Below are positions 1-51,780 of a stretch of DNA of 51,780 nucleotides, piece by piece. The DNA is from Pseudomonadota bacterium (GTDB lineage Bacteria; Desulfobacterota; Desulfuromonadia; Geobacterales; Pseudopelobacteraceae): NCBI GenBank assembly GCA_019352135.1, contig JABBNX010000002.1:18000-69779 (forward strand). The letters run 5' to 3'. Below the pieces are notes generated by a model that saw nothing but the letters and a program-made list of their open reading frames with translations, had not been told where the DNA came from and made no database searches. The translations under genes and the position numbers were made by a program. The stretch's first letter is position 1. Every line of letters begins with the position of its first letter.

Positions 1-13
1 GCTCTTCCGATCT
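1..13. other. Illumina adapter remnant at contig start
   Basis: The first 13 bases, GCTCTTCCGATCT, are identical to the shared 3' end of the standard Illumina TruSeq read 1 and read 2 adapters. They are at the very edge of the sequence, where untrimmed adapter is usually left. They are a library artefact, not genomic DNA. What follows directly (14 to about 180) was therefore on the insert side of an adapter-bearing read. Confidence 0.93.
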
Positions 14-17
14 TGGT

Positions 18-179
18 TTGTATGCAGCACTTGGTACAACCGTAAAACATAAATTTCCCGGAAGCTCGGTATGGGTAATCAGTTCCCATGAAGAATGCCT
101 GGATAAAATTGGGTTGAAACCTACAGAACGTATCCGTTTACTCAACGGAGCGCTTGATTGTTGGTACTGCAAATACGAA
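18..179 (+). pseudogene. Fragment of a THUMP-type RNA methyltransferase C-terminus, probably a chimeric read
   Basis: The first ~54 codons of the open frame resemble the last part of class I THUMP-domain 23S rRNA guanine-N2 methyltransferases (YpsC/RlmL group): a KHKFPGSSVWVISS strand, then KIGLKP, and an LLNGALDCWYCKYE stretch that matches the usual terminal NGALEC..KYE motif. In that family the protein ends at about this point. Here the frame runs on without a stop into an aminotransferase tail (from about base 180). The piece is more AT-rich than what follows and sits directly behind an adapter remnant, so I read it as foreign DNA joined to the contig edge. The resemblance is to Bacteroidetes-like members, from memory of the family. 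Confidence 0.6.
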
Positions 180-401
180 AAAGCTTGGGATTACTACCCG
201 TTCAACTCCGGTTATTTCATGTGTCTGAAGCTGAAAACGGTGGAAGCGGAAAAACTGCGCCTCCATCTGCTGGACAAGTACGGGGTCGGCGCGATTTCCA
301 TCACCAAAACCGACCTGCGCATCGCTTTCTCCTGCATCGCCGAGGAAAATATCCAGGAGCTGTTCGACATCATCTATCAGGGGGTTCAGGATCTGGCCTG
401 A
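180..401 (+). CDS. Aminotransferase class I/II, C-terminal part only
   Basis: From about codon 55 the frame reads WDYYPFNSGYFMCLKLK, then HLLDKYGVGAIS, DLRIAFSC and ELFDIIYQGVQDLA before the TGA. This is the C-terminal small domain of PLP-dependent fold-type I aminotransferases, including the conserved arginine (DLRIAFSC) that binds the substrate carboxylate. The PLP-binding lysine and the rest of the ~430-residue enzyme lie beyond the contig edge. The true upstream sequence is missing because of the probable chimeric join near 176-186. The gene converges on clpB, and a perfect hairpin terminator follows 20 bases after the stop. The substrate cannot be told from this fragment. Confidence 0.75.
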   Translation, partial: KAWDYYPFNSGYFMCLKLKTVEAEKLRLHLLDKYGVGAISITKTDLRIAFSCIAEENIQELFDIIYQGVQDLA

Positions 402-420
402 CCCACGCCTTTAAACCAGC

Positions 421-458
421 AACACAAAAGGGCCCGCGGTTGCGGGCCCTTTTGTGTT
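421..458. terminator. Perfect bidirectional rho-independent terminator
   Basis: A 17-bp perfect inverted repeat (421-437 and 442-458) closes a 4-base GGTT loop. The GGGCCCGC core is flanked by AAAA on the left and TTTT on the right, so each strand reads as a GC hairpin followed by a U tract. It lies between the convergent aminotransferase and clpB genes and can end transcription from both. Confidence 0.92.
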
Positions 459-500
459 TGTCGTTATCTTTGTCGATGCGCTGTTTCCCTACATTCAGGT

Positions 501-3104
501 TCAGCTCTTGACGCAGAGCACCCCGTTCTCCAGTTCCACCTTTAGTGTCCCGCCTTCAACCACATCCCCGCCAATTATTGCCCTGGCGACGCGGGTTTCC
601 AGCTCGCGCTGCAGATAGCGCTTCAGTGGCCGTGCCCCGTAGACCGGATCATAGCCGGCCGTGGCAATAAATGCCAAAGCTTCCTTGCTTATTTCAAGAG
701 TTATGCGCTGCTCCTTCAAGCGCTGCTTGAGCTGTTCTGCAAGCAGATCGGCAATTTTCATAACTTCGTCGATATGCAACGGTTTGAACAGCACGATTTC
801 ATCGACGCGATTCAGAAATTCGGGGCGGAATCCGGCCTTTAGTTCGTTCATAACGTTTTTGCGCGCATCTTCCCTGATGTCGCCGCTTGGTGTGATGCCA
901 TCAAGCAGATACGCGGAGCCGATATTCGACGTCATGATGATGACCGTATTCTTGAAGCTGACTGTCCGACCATGACTGTCTGTTACCCGGCCATCATCAA
1001 GAATCTGCAGCAGAATGTTGAAAACATCCGGATGGGCTTTTTCGATTTCATCGAACAGCAGGACGCTGTACGGTTTGCGCCTGACAGCTTCCGACAGTTG
1101 ACCGCCTTCCTCATAGCCGACGTAGCCGGGGGGGGCCCCGATCAGGCGCGAGACGGCAAATTTTTCCATATACTCGGACATGTCGATCCGCACCATGTTC
1201 TCTTCGGAATCAAAGAGCGCTTCGGCCAGGGTACGGGCGAGTTCGGTCTTACCGACTCCGGTCGGACCGAGAAAAATAAATGAGCCGATCGGGCGGCGCG
1301 GGTCCTTGATGCCGGAGCGGGCACGGAGCACGGCATCGGAGACCAGTTGTACCGCCTCGTCCTGGCCGATCACCCGCTGGTGCAGAATATCTTCCAGCCG
1401 TAGCAGCTTTTCCCGTTCACCTTCAACCAGGCGCAGGACCGGGATTCCTGTCCAATGCGACACTATTTCAGCTATTTCATCTTCCGTGACCTCTTCCCGC
1501 AACAGTTTCTGGCCACCCTGTTTTTGGTTCAATGCCGTTTCTTCATTTTTTAGTGCGGTTTCAAGGCCGGGGAGTTCGGAATATTTCAGCCGTGATGCCT
1601 GTTCCAGATTGCCGGTCCTTTCTGCCTGCTCGATTTCGCGCCGGGTTCGCTCAATCTGTTCGCGCAAACCCTGTACCCGCTGGATAGCGATCTTTTCGGA
1701 ATCATACCGGGCCCGCATGCTGTTCGCTTTTTCGCGATCATCAGCCAAATCCTTACGCAACACCTCCAGACGTTCCTTGCTGGCTTTGTCTTTTTCCTTT
1801 TTGAGCGCAACCTCTTCAATTTCCAGCTGCATCACCCGGCGGGATATGGTGTCCAGTTCCGACGGCAGCGAGTCAATTTCAGTCCTGATCATCGCACACG
1901 CTTCATCGACCAGATCGATTGCCTTGTCCGGCAGGAACCGTTCGGTGATATAGCGGTTGGAAAGGGTGGCCGCTGCAACCAGTGCATTATCCTGAATTCT
2001 GACCCCGTGATGTACCTCGAAGCGCTCTCTCAGGCCGCGCAGGATCGATACCGTATCCTCCACCGTCGGCTGTTCGACCAGTACCGGTTGAAAGCGCCGT
2101 TCAAGCGCTGCGTCTTTTTCAATATTCTGTCGGTATTCATCAAGTGTGGTCGCGCCGATACAGTGCAGTTCGCCACGGGCTAACATTGGCTTCAGCATGT
2201 TGCCGGCATCCATTGACCCCTCTGTCTTGCCGGCCCCGACGATGGTGTGCAGCTCGTCAATAAACAGAATTATTTGTCCGTTTGCTTCCTTGACTTCGTT
2301 TAAAACCGCTTTCAGACGCTCTTCAAATTCTCCGCGATATTTGGCTCCGGCTATCAGTGCTCCCATATCCAGGGCAAAGACAATTTTGTCCTTTAATCCT
2401 TCCGGGACATCCCCCCGTACAATTCTCTGGGCTAAACCTTCCACAATGGCGGTCTTGCCGACCCCCGGTTCGCCGATAAGCACCGGATTGTTCTTGGTTT
2501 TGCGTGATAATACACGGATCACCCGCCGCACTTCTTCGTCGCGTCCGATAACCGGATCAAGTTTGTCGCTCCGCGCCATCTTGACCAGGTCGCGACCGTA
2601 TTTTTCGAGTGCTTCGTAAGTGGCTTCAGGGTTGGCGCTCTGAACCCGCTGGCTGCCGCGGACTTCTGTCAGCGTCTTCAAAAAACGTTCATGGTTGATG
2701 CCGGCCAGTTTTAAAATCCGTCCGGACGGAACCTTTTCACCCTCCGCCAGCAGTGCCATAAAAAGATGTTCTACTGAAACATATTCATCTTTAAGTCGTT
2801 TCGCCTCATTTTCGGCAGCGACAAGAATGCGTGACAAACGCTGGGATACATAGATCTTGCCCGCCTCCGCACCCGGGCCGGAGACCCTTGGTATCCGGTC
2901 GAGTTCCGCTGCAACCTCATTTTTGATCATCTCCGGGCGGATATCCATCCGTTGCAGCAGCCGTGGCACAAGGCCGTCATGCTGGTCAAGAAGCGCCCAG
3001 AGCAGATGCTCGCCGTCCACCTCGACATGGCCGAACGAAACAGCTTTATTTTGTGCTTCGGTAAATGCTTCCTGGGATTTTTGCGTAAGTTTGTTGAAGT
3101 CCAT
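501..3104 (-). CDS. clpB: ATP-dependent chaperone ClpB
   Basis: ClpB is the hexameric AAA+ disaggregase that, with DnaK/DnaJ/GrpE, threads aggregated proteins through its pore in the cytosol. The 867 residues match the family length. Seen in order: the Clp-N repeat domain (about 1-150), first AAA+ module with Walker A GEPGVGKT (211-218) and Walker [10 protein letters not shown], a long charged coiled-coil M domain (about 410-530) that separates ClpB from ClpA/ClpC, second AAA+ module with GPTGVGKT (613-620) and [12 protein letters not shown], and the D2 small domain. No ClpP-binding loop tripeptide was recognised, as expected for ClpB. GAGG lies seven bases before the ATG. The gene is alone, divergent from a histidine kinase gene, with a candidate promoter at 3148-3176. 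Confidence 0.97.
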
Positions 3105-3147
3105 GATTTCCTCTTTTTGCTACGTTGTTTATTCTGCGTCTCTCTAT

Positions 3148-3176
3148 GAGTTAACCATTGGAAGTTTGGAAGTCAA
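3148..3176 (-). promoter_or_regulatory. Candidate clpB promoter
   Basis: Read on the minus strand, TTGACT (3176-3171) is followed after 17 bases by TAACTC (3153-3148), about 43 bases before the clpB ATG. The CTTGAC context could also be the -35 of a heat-shock sigma factor, but no clear CCCCAT-type -10 was seen, so sigma32 control is unproven. Confidence 0.35.
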
Positions 3177-3264
3177 GATTCCGCCTGTATTATGAGACGT
3201 ACTATTGATTGCATGGTAAAAAAAGTAACGTAATTTAATATACAATTTATAATTATGTCATTGT

Positions 3265-3292
3265 TTAACAATTAACTGTTTTACGGTATTAT
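3265..3292 (+). promoter_or_regulatory. Candidate sigma70 promoter of the signalling run
   Basis: TTAACA (3265-3270) and TATTAT (3287-3292) are spaced by 16 bases, each one mismatch from consensus. They lie 32 bases ahead of the kinase ATG at 3324, in an AT-rich divergent region shared with clpB. This is the only clear promoter seen ahead of the long co-directional block 3324-19549. Confidence 0.45.
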
Positions 3293-3323
3293 ATCACGGT
3301 TTTAGCCTGTATCAGGAGGATGT

Positions 3324-5411
3324 ATGCCACACGGTTGTGACAAGGGATTATCCTTAAGATCAAAAATTACCCTCTATGCTACTAGTATCACCTTCACAAT
3401 TCTGGCGGTGGCATCCGTCACCATCTCTATACTTTCCAGTTTCCGGTTTTTGCCTGTTGTCACCGTTGTACAATTCCCGTTGATTGCCGGTATCGTACTT
3501 ATCGCATTGCTTTCCGGTCTGCTCATGTGGGTGGTGATAGGGAGAGTATTGTCCCCATTACAGACGGTGATTGATCTGATCGGAAGTGTTTATTCCAAGA
3601 CAGGAGATGAACGCTTGCTGCCGGACACTTTTGACGGCGATCTTGGACGGCTGTCCTGTGCCTTTAATAAAATGGTGGGCGAATTTGATCTCCAGCAACA
3701 AAATCTGGTCTTGATGCAGACGGAAATGCAACAGCAGAAAGCCTTTGCTGAAGGGATGCTCAACAAGGCGGCTGTGCCGATATTCGTTTTGGATGCTGAT
3801 CACCGCATTATCGTCTGGAATAGTGCCATGGAAAGTCTGTCCGGTTTCAAAGCTGAAGAGTTGATCGGGACCAACCGTCAGTGGCTTCCTTTTTACGCCG
3901 ATGAGCGTCCGGTGCTGGCCGATCTGGTTCTGACGGCCGATGGGGAGCATCTGGAAGAGTTGTACGGCAACTTCCGCATGTCACAGCATGTGTTGGGAGG
4001 GCTGCAGTCAGAGGGCTGGCTTGAAAATGTTGGTGGAGAACGCCGCTATCTGCTTTTTGATGCTGCGCCTGTTTATGATGCAAATGATGTCAAACTGGGC
4101 GTAATTGAAACTCTGCTCGATATCACCGAACGCAAGTTGGTCGAAGCCGAACTCACAAAAAGTCGCGAGGAGCTGCAGTCTAAACATGATGAGCTGAATG
4201 AACTGTTTGGCCAGGTTGAGAACGGTAAGCAAGAGTGGGAAGACACCATGGACAGCCTTGCGGAAATGGTGCTGATGTGCGACCAGTTTGGCGTTATCAA
4301 TCGCTGCAATCGCGCTGTAACTTCCTTTACCGGGATCCCGTACAATATGATTATCAATAGTGACTGCATGGAACTGTTAGTCAGGGCCGGACTGGAGGTA
4401 ACCGGTTATGACGGAACAAGCGGGCAGCTTGAATGCGAGGGGGGACGACGTCACTTTGAACTGCTTTCGAATGAATTAAAGCAGGCAGGATCTGATAATA
4501 TTCGAGGCGTCGTTGTTACCATCCACGAGACAACGGAACTCTTCAAAATGAATGAAAAACTCCAGAAGGCTTATGCAGAGTTACAGCAGGGCCAGACACA
4601 GATTTTCCAGCAGGAGAAAATGGCATCCATCGGGCAACTGGCAGCCGGCGTTGCTCACGAGATCAACAACCCGATGGGTTTTATCTCCAGCAATCTTAGT
4701 ACCATGGGCAAATACATGGAAAAGATCAGTGCGTTCGAAACGGCCATGATCGAAGCGGTACAGGACAAAGGCGATACGGAGACGGTCGCCACGTTGGGTG
4801 AACTTCGCAAGAAGATGAAAATTGATTTTATTCTTGATGATATAAAAAACCTGCTGGATGAATCACGTGATGGAGCCGAAAGGGTACGGCGCATCGTGCA
4901 GGATCTGAAGAGCTTTTCTCATGTTGACGAGGCCGAGTGCAAGCCGGTCAGTGTCAATGAATGCCTGGACGCGACACTTAATATGCTGCGTAATGAAATA
5001 AAGTATATCGCTGATGTTGAACAGGAGTACAACCCGGATCTACCGATGCTGCTCTGCTTTCCGCAACAGATAAATCAGGTGTTTATGAATATATTGGTCA
5101 ATGCCGCCCATGCCATTGAGGGCCACGGCGTTATTGCTATTAAAACGTTACTCGAAGCGGATGACATTGTTGTACGTATCAGTGACACCGGTAAGGGAGT
5201 TGCGCCGGAAAATCTGACCCGGATTTTTGAACCGTTTTTTACCACCAAGGAAGTTGGCAAAGGAACCGGCCTCGGCCTTTCAATCAGCTATGACATTATC
5301 AAAAAACATGGCGGAGATATACATGTAGAGAGTGAGGCCGGCGTCGGTACGACCTTTATAATCCGGTTGCCGTTGAACCATGTTTTTGAAAGTGATCAGA
5401 CGATATCCTGA
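3324..5411 (+). CDS. Membrane histidine kinase, HAMP-PAS-PAS-HisKA-HATPase
   Basis: A 695-residue sensor kinase. Two hydrophobic segments (about 15-37 and 47-72) enclose only a ~10-residue external loop, so it probably does not bind an external ligand. A HAMP-like region follows, then PAS (about 145-270, ending DITERK) and a second PAS-like region (about 305-405). The HisKA box [20 protein letters not shown] carries the phospho-acceptor H445, and the ATPase domain shows the N box ([10 protein letters not shown]), DTGKGVAP and GTGLGLS. AGGAGG sits four bases before the ATG. The HisKA/ATPase part closely resembles the kinases at 11180 and 15289. No cognate receiver is fused; the nearest is the Rcp-type receiver at 8741. 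Confidence 0.93.
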
Positions 5412-5471
5412 TGAATTGTGTGATCAGTAATTCCGTTTGTGATGTGCAGCAGAAGCTTGTAAGGAGGTCCA

Positions 5472-8400
5472 ATGTCCCACAATGATGTTCAGCTGCACGT
5501 ACTGTATCGCCGGTTATTACGGAGTTGTGGCGTCGCTTCGCTTGCCTTTGGTTGTACCGCCATGGCAGGGTGGCTGCTGAATGCGCCATTTCTGGCGAGC
5601 CTGGGACAAGGGTTTGTCCCGATGGCGCCAAGCACAGCGATCCTGTTTGCTCTCTATGGGATCGGGATATTGATTTCCCCCCGTGTTACATGCGGCCGCC
5701 GGACCACGCTGCTCTTCCAGTCAATTTTCACTTTTGGTGCCCTGATCTCCGCAACCCTGTTAGTCCTTTCAATTAGCGGTATCTTTTTGAATATTGAACA
5801 TCTTGGCTTTCACACAATGGGGGCCATAGACGGTACCCCTATAGGGCATATGTCTCCCATTACCGCATTTACCTTTTTGTTGATCAGCGGTCTGATTGTA
5901 CCGTTGGTACGTAGGGCTGTACCTGTCGGTGCGTGGCGATACAAGGCGCCCTGGTGGGCCGCAATTGTCTTGATTGCGGTCTATGCCATGCTTGTTCTTG
6001 CGTATCTTTTGGGTACGCCACTGTTTTACGGAGGCGACTTTATTCCACCGGCAGTGACCACAAGTCTTGGATTCATTGCACTTGGCATTGCCCTGTCTGT
6101 TCTGTTTCGACCACGAGCCTGGCCGGAAGCCGCCAAGAGTATTCGGGAAGCCCACAACCATTCCCCGGTTATGATCATCTTATTTATCTTTATGGCTGCA
6201 GGCATTATCTCTGTCGGCTATTTCTACCACCGTAATCACCAGAAACAGTATCTGGCCGAGGTTGGGCTTCAGTTATCTGCGATCGCCGATCTTAAGGTGA
6301 ATGAGTTGCAGCACTGGCGGGAAGAACGAACTGCAGATGCCGGGATTTTTTACCACAATGCGGCCTTTGCTTCGCTCGTAAAGGATTATGTACATCATTC
6401 TACTTCCGAACAGATTCGGCGGGAAATTGAAGATTGGACCATAAATATCCGGAATAACCATAATTACACTCGGGTTATTCTGCTTGATGCCCGGGGGAAA
6501 ATCAGGTTTTCACTTCCTGAGATGTCTTCTGAACCCCTTTCTTATTCAATACATCAAAAGGCCGCCGAATCACTCCGCACAGGCCGGATAACATTTACCG
6601 ACTTTTACCGGAATGCGTCCAACGGGAAAATCTATCTGAGCATTCTGGCCCCGATTTTCGATCCAGACCGTGAGGGGACTCCGCTTGGAGTACTGGTGCT
6701 GAGGATCGATCCCGAGAGATATCTGTATCCGTTCATCCAGCGCTGGCCCAATGCCAGCACCACTGCAGAAACATTGCTTGTGCACAGATATGGCGCCGAT
6801 GTTGTCTTTCTGAATGATCTCAGATTCAAAAATCATGCGGCATTGAATCTGAAATTTCCGCTCACAAGAACCGAAAATCCGGCTGTAATGGCCGTTATGG
6901 GACGGGAAGGGATCGTGCGGGGCACCGATTACCGGGGTCACCCGGTAATCGCCGCACTGCGCAATATTCCCGATTCACCCTGGTATCTTGTCGCTCGTAT
7001 GGATGCTGCTGAAGTGTATGCACCGATGCGTGAGAGGTTATGGGGTACGGTATTACTGATAAGCGCGATGCTGCTGAGCGCCGCCACTGGCCTCGGGCTG
7101 GTTTGGCGGCAACAGAGCCTTTCTTATTATAGAAACGCCGATAAACAGTTCCGGCAAAACAGGGAACGCCTGCAAAGTGTCCTGAATGTTTTTCAATTTG
7201 AGTCTAACAACATGAAAGAGTTGCTGGACTTTACTCTCAACGAGGCGATCGGCATAACCTCCAGCAAGTATGGTTATATCTATTATTATGATGAAGAAAA
7301 AAAACAGTTTATTCTAAATTCATGGTCGCGCGATGTGATGCATGCCTGCAGCATAACAGATCCGCAGTCAGTGTATGATCTTGATAAAACCGGCATCTGG
7401 GGTGAAGCGGTACGCCAGCGTCGGCCGATTATGGTCAATGATTTTGACACGCCTGATCCGTTACTGAAAGGTTACCCCGAAGGTCACGTGCATCTGAGCC
7501 GCTTCCTTACTATTCCCCATTTTGACCAGGGTAAGATTGTTGCTGTGGTGGGTGTTGCCAACAAAGAGACTGATTATGACGATTCCGACGTGCTCCAGCT
7601 TACTCTGTTGATAGGATCTGCCTGGAAAATAGCCGAACGGAGACGGGTGGAAGCGGATATGTCCCACCAGTCCGCCTTGTTGCGTAGAATAATCGATTCA
7701 ATCCCGGATCTGATTTTCTACAAAGATGTCAAAAGTACCTTTCTCGGCTGCAATAAGGCTTTTGAACGTTTTGCAGGTCGGACGGAGAGGGAACAGGTCG
7801 GCAAGACTGATTTTGATTTTTTTGATCATGAACTTGCCGAATTTTTCCAGAAAAAAGATCGTGAAATGCTGGCTACCTGCCAGTCGTCCAGCAACGAGGA
7901 GTGGGTTACCTACCCGGATGGCACTAAGGTCTTGCTGGATACGCTTAAGACTCCGTTTTGCGGGATTGATGGAAAGTTGCTGGGACTGGTCGGTATCAGT
8001 CGCGACATTACTGAGCGCAAGCTGAAAGAACAGGAAATTGAAGAAAAGAATGCCGAATTGGAACGATTCACATATACCGTCTCTCACGATCTGAAAAGTC
8101 CGCTGGTGACCATAAAAACCTTTCTGGGGTATCTTGAGGCGGATATCAAGCTCCCGGACAATGACCGTATTCAGCAGGATCTTGGTTTTATGCATAACGC
8201 TGCCGATAAAATGTCGCAACTGCTTAATGAACTGCTGGAGTTGTCGCGTGTCGGACGGATCAACAATCCTCCTCAAAATGTTGCTTTCATGGATGTGGTC
8301 AATGAGGCAGTCCGGTTGGATGCGGGGAGAATAAGTAAGCGTGGCGTAATGGTAAAAATCATTGATTCACCGGTTATGTTGTGCGGTGACAGAGCACGTC

Positions 8401-8729
8401 TGGTGGAAATATGGCAGAACCTGGTGGAAAATGCCGTGAAGTATAGTGGCGACGAGCCGGCGCCGTCTATTGAGATCGGGTGTACGAATGAGGATAGTGT
8501 TTCGATATTTTTTGTGCGGGATAACGGCATTGGTATAGATCCCCCGTATCACGAAAAAATCTTCAGCCTCTTTGACAAGCTTGATTCAACTAGTGAGGGT
8601 ACCGGTTTGGGGTTGGCACTGGTCAAGCGTATCGTTGAATTATATGGTGGTAAAATTTGGGTCGAGTCACAAGGGAATGGGCATGGTTCCTGTTTCCGGT
8701 TTACATTGCCGGAAGCCATACAAAAATAA
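5472..8729 (+). CDS. Large membrane hybrid-sensor histidine kinase (7TM-like, extracytoplasmic, GAF, PAS, phytochrome-type HisKA)
   Basis: A 1085-residue kinase. About seven hydrophobic segments cover residues 15-250, an extracytoplasmic Cache/CHASE-like region runs to about 515, and one more membrane helix (about 520-545) precedes the cytosolic part. GAF (about 570-715) and PAS (about 730-850, ending DITERK) follow. The H box FTYTVSHDLKSPL carries H872, the form found in phytochrome-like kinases, then NLVENAVKYSG, DNGIGI and GTGLGLALVKRI. AAGGAGG lies ahead of the ATG. The stop is 11 bases before an Rcp-type single-domain receiver, the usual partner of this H-box type, so the two are likely a pair. 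The signal is unknown. Confidence 0.92.
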   Translation: MSHNDVQLHVLYRRLLRSCGVASLAFGCTAMAGWLLNAPFLASLGQGFVPMAPSTAILFALYGIGILISPRVTCGRRTTLLFQSIFTFGALISATLLVLSISGIFLNIEHLGFHTMGAIDGTPIGHMSPITAFTFLLISGLIVPLVRRAVPVGAWRYKAPWWAAIVLIAVYAMLVLAYLLGTPLFYGGDFIPPAVTTSLGFIALGIALSVLFRPRAWPEAAKSIREAHNHSPVMIILFIFMAAGIISVGYFYHRNHQKQYLAEVGLQLSAIADLKVNELQHWREERTADAGIFYHNAAFASLVKDYVHHSTSEQIRREIEDWTINIRNNHNYTRVILLDARGKIRFSLPEMSSEPLSYSIHQKAAESLRTGRITFTDFYRNASNGKIYLSILAPIFDPDREGTPLGVLVLRIDPERYLYPFIQRWPNASTTAETLLVHRYGADVVFLNDLRFKNHAALNLKFPLTRTENPAVMAVMGREGIVRGTDYRGHPVIAALRNIPDSPWYLVARMDAAEVYAPMRERLWGTVLLISAMLLSAATGLGLVWRQQSLSYYRNADKQFRQNRERLQSVLNVFQFESNNMKELLDFTLNEAIGITSSKYGYIYYYDEEKKQFILNSWSRDVMHACSITDPQSVYDLDKTGIWGEAVRQRRPIMVNDFDTPDPLLKGYPEGHVHLSRFLTIPHFDQGKIVAVVGVANKETDYDDSDVLQLTLLIGSAWKIAERRRVEADMSHQSALLRRIIDSIPDLIFYKDVKSTFLGCNKAFERFAGRTEREQVGKTDFDFFDHELAEFFQKKDREMLATCQSSSNEEWVTYPDGTKVLLDTLKTPFCGIDGKLLGLVGISRDITERKLKEQEIEEKNAELERFTYTVSHDLKSPLVTIKTFLGYLEADIKLPDNDRIQQDLGFMHNAADKMSQLLNELLELSRVGRINNPPQNVAFMDVVNEAVRLDAGRISKRGVMVKIIDSPVMLCGDRARLVEIWQNLVENAVKYSGDEPAPSIEIGCTNEDSVSIFFVRDNGIGIDPPYHEKIFSLFDKLDSTSEGTGLGLALVKRIVELYGGKIWVESQGNGHGSCFRFTLPEAIQK

Positions 8730-8740
8730 GGAGTTACTCA

Positions 8741-9193
8741 ATGCGCGGTGAACCGATTGTAGTTCTTTTAGTGGAAGATGACCCGGCCCATGCCGAAATT
8801 GTGAGAAGAAATTTTGAAACATCCCGGATAGCCAACCGCTTGATACACCTTTCTGACGGCCAGGCAGCTCTGGATTATCTCTGCCGACGCGATGTCTTCA
8901 GCGATCCGGCCACATCTCCGCGGCCCGGCATTATTTTGCTCGACCTGCGCCTGCCAAAGGTTGATGGTCTTAATGTTCTGAAAAATATTAAAAGTGATCC
9001 GCTGCTGGAAAAAATTCCGGTTGTAATCCTGACAACTTCGGCCGCCGAATCGGATATCGTCAAGGCCTATGAGTACCATGCCAACAGTTATCTGGTAAAA
9101 CCGGTTGATTTCCATAGTTTTACCGAATTGATGGATACGCTTGGATATTATTGGCTGGTATGGAATCAGCACCCAGCGCCTAAAGGAGAATAG
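8741..9193 (+). CDS. Rcp-type single-domain response regulator
   Basis: A 150-residue stand-alone receiver of the Rcp1 type, which takes phosphate from phytochrome-like kinases. Acidic pocket E12-D13-D14, phospho-acceptor D68 in ILLDLRLPKVDG, T98 and K120 are all present. The CRRD insertion before the D68 strand is typical of Rcp proteins. The start chosen is the ATG at 8741 with AAGGAG just upstream, which overlaps the previous stop codon region; a longer in-frame opening exists inside the kinase gene but has no better signal. One base separates its stop from the next gene. No output domain, so it acts by protein contact or as a phosphorelay shuttle. Confidence 0.92.
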   Translation: MRGEPIVVLLVEDDPAHAEIVRRNFETSRIANRLIHLSDGQAALDYLCRRDVFSDPATSPRPGIILLDLRLPKVDGLNVLKNIKSDPLLEKIPVVILTTSAAESDIVKAYEYHANSYLVKPVDFHSFTELMDTLGYYWLVWNQHPAPKGE

Positions 9194-9194
9194 G

Positions 9195-11183
9195 ATGGGA
9201 ACACAGCATCTCAAGATTCTTATTGTTGAAGATGAAGCGGCACACGCCGAATCGATGCAACGGGAGCTGACCTCAAGCACTATGTCTATGACAGTCACAC
9301 TCGTAAGTTCTCTCAGTGAGTATCGAGCCAGTATTGCTGAATCTGTTCCGGACATTGCCATCATGGACTTGAATCTTCCTGATGGCAAAGCGGTCGAGGT
9401 GCTGACATCTCCCGCAGAATCAGGTGCTTTCCCTATCCTGCTGATGACCAGCCACGGCAACGAACAGGTTGCGGTGGAAGCAATTAAATCCGGCGCTCTT
9501 GATTATGTTGTCAAGTCACCTGAAGCCTTTGCGTTGTTGCCGCACATTGTTACGCGAGCTCTCCGCGAATGGCGTTTACTGATAGATCGCCAGCAGGCGG
9601 TGGCGTTGGTCAGCGAGCAGGAAGAGGAACTTGATGCGATTTATGAAAATGCTCCACTGATCATGATGCTGGTTGATCAGCAACACCGGGTCTGCAAGGT
9701 TAACTGTTCCGGTGAAACATTTACGAAGGACCGGAGAGCGCAGATGCTTGGCGCAACCATCGGGGATTCCCTGCACTGCCTGCAATCGGCGCTTACTGAT
9801 TTAGGATGCGGCTTCGGAAAAAAGTGTCCTCAATGCGCCTTTCGCAAGCTGTTACATGAGACGGTAGAACATGGCATTACTTTCACATCGGTTGAAGTGA
9901 GCCTGATGTTTGATCATGATGGATTCGAACGGGAAGTTCTGTTTCTCTGTTCGACAAAAAAGCTGATTATTCGTAAGGAACCATTGATTCTGGTAAGTCT
10001 GCTTGATATTACCGAGCGCCGTACACTGGAAGAACAGTTGCGACAGGCACAAAAGATGGATGCCATAGGACGGTTGGCTGGTGGTGTGGCCCATGATTTT
10101 AATAATATGCTGAATGTTGTTATCGGCTACACGGAGCTGGCTCTGAAACGGGTGGTTCAGGATGAAAAGACCAGGGCGTATCTCCATGGAGTGCTTGACG
10201 CCGGCAGACGCTCCGCTGATTTGACCAGGCAGCTGCTCGCATTTTCGCGTAAACAGGTAGTTCAGCCCCGAATCCTGGATATTAACAGAACAATCAATGA
10301 TGAAATGATGCTGTTGAACAAACTTATTAGCGAGGAGATCGAGCTTACATTTATTTCCGATCCCGATGCCGGTCCAATTCTGATGGATCCATCACAGATT
10401 GACCAGATTCTGGTTAATCTGGTTGTTAATGCGCGGGATGCCATCGAAGGAAGCGGGAACATTACCATCACGACTGCTAATGCTGATTTGGACGAGTTCT
10501 ATTGCCAATCTCACCGGGGAGCAATGCCCGGGCCGTATATTCGCATTACTGTCCAAGATAGCGGCTGTGGCATGGATGCAGCGACCATTGTGCAGATATT
10601 TGAGCCGTTTTTTACTACCAAAGAACTTGGCAAAGGAACCGGGCTTGGTCTTGCAACCGTCTATGGGATTGTCAAACAGAACGAAGGAGAAATTCATGCT
10701 GAAAGTCTGCCAGGGAACGGCACTACATTTGTAATCCATATTCCGCGCCAAACACTGAAGACTGTTAATCCGTCTCTTGAAACATCCTTTTCTGTCCCGA
10801 AGGGAAGCGAAACAATTCTGCTGGTAGAAGACGATGAATCAAACCTGAAAATTGCTCAACTGCTGTTGGAGGAGAGCGGCTATACCGTGATTTGCAGCAC
10901 ATATCCGCCCGAGGCGTGCAAACTTTATGAGCAGCACGCTGACGAGATTTCACTGTTGTTAAGCGACGTCATCATGCCCGAATTAAATGGCAGGGAGTTG
11001 TATGACCGGATCAGAAGTATTAATCAGGATATCAAGGTGTTGTTCATGTCCGGGTATACCGATGACGTCATTACTACCCGGGGTGTGCTGCCTGAAGGAA
11101 CCAATTTTATACATAAACCGTTTACTATCTCGCAGCTGGCAGAAAAGGTGCGGATGGTATTGGATACGGAAAGTTGCATATGA
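9195..11183 (+). CDS. Hybrid histidine kinase REC-PAS-HisKA-HATPase-REC
   Basis: A soluble 662-residue kinase with a receiver at each end. The N-terminal REC has D58 ([11 protein letters not shown]) and K in VVKSPE. A PAS-like domain (about 140-290) carries a cysteine cluster, C195, C205, C211 and C214. HisKA has H300 in [11 protein letters not shown], the HATPase has [13 protein letters not shown], and the C-terminal REC has D591 (LLLSDVIMP) and HKPF. The start is the ATG at 9195, preceded by AAAGGAG. The receiver-first layout suggests it is itself a phosphorylation target, perhaps of the preceding kinase/Rcp pair. Its N-terminal REC is closely similar to that of the next gene, a sign of local duplication. 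Confidence 0.92.
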
Positions 11184-12400
11184 ACACGACATCTCTGGAT
11201 ATTTTGATTGCCGAAGATGATGTGGGTCACGCCACGGCGGTCCGGCGCAGTCTGGAGAATACATATCCTGATGCAGCCATAACGGTTGTTACGAGCATTC
11301 GCGAATATCGGGAATATATTGCCAGATCCATACCGTCTATTGCCATTCTGGATCTCAATCTGAGCGATGGGCGGACTATTGATCTTTTGTCTGCTCCGGC
11401 TGTTGATGCGACCTTTCCGATTATTATAATGACCAGTTGCGGCAGTGAACAGGTAGCGGCTGATGCAATCAAACGGGGTGCGTTAGACTATATGGTAAAA
11501 TCCCCCGACACCTTTGCAACTATCGGGGCGATGGTTACGGGGGCTCTGCGTGAATGGCACCTGCTGCAGGACAAAAAGCAGATGGAACTGCAACTAAAGG
11601 AATCACAGGCTCGAATCATTCAGCAGGAGAAGATGGCTTCCATTGGTCAGTTGGCTGCCGGGGTTGCCCACGAAATAAACAATCCGATGGGGTATATCAC
11701 GAGCAATATGAATTCCCTCTGGAAGTATGCCGAAAAACTGGCCCAGTTTATAGAAAACCAGGGACAGGCATTGGAAATGTGTGCTGATGAAGCAACCAAG
11801 GCCTCAATCTTCGAAATGAAACGCCAGATCAAGCTGGATTTTATTTTGAAGGATTTTCGCGATTTAATAACCGAATCGCTGGAGGGCTCAAAACGCGTCA
11901 GCAAGATCGTGCAGGATTTAAAAAGTTTTTCACGAGCCGAGGGGGACTACCCGATTCCAGCGAATCTGAATGACTACATTCAAAGCACTATCAATGTAGT
12001 GCGCAATGAGATCAAATATGTTGCCCAATTGAGCATGCAGCTCGGAGATATTCCGCCGGTGATATGCCGGCCACAGCAGATCAGTCAGGTAGTTATGAAT
12101 CTGCTGATAAATGCGGCGCACTCAATTTCTGATAAAGGGATGATAACGGTTGCTACAATGACATCTGGGGAGATGGTTGAAATAAGTGTCGTTGATACCG
12201 GCTGCGGAATTTCGCCAGAAAATATGGAAAAAATATTTGAGCCGTTTTTCACCACGAAAGAAGCGGGCAAGGGGACCGGACTTGGTTTGGCTATCAGTGC
12301 CGATATTGTTCGGAAGCATGGGGGTGAACTGCTGGTCAAGAGCACCATAGGCTCAGGCACAACCTTTACGGTCAGACTGCCAATTGAAGGGACAAGGTAA
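11180..12400 (+). CDS. Receiver-first histidine kinase REC-HisKA-HATPase
   Basis: 406 residues. The N-terminal REC (D58 in IAILDLNLSDG, K in MVKSPD) is followed directly by a short coil and HisKA with H164 in [16 protein letters not shown], then an HATPase with LLINAAHSI, DTGCGISPEN and GTGLGLAIS. The ATG at 11180 overlaps the upstream stop in an ATGA, which argues for translational coupling; a TTG two codons upstream is the alternative. The kinase half resembles that of 3324, whereas the receiver half resembles that of 9195, so the gene looks like a recombination of two neighbours. There is no membrane segment, so it is predicted to be cytosolic. Confidence 0.92.
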   Translation: MNTTSLDILIAEDDVGHATAVRRSLENTYPDAAITVVTSIREYREYIARSIPSIAILDLNLSDGRTIDLLSAPAVDATFPIIIMTSCGSEQVAADAIKRGALDYMVKSPDTFATIGAMVTGALREWHLLQDKKQMELQLKESQARIIQQEKMASIGQLAAGVAHEINNPMGYITSNMNSLWKYAEKLAQFIENQGQALEMCADEATKASIFEMKRQIKLDFILKDFRDLITESLEGSKRVSKIVQDLKSFSRAEGDYPIPANLNDYIQSTINVVRNEIKYVAQLSMQLGDIPPVICRPQQISQVVMNLLINAAHSISDKGMITVATMTSGEMVEISVVDTGCGISPENMEKIFEPFFTTKEAGKGTGLGLAISADIVRKHGGELLVKSTIGSGTTFTVRLPIEGTR

Positions 12401-12408
12401 AATGTATC

Positions 12409-13221
12409 ATGAATCCGATACGCATCCTCTTTGTTGATGATGAACCGAATGTGCTCCGCTCACTTGAGCGCCTCTTTCTTGAAGAGGAATATGAAATTTT
12501 CACTGCTGCTTCCGGCCAGGAGGGATTGGAAACCATAGAACAATCCGGGCCTTTCCAGTTGATAGTTTCCGATTATCGCATGCCTTCGATGAACGGCGTC
12601 GAATTTCTGAGCGAAGTTTACCGCCGTTGGCCTGAAACCGAGCGAATTATTCTTTCCGGCTATGCTGATACGGCAGCCATTGTTGCGGCGATAAACGAAG
12701 GGCGAATTTACAAATTCATTGCCAAACCATGGAATGACGATGAGCTGTTGAGAACAATCCATGAGGTTCTTGATCGCTATGAATTACGTGCCAGCAATCG
12801 CCGGTTGCTGGAAGAACTTTCAACTACAAATACCGAACTGAAATCAATCAATGACAATCTGAACAAGATTGTCGATGAGCGCTTCAAGGTTGCCATGTTG
12901 CAGAGCCGTGCCCTGCATAGTTTTCAGACCGTGCTGGATGTTCTGCCTATTGGGTTTGTTGGTACTGACGGCTACGGCATGATTGTACAGTGCAACAGGC
13001 TTGGAGCAGAAATGCTTGGCCGTGGGCAGGAAGAGCTCATCGGGTATGATCTTTCGACGACGCTGCCGTCGGCACTTCTCCTGAAAATTATAGATCTTTC
13101 CGGCAATTCCTGCGGCGAATATGCCATTGAATTGCCGACTGGAAGGTGCCGTGCATATGTTACGCGGCTCTCCGGAGAAGGTCAGGATGCAATTGTGATA
13201 TCGCTTTTGAAAGAAAACTGA
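12409..13221 (+). CDS. Response regulator REC-PAS
   Basis: 270 residues. An RpfG-like receiver (FVDDEPNVLRSLERLF, D55 in LIVSDYRMPSMNG, SGYAD, KPWNDDELL) is joined by a coiled coil (about 125-165) to a PAS-like domain (about 172-250) that begins VLDVLPIGFVGTDG. There is no DNA-binding or enzymatic output, so it probably signals by protein contact. It starts eight bases after the previous stop. It is the first of four genes here whose receivers share the KPW[ND]D signature after the conserved lysine. Confidence 0.88.
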   Translation: MNPIRILFVDDEPNVLRSLERLFLEEEYEIFTAASGQEGLETIEQSGPFQLIVSDYRMPSMNGVEFLSEVYRRWPETERIILSGYADTAAIVAAINEGRIYKFIAKPWNDDELLRTIHEVLDRYELRASNRRLLEELSTTNTELKSINDNLNKIVDERFKVAMLQSRALHSFQTVLDVLPIGFVGTDGYGMIVQCNRLGAEMLGRGQEELIGYDLSTTLPSALLLKIIDLSGNSCGEYAIELPTGRCRAYVTRLSGEGQDAIVISLLKEN

Positions 13222-13268
13222 TTTTTTATTACAGCACTTGTCCTGTTCATGTGGGCCGGGGAGAATAT

Positions 13269-14597
13269 ATGAGTGAGGCACAACAGAGAGAAAATGAACC
13301 GGTTTCAATTCTGCTCGTCGATGATGAGGAGAATATTCTGCGAGCGCTGCAGCGGCTGTTGATGGATGAGGAAGGTATCGAGATCGCCACGGCTACATCG
13401 GGTGAAGAGGGGTTAAAACTTCTTCCTTCACTGGCCAATCTTGGCCTGATCGTGTCTGATCAACGTATGCCCGGCATGACCGGAGCGCTGTTTCTCGAAA
13501 AGGCACGCGACATAAATCCGGATGCATCACGGATTATTTTGACCGGCTATGCCGATGTTACCGCCGCAGTGGATGCAATTAACAAAGGGGGGGCATGGCG
13601 CTATATCGCAAAACCATGGAATGATGATGAACTGGTGCGCGTAATCCGGGAAGGATTAGAGCGGTACCGGATCATTATCGAAAACCGCCGTCTCAACACC
13701 TTGGTGCTGAAGCAGAATCAGGAACTGGATGAATGGAACAGCAATCTCAAGCAGCGGGTACTTAGTCAGACAACCGAGATTCGTAAAAAAAATGACGAAC
13801 TCCATGATGTCAACAGGCAGGTCAAGAATGCTTTTAATGAAATAATTTCCGCGTTTTCAGAACTTTTGAACCTTCGGGACCAACGCTTCAGAAGCCATGG
13901 CAGAAATGTAAGCGATCTTGCCTGCAACGCCGCTCTGGTCATGCAGTTATCGGCCGGCGACATCGAAACGATACGGATTGCCGGACTGCTCCACGATATT
14001 GGGGAATTGGGAATACCCGAAAATATTCTGGTTATGGAGCGGGAAATGATGACTGCCGAAGAGGCGCACATCTATCAGACTCATCCGGTTCGAGGGCAGG
14101 CGGCGCTTGATGCGGTTGAACAGCTTCGTCCGGCCGGGATTCTGATTCGCCATCATCATGAACGCTGGGATGGAGGCGGATTTCCGGATCGCCTCGTCGG
14201 TGACAGCATTCCGATGGGGGCACGGATACTGGCCTGCGCCGATTCAATCGATCGGATAATGAGCCGCGATCATACCGAACATGCACTTGCTGCCGCGATT
14301 GCGCGCATTGAACTGGAATCGGAACATGCTCTTGATCCGGAGCTGATAAAAATATTTCGCTCTACCGCGTCAAAAACTTACCCTTTGCGTGATACCAGTC
14401 AAAAACTTGTGGAACGAGAACTGCAACCGGTAGCCCTCCATCTCGGGATGCGCCTTGCCCGCGACATAATCAGCGGGACCGGTCTTCTGCTGCTGGGCCA
14501 TGGTGAAGAGCTTGACGAAGCCCGTATCGCCTCGATCAGCCGCTATTACCGGATTGACCCGCCAGGTCACGGCGTTTTCGTTCTGGTTGAGAGGTAG
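13269..14597 (+). CDS. Response regulator REC-HD-GYP (RpfG-like) with altered active-site motifs
   Basis: 442 residues: REC (D64 in LIVSDQRMPGMTG, KPWNDDEL), coiled coil (about 125-190), HD-GYP domain and a ~60-residue C-terminal domain containing LGMRLARDIISGTGLLLL. HD-GYP proteins hydrolyse cyclic-di-GMP. The metal-binding H242-D243 pair is present in LLHDIGELGIP, but the lysine of the usual HDIGK is glutamate. HHHERWDGGGFPDRL replaces the usual GYP with GFP. Other histidines (HPVRGQ, HHH) are kept, so activity is possible but not certain. The start is the ATG at 13269 behind GGGGAGA. It lies between REC-PAS and the MglA-like GTPase, ten bases from the latter. Confidence 0.9.
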   Translation: MSEAQQRENEPVSILLVDDEENILRALQRLLMDEEGIEIATATSGEEGLKLLPSLANLGLIVSDQRMPGMTGALFLEKARDINPDASRIILTGYADVTAAVDAINKGGAWRYIAKPWNDDELVRVIREGLERYRIIIENRRLNTLVLKQNQELDEWNSNLKQRVLSQTTEIRKKNDELHDVNRQVKNAFNEIISAFSELLNLRDQRFRSHGRNVSDLACNAALVMQLSAGDIETIRIAGLLHDIGELGIPENILVMEREMMTAEEAHIYQTHPVRGQAALDAVEQLRPAGILIRHHHERWDGGGFPDRLVGDSIPMGARILACADSIDRIMSRDHTEHALAAAIARIELESEHALDPELIKIFRSTASKTYPLRDTSQKLVERELQPVALHLGMRLARDIISGTGLLLLGHGEELDEARIASISRYYRIDPPGHGVFVLVER

Positions 14598-14606
14598 GCG
14601 GTCCGC

Positions 14607-15260
14607 ATGATAGAATTTGACGAACAGGCAAAAAAACTGGTGGTGAAACTGGTGTATTACGGCCCGGCGCTATCGGGCAAAACCACAAACTTGCTCTGCC
14701 TGCATGACCAGCTCTGCAATGAAGGGCGCGGCGACCTGATGGTGCTGGACACCGTTGATGATCGCACGATCTTCTTTGATCTGCTGCCGCTTTTTTATGT
14801 GGCCCCTTCCGGGTTTCGCATCAAGCTGAAAGTGTTTACCGTCCCGGGGCAGGTACGGCACGACGCCACCCGTAAGGCGGTGCTGCAGCGCGCTGACGGT
14901 ATTGTTTTTGTCGCGGATTCGCAAAAAGGGAAGATGGGTACTAATGCGGAAAGTTTCGCCAACCTGGAAAACAACCTGTCGATGGTCGGTCTTGATATTG
15001 ATAAACTTCCTCTCGTGATCCAGTTTAATAAACGTGACCTGCCGGATATCATCTCTGAAGATGAGGTAAACGCAACCTGGGGGCCAACAGGATTGCCTTT
15101 AGTCATGGCGTCGTCTCTGCAGGGGGCCGGAGTGCTGGAAGCGTACCGCCGGATAGTTGCCTTGGCTTTTGATGCGTTGGATGCCCGACTGGAGCTGACG
15201 GCACGCTATGGCGTTGAACGGGCGGATTTTGTGAGCAGCGTGTCCAGAATCTCCGGGTGA
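14607..15260 (+). CDS. MglA-type Ras-like small GTPase
   Basis: 217 residues, close to the ~195 of Myxococcus MglA, which sets cell polarity and drives type IV pilus and gliding motility when GTP-bound. G1 is YYGPALSGKTTNL (about 17-29), the switch region contains DDRTIFFDLLPL, G3 is VFTVPGQVRHDATRK, which has the MglA-like threonine/proline in place of DxxG, then IVFVADSQKGK and G4 NKRD (141-144). The C-terminal ~25 residues extend past the core. No MglB (roadblock GAP) gene is in the window. It lies inside an operon between REC-HD-GYP and a kinase gene, and two genes before a PilB-like ATPase, which fits a role in pilus control. Confidence 0.9.
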   Translation: MIEFDEQAKKLVVKLVYYGPALSGKTTNLLCLHDQLCNEGRGDLMVLDTVDDRTIFFDLLPLFYVAPSGFRIKLKVFTVPGQVRHDATRKAVLQRADGIVFVADSQKGKMGTNAESFANLENNLSMVGLDIDKLPLVIQFNKRDLPDIISEDEVNATWGPTGLPLVMASSLQGAGVLEAYRRIVALAFDALDARLELTARYGVERADFVSSVSRISG

Positions 15261-15288
15261 TAGTGTGCCCTCTTCAAAAGGAATGTGC

Positions 15289-16569
15289 ATGAGTATTGAC
15301 AGAAAACTCGAATTCATCATCGGCGAAGATAAAAATCTGACTCAGCTCCTCGAAGTGTCCGAAGCGTTGATGGTGCTGGATGGTGCCGTGCGGGCAGGCG
15401 CGTGTGGTGCTGAAATCAGCGACAGCAACAGGGTGCTGCTTGCAGCCTGCGGTGGCGAGAGCCCATTTTCCGCCATGAGGGCAATTCTGGTTGAAGGTGA
15501 ACCGGCTGGTTCGGTTGTGGTCTATGCTGCGGATTCCGGCGCCAGACTTGAAGGAATTGCCGATATGCTGCATGCGGCTCTACAGACTCTGATCAATGGC
15601 GCCATGAAGCGGATGCTGACAAGCGAGGCGCATACCACTATTGTCAATCAATCCTATGATGAGCTGCTGGAAACGAACGAGAAACTGAGCGGGTCGGAAC
15701 GGCAATACCGCGAGCTGGCTGCTTCATTGGAAACAAAGGTGCAAGAGCGTACTGAAGAATTGAAGCGGGCATACGCCATCATGCTTCAGAAAGAAAAACT
15801 GGCTGCCGTCGGTGGTCTGGCTGCCGGTATGGCACATGAAATCAACAATCCGATCGGTTTTGTCATCAGTAATCTGAACACGTTGACAAAATATGCCACA
15901 AAGCTCAAGGAAATGCTGGAATTCTATCATACGAACTGTGAACCGGCTATTCCTGAGGATCTTGCCAGACAAGCCGAAACCCGGTGGAGAGAGTTGAAAA
16001 TAGGGTATATTTTTACCGATCTTGACGGTCTGGTGAATCAGTCGCTTGACGGCGCAAGGCGGGTGCAAAAATTGGTGGCGGATATGAAGGGGTTTTCGCA
16101 TGTCGGTGAAACCGGGGCGGTTCCCACAGACATTAACCTCGAACTGGAACAGACATTGAGTGTTCTTTGCCATGAGGTCCGGGCGGGTACGGTTATCGAA
16201 TGTAATCTGGGCAGCGTGCCAACGGTGAGGCTGAATCCGGCTCTGCTTTCACAGGCATTTCTGCAGATTATTCGGAATGCCTTGCAACTGAAGGCCCCGG
16301 CGTTAAAGATTGTCGTTACAACCGGCCAGCAGGGTGATGATGCACGTATTCAGATTGCCGATAACGGTCCCGGAATCCCACCAGATATCCGTGACCATAT
16401 CTTCGAACCATTCTTTACCACCAAGGATGTTGGACAGGGAACCGGTATGGGGCTGTCATTGGCAGAACAGGCTGTACAGGCGTGTGGCGGAAAAATTTCT
16501 ATTACCTGTCCGCCGGAAGGCGGTACGGTTTTTACTGTTACTGTACCAATTGGGAGTGAACATTCATGA
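15289..16569 (+). CDS. Cytosolic histidine kinase with N-terminal sensor-like domain
   Basis: 426 residues. Residues about 1-110 form a small alpha/beta domain (possibly GAF-like; not assigned), followed by a coiled coil (about 115-165), HisKA with H183 in GGLAAGMAHEINNPIGF, and an HATPase with IADNGPGIPPD and GTGMGLSL. The N box (QIIRNALQLKA) is less canonical than in the neighbours. The start chosen is the ATG at 15289 with AAAAGGA six bases upstream; a GTG at 15265 and ATG at 15283 are in frame. Its stop overlaps the next start in ATGA, so kinase and REC-PilB are coupled and are the most likely cognate pair. Confidence 0.9.
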   Translation: MSIDRKLEFIIGEDKNLTQLLEVSEALMVLDGAVRAGACGAEISDSNRVLLAACGGESPFSAMRAILVEGEPAGSVVVYAADSGARLEGIADMLHAALQTLINGAMKRMLTSEAHTTIVNQSYDELLETNEKLSGSERQYRELAASLETKVQERTEELKRAYAIMLQKEKLAAVGGLAAGMAHEINNPIGFVISNLNTLTKYATKLKEMLEFYHTNCEPAIPEDLARQAETRWRELKIGYIFTDLDGLVNQSLDGARRVQKLVADMKGFSHVGETGAVPTDINLELEQTLSVLCHEVRAGTVIECNLGSVPTVRLNPALLSQAFLQIIRNALQLKAPALKIVVTTGQQGDDARIQIADNGPGIPPDIRDHIFEPFFTTKDVGQGTGMGLSLAEQAVQACGGKISITCPPEGGTVFTVTVPIGSEHS

Positions 16570-18989
16570 GCAAATATGCAGGCCTGTTCCGGGATATGGT
16601 CAATGATTCGGCAGTTGATAAATCTAATGTATCGGCAGAGGTTGACTCAAAATCCCGGACTGATTTTACGTTGCTTTTTGTCGATGACGAAGAAAATGTA
16701 CTTTCCTCCCTCAAACGTATTTTCATGGAAGAGAATTATATGATCTTGACGGCAACATCGGCCGCAAGGGCATTGGAGATAATGGAAGCACAACCGGTAC
16801 AGTTGATTGTATCCGATCATCGTATGCCGGGTATGACCGGCGCTGAGATGCTTAAACGTATTAAGGAGAGCTGGCCGGAGACGATCCGTATTATGTTGAC
16901 CGGCTATGCCGATGTCAACTCCATCATGGGTGCGGTCAAGGACGGTGCGGTTTACAAATTCATCACCAAGCCATGGAATGATGAAGATCTGCGTCTGACC
17001 GTCAGTCTGGCGTTGCAACAATATGTTCTGATCCAGGAGAACCGCCAGTTAAAAGAGGTCGCCAAGCATCAACAGGCAACTATTACCCGATATGCAGGCC
17101 TTTTTGATGAAAGCCGGGGGATGCTGGCTGACATTTTGATAAAGACCGGCGCACTATCCAAAGATGCGGTGACCTCGGCACGCAAGCAGCGGGAACCGGC
17201 TGAATTTCTGGGTGATACCCTGATCCGGTTGGGATACATAACTGAAAATATACTGGTGCGCGCCCTGCAAAAAAATCTGGGCATTGACTTTATAGATCTG
17301 CGTGAAACTGAGATTAATCCATCTGCGGCCGGCATCATACCGATGGATATCTGCCGGCGACATCGCATTATTGCTGTTCGCATGGAAGCGGGACAGTTGA
17401 TTCTGGCAATGGCAGACCCGTCAGACTTGATGCTCTGCGATAACATTACCAGAGTGACCGGATTAAAGGTTGTGCCGTACATAGCGGTTCCCTCAGAGAT
17501 AACCGCTGCTCTGGAACGGGCTGAAGGCCTTACGGGGTCTGTAGCCGGAATTGAGGATACGTTCGATATTGAACCTCTTGATGAGATAGATATTGTTATT
17601 GAGGATGAAGAAAAAGAGGCAAACGTCGAAGAACTTATCGGCTCATCCAAAGTGCCGCCGGTCATCCGAATCGTTAATTCTATCATTTCCGAGGGTATTC
17701 GGCATCGTGCCAGTGATATCCATATTGAGCCCAAAACCAAGTATACCGTAATCCGGTTTCGTATTGACGGGATACTGCATAGCAAGATCAGAATACCGGC
17801 CGACCTGCATCCGGCTGTTATTTCCCGACTCAAAATTCTTTCAAAAATGGATATTTCAGAGCGGCGCAGGTCGCAGGATGGCCGCATAACCGTCAAGGCC
17901 GGGACGCGTATTGTGGATATGCGCGTTTCTTCGTTGCCGACGCTGAACGGCGAAAAAATCGTCATGCGTATACTGGATAAAGGCGCCGCGATCAAAAGCC
18001 TGAACGATCTCGGCGTGCTCCCCGACGATCTCAAAAAAATCACTGTACTCAGTAAAAAGCCACAGGGGGTCGTGATTGCCACCGGACCGACCGGCAGCGG
18101 CAAAACCACCATGCTTTATTCGCTCCTCTCCTCAATGATGAACTCGTCGCGGAATTTCGAGACCATTGAAGAACCGGTCGAGTATTTTCTCGAAGAGGCA
18201 AATCAGGTCTCGATCCATGAGAAAATCGGCCTGACATTCGCTCAGGTTCTCCGATCGACATTGCGCCAGGATCCGGATGTTATTCTGGTGGGTGAAATAC
18301 GTGACCATGATACCGCCGATGTTGCCTTTAAAGCGTCACTCACCGGGCATATGGTGCTCTCCACACTGCACACAAACTCGGCTATTGGCTCCATAACCCG
18401 CCTGATCGACATGGGCATAAAACCGTATATCATCGCCTCGGCGCTGGAAGGAATCGTTGCCCAGCGCCTAGTGCGAAAGATCTGCAAGAATTGCGCAACG
18501 CTGGTCCCGCCCGACAAGGATCTGCTTGAAATCCTGCGGGTACCAGCCGGATTCTTTACCGGTGATGTCTCTGTCGGCAGCGGCTGTGACGCCTGCAATA
18601 AAAGCGGTTATCAGGGAAGAATCGGTGTCTATGAAGTGTTTATCATGAATGAAGACTTCCGGCAGATCATCGGTAATGACTACAAGGAGTCCGGGGTTCT
18701 GGAGCTGGCTCGTGCCAGCGGTATGCGCACCCTGCTTGAAGATGCACTTGAGAAGGTGCGCCTCGGCTGGACGACGCTGGAGGAAGTGTTGCGGGTGATC
18801 GGTCCGAGTGTATCTCTTGAAAGGCCCTGTTTGCAATGCGGACGTTCAATCGAGGCAAAATTCATGTTTTGTCCATACTGCGGTATGGTCAGGGAAAATC
18901 GCTGCGATCACTGCCAGATGCCGATGGATGCCGATTGGCTTCATTGTCCGTTTTGCGGAGTGGCAAAAAATGAAGGGAGTGTTTTATGA
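16566..18989 (+). CDS. REC-MshEN-PilB/GspE ATPase fusion with C-terminal double zinc ribbon
   Basis: 807 residues. An N-terminal receiver (D84 in LIVSDHRMPGMTG, K135 in KFITKPWND) precedes an MshEN-like N1 domain (about 186-310) with two ~24-residue copies; the second, FLGDTLIRLGYITENILV, fits the c-di-GMP-binding consensus and the first is weaker. The PilB/GspE ATPase follows: Walker A GPTGSGKTT (507-515), Asp box IEEPVEY, Walker B ILVGEIRD, His box HMVLSTLHTN, and the PilB zinc motif C640/C643/C674/C677. The tail adds C755/C758/C769/C772 and C780/C783/C794/C797, two zinc ribbons not found in ordinary PilB. The family powers type IV pilus extension or type II secretion. No pilC, pilT or pilin gene is nearby. 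Confidence 0.93.
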   Translation: MSKYAGLFRDMVNDSAVDKSNVSAEVDSKSRTDFTLLFVDDEENVLSSLKRIFMEENYMILTATSAARALEIMEAQPVQLIVSDHRMPGMTGAEMLKRIKESWPETIRIMLTGYADVNSIMGAVKDGAVYKFITKPWNDEDLRLTVSLALQQYVLIQENRQLKEVAKHQQATITRYAGLFDESRGMLADILIKTGALSKDAVTSARKQREPAEFLGDTLIRLGYITENILVRALQKNLGIDFIDLRETEINPSAAGIIPMDICRRHRIIAVRMEAGQLILAMADPSDLMLCDNITRVTGLKVVPYIAVPSEITAALERAEGLTGSVAGIEDTFDIEPLDEIDIVIEDEEKEANVEELIGSSKVPPVIRIVNSIISEGIRHRASDIHIEPKTKYTVIRFRIDGILHSKIRIPADLHPAVISRLKILSKMDISERRRSQDGRITVKAGTRIVDMRVSSLPTLNGEKIVMRILDKGAAIKSLNDLGVLPDDLKKITVLSKKPQGVVIATGPTGSGKTTMLYSLLSSMMNSSRNFETIEEPVEYFLEEANQVSIHEKIGLTFAQVLRSTLRQDPDVILVGEIRDHDTADVAFKASLTGHMVLSTLHTNSAIGSITRLIDMGIKPYIIASALEGIVAQRLVRKICKNCATLVPPDKDLLEILRVPAGFFTGDVSVGSGCDACNKSGYQGRIGVYEVFIMNEDFRQIIGNDYKESGVLELARASGMRTLLEDALEKVRLGWTTLEEVLRVIGPSVSLERPCLQCGRSIEAKFMFCPYCGMVRENRCDHCQMPMDADWLHCPFCGVAKNEGSVL
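16574..17101 (+). repeat. 12-bp direct repeat flanking the receiver module
   Basis: ATATGCAGGCCT occurs at 16574-16585 and again at 17090-17101, in the same reading frame and both times encoding YAGLF (residues 4-8 and 176-180). The two copies bracket exactly the receiver domain and its linker. It may be a footprint of insertion or duplication of the receiver cassette, or simply a repeated linker sequence. Confidence 0.7.
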
Positions 18990-19549
18990 AAGATGCAATC
19001 CTGCTTGTTGATGATGAGGCCAATGTTTTATCGGCTTTGACCCGCGCTCTTCTTGATGACCCGTATGAGATATTGACGGCGTCAGGTGGTTTACAGGCAC
19101 TTGAAATCATGGAAGGTCGAACTGTAAAGGCGATTGTTTCGGATGAGCGCATGGTCGGAATGCAGGGGTCGGAACTGCTGGCGGAGGTAAAGCGCCGTTC
19201 ACCGCATACGGTCCGTATACTGCTGACCGGCCATGCCACTCTGGAAGCGGCAATTACGGCTGTTAATGAAGGAGAAATTTATCGTTTTTTCACCAAGCCG
19301 TGGGATGACCTGCAGCTCCGATTTGCCCTGCTGTCGGCGGTGGAAAAATATAATCTGGAGGCTGAAAACCGGCGTTTGTTGGCGACAGTCAAAGATCAGG
19401 CCATGGAAATAAAGGTTCTTGAGAAACGTTATCCCGGCATCAGCCGTGTTGAAAAGGATTCGAGGGGTACGTTCGTGCTGCCGGATATCGATGACGAAGA
19501 AATCGCCCGACTGCTTGTGGAGTGCGAACAGGAAGCCCTGGTAAAGTAG
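18986..19549 (+). CDS. Response regulator, RpfG-type receiver with short tail
   Basis: 187 residues. Receiver with LLVDDEANVLSAL, phospho-acceptor D53 in IVSDERMVGMQG, LTGHA and FTKPWDDLQL, then a coiled coil (about 118-150) and a ~35-residue acidic tail ending LVECEQEALVK. No recognisable output domain. The ATG overlaps the REC-PilB stop (ATGA), so it is co-translated with it and is the last gene of the run. It could compete with or relay phosphate to the receiver of the ATPase. It converges on the HD-GYP gene at 19599 with a 49-base gap in which no terminator hairpin was seen. Confidence 0.88.
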   Translation: MKDAILLVDDEANVLSALTRALLDDPYEILTASGGLQALEIMEGRTVKAIVSDERMVGMQGSELLAEVKRRSPHTVRILLTGHATLEAAITAVNEGEIYRFFTKPWDDLQLRFALLSAVEKYNLEAENRRLLATVKDQAMEIKVLEKRYPGISRVEKDSRGTFVLPDIDDEEIARLLVECEQEALVK

Positions 19550-19598
19550 ATCTGTTGCCGGCATGTGTCGAACGGTATGGTGATGTTACCCGCTTTGT

Positions 19599-20750
19599 TC
19601 AATCGGGACTTTTAATCAAGCGCGTAATAATCCGTAAAAAATTTCGTGTCAGGGCAGGGTGCAAATCGGTTCCCATCATATCAAGCATCATTCCGGCTGT
19701 TTCTTTCAGTGGTACCGGGGCACGATAGGTACGCTTGGTTCTGAGCGCATCAAAAAAGTCGGATATCGTCGTCATGTGGCTGCAGAGATTTTGTTGCCAA
19801 TCGGATGAAACATGCGGATAACCACTCAAATTGTATTTAAGATGATGTTCGTAGGCTGCGATGACCGCCAGCCTCGGGACACCTGATGTTTCAAGCAGAT
19901 GGCGAGCGCCCTTGACCGGGTGTTGCCTCATGATATTGAACTCTTCAGCAGTAAGCTTATCAGGTTTCATAAGAATTTCTTCCGGGATAAACAGTTTGCC
20001 GATATCATGCACCATAGCCGCAATGCCGATATCATTTAACAGCTGTCCTTCAATACCGAGAGCCATCGCCTGTGCCAGATTAAGAACACATACGTTGGTA
20101 GAGTGTGTAAAGGTGTATTCGTCCTTATCCCGCAACGCAGCCATCGCGAGAAGCGGCTTTCCCTCCTGCCGGAAAACATCAATGAAGCTTGAAACAATGT
20201 CAGATACGCCGTTAATCTGAAGTTTATGTTTCTTCTTGACAGTTTCGTATATTTCCATGAAACGGGCAGATTCTTCGTGCGGCATCTCGGGCAGCGTGAG
20301 TTTCCGCTTGTTTGAACCGGTGGCGCCTGTTTTTTCAGGAGAGTCTTGCACCCGAAGTTCTACTTTACCGAGACGTATATGGTCAGAAGATGGCGTTGTC
20401 TGGGCGCCATCTTCTGACTGTCTTGAAAGCCCGCCTATCAGTGCAATAATTTCCGGTTTCGATAAACCGGCCAGCAGTCTGATGGAGCCGATTTCTCGAG
20501 AATTCAGTATCTGTGTGAAACGGTTGAGGAACAGGCTGAGTTCCTGTGGCTTGCCGTCAATGACCAGCTCATTTTCTATTACCAGCAATGTAATACCTGG
20601 TCTGGTTTCAAGAATCAAGCTGATGCTGGTGAATGCCTGTTCTGAAAGCCGCACTACTTGAGGATGTTCCATGCCGTATAAGGCGGCGTTGGTAGCCGCC
20701 GATAACAGGATACGGATGAAATCGTATATAGTGCGACTGGCACTATTCAT
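19599..20750 (-). CDS. HD-GYP domain phosphodiesterase with N-terminal dimerisation-like domain
   Basis: 383 residues. The HD-GYP domain (about 190-370) has the full set: HSTNV, VHDIGK, RQHPVKGARHLLE, YEHHLKYNLSGYP and SDFFDAL. It is therefore predicted to be active against cyclic-di-GMP. The first ~110 residues (HPQVVRL, ENELVIDG, REIGSIRLLAGLSKPEI) match the N-terminal domain of the next upstream gene. The ATG overlaps that gene's stop in ATGA on the minus strand, so the two are coupled. There is no receiver or membrane segment; control is likely through the N-terminal domain or its partner. It converges on the REC-PilB operon. Confidence 0.92.
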   Translation of the reverse strand: MNSASRTIYDFIRILLSAATNAALYGMEHPQVVRLSEQAFTSISLILETRPGITLLVIENELVIDGKPQELSLFLNRFTQILNSREIGSIRLLAGLSKPEIIALIGGLSRQSEDGAQTTPSSDHIRLGKVELRVQDSPEKTGATGSNKRKLTLPEMPHEESARFMEIYETVKKKHKLQINGVSDIVSSFIDVFRQEGKPLLAMAALRDKDEYTFTHSTNVCVLNLAQAMALGIEGQLLNDIGIAAMVHDIGKLFIPEEILMKPDKLTAEEFNIMRQHPVKGARHLLETSGVPRLAVIAAYEHHLKYNLSGYPHVSSDWQQNLCSHMTTISDFFDALRTKRTYRAPVPLKETAGMMLDMMGTDLHPALTRNFLRIITRLIKSPD

Positions 20751-22954
20751 ATGTGCCTTCCTGGAATTATTTTCAATGTTTCTGCCGCGAGACGGGCTAT
20801 GTCACCTGAACTTTCCGCGATACGCTCAAGTACGGGACGTGAGACCTCTGGTGAATATTTCGGAAGAGAACGAATGATGTCTGTTTTCAATTTTGTCAGG
20901 TGTCGTGAATAAAGCAGACTTCGGGAACTGAGTATTTTTGCCAGATCCGGTAATACTTCGGCCCGGCCGATTTCCCCAAGTGACCGCACAATGGCGCTTT
21001 TTCTTTCACATTCAGCCTGAGAATATCCACCCTGTGCAATCATTGTGCTCAGTTTTGTTGCGATGGGCAGTGACGTGCATCGTTCAGCCAACTGAATGGC
21101 TGTCGCCTGCAGTTCCGTTCCTTGCGACTCCAGATCCTCCAGAATCTGCCTTTCGGCCAGGGGATCGCCAAAATGCACCAGTGTTTTTAAAGCCTCTGAA
21201 CGTAACCGGGGATTGTCACTACGCACCAGTGGGCGGATCGCCGGAATGACGGCTGCATCATTCTGAGCGGCAAGGATAATCAGCAGGTTGCGTAAAAAAT
21301 ACCACCGGTTATCATACAGTCGGTTGACGATAGGCACTTGGGTCACCAGACCCATTTCAATCAGGCAATCCATGTAAAATCGGCGCTGTGACATATTTTT
21401 CTCTTCCGACAGGCGGTCCAGTATAACCTCAACAAACAGGCTGCCAATTTTAAGGATCAGAGAACGAATATCGCCGTAGCGCGGTTTACCCCAAATGGCA
21501 AGACCATCAAGAATCTCTTCCAGAAATTCACGACGACCGTATTCATCTCGCAGACGGTATTGAATTTGTACCGGAAAGGTACCGTCATTCATCTGGTCAA
21601 TCATTGCATGTAATTGGCCGTAATCACCTGTTTGAAGATAAAACCCGAACATATCACCAAGATTTTGCAGCAGCAAGTCGCGCTCTTCGGGCGTTCCTCC
21701 ACCGTCCCGAATCACGTTCGTCAGTATTTGTCCAATGCTGATTTCAACGGAACGGGATTCAAGTGTTTTCAGCAAATCCTCTGTCCCTCCCATTGTAAGT
21801 GGTGAAATCCGGTCGGAAGCAATAATACGGTTAATATTTTTCTGATAGTCATCAGGTACGAACACCTCTGAGGAATGTTCCCGGAAAATTGTTTTCATCT
21901 TTTGCGAAATATCATCATCTGTGGAGTCTGTTACTGAAGTACTCTGAGGCTCTCTGGTGGTACGCCCGAGATGTTGCAGAAGTCCGAACATAACCGGAGA
22001 CATGCTGAGGCGGTTGTTGTTGATGTCTTCGAGGATTTCAAGTATCGCCTTTTCAGAAAGGCCGTCAAGAATGCGTTTTGCAACTGTTTTATTATCAAGA
22101 CCCGTGGCGCCGAAGGCACTGTCAATGAATTGTCTCCGTAGTTCAGGGGTAAGATTGCTGATGAGTGTAGACAATTTATTGTACGCTGTACTCGAAGAAG
22201 ATTCAGGAGCATCGTCACCGTTGACGGGAGTTAGTAAGGCTGCAACGGCACTATGTATCGCCGCTTCAGAAATGCTGCCGTCAGCAACCTGTTGATTAAG
22301 GATTTCGGCAAGAATTACCGGGTCGAGGCCGGATTCGTCGCTGGTCGCTTGGGAAGGATCGCCATGCATTAATTCTCTTGTAAAGCGCTCCCACAACCCT
22401 TCGCCGGATGTGGTGCCGGGAGTTGCCGTGACAGAAGCTTCATCGGTTGTCTGGAAAAGGTCGTAGCGAATCGGCCTGATTGACATGGCTGTAATGCCGG
22501 TCCTGTCCCAAACAGACTCAATACCGTCATGTTGATGGACCTGTTCCCGTTTGAGGCCTAAAATCATGGTAAAGTTGTTCAATTCCTCGATAGTCAGGCC
22601 ACGGTGGAATATAAGCGCGCCAATTCCCAGTTCAAAAAGGACTCGTGAAAAATCGCGAAAAACTACATTTGATTTTTCAAGAACAACACCATCCAGCATC
22701 AGGGCATCATTAGTGATGCCCAGAATAATTTGCTCATGCCTGTCCAGCAACTCTTCATAGACGGAAAGCACTTTGGATAACGTTGCCGCAATCACCGGAT
22801 GCCCTTTCGGATAGGCCCGACAGTTGCGGCGAGCAATATTAAGCTGGATGACCAGGGTCGCAAGCGAGCTGATATCGGTTCTGTTTATCTGTATGTCATT
22901 TGATTGAGTGGTCACGGTGCGATATACTAACATTAAATTATAATATGGCCACAA
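20747..22954 (-). CDS. HEAT-repeat protein with N-terminal domain shared with the HD-GYP neighbour
   Basis: Up to 735 residues. The N-terminal ~130 residues (GHPVIAATLSKV, TNDALMLDGVVLE, LGIGALIFHRGLTIEEL) share layout with the HD-GYP protein encoded just downstream. The middle part is helical and charged without a recognised domain. The C-terminal third consists of HEAT-like helical pairs (NPRLRSEALKTLVHFGDP, LAERQILEDLES, and similar), a protein-binding scaffold. The start is uncertain: the longest frame opens with TTG at 22954, but a TATAAT lies inside the first codons on the same strand (22942-22937), so an internal start such as GTG at 22915 is plausible. Probable partner or regulator of the HD-GYP protein. 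Confidence 0.82.
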   Translation of the reverse strand: MWPYYNLMLVYRTVTTQSNDIQINRTDISSLATLVIQLNIARRNCRAYPKGHPVIAATLSKVLSVYEELLDRHEQIILGITNDALMLDGVVLEKSNVVFRDFSRVLFELGIGALIFHRGLTIEELNNFTMILGLKREQVHQHDGIESVWDRTGITAMSIRPIRYDLFQTTDEASVTATPGTTSGEGLWERFTRELMHGDPSQATSDESGLDPVILAEILNQQVADGSISEAAIHSAVAALLTPVNGDDAPESSSSTAYNKLSTLISNLTPELRRQFIDSAFGATGLDNKTVAKRILDGLSEKAILEILEDINNNRLSMSPVMFGLLQHLGRTTREPQSTSVTDSTDDDISQKMKTIFREHSSEVFVPDDYQKNINRIIASDRISPLTMGGTEDLLKTLESRSVEISIGQILTNVIRDGGGTPEERDLLLQNLGDMFGFYLQTGDYGQLHAMIDQMNDGTFPVQIQYRLRDEYGRREFLEEILDGLAIWGKPRYGDIRSLILKIGSLFVEVILDRLSEEKNMSQRRFYMDCLIEMGLVTQVPIVNRLYDNRWYFLRNLLIILAAQNDAAVIPAIRPLVRSDNPRLRSEALKTLVHFGDPLAERQILEDLESQGTELQATAIQLAERCTSLPIATKLSTMIAQGGYSQAECERKSAIVRSLGEIGRAEVLPDLAKILSSRSLLYSRHLTKLKTDIIRSLPKYSPEVSRPVLERIAESSGDIARLAAETLKIIPGRHI

Positions 22955-23025
22955 AAATCAAAACTTATACCATTACAAAGCGTAATATTATGAATCTGTT
23001 CCCGTTTAGTGTAAACTCTTCGCGC

Positions 23026-23054
23026 TTGACCTATCATACTATATGCGCTAGTTT
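23026..23054 (+). promoter_or_regulatory. Candidate promoter for rsmD-coaD
   Basis: TTGACC (23026-23031) and TAGTTT (23049-23054) are spaced 17 bases apart and lie 32 bases before the rsmD ATG. The -35 is good and the -10 is weak. The region is divergent with the HEAT-protein gene. Confidence 0.35.
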
Positions 23055-23086
23055 TCGCTGATTTCTGAGCAAGAGGAATTTTGTCT

Positions 23087-23647
23087 ATGCGGGTCATCGC
23101 AGGAACCTGTCGGGGAAGAAAGTTGTCTGTGCCACCTGGAGTAACGACCAGGCCGACCGCTGACCGCGTTAAGGAAGCTCTTTTCAGTATTCTGTCCAGC
23201 CGAATTGATTTTGCTGATATTGGTGTTCTTGATATCTGTGCAGGAACCGGCAGTCTTGGGATTGAAGCTCTCAGCCGTGGGGCCGGGTCATGTTGTTTTA
23301 TTGAATATAATGTATCAGTTAAAGCAATACTGGAAAAAAACCTCTTCGGGGTCAGCTGTCTTGACCGATCTGAGATTTTGGCTATGGACGCAGTGAAAGC
23401 GTTGCATGTTGTTGCCGGACGTGGTCAACGCTATGATCTGGTTTTTTTTGATCCACCGTATGATTCAGAATTATATACGTGTGTGCCTGAAGCGCTTGAC
23501 TCGTCCGGTCTGTTACTGCCAGGCGCCATTCTCGTGGCCGAGTGTTCTGTACGAAAACCGTTATTGGCAGCGTACGGCCGGCTGAAGCGCTTTGACCGGC
23601 GTACATATGGAGAAACAGCTCTTGAATTGTTTATACTGGAGGAATAA
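23087..23647 (+). CDS. rsmD: 16S rRNA (guanine966-N2)-methyltransferase RsmD
   Basis: 186 residues, the usual length. RsmD methylates G966 of 16S rRNA in the assembled 30S subunit using S-adenosylmethionine. Seen: the N-terminal IAGTCRGRKL and RPTADRVKEALFSIL signature, the SAM-binding strand VLDICAGTGSLGIEALSRGA, and the catalytic FFDPPYDS (N/D-PP-Y type motif IV). The ATG at 23087 has GAGG about ten bases upstream; a TTG two codons earlier is also possible. The stop overlaps the coaD start by one base (TAATG), and rsmD-coaD is a widely conserved pair. Confidence 0.95.
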   Translation: MRVIAGTCRGRKLSVPPGVTTRPTADRVKEALFSILSSRIDFADIGVLDICAGTGSLGIEALSRGAGSCCFIEYNVSVKAILEKNLFGVSCLDRSEILAMDAVKALHVVAGRGQRYDLVFFDPPYDSELYTCVPEALDSSGLLLPGAILVAECSVRKPLLAAYGRLKRFDRRTYGETALELFILEE

Positions 23648-24132
23648 TGAAGAAAATTGCTGTTTATCCAGGTTCATTTGATCCAATTACGTATGGCCAC
23701 CTTGATATAATCAAGCGGGGTTTGACTATTTTTGACGAGATAATAGTTGCCGTTGCCAATAACTCGCAAAAGAATGCACTGTTTACAACTGATGAACGGG
23801 TTGCGTTAATCCAGGACGTCGTAAAAGGGGAAGGGCGGGTCTCCGTTGACACTTTCAGCGGACTTTTGATTGATTATGTGTCTTCTCGCGGAGCCCATGT
23901 CATCATCCGTGGCCTCAGGGCAATATCTGACTTTGAATATGAATTTCAGATTGCTCAGATGAACAGCAGTATCGGCCGGGAGATTGAAACGTTGTTCATG
24001 ATGACCTCCCTGCAGTACGGCTATCTATCCTCGTCAATTGTCAAGGAGGTCTGTTCGCTCAATGGCTCTATTGACAAATTTGTGCCGGCGGAAGTGAAAT
24101 CAGCGTTACGGCAGAAATATGGGTTGTCGTAA
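23647..24132 (+). CDS. coaD: Pantetheine-phosphate adenylyltransferase CoaD
   Basis: 161 residues, the standard length. CoaD transfers AMP from ATP to 4'-phosphopantetheine, the penultimate step of coenzyme A synthesis. The nucleotidyltransferase motif YPGSFDPITYGHLDII (T/HxGH) is at the N-terminus, and IIRGLRAISDFEYEFQIA and the C-terminal SSSIVKEV (ISSTxxR-like) motif follow. It is coupled to rsmD and followed by a hairpin terminator at 24150-24175. Confidence 0.97.
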   Translation: MKKIAVYPGSFDPITYGHLDIIKRGLTIFDEIIVAVANNSQKNALFTTDERVALIQDVVKGEGRVSVDTFSGLLIDYVSSRGAHVIIRGLRAISDFEYEFQIAQMNSSIGREIETLFMMTSLQYGYLSSSIVKEVCSLNGSIDKFVPAEVKSALRQKYGLS

Positions 24133-24149
24133 TCGCCGGAAATATATCA

Positions 24150-24175
24150 GGGCGCCACACGGTGCTCTATTTTTT
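24150..24175 (+). terminator. Rho-independent terminator after coaD
   Basis: GGGCGCC (24150-24156) pairs with GGTGCTC (24161-24167), with two G-U pairs, around an ACAC loop and is followed by TATTTTTT. It sits 18 bases after the coaD stop and before the DUF1858 gene, whose ATG follows at 24193, so it may partly attenuate that gene. Confidence 0.65.
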
Positions 24176-24192
24176 AGTACGAGAGGTGCCTC

Positions 24193-24387
24193 ATGATTAC
24201 ACAGGAAATGATAATTGCCGATATTATCACACAGCACCCCGAGACTTTGCCTGTCTTCAAACAGTATAACCTTGAGTGTTATGAATGCCAGATTGCCGAC
24301 CTGGAAACATTGGGGCATGGTGCAGGCGTACACAAAATTGCCATCGACCAGTTGTTGACTTCCCTGAACAATGTCCTGAAAAAATGA
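24193..24387 (+). CDS. DUF1858 domain protein
   Basis: 64 residues, the whole protein being one DUF1858 domain (IIADIITQHPETLPVFKQYNL followed by CYEC). The family, found also at the N-terminus of ScdA/Ric-like proteins, is often linked to redox or iron-sulfur chemistry and keeps a CxxC pair, here C29-C32. Its biochemical role is not known. GAGAGGTG lies upstream of the ATG. Small stand-alone copies of this kind are common in Geobacter relatives. Confidence 0.85.
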   Translation: MITQEMIIADIITQHPETLPVFKQYNLECYECQIADLETLGHGAGVHKIAIDQLLTSLNNVLKK

Positions 24388-24415
24388 CCTGCCTCGCGGG
24401 GATACCGGGAGTTGT

Positions 24416-25519
24416 ATGAGTGATCTGGATGAGTATTCACGCTATTTTCCGGTCGGGAATAAGGTTGGTGTCGGTATTCCTCTGCCCAATGCTGAAGTTT
24501 TTACTGACTGGGCAATAATTCATGACATTGATGAAGACCTTGTCACGCTGCAGCTCTCTCGTGATGTGCTGCCGGTGGATGTATCGCTGCGTTACGGACA
24601 AATTCTCGAATTGCGTGGCGGTAGTGAGGAAAACGGTTACTGCTGCAGGGCAATTGTCGTCTCTGAAGGTGATGCCAGGGAATTGTTGTTACGGCTGATT
24701 GGTGAGATCGTATCCGATGAACTGCGGGAATTTTACCGGATAGATGCCTTTCTACCAATTAAATATTTTGTCAGCACCGAACAGAATATAGATCTGCTCC
24801 GTAAACAGTGGGTGGAACGACGTGCCCGCCGCGAACAGCTTGAAATCGAGCAGAATGATCAACGCTGGATCGGCAAAATGCCAACGGCTGATGCCAAGAT
24901 ACTGTCTGACACCCCTCACGATTCAATTGAAACAGCCGCAGATGAAATTGTTCCTGATCGGACCATGGCCAGTGAGGAAGTCCGTGACTCCTGGGATACC
25001 TTGATTCCGCTGGCTGCCAATATTAGCGGCGGCGGTCTGCGAATCATAACGCACCAGGGATTCGAGAGCGGAGAGTACACACTGCTTGAAATCCTGATCC
25101 CTTCATCGCAACGAGTCGTAGATGTTATCGGGCGGATTGTTTTTGCTAATCGTAATTATGCTGCAGGAAGCGATCGTGAATACTATAATACCGGCGTGCA
25201 GTTCGTGTACATAGATGAACGAGACAGGGATGCCATTGTAAATTATATCTCTACCATTCAGCTTAAAAGAATCCGGCAGTTGCGTGAAAGATATCTGTTC
25301 CGGGGAATGCTGGAAAATGATGAACTGCTCGATATATCCGATAAGCCCAGCATCAAAAAAACTGCTTTGCGGGCACTGCCGAGATTGTTCGCAGTGGTTA
25401 TACTCGCACTATTTGTTTACTTTTTCTGGTATTACGCACAAGAGCATCCAAAGGGAGAGATTCAGCGCACGTTTGAAGATAGTATCAATAAATATAAAGA
25501 GCAACTGAACAAGAAATAA
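24416..25519 (+). CDS. PilZ-domain protein with C-terminal membrane anchor
   Basis: 367 residues. Residues about 5-100 resemble the N-terminal domain of YcgR-like flagellar brake proteins. The PilZ region begins at REFYRIDAFLPIKY, is broken by a ~70-residue charged insertion, and resumes with AANISGGGLRI (the [DN]xSxxG motif) and NTGVQFVYIDERDRDAIVNYI. The RxxxR motif of c-di-GMP binders is only partly kept, so binding is likely but not certain. One hydrophobic helix near 330-350 (FAVVILALFVYFFWYY) precedes a charged tail, giving a membrane-anchored cytosolic domain. It ends three bases from the convergent recB stop. Confidence 0.8.
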   Translation: MSDLDEYSRYFPVGNKVGVGIPLPNAEVFTDWAIIHDIDEDLVTLQLSRDVLPVDVSLRYGQILELRGGSEENGYCCRAIVVSEGDARELLLRLIGEIVSDELREFYRIDAFLPIKYFVSTEQNIDLLRKQWVERRARREQLEIEQNDQRWIGKMPTADAKILSDTPHDSIETAADEIVPDRTMASEEVRDSWDTLIPLAANISGGGLRIITHQGFESGEYTLLEILIPSSQRVVDVIGRIVFANRNYAAGSDREYYNTGVQFVYIDERDRDAIVNYISTIQLKRIRQLRERYLFRGMLENDELLDISDKPSIKKTALRALPRLFAVVILALFVYFFWYYAQEHPKGEIQRTFEDSINKYKEQLNKK

Positions 25520-25522
25520 TAA

Positions 25523-28500
25523 TCAATTCAAAAGGAGCTTGTCGGCACGTCGAATAAATTCCGGCAGTGGCCTGCCACGGTAGATGCCGTTCATCGCTGA
25601 GCCAGCCGAAATCCCCCGCATATAAATGTATAATGCCCCTCCAAAATGTTTTTCATATCTGTAGTCAGGTAGCCGTGACTTCAAAAGTCTATCCAGCGCC
25701 AGCGTATAAAGATGATATTGCAGAATATAGGCGCTGTGACACATTGATTTGTGCATCGCATCCTGATTGTAGTCGCAGGTATTCATGCCAAGGTGATTTG
25801 ATTTCCAGTCAATGATGTAATAGCGGCCATGGTGTGCGAAAACCATGTCAATAAAACCTTGCAGCATGCCGTGACTCTGCCGGAATGAAAGCCGGTTCAA
25901 TTCCTCATAATAATCTACGAAATGTTCTTCATCAAGCATTCCTTCAAAGAGTGACCGTACAATTTCTGGTGCAAGTTTCCTGATTGGCAGGTAAAATTCC
26001 ATTTCAGACTGCCAGTCACCGCTTTTCAATCGGGAAAAACAGAAATCCGGATGTTCCGGGAGGATACCGGTAGAGGTGACAGCAGTTACCATGTCGGTGA
26101 TTGCCGGCAGCCACTGCTCGTGAAAGCCGTTATTTGAAAGTGCAGAGCGAACCGTGTCGGTAATAGAATCACTATTCAGTTGCGGATAATCAAGTCGCTC
26201 AAAAATTTCATGGAGACAGGTGCCGGCTTTTGCTCCACGCGGAAAATCAAAAACTGTCAGGCCTCCCAATGGTTGCTCCGGTGCCGTCAAGGTGGCTGGC
26301 AGGTCAACCGCTACCGTATCACGGTCATGCGGTTCAAAAACATGTCCGGTTTCTGATGTCATGCTGCTGAAGCTGGCGACGTGCCAATCATCCCGGAAAG
26401 GACGGGCAAGTGTACGACAGTGATAAGGAGAATCTCCGCTTGCTGTTTTGTGATACTCGGGTTTATGCGTCGCCATAGGCATCAGTTCGGCAAAAATACC
26501 ATTATTCCCGTCTGACAGCAGTCGAACATTGTCAAGAATATCCTGGTCGCTTAGCGCTGAAAAACCTTTGTCACTACGTGCAGAGGGGTTGGTGGGGAAT
26601 AACTGAAACAGCGGTGAGGCGTCTGCGCCATTGATAGCGCCCCAGGCGACATAACAGCGGAATTCTGCCCGGGTCAGCGCTACATACAGCAGTCGTACCG
26701 CCTCCGCGTTCCGCTCTGTCGTTGCTCGCTGCAGATTTTCTTCCTCACCCGCCAGATCAAGCACCAGATCCCCGGCGTCATCATGGAAAAGTGCCCTGTC
26801 CGCTTTTCCTGAAGGGGCATCCCATGCAAATGGTATGAAGACAACCGGATACTGCAGGCCCTTGCTCGCATGAATGGTTGAAATAATTACCGCGTGTTCG
26901 TCTGTTTCAAGGCGGAGCAATGCCGCATCATCCGTGCTCGGAGCACTTATTTTCCGTTCAAGCCAGGCAATCAAGCCTGTCAGGCTTTTCCCCATTTCCC
27001 GTTCGACCTGATGCAGTAATTCGCAACAATGGAGAAGGTTTGTCAGGCACCGCTCACCGTCAACACGTGCCAACGCTTGCTTCAGCACGCCACAACTCCC
27101 GAACAGGTGTGCTGCAAACACGACAATCCCGCCGGATCCGGCTGCTGTATGCAGAGCTTGAAATCGGTTCAGCCAGGACTCCCATTCGGGATGTTCTCCC
27201 GAACTATCAATATAAGATGAAATCTGATTGGCGCTTACTCCCATACTGGCTGTCAGCAGGGCTTCTCGAATCAGTGTTTCGCGATGTGGTTCTGCGGCTG
27301 CCCGTAATATCCGTAAAAGATCAAGAGCTTCAGATGTCTCGAAAATAGTGGCGCTTCCCTGTTGCACTGACGGTATATTATGAAGCAAAAGCGCTTCCTG
27401 CACGCGTTCGGCCTGTTCGTGTGTTTTTACCAGCACGGCAATATCGCCCGGTCTCAGCGGGTGTTCCTGTCCCGATGCAGAGATCATAACCCGCCCCGGT
27501 TCAAGCAGGTGTGCGACTTCGCCTGCAACCGCCTGGACGATACTGTGGGTAGCCACCGGTTTCAGCGCAGGCTTCGACCCGTCAGTGCGGGGATAAATCC
27601 AGATCTTGAGCGGTTCCTTGTCCGGTTCACCGTCAAGCAGTAACTGGTCATCTGGAGAGCGGCCTGAGGTGACCGGATGGAAAGGTATATCCCGGCACAA
27701 AAATGGGTCAGAACTGGCAGCAAACAGTGTCGTTACAGCTTTCACCAACGTGGCTTCCGATCGGAAGTTGGTGCCGAGGGAATGCATGTTTCCAGGGGGA
27801 ATGCATGTGCCGGCATTCAGATAGGCAAAGATATCGGCCCCGCGAAAGCTGTAGATAGCCTGCTTCGGGTCACCAATGAGGAACAGGGGATAATCCTGTT
27901 GAGCACTTACTCGTTTGAATATGTTCCACTGCAGAGGATCGGTATCCTGAAATTCATCGATCATGGCGGCTTGGTAGCGCCCCCGCAGTTTTTCAGCTAA
28001 CGCAACTCCCGAATCCGCTTCAAGCGCCAGATGAAGGTCAAGCAACAAGTCATCGAATGCGCGTTGATTTAACTGTTGCTTGCGCTTGCTTAATTCCACT
28101 TCAAGCCACCGTTTAAAATCATGCTGACAGGCAATAATCTTATTCTTGAAAGCGTTCTCGATGGCATCTTGTATCTCAGACAGTTTTTGGCACAGGGTGA
28201 AAAAAAAGTGGTCCGGAGTGAATGGTGAGGTTTTGGTCATTTTTGAAGAGATTTTTTGTGACGAAAAAAAATCAAGTTTACTGTTCGGAAGAGCAGCATT
28301 TCCGCCTGCTACCCAGTTGTCAAAGGAGGTTGCAGCAGCCTCAAGCTGTGAAGGTTTATAACTTTGCTGATTCAGACGGGCCTGCTCTATCTGCCTGGTA
28401 ATGGCGCTGCGATCACTGCTCCAGATGGTACAGGCCTGAATATAGAGGTTCTTACGTTCAACAAGCAGGGGCGTAATCGGTATCTCATCAACCTGAGGAA

Positions 28501-29098
28501 TGATGATCAGGTCAGGATTTTGGAAATGGCCGTTGAGCGGTTTGACAAGTTTTTCAGGCGTATAACCACCAGCGGCAAGGAACGCAATGAAATCATCCGG
28601 CTGAGACAGTATCCGTGTCCGCCAGAAGTCGTCACAGACCTGTTTGACGATGGCACTCTGGTCGCTGATCATCTCACAGCCGAAAAGAGAACCACTTTCA
28701 AAGGTATTCTCCAGCAGCGCCCGCTGGCAGAAGCCGTGGATGGTGAAGATTGCGGCATCATCAAATGAATAAAGTGCCCGCGTCAGGAGCAATCTGGCAC
28801 GGTCGTTATTCTGGAGGCGGGACGTCATGAGGAGATGCTCAAGATCGTCATCGGCCGGAGGGCGTCCGCTGGAGTACAGATCAAGAGTGGTGGCAATCCG
28901 GCGCCTGATTCTTTCGCGCAATTCAGCTGTGGCTGCCTTGGTATAGGTCACCACAAGGATCTGCTCGGGTCGCAGTTCCTTTTCAAGAAGCAACAGGATA
29001 TAGAGTGCGGCTATTGTCCAGGTTTTGCCGGTGCCGGCACTTGCTTCGATCAGGTTGAGACCGGAGATGTCGATTGATGCCAGGTTGAGGGGTTTCAT
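25523..29098 (-). CDS. recB: Exodeoxyribonuclease V beta subunit RecB
   Basis: 1191 residues, near the 1180 of E. coli RecB. RecB is the 3'-5' helicase and nuclease of RecBCD, which processes double-strand breaks for recombination. Walker A is EASAGTGKTWTIA (18-30), VVTYTKAATAELRERI is motif Ia, MIDEFQDTDPLQW motif II, GDPKQAIYSFRGAD motif III and STIHASKGLQYPVVF motif V. The C-terminal nuclease shows QGFIDMVF and IIDWKSN. Neither recC nor recD is adjacent, so they must be elsewhere. No strong Shine-Dalgarno was seen before the ATG. Confidence 0.94.
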   Translation of the reverse strand: MKPLNLASIDISGLNLIEASAGTGKTWTIAALYILLLLEKELRPEQILVVTYTKAATAELRERIRRRIATTLDLYSSGRPPADDDLEHLLMTSRLQNNDRARLLLTRALYSFDDAAIFTIHGFCQRALLENTFESGSLFGCEMISDQSAIVKQVCDDFWRTRILSQPDDFIAFLAAGGYTPEKLVKPLNGHFQNPDLIIIPQVDEIPITPLLVERKNLYIQACTIWSSDRSAITRQIEQARLNQQSYKPSQLEAAATSFDNWVAGGNAALPNSKLDFFSSQKISSKMTKTSPFTPDHFFFTLCQKLSEIQDAIENAFKNKIIACQHDFKRWLEVELSKRKQQLNQRAFDDLLLDLHLALEADSGVALAEKLRGRYQAAMIDEFQDTDPLQWNIFKRVSAQQDYPLFLIGDPKQAIYSFRGADIFAYLNAGTCIPPGNMHSLGTNFRSEATLVKAVTTLFAASSDPFLCRDIPFHPVTSGRSPDDQLLLDGEPDKEPLKIWIYPRTDGSKPALKPVATHSIVQAVAGEVAHLLEPGRVMISASGQEHPLRPGDIAVLVKTHEQAERVQEALLLHNIPSVQQGSATIFETSEALDLLRILRAAAEPHRETLIREALLTASMGVSANQISSYIDSSGEHPEWESWLNRFQALHTAAGSGGIVVFAAHLFGSCGVLKQALARVDGERCLTNLLHCCELLHQVEREMGKSLTGLIAWLERKISAPSTDDAALLRLETDEHAVIISTIHASKGLQYPVVFIPFAWDAPSGKADRALFHDDAGDLVLDLAGEEENLQRATTERNAEAVRLLYVALTRAEFRCYVAWGAINGADASPLFQLFPTNPSARSDKGFSALSDQDILDNVRLLSDGNNGIFAELMPMATHKPEYHKTASGDSPYHCRTLARPFRDDWHVASFSSMTSETGHVFEPHDRDTVAVDLPATLTAPEQPLGGLTVFDFPRGAKAGTCLHEIFERLDYPQLNSDSITDTVRSALSNNGFHEQWLPAITDMVTAVTSTGILPEHPDFCFSRLKSGDWQSEMEFYLPIRKLAPEIVRSLFEGMLDEEHFVDYYEELNRLSFRQSHGMLQGFIDMVFAHHGRYYIIDWKSNHLGMNTCDYNQDAMHKSMCHSAYILQYHLYTLALDRLLKSRLPDYRYEKHFGGALYIYMRGISAGSAMNGIYRGRPLPEFIRRADKLLLN

Positions 29099-29134
29099 GG
29101 TGTTTTCATAGTGGCGTGGTCAAAGGGGAGGAGA

Positions 29135-29175
29135 ACTCTCCCCCTTTCTCATTGATCAAGGAAAGGGGGGAGAGT
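29135..29175. repeat. Strong GC-rich inverted repeat between the Tim44-like gene and recB
   Basis: ACTCTCCCCCTTTC (29135-29148) pairs with GAAAGGGGGGAGAGT (29161-29175) with a single-base bulge around a 12-base loop. No U tract follows on either strand, so it is not a textbook terminator. It lies in the 86-base gap before recB on the minus strand, and a second G/C-rich copy (AAAGGGGAG at 29122) precedes it. It may be a processing or attenuation hairpin. Confidence 0.7.
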
Positions 29176-29184
29176 GATCATCAT

Positions 29185-30123
29185 CTATTTCTGATTAATT
29201 GCAGTCAGTTTCCAGGCATTATTGCCGACCGGACGGGTAAAGGTCCAGAATTCTTCAAACTTGACCGGGTCACTCTTGCTGCCGGACAATACGGAGCCGG
29301 TTTCATCGGTCGTATAATCAAGCAGGTTCGCGTATATAAGGGTATTAATGTAATCCTGACCCGATTCCTGCCACGCTTCAACAATCTCCACGTTCCGAAC
29401 GGCGATGTTTTCGAGCCGGTTGATCTGTTTATCCCTGACCAATGTATCAATATCCGCCTGAAAAATGCGCCGCATCTCATCAGTCAGGATGGTATTCACC
29501 GCAGTCAAATCACGATTCATCCATGCGCCCTGAATTTTGAAGAAGTTATCCATAACCAGATCGTTATAACGGTTTTCGTCAAAGGAAGGTTCAAACTGAC
29601 GGATATGAGCCAGACCGGTTTCAACGTCCTCTGCTCCCGATGAGCTATTCTGATAGCCTTGGGAAATCGGAGTTACATTTCCTCCCTGGTATGATCCAGC
29701 CTCAAAAGAGTTTGTTGAACTGTCATCTCTTTTTTTTTTGATGAAGCGATAGATGAGGTAACCGATGCCGGCGAGTAACAAAATTTCAAAGAGACCGATA
29801 CCGCCGCCACCCATACCGCCACCCGCACCACCAAAGCCAAGACCCCTGAACAGCATGCCGCCAAGCAAGCCGCCAGCCATGCCGCCGGCCATACTTCTCA
29901 TGAACCCTCCGGATGCCGGAGGTTGGTACCCCGGCGAGGGTGCTGCCTGCTGTGACCGGTACGGTGATGAAGGGGTGTAAGGGCGTGAGTAGCTTCGTGA
30001 CCCGAAACTGCCTGATGAACGGCTTCCTCCTGCCCTGGCGTGAGCGTTGAATTCCATAACGGTGACAGAAAGAAACATGACCATAGCCAGCAGTGTGAAA
30101 GCTTTAAAAGCATTTTGTTTCAT
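29185..30123 (-). CDS. Tim44-like domain protein, secreted/membrane-anchored
   Basis: 312 residues. The N-terminus has basic residues, a hydrophobic core (LLAMVMFLSVTVM) and a likely cleavage near AHARA. A Ser/Gly/Pro-rich stretch (about 35-75) and Gly-rich hydrophobic segments with a membrane helix (LFEILLLAGIGYLIYRFI) follow, then a C-terminal Tim44-like domain (about 175-310). This is the layout of bacterial Tim44-domain proteins of unproven role in the envelope. The ATG at 30123 is preceded by AAGGAG nine bases upstream. A TTG eight codons earlier would spoil the signal peptide. A promoter candidate is at 30179-30207. Confidence 0.87.
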   Translation of the reverse strand: MKQNAFKAFTLLAMVMFLSVTVMEFNAHARAGGSRSSGSFGSRSYSRPYTPSSPYRSQQAAPSPGYQPPASGGFMRSMAGGMAGGLLGGMLFRGLGFGGAGGGMGGGGIGLFEILLLAGIGYLIYRFIKKKRDDSSTNSFEAGSYQGGNVTPISQGYQNSSSGAEDVETGLAHIRQFEPSFDENRYNDLVMDNFFKIQGAWMNRDLTAVNTILTDEMRRIFQADIDTLVRDKQINRLENIAVRNVEIVEAWQESGQDYINTLIYANLLDYTTDETGSVLSGSKSDPVKFEEFWTFTRPVGNNAWKLTAINQK

Positions 30124-30178
30124 TTTTTGCAACTCCTTGTGAATCAAGATTACCTGTGAGAACTACATAGACTGAAAA

Positions 30179-30207
30179 AATATAATGGCATGATACACTA
30201 AAATCAA
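30179..30207 (-). promoter_or_regulatory. Candidate promoter of the Tim44-like gene
   Basis: On the minus strand TTGATT (30207-30202) and TATATT (30184-30179) are spaced 17 bases apart, about 55 bases ahead of the gene's ATG. Each box is close to sigma70 consensus. The divergent YtxH gene shares the region. Confidence 0.5.
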
Positions 30208-30317
30208 GGCAACCAGAATTAAAATCAAAGATCCACCTTATAAAGTGGCAAGGGAGCTTGTCATTCTTTCAAGATGCGATAGTATATAAATTATTACATT
30301 CGTAAAGGAGGCCATCC

Positions 30318-30659
30318 ATGGAAGACAGGGATCAAAAATTCACTGCGGCGGCATTGCTGGTAGTTGCAGGCGGAGTAATCGGGGCGGGGCTGGCACTGCT
30401 GTTTGCCCCTCAATCGGGAAGCAGAACACGGAAAGATATTCGCCGCTATTCAAAAAAAGCCGGCAACCGGGCCGATGAGGTGGTCGATGATCTTGCTGCT
30501 AATGTGTCGAACCTGGTTGAAGCGATTGGTGAAAAGACTGATGATCTCTTGGAAAAGGGGAGGGATGTGGCAGGTAATACCCGTAAAGACCTGATCCATC
30601 TGATTGAAGAGGGTGCATCGAAACTTGAGAAACTGAGGACACTACTGAGAAGAATGTAG
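30318..30659 (+). CDS. YtxH domain protein
   Basis: 113 residues. A single membrane-like segment (AALLVVAGGVIGAGLALLFAP, about 11-31) with the APQSGSRTRKDI signature of YtxH proteins, then a long amphipathic helix. The family is found in general-stress or envelope operons, without a proven function. AAAGGAGG precedes the ATG. Followed by a hairpin terminator. Transcription probably begins within the 170-base divergent region upstream; TTGTCA near 30258 is a weak -35 candidate. Confidence 0.85.
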   Translation: MEDRDQKFTAAALLVVAGGVIGAGLALLFAPQSGSRTRKDIRRYSKKAGNRADEVVDDLAANVSNLVEAIGEKTDDLLEKGRDVAGNTRKDLIHLIEEGASKLEKLRTLLRRM

Positions 30660-30681
30660 AGAGTCGTTCTCGTGCTGATAA

Positions 30682-30725
30682 AAAACCGGTAACTGGTGTG
30701 CAGAAGAACACTTGTTGCCGGTTTT
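30682..30725. terminator. Bidirectional terminator between the YtxH and YrfG-like genes
   Basis: AAAACCGG at the left (30682-30689) pairs with CCGGTTTT at the right (30718-30725), and most of the interval (GTAACTGGTGT against ACACTTGTTGC) also pairs with a few mismatches around a short loop. A-rich and T-rich flanks make it serve both convergent genes. The fit is good but not perfect. Confidence 0.75.
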
Positions 30726-30740
30726 AAGTCAGCTGTTGTT

Positions 30741-31424
30741 TTAAGGAATTGTCACGATGCTGCTGCCTGTTTCCGGGATAAGCCAGTTGAAGTAGTCTAT
30801 CGTCGGGAATCGTTCCGACTGCCGTGGCTCTATCTTTGAACTGTAGCGGCTTATATAGACAAGATACCGAATCGAAAAACTTTCAGCAGTAGCCAGATTG
30901 GTCTCACTGTCTTCACCAAGCATGGTCCGTTCCGGATCATAGCTAATAAAATCCTGCAATTCCCCCCAGAAAAGCTCATCTTCCTTTGGCAGTCCCACCT
31001 GATGGGCGGAAATAATACCGTCAAAATAGGGACCGATGCGGGTGCGCTTCATCTTCAGATCGAGCGTTTTGGAATGCGCATTGGTCACCAGCCACACCAT
31101 TTTGCCGGCATGCTTCAGGAACAGCAGAAATTCGATCACAAAGGGATGGACGGCGATCAAATGTTCAATTTCCTGTTTGAGAACAGGAATGTCGAGTCTG
31201 AGGCGATCCGACCAGTAATCAAGATCCGTCCAGTTGAGGGTGTTTTCCTGGCTGCGGAACAGACTGTACAGGTGTTCCTTGGCGTACTCAAGCGTTGTGT
31301 GATTGTGCTCGGCCCAGCGTTTCGGCACATGCTCCAGCCAGAAATGGTCGTCAAAATGGCGATCAAGGATCGTTCCATCCATATCCAGAAGTACGGTGTC
31401 TATGTCGTTCCAGTCCATAATCAT
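30741..31424 (-). CDS. HAD-family phosphatase, YrfG-like nucleotidase
   Basis: 227 residues. Haloacid dehalogenase motif I is LLDMDGTILD (nucleophile D and general acid D), motif II WLVTNA, and motif III/IV appears as KEDELFW followed by MLGEDSETNLATA. The flanking signatures HFWLEHVPKRWA and LDYWSDRLRLDIP match the GMP/IMP 5'-nucleotidase YrfG family of E. coli, which dephosphorylates purine mononucleotides. The start is the ATG at 31424; the alternative at 31418 is two codons later. It has a consensus-like promoter (31465-31494) and is divergent from miaB. Confidence 0.85.
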   Translation of the reverse strand: MIMDWNDIDTVLLDMDGTILDRHFDDHFWLEHVPKRWAEHNHTTLEYAKEHLYSLFRSQENTLNWTDLDYWSDRLRLDIPVLKQEIEHLIAVHPFVIEFLLFLKHAGKMVWLVTNAHSKTLDLKMKRTRIGPYFDGIISAHQVGLPKEDELFWGELQDFISYDPERTMLGEDSETNLATAESFSIRYLVYISRYSSKIEPRQSERFPTIDYFNWLIPETGSSIVTIP

Positions 31425-31464
31425 CTGCAGTTCTCGTCCCGTATCAGAATTCTATTTCGTCCAG

Positions 31465-31494
31465 ACAATACGTTTTTGACGAGTAATTTGTCAA
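31465..31494 (-). promoter_or_regulatory. Candidate promoter of the YrfG-like gene
   Basis: On the minus strand TTGACA (31494-31489) is a perfect -35, with TATTGT (31470-31465) after 18 bases. The -35 also forms one arm of an inverted repeat TTGAC-N9-GTCAA (31476-31494), a possible operator. Confidence 0.55.
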
Positions 31495-31537
31495 GTTACC
31501 GTAATAACCGAAACTCTGCTTTAATAATCCAATTCGT

Positions 31538-31567
31538 TTGACTTTAATGATACTTGTCGCGTATAAA
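31538..31567 (+). promoter_or_regulatory. Strong promoter directly ahead of miaB
   Basis: TTGACT (31538-31543) and TATAAA (31562-31567) are spaced 18 bases apart. The -10 ends 12 bases before the miaB ATG at 31580, so the transcript would have a leader of only about 5 bases. No Shine-Dalgarno is present in that interval, which fits leaderless or near-leaderless translation. Confidence 0.6.
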
Positions 31568-31579
31568 GTTAGATCCACT

Positions 31580-32893
31580 ATGCTCAATAAACTCCTCTAC
31601 ATGGAAACCTTCGGGTGCCAGATGAATGTGAACGACTCCGAGCGAATCGTCACGATGCTGGCAGACCTTGGCTATGCGCCGACGAACGATCCGGCCGCCT
31701 CGGATATGATTCTGCTCAATACCTGCAGTGTGCGGGGCGGAGCAGAGGAAAAGGTGTACCGGCGGCTCGCTAATTTGCGTATCTACAAGCGGGACGGCAA
31801 AAAACAGATTATTGCTGTTGGCGGTTGTGTGGCCCAGCAGGAGGGGGAGGAACTTCTTCGCAAGCTTCCGTATCTGGATCTGGTGATTGGCACCCACAAC
31901 CTGCATCTGCTGCCGGAGATGGTGCGGGGCGCTGAACGTGGCGAGCGCCGTTCCGAGACGACCTTTATCGATAACGATCAGCGGCTGGACCTTTTCCCCT
32001 CGATCAAAGGGGAATCACGCCTTTCACGCTTTGTAACGGTTATGCAGGGGTGTGACAACTTCTGCTCGTACTGTATCGTCCCCTTTGTACGTGGTCGTGA
32101 GATCAGCCGTCGCTCGGCGGATATTCTCACGGAAGTCAGGCAGCTTGCTGATGATGGGGTCAGGGAGGTTATTCTGCTTGGCCAGAATGTCAACTCCTAT
32201 GGACTTAAAACCGAGAGTGAACCGACGTTTGCTGAACTGATTCGACAGGTTGCCGAAATTGATGGCATTGATCGTATCCGCTTTACCACCTCGCACCCCA
32301 AGGATATGTCGGATGAATTGATCGCCTGCTTTGGCGATGTTGCCAAATTGAGCGGTCAGATCCACCTGCCGGCGCAATCCGGCAGCGACGCCGTCCTGAA
32401 GCTGATGGGGCGCGGCTATACCCGTGACTCCTATCTGGCTAAGGTACATAAAATTAAGACCCTCCGTCCCGACATCGTTGTTACCGGCGATATTATTGTC
32501 GGTTTTCCGGGCGAAACTGATGCGGATTTCGAAGAGACTCTCTCGTTGATGGAGCAGGTGCGTTACATCGACCTGTTTTCATTTGTCTACTCACCGCGCC
32601 CCGGCACCAAAGCGGCAGAGCTCAGTGACGATCTGCCGCGTGCGGTAAAGATGGCGCGGCTGGATCGCTTGATGGAACTTCAGCGCCGCCATACAGGTGA
32701 AATCAGCCAGACCTATACCGGTAGCGTGATGTCCGTCCTGGTCGAAGGGGAGGGTAAGTTCCCCGGGCAGGTTTCCGGCAAGGGGGAGATTGGCCGCATC
32801 GTAAATTTCCCCGGTGACAGCTCCCTGATCGGCAGTATTGTCGATGTCAGAATCATCAAAGCCTACCCGAATTCGTTTCTGGGGGAGCTATGA
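31580..32893 (+). CDS. miaB: tRNA-2-methylthio-N6-dimethylallyladenosine synthase MiaB
   Basis: 437 residues with start at the ATG 31580, where METFGCQMN begins the family alignment. MiaB is a radical-SAM enzyme with two [4Fe-4S] clusters that adds a methylthio group at C2 of i6A37 in tRNAs. The N-terminal cluster cysteines are in TFGCQMN, LNTCSVR and GGCVAQ; the radical-SAM CxxxCxxC is C158/C162/C165 (GCDNFCSYC). The TRAM domain (about 370-437) ends the protein. A TTG start further upstream would lie inside the promoter and is rejected. It leads into glnS through a 9-codon mini-ORF at 32890-32919. Confidence 0.95.
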
Positions 32894-32915
32894 AACAAGT
32901 AGTTACGAGGGTATT

Positions 32916-34598
32916 ATGACGAATATTGAACAAGCTGCACCCACAGCCAATAATTTTCTGCGCACCATTATTGATGAAGACCTCAAAAGCGGCAAACATA
33001 GCGGTGTTGTGACCCGTTTTCCACCTGAACCGAACGGCTATCTTCATATCGGTCACGCCAAGGCGATCTGCATCAACTTCGGCCTGGCGCGTGATTTTGG
33101 TGGCCGCTGTCATCTGCGTTTTGATGATACTAACCCGGCCAAGGAAGAGCTGGAGTACATCGATTCCATCAAGGAGAGTGTGCGCTGGCTCGGTTTTGAT
33201 TGGGGGGAGCATCTCTATTACGCTTCGGATAATTTTGAACAGTTGTATCAGTGGGCGACCGTTCTGATTGAGGAGGGAAAAGCATACGTCGAAGACCTGA
33301 ATGCCGATGAAATCCGTGCACATCGTGGCACGTTGACCGAACCGGGCAAGGATAGCCCGTATCGCACCCGCACCGTTGAGGAAAATCTGGATCTGTTCAA
33401 TCGTATGCGTGCCGGAGAGTTCCCGGACGGAACACGTGTTCTGCGTGCCAAGATTGATATGGCCTCGCCGAATATCAGTCTGCGTGATCCTGTCCTGTAC
33501 CGGATTATCCATGCTCCACATCCGCATGTTGGGGATGCTTGGAAAATCTATCCGATGTATGACTTTGCCCATGGGCAGACCGATGCCATCGAGGGGATTA
33601 CGCACTCTATTTGCACGCTTGAGTTCGAATCCCACAAGCCGCTGTACGAATGGTTTCTGGATAATCTTTCGGTGCCGGCGCGGCCACGTCAGTATGAATT
33701 TGCCCGGCTGAATCTGACCTATACGGTGATGAGCAAGCGTAAACTGCAGGAGTTGGTGCAGCTTGGTATTGTCAGTGGCTGGGATGACCCGCGTATGCCG
33801 ACCCTGGCCGGAATCAAGAGACGCGGCTACACTCCGGCATCGGTGCGGGCCTTTTGCGAACAGATCGGCGTTGGCCGCAGCGATTCGTGGATCGATGCCT
33901 CCATTCTGGAAGAGTGTGTTCGCACCGACCTGAATGAATCGGCACCGCGAGCCATGGCGGTACTGCGTCCCATCAAGCTGATAATAGACAATTATCCAGC
34001 TGATTTGACCGAAGAGTTACCGGCTGCCAATCATCCTCAAAAACCGGAGATGGGAACCCGTACCATTTATTTCACCCGTGAGATCTGGATTGATGCCGAT
34101 GATTTCATGGAGGTACCGAGTAAAGGCTTCCATCGCCTGACTGTTGGCGGTGAAGTTAAGCTGCGCAACGGCTATATTGTCAAATGTACGGAAACAGTCA
34201 AAGACGAACAGGGAAAAATAGTTGAACTTCACGGCGAGTACGACCCGGCGTCGCGTGAGGGGATCCACACTGCCGACGGCCGCAAGGTTAAAGGGGTCAT
34301 TCACTGGGTTTCCGCAGCTCACGCCGTGTCCGCTGAGGTGCGACTGTTCGACCGGCTCTTCAGCGACCCCAATCCTGACCGGGGTGCGGCCGATTACAAG
34401 CAGTTTCTGAATCCCGGTTCAGTTGAAACGCTGTCCGACTGCATGCTTGAAGCGGATCTCTCACGATCGAATAGTGAAACCCGCTATCAATTTGAACGTA
34501 TGGGCTATTTCCGCCAGGATCCGAAAGATTCACTCCCCGACAAGCTTGTGTTCAATCGGATAGTGACATTGCGTGATGTATGGACTACAAAGAAGTAA
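32916..34598 (+). CDS. glnS: Glutaminyl-tRNA synthetase
   Basis: 560 residues, close to the 553 of E. coli GlnRS. It charges tRNA-Gln with glutamine. The class I motifs are [17 protein letters not shown] (HIGH, H44) and VMSKRK (about 272-276), with FDDTNPAKE between. [12 protein letters not shown] and [12 protein letters not shown] are GlnRS rather than GluRS features. The C-terminal beta-barrel anticodon-binding domains occupy about 340-560. The ATG at 32916 has ACGAGG five bases upstream. A bacterium with GlnRS may still have GatCAB; that cannot be told here. Confidence 0.95.
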
Positions 34599-34624
34599 AA
34601 CATGAAAGAGTGGTATATAACTAT

Positions 34625-35515
34625 ATGAATAAAGAAAAGTTTACATCAGGTTTCGTCTCGATTGTCGGTCGCCCGAATGTTGGCAAGTCAACACTTCTGA
34701 ACTGCATTATCGGCGAGAAGATTGTCATTACCTCGGACAAACCCCAGACTACCCGCAACCGGATTCAGGGGATCCACAACATCCCTGGCGGTCAGATCGT
34801 GTTCATCGACACCCCCGGCATCCACACCGGCCGCTCCCGGCTGAACAAAAGTATGGTGGATGTGGCACGTTCGGCAATCAGCGGGGTCGATCTCCTGATG
34901 CTTGTTGTTGAAGCCACCACTGCTGCCGATCCCGCCTTTATTCAGGATATCCTGAGCAAGGTGAAGATTCCGGTCGTGCTGGTTATCAACAAGATCGACC
35001 TGCTCTCTGACAAGAATCAGGTGTTGAAAAAAATCGCCGATTGGGCAGCGTTATTTCCGTTCAGAGAAATTATTCCAGTTTCAGCCGGTCGCAATGACGG
35101 GGTTGATCACCTGGTAGCGGTAGTCAGCAGTTACCTTCCTGAGGGGCCGGCGATGTTCCCGGATGACATCCTGACCGATATGCCGGAAAAGTTTATCGTG
35201 GCCGAGATGATCCGTGAGAAAGTTTTCCGGTTGACCCGTGACGAGGTGCCGTATTCAACTGCAGTTGTCGTGGAAACCTTTATCGAGCGTGAGAACGGCG
35301 TCATCGCCATCTCGGCGGCCATCATGATCGAGCGGGCCACCCAGAAGGGGATCATAATCGGCTCCAAGGGTGAGATGCTGAAAAAAATAGGAACTCAGGC
35401 ACGTCAGGATATCGAACGCCTGCTTGACACCAAGGTATATCTGGAACTGTTCGTCAAGGTAGTTGAAAACTGGAGCGAACGACCGTCTAAATTGAGAGAA
35501 CTGGGATACGAATGA
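34625..35515 (+). CDS. era: GTPase Era
   Basis: 296 residues, the usual size. Era binds GTP and the 3' end of 16S rRNA and helps 30S assembly. G1 is GRPNVGKST, the DTPGIH motif G3, NKID G4, and the KH domain (about 200-290) with [11 protein letters not shown] carries the RNA-binding loop. The start is the ATG at 34625; the start at 34580 would overlap glnS and add 15 residues unlike the family. The stop overlaps the der start (ATGA), so the era-der pair is co-translated. Confidence 0.96.
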
Positions 35516-36867
35516 AACCTTTAGTAGCCATCGTCGGACGTCCCAATGTGGGCAAATCAACCCTCTTTAACCGCCTTCTGGGCCATCGTCGCGCTATTGT
35601 TGACGACACCCCAGGGGTTACGCGTGACCGTAACTACGCCAACATTACCCGCTTTGAAAAGCCGTTTATACTCGTCGATACCGGTGGCTTTGAGCCGGTA
35701 ACCGAAAACCGTTTATTGCAGCAGATGCGCGAACAATCGAAGCTGGCAATCGAAGAAGCTGATGTCATCATTTTTATGATGGATGCCAGAAGCGGCCTGA
35801 CTCCTGCGGACACTGAAGTTGCTGAAATGTTGCGTCGCGTGAAAAAACCGGTATTTTATGTCGTCAATAAGGTTGATGGCGAAAAGCTGGAAAATGACTC
35901 GGCAGAATTCTATTCTCTCGGAATTGGCGAGCTATACACCATTTCAGCTGAACATAATCGGGGGGTTATCGACCTTGTTGAAAATATTATGGATGTTTTT
36001 CCACCGGCGGATGTTGCCGATCCGGAAGAGAATATCACCCGTATCGCTGTAGTGGGGCGGCCTAATGTCGGCAAGTCCTCGCTGGTTAACCGTCTGCTTG
36101 GCTTTGAGAGGGTTGTCGCAAATCCGACCGCCGGTACGACACGCGATTCGGTTGACACCCCTTTTACCTGCAACAAAAAACCGTATGTTCTGATCGATAC
36201 AGCCGGTATTCGCCGTAAGGGTAAAACTACCGAAAAGCTTGAAAAATACAGCGTCTGTGACGCTCTGCGCAGTATCGAACGTGCCGACGTGGTGCTGATG
36301 GTGATCGATGCCGATGAAGGGGTGACTGAACAGGATGAGCGTATTTCCGGGTATATACATGAAGCCGGCAAGGGATGCGTCTTTGTCGTAAACAAGTGGG
36401 ATCTTCTCGACAAGGACAATGCCACGTTCAAAACCTATACAGAAAAAATCAGGGATGGATTCAGATATCTGGCGTACGCCCCGATAGTCTTTGTCTCCGC
36501 TAAAACCGGACAGCGTACCGGCAAGATCATTGAGACTGTTGATGAAGTTATGGAACAGTACTGTCGTCGTGTCACAACATCAGAATTGGTACACGTGTTT
36601 ACCGATGCCATTGATTCCCACCATGCCCCCCTGTCTCACGGCCGCAGGGTGAAATTCTACTTTGCCACGCAGGTTGCAACCAGGCCGCCATCTTTTGTTA
36701 TTTTTACCAATCAACCTGAAAATATCCATTATTCATACGAACGCTATCTTATTAATAAATTCCGCGACGCGTTCGGTTTCGACGGTGTTCCACTGCGGCT
36801 GATGTTCCGGGGCCGGGATAAAACCGACACTTCCCGCAGTAAAGGTGGAACGGAGCGTCATACATAG
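35512..36867 (+). CDS. der: GTPase Der (EngA)
   Basis: 451 residues with two tandem G domains and a C-terminal KH-like domain, unique to Der, needed for 50S ribosome assembly. Domain 1: [28 protein letters not shown] and NKVDG. Domain 2: [31 protein letters not shown] and NKWDLLD. The C-terminal part (about 350-451) ends in [12 protein letters not shown] overlap with era. It is followed by a 140-base region with a promoter for the chemosensory operon. Confidence 0.97.
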
Positions 36868-36887
36868 TAAACAAACCCTATAAAGGC

Positions 36888-36916
36888 TTTACTTGAGCTC
36901 ACTGTTGCGATATATT
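36888..36916 (+). promoter_or_regulatory. Candidate promoter of the chemosensory operon
   Basis: TTTACT (36888-36893) and TATATT (36911-36916) are 17 bases apart, 92 bases before the first gene at 37008. No other good pair was seen in the 140-base gap after der. Confidence 0.45.
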
Positions 36917-37007
36917 TTGCCGGATTTTACCCACCTTATGGAATAAAAACTGCTGGTGTGCCATCCGAAGTTTCAGAATGGATATCTATGCAGATGGATT
37001 GTGACGA

Positions 37008-38678
37008 ATGAGCCTGGTAGGTAACCTCGAAGAGCTTGGACTTGGCGAGATATTACAAATTGTCAGTCTCAGTAGAAAAACCGGTGTCCTTTCCCTGTGC
37101 AGTAGTGGCAGGGATGGCTCGGTTTTTTTTCGTCAAGGTCAGGTTGTAAGAGCCACCTCAAGCGTCTATCAGCAGAGTTTGGGAGAGGTGCTGATTCAAA
37201 AAGGGGTTATTGATCTGGCCGTATTGCGCAAGAGCCTTGCTTTGCAACATGAGCACGGGTTTTGTGAGCGTTTGGGAGCAATTCTTGTAAAAAACTTTGG
37301 TATTGCCCAGGAAATAATTGAAGAAGTGGTACGGGAACAAATTGAAAATGTAGTATTTTCTCTGTTTTCCTGGGCAGAGGGCACATTCAAATTTGATGTT
37401 CAAAATTCAATTGAGGCAGTTGACGACACAAAGATGGATCCGCTGCAGTTCATGCTGGACCAGGGATTAAACCCGCAATTTCTGGCTATTGAAGGCACCA
37501 GGATCCTCGATGAAAAGCGTCAAGCGATTGAAATGGGTTTTTCCGGAGATGACCCGTCAGAAAATCAACCGGATTTAGTCTTCAATCTGACCGAAGATCC
37601 GCATGTCTCTGCAGCATCCACCCATCCGGTCCTGCAGCAGATTGTAATTGTTGACGATGACGGCCCGACACTGCGGACCATTGCTGATGGATTGACAGAT
37701 AATGGCCTTGTTGTTCATGCCATGACACGCAGCGAAGATACCCTTATCAAGGTGGATTCCCTGCATAGAAGTGGAGATCATCCTGCAGTTCTCATTGACC
37801 TGATTATGCCAAAAATGGACGGATCAGGAGTACTGGGGGGGATCGAACTTCTGGAACTTCTGCATAACAACTTTAAAAATCTCCAGTTGATTATCATGAC
37901 TGACTACCACCATGCAGAGGCAGAGTGCAAGATTCGTGAACTGGGGTATCCTTTTATCATGAAGCCCCGCCGGGTTGAAATCAACACTCCTGCCATCATG
38001 GACAGCTTTCTTACTCAAATTGTACACGTAGTTCAAAATTCCTCTGATAGCTCATCGTCTGAAATGTGGCAGGATCGATTCAATCTGGGCGACGAACTGC
38101 GAATTGAAATGGGAGAGGATGATGACATGCCGCATGCCGTTGAATCCTCACCGCAGAGTGGCGGATTTTCTTTGTTGCGCGGCATGCTCGAAGAGCTGAA
38201 TAATCCGGACCTACAAGGTGGCGTGCTGTTGCTGATACTTCGTTTCGCTTCCGAATTTATGAACCGGGCGATTATATTTACTGTCACTAATCAGGTTGTT
38301 TCCGGTTTTGGCCAATTTGGTATCAGTGGTGGTACTATCAGCGGAGACGAGCGGGTGCGGGCAATTCAATTTACTCAGGGGGCCGGCTCACTGTTCGATG
38401 AATCACTTCGTAGCGGTCAGCCGAGTACGTTTTTACCAAACCCTACGCCTGCGGATTCCCGGTTTTTCGAGCAATTGAGTGGTGGCACACCTGCCGAGGT
38501 TTTTATCAGTCCGCTGATCAGCCAGTCCAGAGTCATCGGTTTTCTTTATGGTGACAACCTCCCCGACAAGAAGCCGATTGGTGATGTTGAGCCGTTGGCT
38601 ATTTTCTTGGCGCAGGCGGGAATTTCAATGGAAAAATCTTTGTTAGAACGTCAGTTAAATGAGAGGGTTGCCCTGTGA
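37008..38678 (+). CDS. DUF4388-receiver protein with C-terminal GAF-like region
   Basis: 556 residues. The N-terminal DUF4388 (about 1-60: MSLVGNLEELGLGEILQIVS, TGVLSL) is followed by two ~24-residue copies of an MshEN-like pattern (SLGEVLIQKGVIDLAVLRKS and RLGAILVKNFGIAQEIIEEV). A receiver follows (about 215-335) with DDD, D264 in AVLIDLIMPKMDG and MKPRR. Residues about 380-550 look like a GAF-like domain (ISPLISQSRVIGFLYGDN). It is a scaffold or adaptor type protein of the kind seen near chemosensory genes in this group. GTG/ATG overlap with cheY. Confidence 0.82.
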   Translation: MSLVGNLEELGLGEILQIVSLSRKTGVLSLCSSGRDGSVFFRQGQVVRATSSVYQQSLGEVLIQKGVIDLAVLRKSLALQHEHGFCERLGAILVKNFGIAQEIIEEVVREQIENVVFSLFSWAEGTFKFDVQNSIEAVDDTKMDPLQFMLDQGLNPQFLAIEGTRILDEKRQAIEMGFSGDDPSENQPDLVFNLTEDPHVSAASTHPVLQQIVIVDDDGPTLRTIADGLTDNGLVVHAMTRSEDTLIKVDSLHRSGDHPAVLIDLIMPKMDGSGVLGGIELLELLHNNFKNLQLIIMTDYHHAEAECKIRELGYPFIMKPRRVEINTPAIMDSFLTQIVHVVQNSSDSSSSEMWQDRFNLGDELRIEMGEDDDMPHAVESSPQSGGFSLLRGMLEELNNPDLQGGVLLLILRFASEFMNRAIIFTVTNQVVSGFGQFGISGGTISGDERVRAIQFTQGAGSLFDESLRSGQPSTFLPNPTPADSRFFEQLSGGTPAEVFISPLISQSRVIGFLYGDNLPDKKPIGDVEPLAIFLAQAGISMEKSLLERQLNERVAL

Positions 38679-39055
38679 GTTCCAAGACCATTTTGATTGC
38701 CGATGATTCGGCGACAATGCGTGCTATGTTGGTTGCAATCGTTGAAGTGCTCGGTGACTATCAGGTAATTGAGGCATCGAGCGGTTTTGAGGCGTTGCGA
38801 CTTTTACCGCGAGATCATGTTGACCTGATTTTGACCGATATAAACATGCCTGATATCAATGGACTTGAGTTGATCAGTTATCTTCGTACCAATCCGAATT
38901 ACAAAAATATACCCGTTTTTATTATTTCGACAGAAGGCAGCGCAAAAGATATTGAAAAAGGAAAACAACTTGGTGCTGACGAATATGTGGTTAAACCCTT
39001 TTCACCCGCGGCTCTTCAGCAATTGATAAACAAGTATTTAATCAAAACACCCTGA
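38675..39055 (+). CDS. CheY-like response regulator
   Basis: 126 residues, a single receiver: A9-D10-D11-S12, phospho-acceptor D55 in LILTDINMPD, S85/T86 and K107. It starts at GTG overlapping the previous stop (GTGA). It lies directly before cheA, so it is the probable phosphate acceptor of that kinase. No output domain; it is expected to act on a motor or scaffold. Confidence 0.93.
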   Translation: MSSKTILIADDSATMRAMLVAIVEVLGDYQVIEASSGFEALRLLPRDHVDLILTDINMPDINGLELISYLRTNPNYKNIPVFIISTEGSAKDIEKGKQLGADEYVVKPFSPAALQQLINKYLIKTP

Positions 39056-39078
39056 TAGATGTTTGAGGTGAATTTGTA

Positions 39079-41187
39079 ATGAGTGAACAGAACGCCACAC
39101 ATACGAAAGCCGTTCAGGATTTCCTTGCCGAAGCGGAGGAAATTGTTGAACAGCTCGGATCAGAACTGGCTGACCTCTCCGATATGGCGGAGTCGGGTGA
39201 ATTAAATCCTGAGGTTCTGAACTCCATTTTTCGTGGAGCCCACTCCCTGAAGGGATTGGCCGGGATGTTCAGTTTTAGTGGAATTGCTGAGCTTGCTCAT
39301 AATATGGAAAATTTGCTTGATTGGTTGAGGCTCGGCAAGTTGAACCTTTCACAGCACCTTATGTCAGTTCTCTTTAATGCTCATGAACTGTTGGGTACTC
39401 TCATTCGAGCCCTTGTCTCAGGTGAAGATTCAGGAATGGCACAAGAAATTGCAGCGTGTGTTACTAAAATTAATGCCTGCCTTGCGCCACCCAAAGAACA
39501 GGCTGGCGTGTCGCCTCTGGAATCCCTTGGCCTACCTGCCCATGTACGCGGCGCTCTGACTGAATATGAAGAACATCGTCTGAAAGACAATCTGGCTAAA
39601 GGGAAAACAATCTTCAATATCCACACTTCCTTTGATCTGGCCATATTTGATACGGAATTGTCGGCAGTCACTGAGATATTGAAGGGGTGCGGAGAAGTCA
39701 TAAGTACCCTGCCAAGTGCCGGTGTAAGCCTTGAATCAAGTATAGATTTTGAAATTCTTTTCGGCTCCGGTCGTTCTCTCGAAGATCTGAAAACTGTAGT
39801 TGAGCGCGATAATGTTACTGTCTCACAGCTTGGTTCAAACACAGCACCTGAAGTGCCCGCTATTCCTGCAGAGCACGTTGTTCATGATGTGGTCAAAACC
39901 GATGGGGATGCACACGGCGCAGCTGATGGTAAGCTGAAAGCGCCGGTCGACTCTCCGCAGTCTCCATCGCCGCCGGACGACGCAGCTCTCAGTGCAAAAA
40001 GCATGAGCCGGACTGTCCGGGTTGATATCGGTAAACTTGATGAACTGATGAATATTGTTGGTGAACTTGTTCTTGCTAACTCTACCATTGCCGGTGTGAG
40101 TGCACGGATGCGCAATGAAGGCTTTTCACGCCTTGCTGTTGAATTGGGCAAGGCGGCAAAAGGGCTTGAGCGCAAACTTTCTGATCTCCAGAAGGGCGTC
40201 ATGGAGATACGCATGATCCCGATCGGGCAGCTGTACGAAAAAATGTCCCGGATCGTGCGTAAAATATCCCGTGAACAGGGAAAGCTGGTTGAACTCAAGT
40301 TTTTTGGAGCAGATACCGAGCTGGATAAATTGATCGTGGAAGACATCTCGGATCCCATGATGCATATTATTCGCAATGCTATCGATCACGGTATCGAGTC
40401 CCCGGAAGTGCGCATCTCGCAGGGTAAGAAGGAAAAGGGGACCATCCGGATTTCCTCGTTTCAAAAAGGAAATCATGTTGTTATCGAAATTGAAGATGAT
40501 GGCGGCGGGATTGACATTGCGAAGATAAAAAGCAAAGCGGTGCAGAAAGGGCTGGTCAGCGACATAAGTACTGTCAGTGACCGTGAGGCCTTGGAGTATA
40601 TTTTTCTCCCCGGTTTTTCGACAAACGACACTGTCAGTGAAGTTTCCGGACGAGGGGTCGGCATGGATGTTGTCAAAAACAACATCTCGGCAATTTTTGG
40701 GATGGTGGATATTGAAACAGAGAAAGGGAAGGGGAGCCGTTTCACAATTACACTGCCAATTACACTGGCTATTATCAAAGCTTTGATAATAAGCTGCAGC
40801 GGTAAAACCTATGCTCTGCCGATTACATCAGTTCTTGAGTCACTGTTAATGACCGACAAGGATATCATGACGGTTGAGCGTAAAGAAATCGTGCAGCTTC
40901 GTGAATCAACGTTACCGCTATTGCGACTTAATCAGTATTTCAACATCCGGCGGAACGGCGAACCGCCGAAAGAATTTTATGTTGTCGTTGTTGGCGTTGC
41001 GGAAAAACGCCTTGGAATTGTTGTTGACGATCTGCTTTCCCAGCAAGATATCGTAATAAAATCGCTGGGCGATTCATTCAAACAGTTCCGTGGAATTTCC
41101 GGCGCGGCGGACCTTGGCGACCAGCGCACAATCCTTGTTATGGACATTGGCGGAATTATTAATGAAACGATGCGTTCCGGGAGCTGA
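39079..41187 (+). CDS. cheA: Chemotaxis histidine kinase CheA
   Basis: 702 residues. Hpt (P1) domain with H55 in RGAHSLKG. A P2-like region (about 145-260) follows, then a proline-rich acidic linker, dimerisation P3 (MSRTVRVDIGKLDELMNIVGEL, about 315-370), HATPase P4 (DPMMHIIRNAIDHGIES, IEDDGGGID, GRGVGMDVV), and the CheW-like P5 domain (about 560-700). It is the central kinase of the operon, transferring phosphate from ATP to H55 and on to CheY and CheB. GAGGTGAATTT lies before the ATG. No receptor gene is adjacent. Confidence 0.95.
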   Translation: MSEQNATHTKAVQDFLAEAEEIVEQLGSELADLSDMAESGELNPEVLNSIFRGAHSLKGLAGMFSFSGIAELAHNMENLLDWLRLGKLNLSQHLMSVLFNAHELLGTLIRALVSGEDSGMAQEIAACVTKINACLAPPKEQAGVSPLESLGLPAHVRGALTEYEEHRLKDNLAKGKTIFNIHTSFDLAIFDTELSAVTEILKGCGEVISTLPSAGVSLESSIDFEILFGSGRSLEDLKTVVERDNVTVSQLGSNTAPEVPAIPAEHVVHDVVKTDGDAHGAADGKLKAPVDSPQSPSPPDDAALSAKSMSRTVRVDIGKLDELMNIVGELVLANSTIAGVSARMRNEGFSRLAVELGKAAKGLERKLSDLQKGVMEIRMIPIGQLYEKMSRIVRKISREQGKLVELKFFGADTELDKLIVEDISDPMMHIIRNAIDHGIESPEVRISQGKKEKGTIRISSFQKGNHVVIEIEDDGGGIDIAKIKSKAVQKGLVSDISTVSDREALEYIFLPGFSTNDTVSEVSGRGVGMDVVKNNISAIFGMVDIETEKGKGSRFTITLPITLAIIKALIISCSGKTYALPITSVLESLLMTDKDIMTVERKEIVQLRESTLPLLRLNQYFNIRRNGEPPKEFYVVVVGVAEKRLGIVVDDLLSQQDIVIKSLGDSFKQFRGISGAADLGDQRTILVMDIGGIINETMRSGS

Positions 41188-41192
41188 ACTGC

Positions 41193-41993
41193 ATGTATAA
41201 AAGCTATTTCGGCTTTAAAGAAAAACCGTTCAGTAAAACTCCCGATCCCCGGTTTTTATTTTTGAGCCGCGGCCATGAGGAGGCGCTTGCCCGTCTTGAG
41301 TTTGCTGTGGAGGAGCGCGAGCTTGCCGTTCTGACTGGAGAAATTGGTTGCGGTAAAACCACGCTTTCGCGGGCTTTAATGGATCGTCTTGGTTCCCGCT
41401 ACCGTTTTTGCTATATTATCAATCCGCGCTTGAATGCGATAGAGTTCCTGAGAACGATCGCCCGGATTCTGGAAATTGAACAGCCGGCAGATGCTAAAGA
41501 TACTCTTATTAATCAGATACATACCGCCATATATACCATGAACCAACGTGATATATGCCCGGTTCTGATAATTGATGAAGCCCAGATGATTACTGATGCT
41601 GAAGTGTTTGATGAAATCAGGCTTCTCACCAACTTTCAGCTGGATGACCGTAATCTGCTTGGTGTTGTTATTATGGGACAGCCGGAATTGCGCCAGATGA
41701 TTGCTTCCAACCGTTTCGAACCTCTGCGGCAACGGATTTCGCTTCATTATCACCTGAAACCATTGTCGCTGGATGAAATAATGGAATACCTCGATTTTCG
41801 CCTTGAGGCTGCAGGGGGAACACCTGGTTTATTTACACCGGATGCCGTGCAACGCATTCATGAACTGAGCGGTGGTGTTCCTCGTAAAATTAATTCCATG
41901 GCAACCAACGCTCTTCTGGTTGCATATGGATGTGACGCCGCCTTGATTGATTCCGGCATAATCAACGAAATTAAAGATGAAATGATGTTGTAG
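41193..41993 (+). CDS. ExeA/GspA-like AAA+ ATPase
   Basis: 266 residues. The N-terminus YFGFKEKPFSKTPDPRFLFLS is the diagnostic start of ExeA-family ATPases. Walker A is GEIGCGKTT (about 50-58), Walker B PVLIIDEAQMI, and LEFAV and RQRISLHYHLKPL follow. ExeA in Aeromonas helps place the type II secretion secretin through peptidoglycan. This copy lacks the C-terminal peptidoglycan-binding part and lies five bases after cheA, so it is likely an accessory to the chemosensory complex or to a pilus/secretin. The starting residues are not a membrane segment. Confidence 0.87.
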   Translation: MYKSYFGFKEKPFSKTPDPRFLFLSRGHEEALARLEFAVEERELAVLTGEIGCGKTTLSRALMDRLGSRYRFCYIINPRLNAIEFLRTIARILEIEQPADAKDTLINQIHTAIYTMNQRDICPVLIIDEAQMITDAEVFDEIRLLTNFQLDDRNLLGVVIMGQPELRQMIASNRFEPLRQRISLHYHLKPLSLDEIMEYLDFRLEAAGGTPGLFTPDAVQRIHELSGGVPRKINSMATNALLVAYGCDAALIDSGIINEIKDEMML

Positions 41994-42004
41994 GCGGTAC
42001 AAAA

Positions 42005-42778
42005 ATGGATCTCGCAAAAATCAGGAAAAAATTTTTACAGCCTGCCAAAGATTCTGACGGCCTCCGTTCGCCTGTTACTTCACCTGCGCCTGAGCTGATG
42101 AAGAACATACCTGGAGATATCCCTCTTGTTCCTGATTCTGCGAAGGTGGATCTTTTTCAAGAAGATTTGCCTTCCAGCTTCGTTGCAGCCCCACCATCTG
42201 CTGTAACGTCATCCATAACCGCCATACCTCCGGAGCGCATTCCCGTGGCATTTTCACCACTGGAAGCAATCCTCGCCGGAAGAACTGCCGCAGGATGCGA
42301 CCAGGATTCGGTACGTACCGATGAAGCAACCAGTCTGGCTGCTGACGAATCCTCTCTGGAATTTCTTTGCTTTCGAGTTTCTGATGAGATCTATGGTATT
42401 AATATCATGGATATAAAAGAAATTATCAAGCCAAGAGAGGTGACCGAGGTTCCTCATGCCCCTTCCTTTGTTTCGGGAGTTCTTTCGTTACGCGGTGTCA
42501 TTATACCAATAATCGATATACGTGTTCGGCTGGGTTTGGCCCATGAAGTAACAACCGGCAAAGAGCGGATTATTGTTATCAAAAACAATACTTCATTCAG
42601 CGGTCTGCTTGTTGATGAAGTGACCCAGGTTGTTCAAGTACGGCCGGATACTGTAGAAGCAGCGCCTGCAGTGCTGGATGGGATTGACCGTGATTTTGTC
42701 AGCGGACTTGGGCGTTCTGACGGGCAACTGATAATTATTCTGAATCTCGAAAATATTGCTGATATCAATTTGTACTAA
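42005..42778 (+). CDS. CheW-like coupling protein with long N-terminal extension
   Basis: 257 residues. The C-terminal CheW domain (about 115-255: FLCFRVSDEIYGINIMDIKE, LRGVIIPIIDIRVRLGL) couples CheA to receptors. The first ~110 residues are low-complexity, rich in Pro/Ala/Ser, and probably disordered, which is not usual for CheW. The second cheW copy at 42788 is short, so the two are likely specialised. It begins 11 bases after the ATPase gene. Confidence 0.9.
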   Translation: MDLAKIRKKFLQPAKDSDGLRSPVTSPAPELMKNIPGDIPLVPDSAKVDLFQEDLPSSFVAAPPSAVTSSITAIPPERIPVAFSPLEAILAGRTAAGCDQDSVRTDEATSLAADESSLEFLCFRVSDEIYGINIMDIKEIIKPREVTEVPHAPSFVSGVLSLRGVIIPIIDIRVRLGLAHEVTTGKERIIVIKNNTSFSGLLVDEVTQVVQVRPDTVEAAPAVLDGIDRDFVSGLGRSDGQLIIILNLENIADINLY

Positions 42779-42787
42779 AGGGAATTG

Positions 42788-43261
42788 GTGAGTAGCATGG
42801 AAGGTGCGATGACTCATATTCAGCTGGCCTGTTTCAGTCTTGAAGACATGCTGTTTGCTGTTGATATCATGAGAATACGAGAGATTCTTGTTCCCCAGAA
42901 ACTCTCGCCGCTACCCTGCGATTCGGACCTTCTGGATGGCGTTATTAATCTACGCGGATTAATTGTCCCGGTCATGAATATGCGCAAGCGTTTCGGAATG
43001 TCTGTTGTGGCTGATGCGCCAGCCGGCAAGCTTTTGATTGTGTCACTTGAAAACCAGTTGCTGGCTCTGGTGGTAGATGATGTCATGGAAGTTATTTCTG
43101 TCCCCGTTGCCGACATCAAGCCACCAATACAGTTTGAGACCGGTGTGAGAATGGAATTTCTTTTGGGTGTGTGTCTGGTAAATAATCGCATCTTTATGAT
43201 TCTGGATATTGATTCACTCCTTTGTACCAACAGTATTGACCATGCTCCTGTATCTGTATAA
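42788..43261 (+). CDS. cheW: CheW coupling protein
   Basis: 157 residues, a canonical CheW domain (ACFSLEDMLFAVDIMRIREI, VINLRGLIVPVMNMRKRFG, LLIVSLENQLLALVVDD). The GTG at 42788 lies four bases after AAGGGA; an ATG at 42797 is the alternative. It is the second scaffold copy in the operon, following the extended CheW by nine bases. The 113 bases after the stop contain only a short palindrome around a T run and no firm promoter. Confidence 0.92.
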   Translation: MSSMEGAMTHIQLACFSLEDMLFAVDIMRIREILVPQKLSPLPCDSDLLDGVINLRGLIVPVMNMRKRFGMSVVADAPAGKLLIVSLENQLLALVVDDVMEVISVPVADIKPPIQFETGVRMEFLLGVCLVNNRIFMILDIDSLLCTNSIDHAPVSV

Positions 43262-43374
43262 CGTTATTCCTCAGTCGCCTCAAAAGCCGAAGTAAAAAAG
43301 TAAATTCGACGTCTTTTCCGGAAATAGCTGCGAAAATGCACGTATCCTGTTTTTTCAGGTTCAGGAGTTGTCAG

Positions 43375-45207
43375 GTGATGGATCTTCAAGATATATGCAG
43401 CGCACTTCAATCAGATGACGATGAAATCCGTAGATCTGCCCTGCATTCGCTTCGGGATATTCCGGGTTCTGATACGCGGGCTATTATATTTACCGCAATG
43501 GGCGATGAAAGTTGGCGAGTACGAAAAGAGGCGGTGGAGTGCTATCTCTACTCTCAACCTGATCTTGGTTCCGTTGAACAGTTATTGAATCTTCTCCGCA
43601 ATGAAGAGAATGCCGGTTTGAGAAATTCAGCGGCAGAAGCTGTTATCCGGCTCGGGTCTACTGCTGCCTCGTTGTTGATTAAAATGGTACAGGATCAGGA
43701 TGCAGATGTACGCAAGTTTGTGATTGATGTCATGGGCGCTATTGGTGATCCGGTCTTTGCTTCATCGTTATTACAGGCGCTCACTGATCCCGAAGTAAAT
43801 GTTGCTTCAGCTGCTGCAGAACAACTGGGTGCGTTGGGTGATACGGATGCCGCAGAGCATCTTATGCAGGCTATTTTGACAAGAAACGAGGTACTATTTC
43901 GCTTCAGTGCGCTCGGAGCATTAGGTGTTTTGGCAAAACCGGTTCCGGTCCCGGAAGCACTGTTTAAGCTGGCGGAACAGGATATATTCAGAAAGGCCGT
44001 TTTTGACTGTTTAGGAACTATTTCCGATGCACATTCATTCAAACTTTTGCTGAATGGTTATTCGTGCCCTCAGAAGCATTGTCGCGCCGCTGCTGTCAAA
44101 GCCCTGTATAAAATATACTGGCGATCTTCAGGTGCAGCGCAGACAAAGATCCGAGAATCCCTCCAACTGCTTAAAGAAAATGATATTATTACCGGTTTGC
44201 TGGAATTGTATGACCGTCGGGATGTGATATTGACTGAAGCCTTGCTCTGGACCAGTACCATGACCAGAGATGCTCGTTTCATTCCACTGCTTATTGAGGC
44301 GTATGCCGATGAGCGTACGGCAAATTGTGCTCTTTCGGCCTTGAAAAGCTTTGGCCATGAAGCATTACATGAGTTTATTTCACGTTATTCGAGCCTTGAT
44401 GAGAGTGGCCGGAGAGGTCTCTGCATCCTGATTGCCGAGTGTGGCTATGCCGGTTTCAATGATGTTATTCAAGAAGCGTTGCACGACCCGTCTGCGCAGG
44501 TTCGTAACGCTGCTGCACTGGCGGTTGGAAAACTTGGTCTGATCACACTGATTCCTGAGCTGATTGCTTTGATTGATGATAGTGACGTTCAGGTATATGC
44601 GGCGGCTGTCGCCGGATTACAGTCACTTGTTTTGATCAGCCGCTCTTTGATTCTTGATCAAGTCAGGCTGTTCTGCTCGTCAAAAGTTCCTCACCATCGG
44701 AAAGCTGCGGCCAGTTTGCTGGCATCGCTGGGTGAACGGGAGCGTTTGTTGCTGCTGATAAAAGATGAAGACCCGCACGTTCGTAAAACTGCTGCCTCGG
44801 CAATCGGTGATAACCGCATCGAATTTTCCGGTTCGGTGCTTGTGCTCGCGCTTGCTGACGAGGATCCTGACGTCAGGATTGCCGTTGCCGAAGCTCTGGG
44901 GGATTTGCATGACACGTCAGCGCTTGATGCCCTCATACAGGTGCTGAATGATCAGGATATTTGGGTTCAGTCAGCCGCTTTGAAGGCCATCGCCAGGATT
45001 GACCCTCCCAGGGCATTGTTAATTATTACGGATCTGTATGCCAAAGCCGAAGGTTTGTTGATGATTACCAGTTTGAAGATTCTTGAGGAAATCGGGGGTT
45101 CAGAGTCGGAAAACATTATCCGGTATGCTCTTCAAAGCAGTGACCAGGATATTGCCCGACAAGCTGCTAAATCGTTAGAGCGCGTTATCTTTGCCAGATC
45201 AAACTAG
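43375..45207 (+). CDS. HEAT-repeat protein of the chemosensory operon
   Basis: 610 residues made almost entirely of HEAT/armadillo-like helical pairs, at least ten copies seen (for example DEIRRSALHSLRDI, ADVRKFVIDVMGAIGD, VNVASAAAEQLGALGD, AQVRNAAALAVGKLG, PHVRKTAASAIGD, PDVRIAVAEALGDL). No catalytic motif. HEAT proteins of this PBS-lyase-like type occur in some deltaproteobacterial chemosensory operons (such as the Myxococcus Che7 type) as scaffold partners. Start at GTG with AGGAG seven bases upstream; ATG at 43378 is equivalent. The cheR start overlaps its end region closely. Confidence 0.86.
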   Translation: MMDLQDICSALQSDDDEIRRSALHSLRDIPGSDTRAIIFTAMGDESWRVRKEAVECYLYSQPDLGSVEQLLNLLRNEENAGLRNSAAEAVIRLGSTAASLLIKMVQDQDADVRKFVIDVMGAIGDPVFASSLLQALTDPEVNVASAAAEQLGALGDTDAAEHLMQAILTRNEVLFRFSALGALGVLAKPVPVPEALFKLAEQDIFRKAVFDCLGTISDAHSFKLLLNGYSCPQKHCRAAAVKALYKIYWRSSGAAQTKIRESLQLLKENDIITGLLELYDRRDVILTEALLWTSTMTRDARFIPLLIEAYADERTANCALSALKSFGHEALHEFISRYSSLDESGRRGLCILIAECGYAGFNDVIQEALHDPSAQVRNAAALAVGKLGLITLIPELIALIDDSDVQVYAAAVAGLQSLVLISRSLILDQVRLFCSSKVPHHRKAAASLLASLGERERLLLLIKDEDPHVRKTAASAIGDNRIEFSGSVLVLALADEDPDVRIAVAEALGDLHDTSALDALIQVLNDQDIWVQSAALKAIARIDPPRALLIITDLYAKAEGLLMITSLKILEEIGGSESENIIRYALQSSDQDIARQAAKSLERVIFARSN

Positions 45208-45214
45208 GGTACCT

Positions 45215-46093
45215 ATGACGTTCTCTTTTGCACCAGAGCATACTATGTCTGATGATGAATTCATTCTGTTACGGGATTGCATCTACGGGCATTGCGGAAT
45301 ATATTTTGACCTGGAATCCAAGTATATTCTTGAAAAGCGCCTTTCCCACCGGTTAACAGATTTGAATCTCCCCTCTTTTTACGACTACTATCATTACTTA
45401 AAGTATAACCGTAATAAAGATCAGGAACTCATGGACATCATGGATGTTCTTACGACTAATGAAACCTATTTTTTTCGTGAGTCGTTCCAACTCAAAGCGT
45501 TTACCGATGAAATAATTCCTGAACTGATCAAAAGTAAAACTGCCCGTGGGAATCGTTCGCTACGGATATGGAGTGCGGGATGCTCAACCGGAGAAGAACC
45601 GTACACCATTGCAATGCTGCTGAGTACCATTCCCGAGCTGCGCGGGTGGAGAATCGAAATTATCGGCACCGACATCAGCCAGAAAGTTCTGCAGCATGCA
45701 CGTCGTGCCGTATATGGCAAATCATCTTTTAGAGCGACCAGTGAAAGCGACCTGCACCGTTTTTTCCATCAACAAAATGATGGGTATAAGGTAAATGATT
45801 CTATTCGGGAGTTGGTTACTATCAGTCATCTCAATCTGTTTGACACGCACCGTCTGACAATGCTCGGCAAGGTAGACCTTGTTTTTTGTCGTAACGTAAT
45901 TATCTACTTTGACCAGGCAGCAAAAAAACGTGTCATTGAATCATTTCACTCAGCATTGTTTGATGGCGGGTATCTTCTGTTGGGGCACTCTGAATCACTC
46001 ATGAATATCACGACGTTGTTTACACTCCGCCACTTTAAAAACGATATGATTTACCAAAAACCTGATCTTTTTTCAACAGGAGGCGTCCGATGA
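45215..46093 (+). CDS. cheR: Chemotaxis protein methyltransferase CheR
   Basis: 292 residues. CheR adds methyl groups from SAM to receptor glutamates. The N-terminal helical domain is followed by [10 protein letters not shown], the SAM-binding [17 protein letters not shown], the [15 protein letters not shown] region and the [11 protein letters not shown] motif, all typical. The start is the ATG at 45215; an ATG at 45245 is possible. Its stop overlaps cheB (ATGA), the usual cheR-cheB pair. The presence of cheR/cheB implies methylated receptors elsewhere in the genome. Confidence 0.95.
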
Positions 46094-47160
46094 AAAAGAT
46101 CAAGATTGTTGTTGTCGATGATTCTGCATTCAGCCGCCGCAGCATAACCCGGATGCTGGAAGGAATTGATTCTGTCGAGGTTGTGGGGTATGCAACCAAC
46201 GGCGAAGAAGGCATCCAAAAAGTTATTGCACTGAAACCTGATCTGGTAACCCTTGATCTTGAAATGCCCAAGATGGATGGATTTACGCTGCTGCGTATTC
46301 TGACCACCCGTTTTTCACTGCCGGTAATTGTTATCAGTGCCCTGAGCGGGGCAGACAAGGTCTTTAAAGCACTCGAACTCGGTGCCCTTGATTTTGTGGC
46401 GAAACCTTCCAGCAGCGCGTCGATTGATTTGCTCTCAATAAAAGAAGATCTGCAGAATAAAGTTCTTCAGGTTCTTGCACTCAAACCTGTCATCCATGCT
46501 CGCCCAAACTCCGAAGCGACTCTTCCGGAGCAGCGCACAGCCGAACCGGCGCAGACAGGAAAAGCGGGCATTGGAATACACCATGCCATCGATCTTGTGG
46601 CGATTGGTACTTCCACCGGCGGCCCGCCTGCCTTGCAACTGATACTGTCTGCTTTTGAGCAGAAATATCCCTTTGCAATAGTTATTTCCCAACATATGCC
46701 TGCCGGTTTTACCAAGGCCTTTGCCGACCGGCTCAACCGTTCATCGCTTTTTGATGTTAAGGAGGCGGAGGATGGCGACCTTGTCCTGCCCGGCAGAGTT
46801 CTGATCGCGCCTGGAGGCAAAAACATGGTTTTCGAGGTCTGCGGTGGACAGGTCACCGCCCGTATCGAAGCACATTCAGAATCTGATCGCTATGTCCCTT
46901 CAGTTGATGTCATGCTGCAGTCGTGTGCCGGAATTTATCGCAAGCGGGTCGTAGCCGTGATCCTGACCGGCATGGGCAACGACGGCAGCAAAGGAGTGCG
47001 CGCTATCAAGGAACAGGGTGGGCGCGTTATAGCAGAATCAGAGGAAACCGCCATCGTCTATGGCATGCCGCGCGAAGCGGTCGCTACCGGCGTTGTAGAC
47101 CGGTGCGTGACGTTAGACAGAGTTGCCGCGGAAATTATTCTGCAGGGTGGTTTTTCATGA
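46090..47160 (+). CDS. cheB: Protein-glutamate methylesterase CheB
   Basis: 356 residues, standard length. The N-terminal receiver has D56 in [12 protein letters not shown], followed by a ~45-residue linker and the methylesterase/deamidase domain with catalytic S175 (GTSTGGP), H202 (SQHMPAGF) and D298 (GMGNDGS). CheB removes receptor methyl groups when phosphorylated by CheA. It is the last gene of the operon; leuS follows after 77 bases without a clear terminator. Confidence 0.95.
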
Positions 47161-47237
47161 TAGAGGCCTGATTGGCACCTGTCGTCATCGCAGTAAAAAA
47201 AATAAACATATATTTTGAGATACGAAAGGAAACGACC

Positions 47238-49709
47238 GTGGAGCAGAAGTACACACCGAAAGATGTAGAGCAGAAATGGCAGTCTATCTGGGAAAACAAT
47301 AAAACATTTAAGGCCGCTGTAGATGAGAACAAGCAGAAATACTATCTGCTGGAAATGTTCCCTTATCCCTCCGGCCGCATTCATATGGGGCATGTCCGTA
47401 ATTATTCAATCGGTGATGTTATCGGCCGGTTCAAAAGAATGCGCGGATTTAATGTCATGCATCCTATGGGCTGGGATGCGTTTGGTATGCCGGCTGAAAA
47501 CGCAGCCATTCAGAACAAGAGCCATCCCGCAACCTGGACATACGAAAACATTGCCTACATGCGGAATCAGATTAAGAAGATGGGCTTCTCATACGACTGG
47601 GACCGTGAGCTGGCTACGTGCGATCTCGATTATTACCGCTGGGAACAGAAACTTTTTCTGGAAATGTTTGCCAAAGGTCTTGCCTACAAAAAGACCTCCT
47701 TTGTCAACTGGTGCCCAAAATGCGAAACCGTACTTGCCAATGAACAGGTTGAAGACGGTGGCTGCTGGCGGTGTGATACCGAGGTGCAGCAGAAAGAGCT
47801 TGACCAGTGGTTCTTTCGCATAACCGATTACGCCGAGGAGCTTCTTGATAATACCTTTAAACTTCCCGGCTGGCCGGAGCGGGTTCTTGTCATGCAGCGC
47901 AACTGGATCGGCAAGAGTTACGGGTGCGAGATCGATTTCCCCGTTGAAAACTGTACGGGACCGATCCGGGTTTTTACGACCCGCCAGGACACCGTTTTCG
48001 GTGCGACGTTCATGTCGCTGGCACCTGAACACCCCCGGGCCCTTGAACTTGCCACAGATGATCGGAGGGATGCCGTCGTTGCATTTATCGATAAAATAAG
48101 AAAAACCGATCGCATAAAACGTACCGCCGATGATTTTGAAAAAGAAGGGGTTTTTACCGGTTCATACTGCAATAATCCCGTAACCGGGGCCCGGATGCCG
48201 ATCTTCCTGGCCAACTTTGTATTAATGGATTACGGCACCGGTGCTGTCATGGCAGTGCCGACCCACGACCAGCGCGATTTTGAATTTGCAAAAAAATACG
48301 ACCTGCCGTTGAAAGTTGTGATCCAGCCAGCCGGAACGACGCTTGATCCGGTCAGCATGTGCGAAGCATATACTGAGGCGGGGGTTATGACACATTCAGG
48401 GCAGTTTGACGGCATGCAAAGCGATGACGCAAAGAAGGAGATCGCCGACTTCCTCCAGGCTCAGGGACATGGCACCACAACGGTCAATTTCCGGCTCAGG
48501 GACTGGGGGATTTCCCGCCAGCGCTACTGGGGTAATCCAATACCGGTGATCTATTGTGACAGCTGCGGCGTGGTACCGGTGCCGGCACAAGATCTGCCGG
48601 TCGTCCTCCCGAAAGATGTCGAATTCAGCGGCGAGGGGGGAAGTCCTTTGGCCCGGTTGGAGTCCTTTGTCAACTGTTCCTGCCCGGTATGTGGAAAAGC
48701 TGCCCGCCGCGAAACAGATACGATGGACACGTTTGTTCAGTCATCATGGTATTTCCTCCGCTATTGCTGTCCTGACTTCACTGAGGGCATTCTTGATCGT
48801 GATTCGGTTGACTACTGGATGTCGGTTGATCAGTATATCGGGGGCATCGAACACGCTGTACTGCATTTGCTTTACGCCCGCTTTTTCACAAAAGTAATGC
48901 GTGATCTCGGGCATATTTCTGCTGATGAACCGTTTGTTAATCTGCTGACCCAGGGCATGGTGATTAAAGACGGGGCAAAAATGAGCAAGTCGAAAGGGAA
49001 TGTCGTTGACCCGGATGCCTTGATCTCGAAATACGGGGCCGATACCGCCCGCCTGTTTTCACTGTTTGCCGCGCCGCCGGAAAAAGACCTGGACTGGAAT
49101 GACCAGGGCGTAGAAGGTTCTTTCCGTTTTCTGGGCCGTATCTGGAAGCTGGTTAATGATCGCCTTGACGTGATACGAAACGCCGGTCCGCTTGACCCCG
49201 ACTCATTGACTGCCGAAGAGCGCACCCTGCGCAGAGCCGTACATAAAACGATCCGCAAAGTCACTGAAGATCTTGAAGAGCGTTTCCATTTCAATACGGC
49301 GATAGCTTCTGTCATGGAACTGCTTAATATTCTTCAGCCTGCGGAGCTTGCGACACCGCAGTATCCGGCAGTTATGAAAGAAGCCCTCCAGAGTGTGATT
49401 CTGCTGATGGCTCCTTTTGTTCCCCATATCACGGAAGAACTGTGGCAACGGCTGGGCAACACCTCTCAATTAACAGCATGCTCCTGGCCTGACTATGACC
49501 GGAGTGCCGTGCTCGATGAAGAGCTGCTGATGGTCGTGCAGGTTAATGGCAAATTGCGTTCAAAGATTACCGTTGCCGTCGGCACCGGTGAAGAAGAACT
49601 GAAAGCGCTGGCATTGGCTGATGAAAAGATTGTTCAGTTTATCGAGGGGCTGACTGTCCGCAAGGTTATTTGCGTCCAGGGCAAGCTCGTCAATATTGTG
49701 GTGGGGTAG
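47238..49709 (+). CDS. leuS: Leucyl-tRNA synthetase
   Basis: 823 residues. HMGH (H49, in [20 protein letters not shown]) and KMSKS (K581, [10 protein letters not shown]) are the class I signatures; the bacterial CP1 editing domain (about 225-410) contains [19 protein letters not shown]. The zinc-type C4 knuckle [15 protein letters not shown] is present, with a partner pair in CWRC. The start is the GTG at 47238 with AAAGGA seven bases upstream; the longer frame back to 47172 lacks a signal. It heads a leuS-lptE-holA gene set, a classic proteobacterial arrangement. Confidence 0.95.
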
Positions 49710-49712
49710 GCG

Positions 49713-50234
49713 ATGCCGGTTTCGTTTTGGGTGCGAAGTCTGATGGTGGCGCTGTTGCTGACAGTCGCGGGGTGCGGGTATCATCTGACGGACTCTGCGT
49801 CTCTCCCGCTTGGATCAGGCCAAAAAATCTGGGTGCCGTATTTCAATAACGAGAGTGTTAATCCAAGCGCTCAGACTGTTCTGCGCAGGGGATTCTATGA
49901 GGAACTGTATTCTCTGCGCGGACTGCGTCCTGCAAGCAGTGAAGGGGATGCTGACCTTGTCATGAAGGCGCGGATCGTTTCATATTCCAGCAAGGCCGTG
50001 TCCTATAATGCCATTGACCAGGCACGTGAATACAAATTATCTCTGAATGTTGAACTGGAAATTACCAAAAAAGGCCAGACTGCGCCGCTCTGGAAAGGTC
50101 AGATCCAAGCGGTGAAACAATATCCAGCCAACACGGATCTTGCCCTGCAACGCAATGCCGAAGAGCAGGCTCTCCATGCCGTTTCAAGTATACTCGCGCA
50201 GAAATTCATTTCTGCCTTAGAAGAGTCCTATTGA
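49713..50234 (+). CDS. lptE: LPS-assembly lipoprotein LptE
   Basis: 173 residues. A lipoprotein signal (LLLTVAGC, lipid on C21) is followed by GYHLTDSASLPLGSGQKI, the typical LptE start. LptE plugs the LptD outer-membrane barrel that inserts lipopolysaccharide. It starts three bases after leuS and overlaps holA, as in other proteobacteria. Beyond the lipobox the family is divergent, so the assignment rests on position and the N-terminal GYHL motif. Confidence 0.9.
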   Translation: MPVSFWVRSLMVALLLTVAGCGYHLTDSASLPLGSGQKIWVPYFNNESVNPSAQTVLRRGFYEELYSLRGLRPASSEGDADLVMKARIVSYSSKAVSYNAIDQAREYKLSLNVELEITKKGQTAPLWKGQIQAVKQYPANTDLALQRNAEEQALHAVSSILAQKFISALEESY

Positions 50235-50236
50235 TC

Positions 50237-51235
50237 ATGACAGCGCAAGAGTTCGAGCTATCACTAAAGAAAGGCACGATCCCGACAGTTTGTTTTCTGT
50301 ATGGAGAAGAGCAATTTCTGGTTGAGCGGGCGGTTCATATGCTGCTTGAACGGGCCATCGACCCGGCTCTGAAAGACTTTAATTTCAATGTGTACTTCGG
50401 TAATGAATCCAAAGGCATAGATATCATTGACTCTGCCCAGACCCTGCCGATGTTTTCAGAGCGTCGCGCGGTTCTGGTCAAGCGGGCCGAACAGTTGAAA
50501 GCTGATGCCCTTGAAGCCATGCTGCCGTATATCAAGAACCCATCGCCCGGCACCTGCCTGCTCTTGACCGGCACCAAGATCGATCAGCGCAAGAAGTTTT
50601 TTGTGGAATTAAAAAAGCATGGCGTGCTGGTTGAATACAAGCGGTTCTATGATAACAAGCTGGCCGGGTTCATTCAAACTGAAGCGGTTGCCCAGGGTAA
50701 GCCGATTGAGACACCTGCCGCTGAGCTGTTGGCAGCGCTGATCGGCAATAACCTGCAGGAATTGAGTTCACAGGTCGAAAAGCTGGTGGCCTACGCCGGC
50801 TCAAAGTCACGTATTGCCCTTGATGATGTCCGAACCATGGCCAGCAGCAGCAAAGCCTACACCGCCTTTGAACTGGCAAAATTTCTCGGCATGCGGGATC
50901 TGTCGAATTCCATCAAAAGTCTTGATGCGCTGTTTCTTCATGGCGAAGATGCGCCGATGATAATTGGTGCCCTGATCAGTCATTTCCGAAAGTTATGGCG
51001 CGTCAGAGAGCTGCTCGACAAAAAAATGCCACAGGCCGATATCGGCAGGGAACTCAATATAAATGCGTTTTTTTTGGGTGATATTGTTACGCAGGCCCGT
51101 AATTTTTCGCGAAGGGAATTACAGCGTATTTTTGAAGAATTTTATCGTTGTGATGTTGCATCAAAAACCGGCGGCGGCCAGTCGTATACCCTTCTGCACG
51201 GGATGACAATGGGCATCTGTACCGGCGGCTGGTAA
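50237..51235 (+). CDS. holA: DNA polymerase III delta subunit HolA
   Basis: 332 residues, as in E. coli (343). Delta opens the beta clamp in the clamp loader. VCFLYGEEQFLVERAVHMLL is the family's N-terminal signature, and LPMFSERRAVLVKRAEQL, LTGTKIDQRKKF and ELAKFLGMRDLSNSIKSLDALF follow. The ATG at 50237 is preferred over TTG at 50231; both overlap or abut the lptE stop. No terminator is evident before the following permease gene. Confidence 0.93.
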   Translation: MTAQEFELSLKKGTIPTVCFLYGEEQFLVERAVHMLLERAIDPALKDFNFNVYFGNESKGIDIIDSAQTLPMFSERRAVLVKRAEQLKADALEAMLPYIKNPSPGTCLLLTGTKIDQRKKFFVELKKHGVLVEYKRFYDNKLAGFIQTEAVAQGKPIETPAAELLAALIGNNLQELSSQVEKLVAYAGSKSRIALDDVRTMASSSKAYTAFELAKFLGMRDLSNSIKSLDALFLHGEDAPMIIGALISHFRKLWRVRELLDKKMPQADIGRELNINAFFLGDIVTQARNFSRRELQRIFEEFYRCDVASKTGGGQSYTLLHGMTMGICTGGW

Positions 51236-51347
51236 CCCGGATTCTTTACCTGCGTTGGCTTCTTCTTTGCTCCACGGCATCGCTTGATACCACCACGTTC
51301 CGCCCACCGCGTATGATGACCGCCAATATCTGACCGGGAGAATCGAA

Positions 51348-51773
51348 ATGACGGTGTGGTTCATGTATATCGCCCTCGGGGCGTTCGCCGGAGTTCTGGC
51401 CGGTTTGCTTGGTGTCGGAGGTGGTCTGGTCATTGTTCCGGTACTTACCTTCATTTTCACCTCCCAGCACCTGTCGGACGCTCACACTCTCCATCTTGCC
51501 CTTGGAACCTCTCTGGCCAGCATCATATTTACCTCAATTTCCAGCCTGCGGGCCCACCATTTACGAGGCGCCGTTGACTGGCCCGTGGTGCGGCGCATCA
51601 GTTTCGGCATTCTGGTCGGCACCTTTGGCGGCTCATACATCGCGGCCCAGCTTTCCACCCACTTCCTCAAAGTCTTTTTCGTCATCTTCCTCTTTTACGT
51701 CGCCACCCGGATGTTGCTCAACATTAAGCCCACTCATGAAAGGTGGGTTGTACGGGAGGACCCCAGAACCTAA
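51348..51773 (+). pseudogene. Sulfite-exporter TauE/SafE-type permease, N-terminal half only
   Basis: The first ~126 residues are the N-terminal half of a TauE/SafE-family permease: GAFAGVLAGLLGVGGGLVIVPVL (membrane helix with the GGG motif), LHLALGTSLASIIFTSISSLRAHH and FLKVFFVIFLFYVATRMLLNIKP. Family members have a second, similar half and total about 260 residues. The frame instead turns into HERWVVREDPRT and stops. The last ~45 bases do not look like the family and sit at the contig edge, so the truncation is probably an assembly artefact and not a real pseudogene. GGGAG precedes the ATG. Confidence 0.8.
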
Positions 51774-51780
51774 GCCCCTC

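Follow-up and report, generated by a model that had tools for sequence, protein, structure and literature searches.

A conserved GTPase–kinase–ATPase gene block that looks like a control circuit for a PilB-like motor

Results

Organization of the gene block

Six adjacent genes in the window (the whole 51,780-nucleotide stretch of DNA analysed here) make up, on sequence comparison, a conserved module in which an MglA-type GTPase, a histidine kinase and a receiver-fused (REC) ATPase have been inherited together. The GTPase–kinase–motor block looks like a previously undescribed control circuit for a PilB-like motor, and a search of the literature found no one-operon, GTPase-gated phosphorelay with such a motor. 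Conserved gene order is an association and does not show wiring. The features are as follows.

12409..13221, + strand: REC-PAS response regulator (Pfam Response_reg and PAS); many relatives have it at the same place
13269..14597, + strand: REC-HD-GYP protein, NosR family (NCBIfam)
14607..15260, + strand: MglA-type (Group 1) small GTPase, with P-loop, Arg53 and TVPGQ82
15289..16569, + strand: histidine kinase (Pfam HATPase_c; HisKA scores under the cut-off)
15289..15687, + strand: kinase N-terminal domain, Roadblock- or GAF-like by predicted fold and private to the module (model, fold comparison and 58-genome search)
16566..18989, + strand: REC-MshEN-T2SSE (PilB-like) ATPase with a C-terminal double zinc ribbon (Pfam; active-site residues)
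18986..19549, + strand: stand-alone receiver (Pfam Response_reg)
3324..12400, + strand: upstream signalling genes, co-directional with the block (ORFs and Pfam), comprising the next five
3324..5411, + strand: PAS-kinase
5472..8729, + strand: GAF-PAS-kinase
8741..9193, + strand: REC
9195..11183, + strand: REC-kinase-REC
11180..12400, + strand: REC-kinase

All six genes of the tight array described in the original prediction were located, with gaps of 47, 9 and 28 nt followed by two ATGA overlaps of 4 nt. The extent of the array required revision, as the run in fact begins at 3324, with gaps of at most 60 nt between the upstream genes, and the double zinc ribbon had not been listed. Promoter-like sites numbered 28 where shuffled sequence gave 20.3 (sd 3.8), and terminator-like sites 17 where it gave 16.8; no internal boundary of the run stood out clearly. 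No membrane stretch was seen in the histidine kinase on inspection by eye.

Conservation of the block in relatives

The comparison covered 94 distinct loci, drawn from Nitrospirota and from relatives within Desulfuromonadia. Most retained the order and adjacency of a core consisting of the MglA-type GTPase, the histidine kinase and the REC-MshEN-PilB-like ATPase with its zinc ribbon. In 84 of the 89 loci that could be assessed, the kinase came no more than 300 nt after the GTPase; the ATPase followed the kinase in 73 of 83, and 55 of 77 had a stand-alone receiver no farther than 300 nt from the ATPase. A kinase is often found upstream of the block in relatives too, and a kinase cassette is inserted at differing places among them. 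Other genes split the kinase from the ATPase in L046, L051 (T. thiogenes), L054, L057 and L062; in L160 the ATPase lies upstream instead, and the GTPase of G069 has neither kinase nor ATPase beside it. The length of the kinase ORF in L120 had raised the suspicion of a GTPase–kinase fusion, but the reading frames differ and these are therefore separate genes. The block also occurs in the cultured bacteria Geomonas, Trichlorobacter thiogenes, Oryzomonas japonica and Geotalea. On a FastTree tree, Nitrospirota and Desulfuromonadia rows were mostly apart and several MAGs were unplaced; the 'Myxococcota' labels on this tree belong to MAGs titled 'Deltaproteobacteria' and were not trusted.

Among 141 genomes of the order, GTPase and ATPase occurred together in 54, the GTPase alone in 2, the ATPase alone in 3 and neither in 82. 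Among 395 genomes of the phylum, both were present in 21 and the GTPase alone in none; the exceptions were G421, where the GTPase is fragmentary, and G434, where the ATPase stands alone near a contig start. The spacing between the two genes was kinase-sized (1.28–1.83 kb) in 20 of the 21. Conservation in relatives, on which the original prediction had been made to depend, was thus borne out by gene order across two phyla and by the co-occurrence of GTPase and ATPase.

It could still be that the block is a loose cluster of signalling genes, held together by co-regulation or block transfer, the proteins of which work independently. Clustering is frequent among signalling genes, the entry point of the kinase cassette varies, and the gene-distance correlations (0.76–0.83) are predicted by shared descent as well. 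However, the joint presence or absence of GTPase and ATPase in both genome sets, the identical order in two phyla, the relatedness of the receivers and the confinement of the kinase domain, among 58 genomes, to those with the GTPase make a loose cluster very improbable.

The relatedness of the receivers was seen in a tree in which the four block receivers and one other stood apart from 25 other receivers with a bootstrap of 100. As judged from this tree the four are close kin, which fits one shared kinase. The REC-HD-GYP protein scores 447 bits against the NosR-family cut-off of 400, and its predicted metal ligands (H, HD, H, HH, D) are present in 63–64 of 64 rows. The GYP motif itself is absent, being GFP in the window, with Phe in 59 and Tyr in 4 of the 64 rows.

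The GTPase and the question of MglB

The solved structures nearest to the block GTPase are MglA of Thermus and Myxococcus (3t12 nearest). Group 1 of the MglA family is defined by TVPGQ in G3 and an arginine in G2 (PMC4316618, excerpt). T78-V-P-G-Q82 and R53 are invariant in all ten aligned block GTPases, and TVPGQ with R53 is present in at least 95% of 92; by this signature the block GTPase is a Group 1 member. Its catalytic residues are intact. The genome's own MglA shares 43% identity with it, and 35 sites are fixed differently.

For Group 1 GTPases, mglB is usually, though not universally, encoded within four genes (PMC4316618, excerpt). A search with an MglB HMM across two overlapping collections, 135 block loci with 9398 ORFs in all and some loci cut by contig ends, gave no match at E ≤ 1, whereas all 30 canonical MglA loci had MglB. 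The earlier description of the block as being without MglB holds for a separate gene, but needs qualifying because the kinase carries a Roadblock- or GAF-like predicted domain of its own.

The N-terminal domain of the kinase

A search of 58 genomes detected this domain in 26, the same 26 that carry the block GTPase, and in 25 of them it lies within about 200 nt of the GTPase. A predicted model of the long Nitrospirota form (L134) matched MglB with Z 13.6 (rmsd 2.1 over 108 aligned residues), its best fits being Roadblock chains and its first GAF-type row reaching Z 10.3, while the model of the window's short form gave Z 9.9 for MglB and 9.8 for GAF; long helices occur in the models, and for such structures the fold tool cautions that a Z below about 13 may carry little meaning. 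The predicted fold thus appears nearest to Roadblock/MglB, more plainly in the long form and tied with GAF in the window form. The window model is without helix 2, the MglB helix that contacts MglA, and a stretch of at least 28 aa at the helix 2 place was seen in 10 of 86 kinases (nine Nitrospirota and one labelled Pseudomonadota).

Other searches were less specific, and sequence comparison lent the Roadblock likeness no support. Foldseek ranked the CodY GAF along with MglB for the long form, and for the window form placed DosP first with no match at E 0.001. Of 61 members, two matched Robl_LC7 (best E 0.0036), one GAF_2 and four Diacid_rec; Robl_LC7 was not matched by any of ten long or variant members, and L134 itself matched sCache_like alone (E 0.03). 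Weak Pfam and PDB matches were to Diacid_rec, GAF_2, sCache_like and a PhoR sensor. Comparison with an MglB alignment by hhalign gave a probability of 1.9%, this alignment being shallow, and profile comparisons with MglB and GAF, both from shallow alignments, gave no signal either way.

An alternative wiring would have the GTPase act directly on the ATPase, directing it to a pole or to its platform in the way that PilB is placed by SofG and MglA, while the kinase and receivers formed a separate branch and the N-terminal domain served as a small-ligand GAF, PAS or Cache sensor. The window domain's tie, the CodY ranking and the weak sensor matches would all suit this wiring, as does SofG, which positions PilB and PilT without being served by MglB (PMC4316618, excerpt). 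Yet a domain confined, among 58 genomes, to those with the block GTPase is unlike a general sensor, the long form best matches Roadblock chains, and in most loci the kinase lies between GTPase and ATPase. We consider direct action of the GTPase on the ATPase a serious but rather unlikely alternative.

The ATPase, its MshEN domain and the missing platform

The Walker A Lys, Walker B Glu, His box His and four Cys (tetra-Cys) are present in 78 of 78 block ATPases, as are the receiver Asp, Thr and Lys. The predicted proteins therefore carry the PilB/GspE active-site signature, and its invariance argues that ATP-driven work is under selection.

Binding of c-di-GMP by MshEN was assessed from its two RLG...LxxxLxxQ motifs in the 78 block ATPases and 30 canonical PilB. 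In motif 1, the Arg was found in 1 of 78 and the Gln in 5 of 78, compared with 30 of 30 canonical PilB for each. In motif 2, the Arg position was Phe in 63 of 78, compared with 24 Arg and 6 Lys in canonical PilB, and the Gln was found in 8 of 78, compared with 30 of 30. Most block rows are without both Arg and both Gln, and Leu29 and Gly40 are altered in 48 and 47 of 78; several hydrophobic positions are retained. Single changes of MshEN Arg9, Asp12 or Gln32 shift affinity by at most fivefold, and hydrophobic losses are worse (PMC5013675, excerpt). With the Arg and Gln of the binding motifs all but lost, MshEN is an unlikely route by which c-di-GMP could act on the block motor. The original prediction had made c-di-GMP an input to the motor; the loss of these anchors speaks against that, though the HD-GYP partner has its metal ligands.

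PilB/GspE-class ATPases work on a platform protein, and the motor genes of such systems are usually scattered. No platform gene was among the family matches on the contig. The genome has seven PilB/GspE-size ATPases and, elsewhere, three platform proteins; three further ATPases are likewise without a platform neighbour. Inspection by eye of the ORFs of 15 loci, with families assigned for four flank genes, recognised no pilus or secretion gene in the flanks of relatives, in agreement with the absence of pilin genes noted in the original prediction. The proposed switch is doubtfully self-contained, because this class works on a platform protein and none is encoded in the block.

These observations could also mean that the PilB-like protein has ceased to be a motor and serves as a scaffold or signalling hub: a hexameric ATPase reading and relaying phosphorylation, without a pilus or secretion platform. 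The want of any recognised adjoining platform, pilin or assembly gene, the excess of ATPases over platform proteins and the additional zinc ribbon and receiver are consistent with a hub. Against it stand the active site retained in 78 of 78 and the scattering that is usual for motor genes anyway, and we think a hub improbable.

Discussion

Our preferred reading, held tentatively at a little short of an even chance, is a GTPase-gated phosphorelay that licenses a PilB-like motor whose platform is encoded outside the block. The kinase would sense the nucleotide state of the adjoining GTPase through its N-terminal domain and would also integrate signals from the upstream kinases. It would then phosphorylate the related receivers, mainly the one fused to the ATPase; control of the ATPase by this receiver is assumed because of the fusion. 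Phosphorylation would either switch the motor or bring it to a platform, of pilus or type II secretion type, whose gene lies elsewhere. The REC-HD-GYP protein would be a parallel output that may lower c-di-GMP, with no MshEN route into the ATPase. More specifically, the domain built into the kinase may be a Roadblock domain like MglB and bind the GTPase encoded beside it, acting as GAP or effector, so that the GTP state would directly gate phosphotransfer to the receiver-fused motor; in this specific form we hold the proposal with low confidence.

The proposed circuit would resemble the MglA–FrzS/SgmX–PilB route of Myxococcus, with the receiver inside the motor and possibly the GTPase-reading part inside the kinase. 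In Myxococcus, MglA leads to the placement of PilB (PMC11580455, excerpt), and mglA is encoded apart from its partners (PMC4316618, excerpt). The MglA/MglB–FrzS–SgmX–PilB system of Myxococcus xanthus shares with the block a Group 1 GTPase signature, receiver proteins and a PilB-type ATPase, whereas the block is one predicted operon with the receiver fused to the ATPase and no MglB gene found in its loci. SofG of M. xanthus, likened here by description, is an MglA homologue whose GTP hydrolysis is unaided by MglB and which positions PilB and PilT; unlike for the block, the available excerpt of PMC4316618 mentions no kinase/receiver–ATPase operon for it.

The actinobacterial conservons (AGPS, CvnA-D) are operons in which an MglA-family GTPase and a Roadblock protein are encoded together with a histidine kinase (PMC4316618, PMC13343842, excerpts). 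However, they have a Group 2 GTPase (GTPGQ), Roadblock as its own gene, no response regulator and no motor; the block has a TVPGQ GTPase and no MglB-like ORF in its loci, and so does not qualify as a conservon. The c-di-GMP-responsive ATPases MshE and PilB share the MshEN-T2SSE architecture and intact active-site residues, but the block ATPase lacks the c-di-GMP anchors and has an N-terminal receiver and a C-terminal double zinc ribbon. XpsE, the Xanthomonas GspE, has an MshEN that lost c-di-GMP binding (PMC5013675, excerpt), as the anchor loss suggests for the block, but no receiver or GTPase partner is mentioned for it in that excerpt.

Crosstalk between bacterial Ras-like GTPases and two-component kinases is an open question, and the function of conservon kinases has been called largely unexplored (PMC13343842, excerpt). 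The block makes GTPase, kinase and motor neighbours in a compact predicted operon, so that their wiring, and the gating of a kinase by a GTPase through a Roadblock-like domain, become directly testable. The module could also reveal the role of one orphan pilus-type ATPase in these bacteria.

Layout of the signalling block

All six genes of the original prediction were recovered as open reading frames with family matches, at the same coordinates:

12409-13221, plus strand: REC-PAS protein
13269-14597, plus strand: REC-HD-GYP protein (start read as 13269)
14607-15260, plus strand: MglA-type GTPase
15289-16569, plus strand: histidine kinase (start read as 15289; N-terminal domain 15289-15687)
16566-18989, plus strand: REC-MshEN-T2SSE ATPase, also with a C-terminal double zinc ribbon
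18986-19549, plus strand: stand-alone receiver

ATGA overlaps form the kinase/ATPase and ATPase/receiver junctions; at the three junctions before them the genes are spaced by 47, 9 and 28 nt. The block had been taken to start at 12409; the co-directional run in fact reaches back to 3324, through five more same-strand signalling genes with gaps of at most 60 nt, and is preceded by a 219-nt intergenic stretch. Upstream of REC-PAS lies a kinase cassette (5472-12400: large kinase, REC, REC-kinase-REC, REC-kinase). HD-domain and HEAT-repeat protein genes on the minus strand (19599-22954) point at the block; in the order carriers whose loci were compared, this pair adjoins the block only in L035, L049 and L089, and in the cut locus L036 the HD gene alone is visible. 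PilZN1-PilZ (24416-25519) and DUF4388-REC (37008-38678) proteins are encoded elsewhere in the window.

Conservation and co-inheritance

A block GTPase orthologue was found in 56 of 141 genomes of the order, at 58-100% identity, two shorter matches excepted; the ordinary MglA paralogue is separate, at ~40-46% identity. Among the matches listed, the closest named relatives of the window locus were uncultured Desulfuromonadaceae/Geobacteraceae, Oryzomonas and Geomonas. Neighbourhoods were compared for the 55 order carriers besides the window's own genome and for the best 80 among 454 hits from 84,980 scanned species, which left 94 distinct loci once duplicates were dropped. The conservation in relatives on which the original prediction was staked is borne out across them, with the shared order REC-PAS, often a second REC-HD, REC-HD-GYP, GTPase, kinase, REC-ATPase and REC. 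Among assessable loci, the next gene followed within 300 nt for GTPase to kinase in 84/89, kinase to ATPase in 73/83 and ATPase to receiver in 55/77, and an HD(-GYP) gene lay directly upstream of the GTPase in 75/89. The exceptions have other genes inserted (L046, L051, L054, L057, L060-L062), the ATPase upstream (L160), or kinase and ATPase away from the GTPase (L047, in G069).

The point at which such a kinase cassette has entered the module varies: L037 and L040 carry a similar one immediately before the GTPase, and L060 and L061 carry theirs in the GTPase-kinase interval. Many relatives encode the second REC-HD protein (~320 aa, e.g. L147:6681-7691) after REC-PAS and before REC-HD-GYP; the window lacks it. 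After the last receiver come a DUF6901 protein in L136 (10943-11662), an HDOD protein in L147 and, at the place of the L136 gene, 239-aa ORFs in the Nitrospirota loci L115-L117 (Pfam was run on L136 and L147 only).

Orthologues of the GTPase and REC-ATPase were both present in 54 of the 141 order genomes, GTPase alone in 2, ATPase alone in 3 and neither in 82, counting partial matches (G010, G013, G067, G090, G139) as present and ATPase fragments (G125, G134) as absent. The Fisher test applied to these counts treats the genomes as unrelated. The GTPase-only genomes have a broken-up ATPase (G131) or a contig end (G049), and the ATPase-only genomes (G100, G126, G061) are 66-85% complete. Across the phylum (395 genomes), both genes occurred in 21 and the GTPase alone in none; the outliers were G421, with a fragmentary GTPase, and G434, with only an ATPase near a contig start (G331, whose match begins at residue 321, was left out). 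The GTPase-ATPase gap was 1.28-1.83 kb, the size of the kinase, in 20 of these 21 genomes and 11.9 kb in G138. Fragments of the ATPase gene in G125, G134 and G131 (L054) suggest that some genomes are losing the module through decay; the first two of these fall outside the block-GTPase group.

Active sites and the loss of c-di-GMP anchors

The P-loop, Arg53 and TVPGQ82 are all retained in the block GTPases; the arginine together with TVPGQ is the Group 1 signature of PMC4316618. Walker A, Walker B, His box and tetra-Cys of the ATPase were intact in 78/78, as were its receiver Asp/Thr/Lys, and the zinc-ribbon Cys in 75-77/78. REC-HD-GYP metal ligands were kept in 63-64/64; its motif is GFP rather than GYP in 59/64, and only 36 have a lysine at the Lys247 position.

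As a reference for the MshEN motifs of the 78 block ATPases, 30 canonical PilB sequences from this order were used.

Residues at MshEN c-di-GMP anchor positions
Motif 1 Arg: block 1/78; canonical PilB 30/30
Motif 1 Gln: block 5/78; canonical PilB 30/30
Motif 2 Arg: Phe in 63/78 block; canonical PilB 24 Arg and 6 Lys of 30
Motif 2 Gln: block 8/78; canonical PilB 30/30

The proposed c-di-GMP input to the motor is unlikely, because these Arg/Gln anchors are gone from most block ATPases and changes of this kind abolish binding by the XpsE MshEN domain (PMC5013675, in the part consulted). The HD-GYP protein may nonetheless lower c-di-GMP as an output.

MglB and the kinase N-terminal domain

The original prediction described the block as lacking MglB. 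As to genes this stands: an MglB HMM had no match at E<=1 in 9398 ORFs of 135 block loci, whereas MglB was present in 30/30 canonical MglA loci, and the one above-cut-off Roadblock match in the window's genome adjoins the ordinary MglA. Between 89 block GTPases and 31 MglAs, 35 sites are fixed differently, including Phe59 to Leu and Tyr85 to His. As to function it is less secure, since the predicted fold of the kinase N-terminal domain is possibly Roadblock-derived.

This domain occurred in 26 of 58 genomes, exactly those with the block GTPase, and lay ~200 nt or less from it in 25 of the 26 (8.5 kb in G101, with an inserted kinase cassette between); two further genomes had matches at E ~0.003. 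A domain tied so closely to one gene pair is, in its distribution, unlike a general sensor domain. For the window's form (pLDDT 82) the fold comparison was practically tied, with Z 9.9 to MglB and Z 9.8 to GAF-type chains. The long form from Nitrospirota L134 (pLDDT 87), which has helix 2, matched MglB at Z 13.6 (rmsd 2.1, 108 residues); its top 44 fold rows were nearly all Roadblock, Ragulator, Rag-type or profilin chains, the first GAF-type row standing at Z 10.3, although long helices inflate such Z scores. On the side of a sensor domain, Foldseek alone ranked CodY GAF and MglB together on the long form, Pfam gave weak matches to several families, and a PhoR sensor matched at E 0.0096. Profile comparison found no similarity to MglB, Robl_LC7 had no match in ten long or variant members (L134 included), helix 2 is absent from the predicted model of the window's own form, and 10/86 kinases are long enough at that place to accommodate it. 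On the predicted folds, the balance tips somewhat toward a Roadblock origin; we hypothesize that the domain binds the GTPase.

Which machine the ATPase may serve

ATPases of PilB/GspE size number seven in the window's genome, against three platform proteins; the systems seen are pilB-pilT-pilC, a second pilus-type cluster, and a GspE gene and a GspF-like gene at the ends of two contigs (names by eye). Four of the ATPases, that of the block among them, are on contigs with no platform match, so the block ATPase would need one of those three platforms to work on, or would not be a motor. The other three are MshEN-T2SSE proteins (L173 1512-3314, C250; L174 9100-11034, C235; L175 6160-8052, C221). 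PilB-like ATPases of other phylum families (e.g. G315:C6, G495:C161) match the block ATPase from about residue 185 to the zinc-ribbon end, with the receiver unmatched, and may form a sister family to the motor.

Proposed mechanism

In a tree of 30 receivers from the window's genome (non-block members: 22 mostly from the top of 121 matches, four from the window), the four block receivers and C267:2800 were separated from the remaining 25 (bootstrap 100). The block receivers share 41-52% identity, against a best outside identity of 43%; such kinship would suit one shared kinase.

Among the papers listed in searches of an open-access library, no title or displayed abstract describes the operon. 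The nearest working analogy is Myxococcus, where MglA with FrzS and SgmX brings PilB to the pole (PMC11580455); as an operon, the block most resembles the actinobacterial conservon (PMC4316618 section 18; PMC13343842). Group 1 gene neighbourhoods differ widely (PMC4316618). At the level of sequence, the association, the co-inheritance, the intact residues, the loss of c-di-GMP anchors and a kinase domain found only with the block GTPase are established. We propose that GTPase state and upstream signals would set the kinase, which would phosphorylate the receiver on the ATPase and so license the motor.
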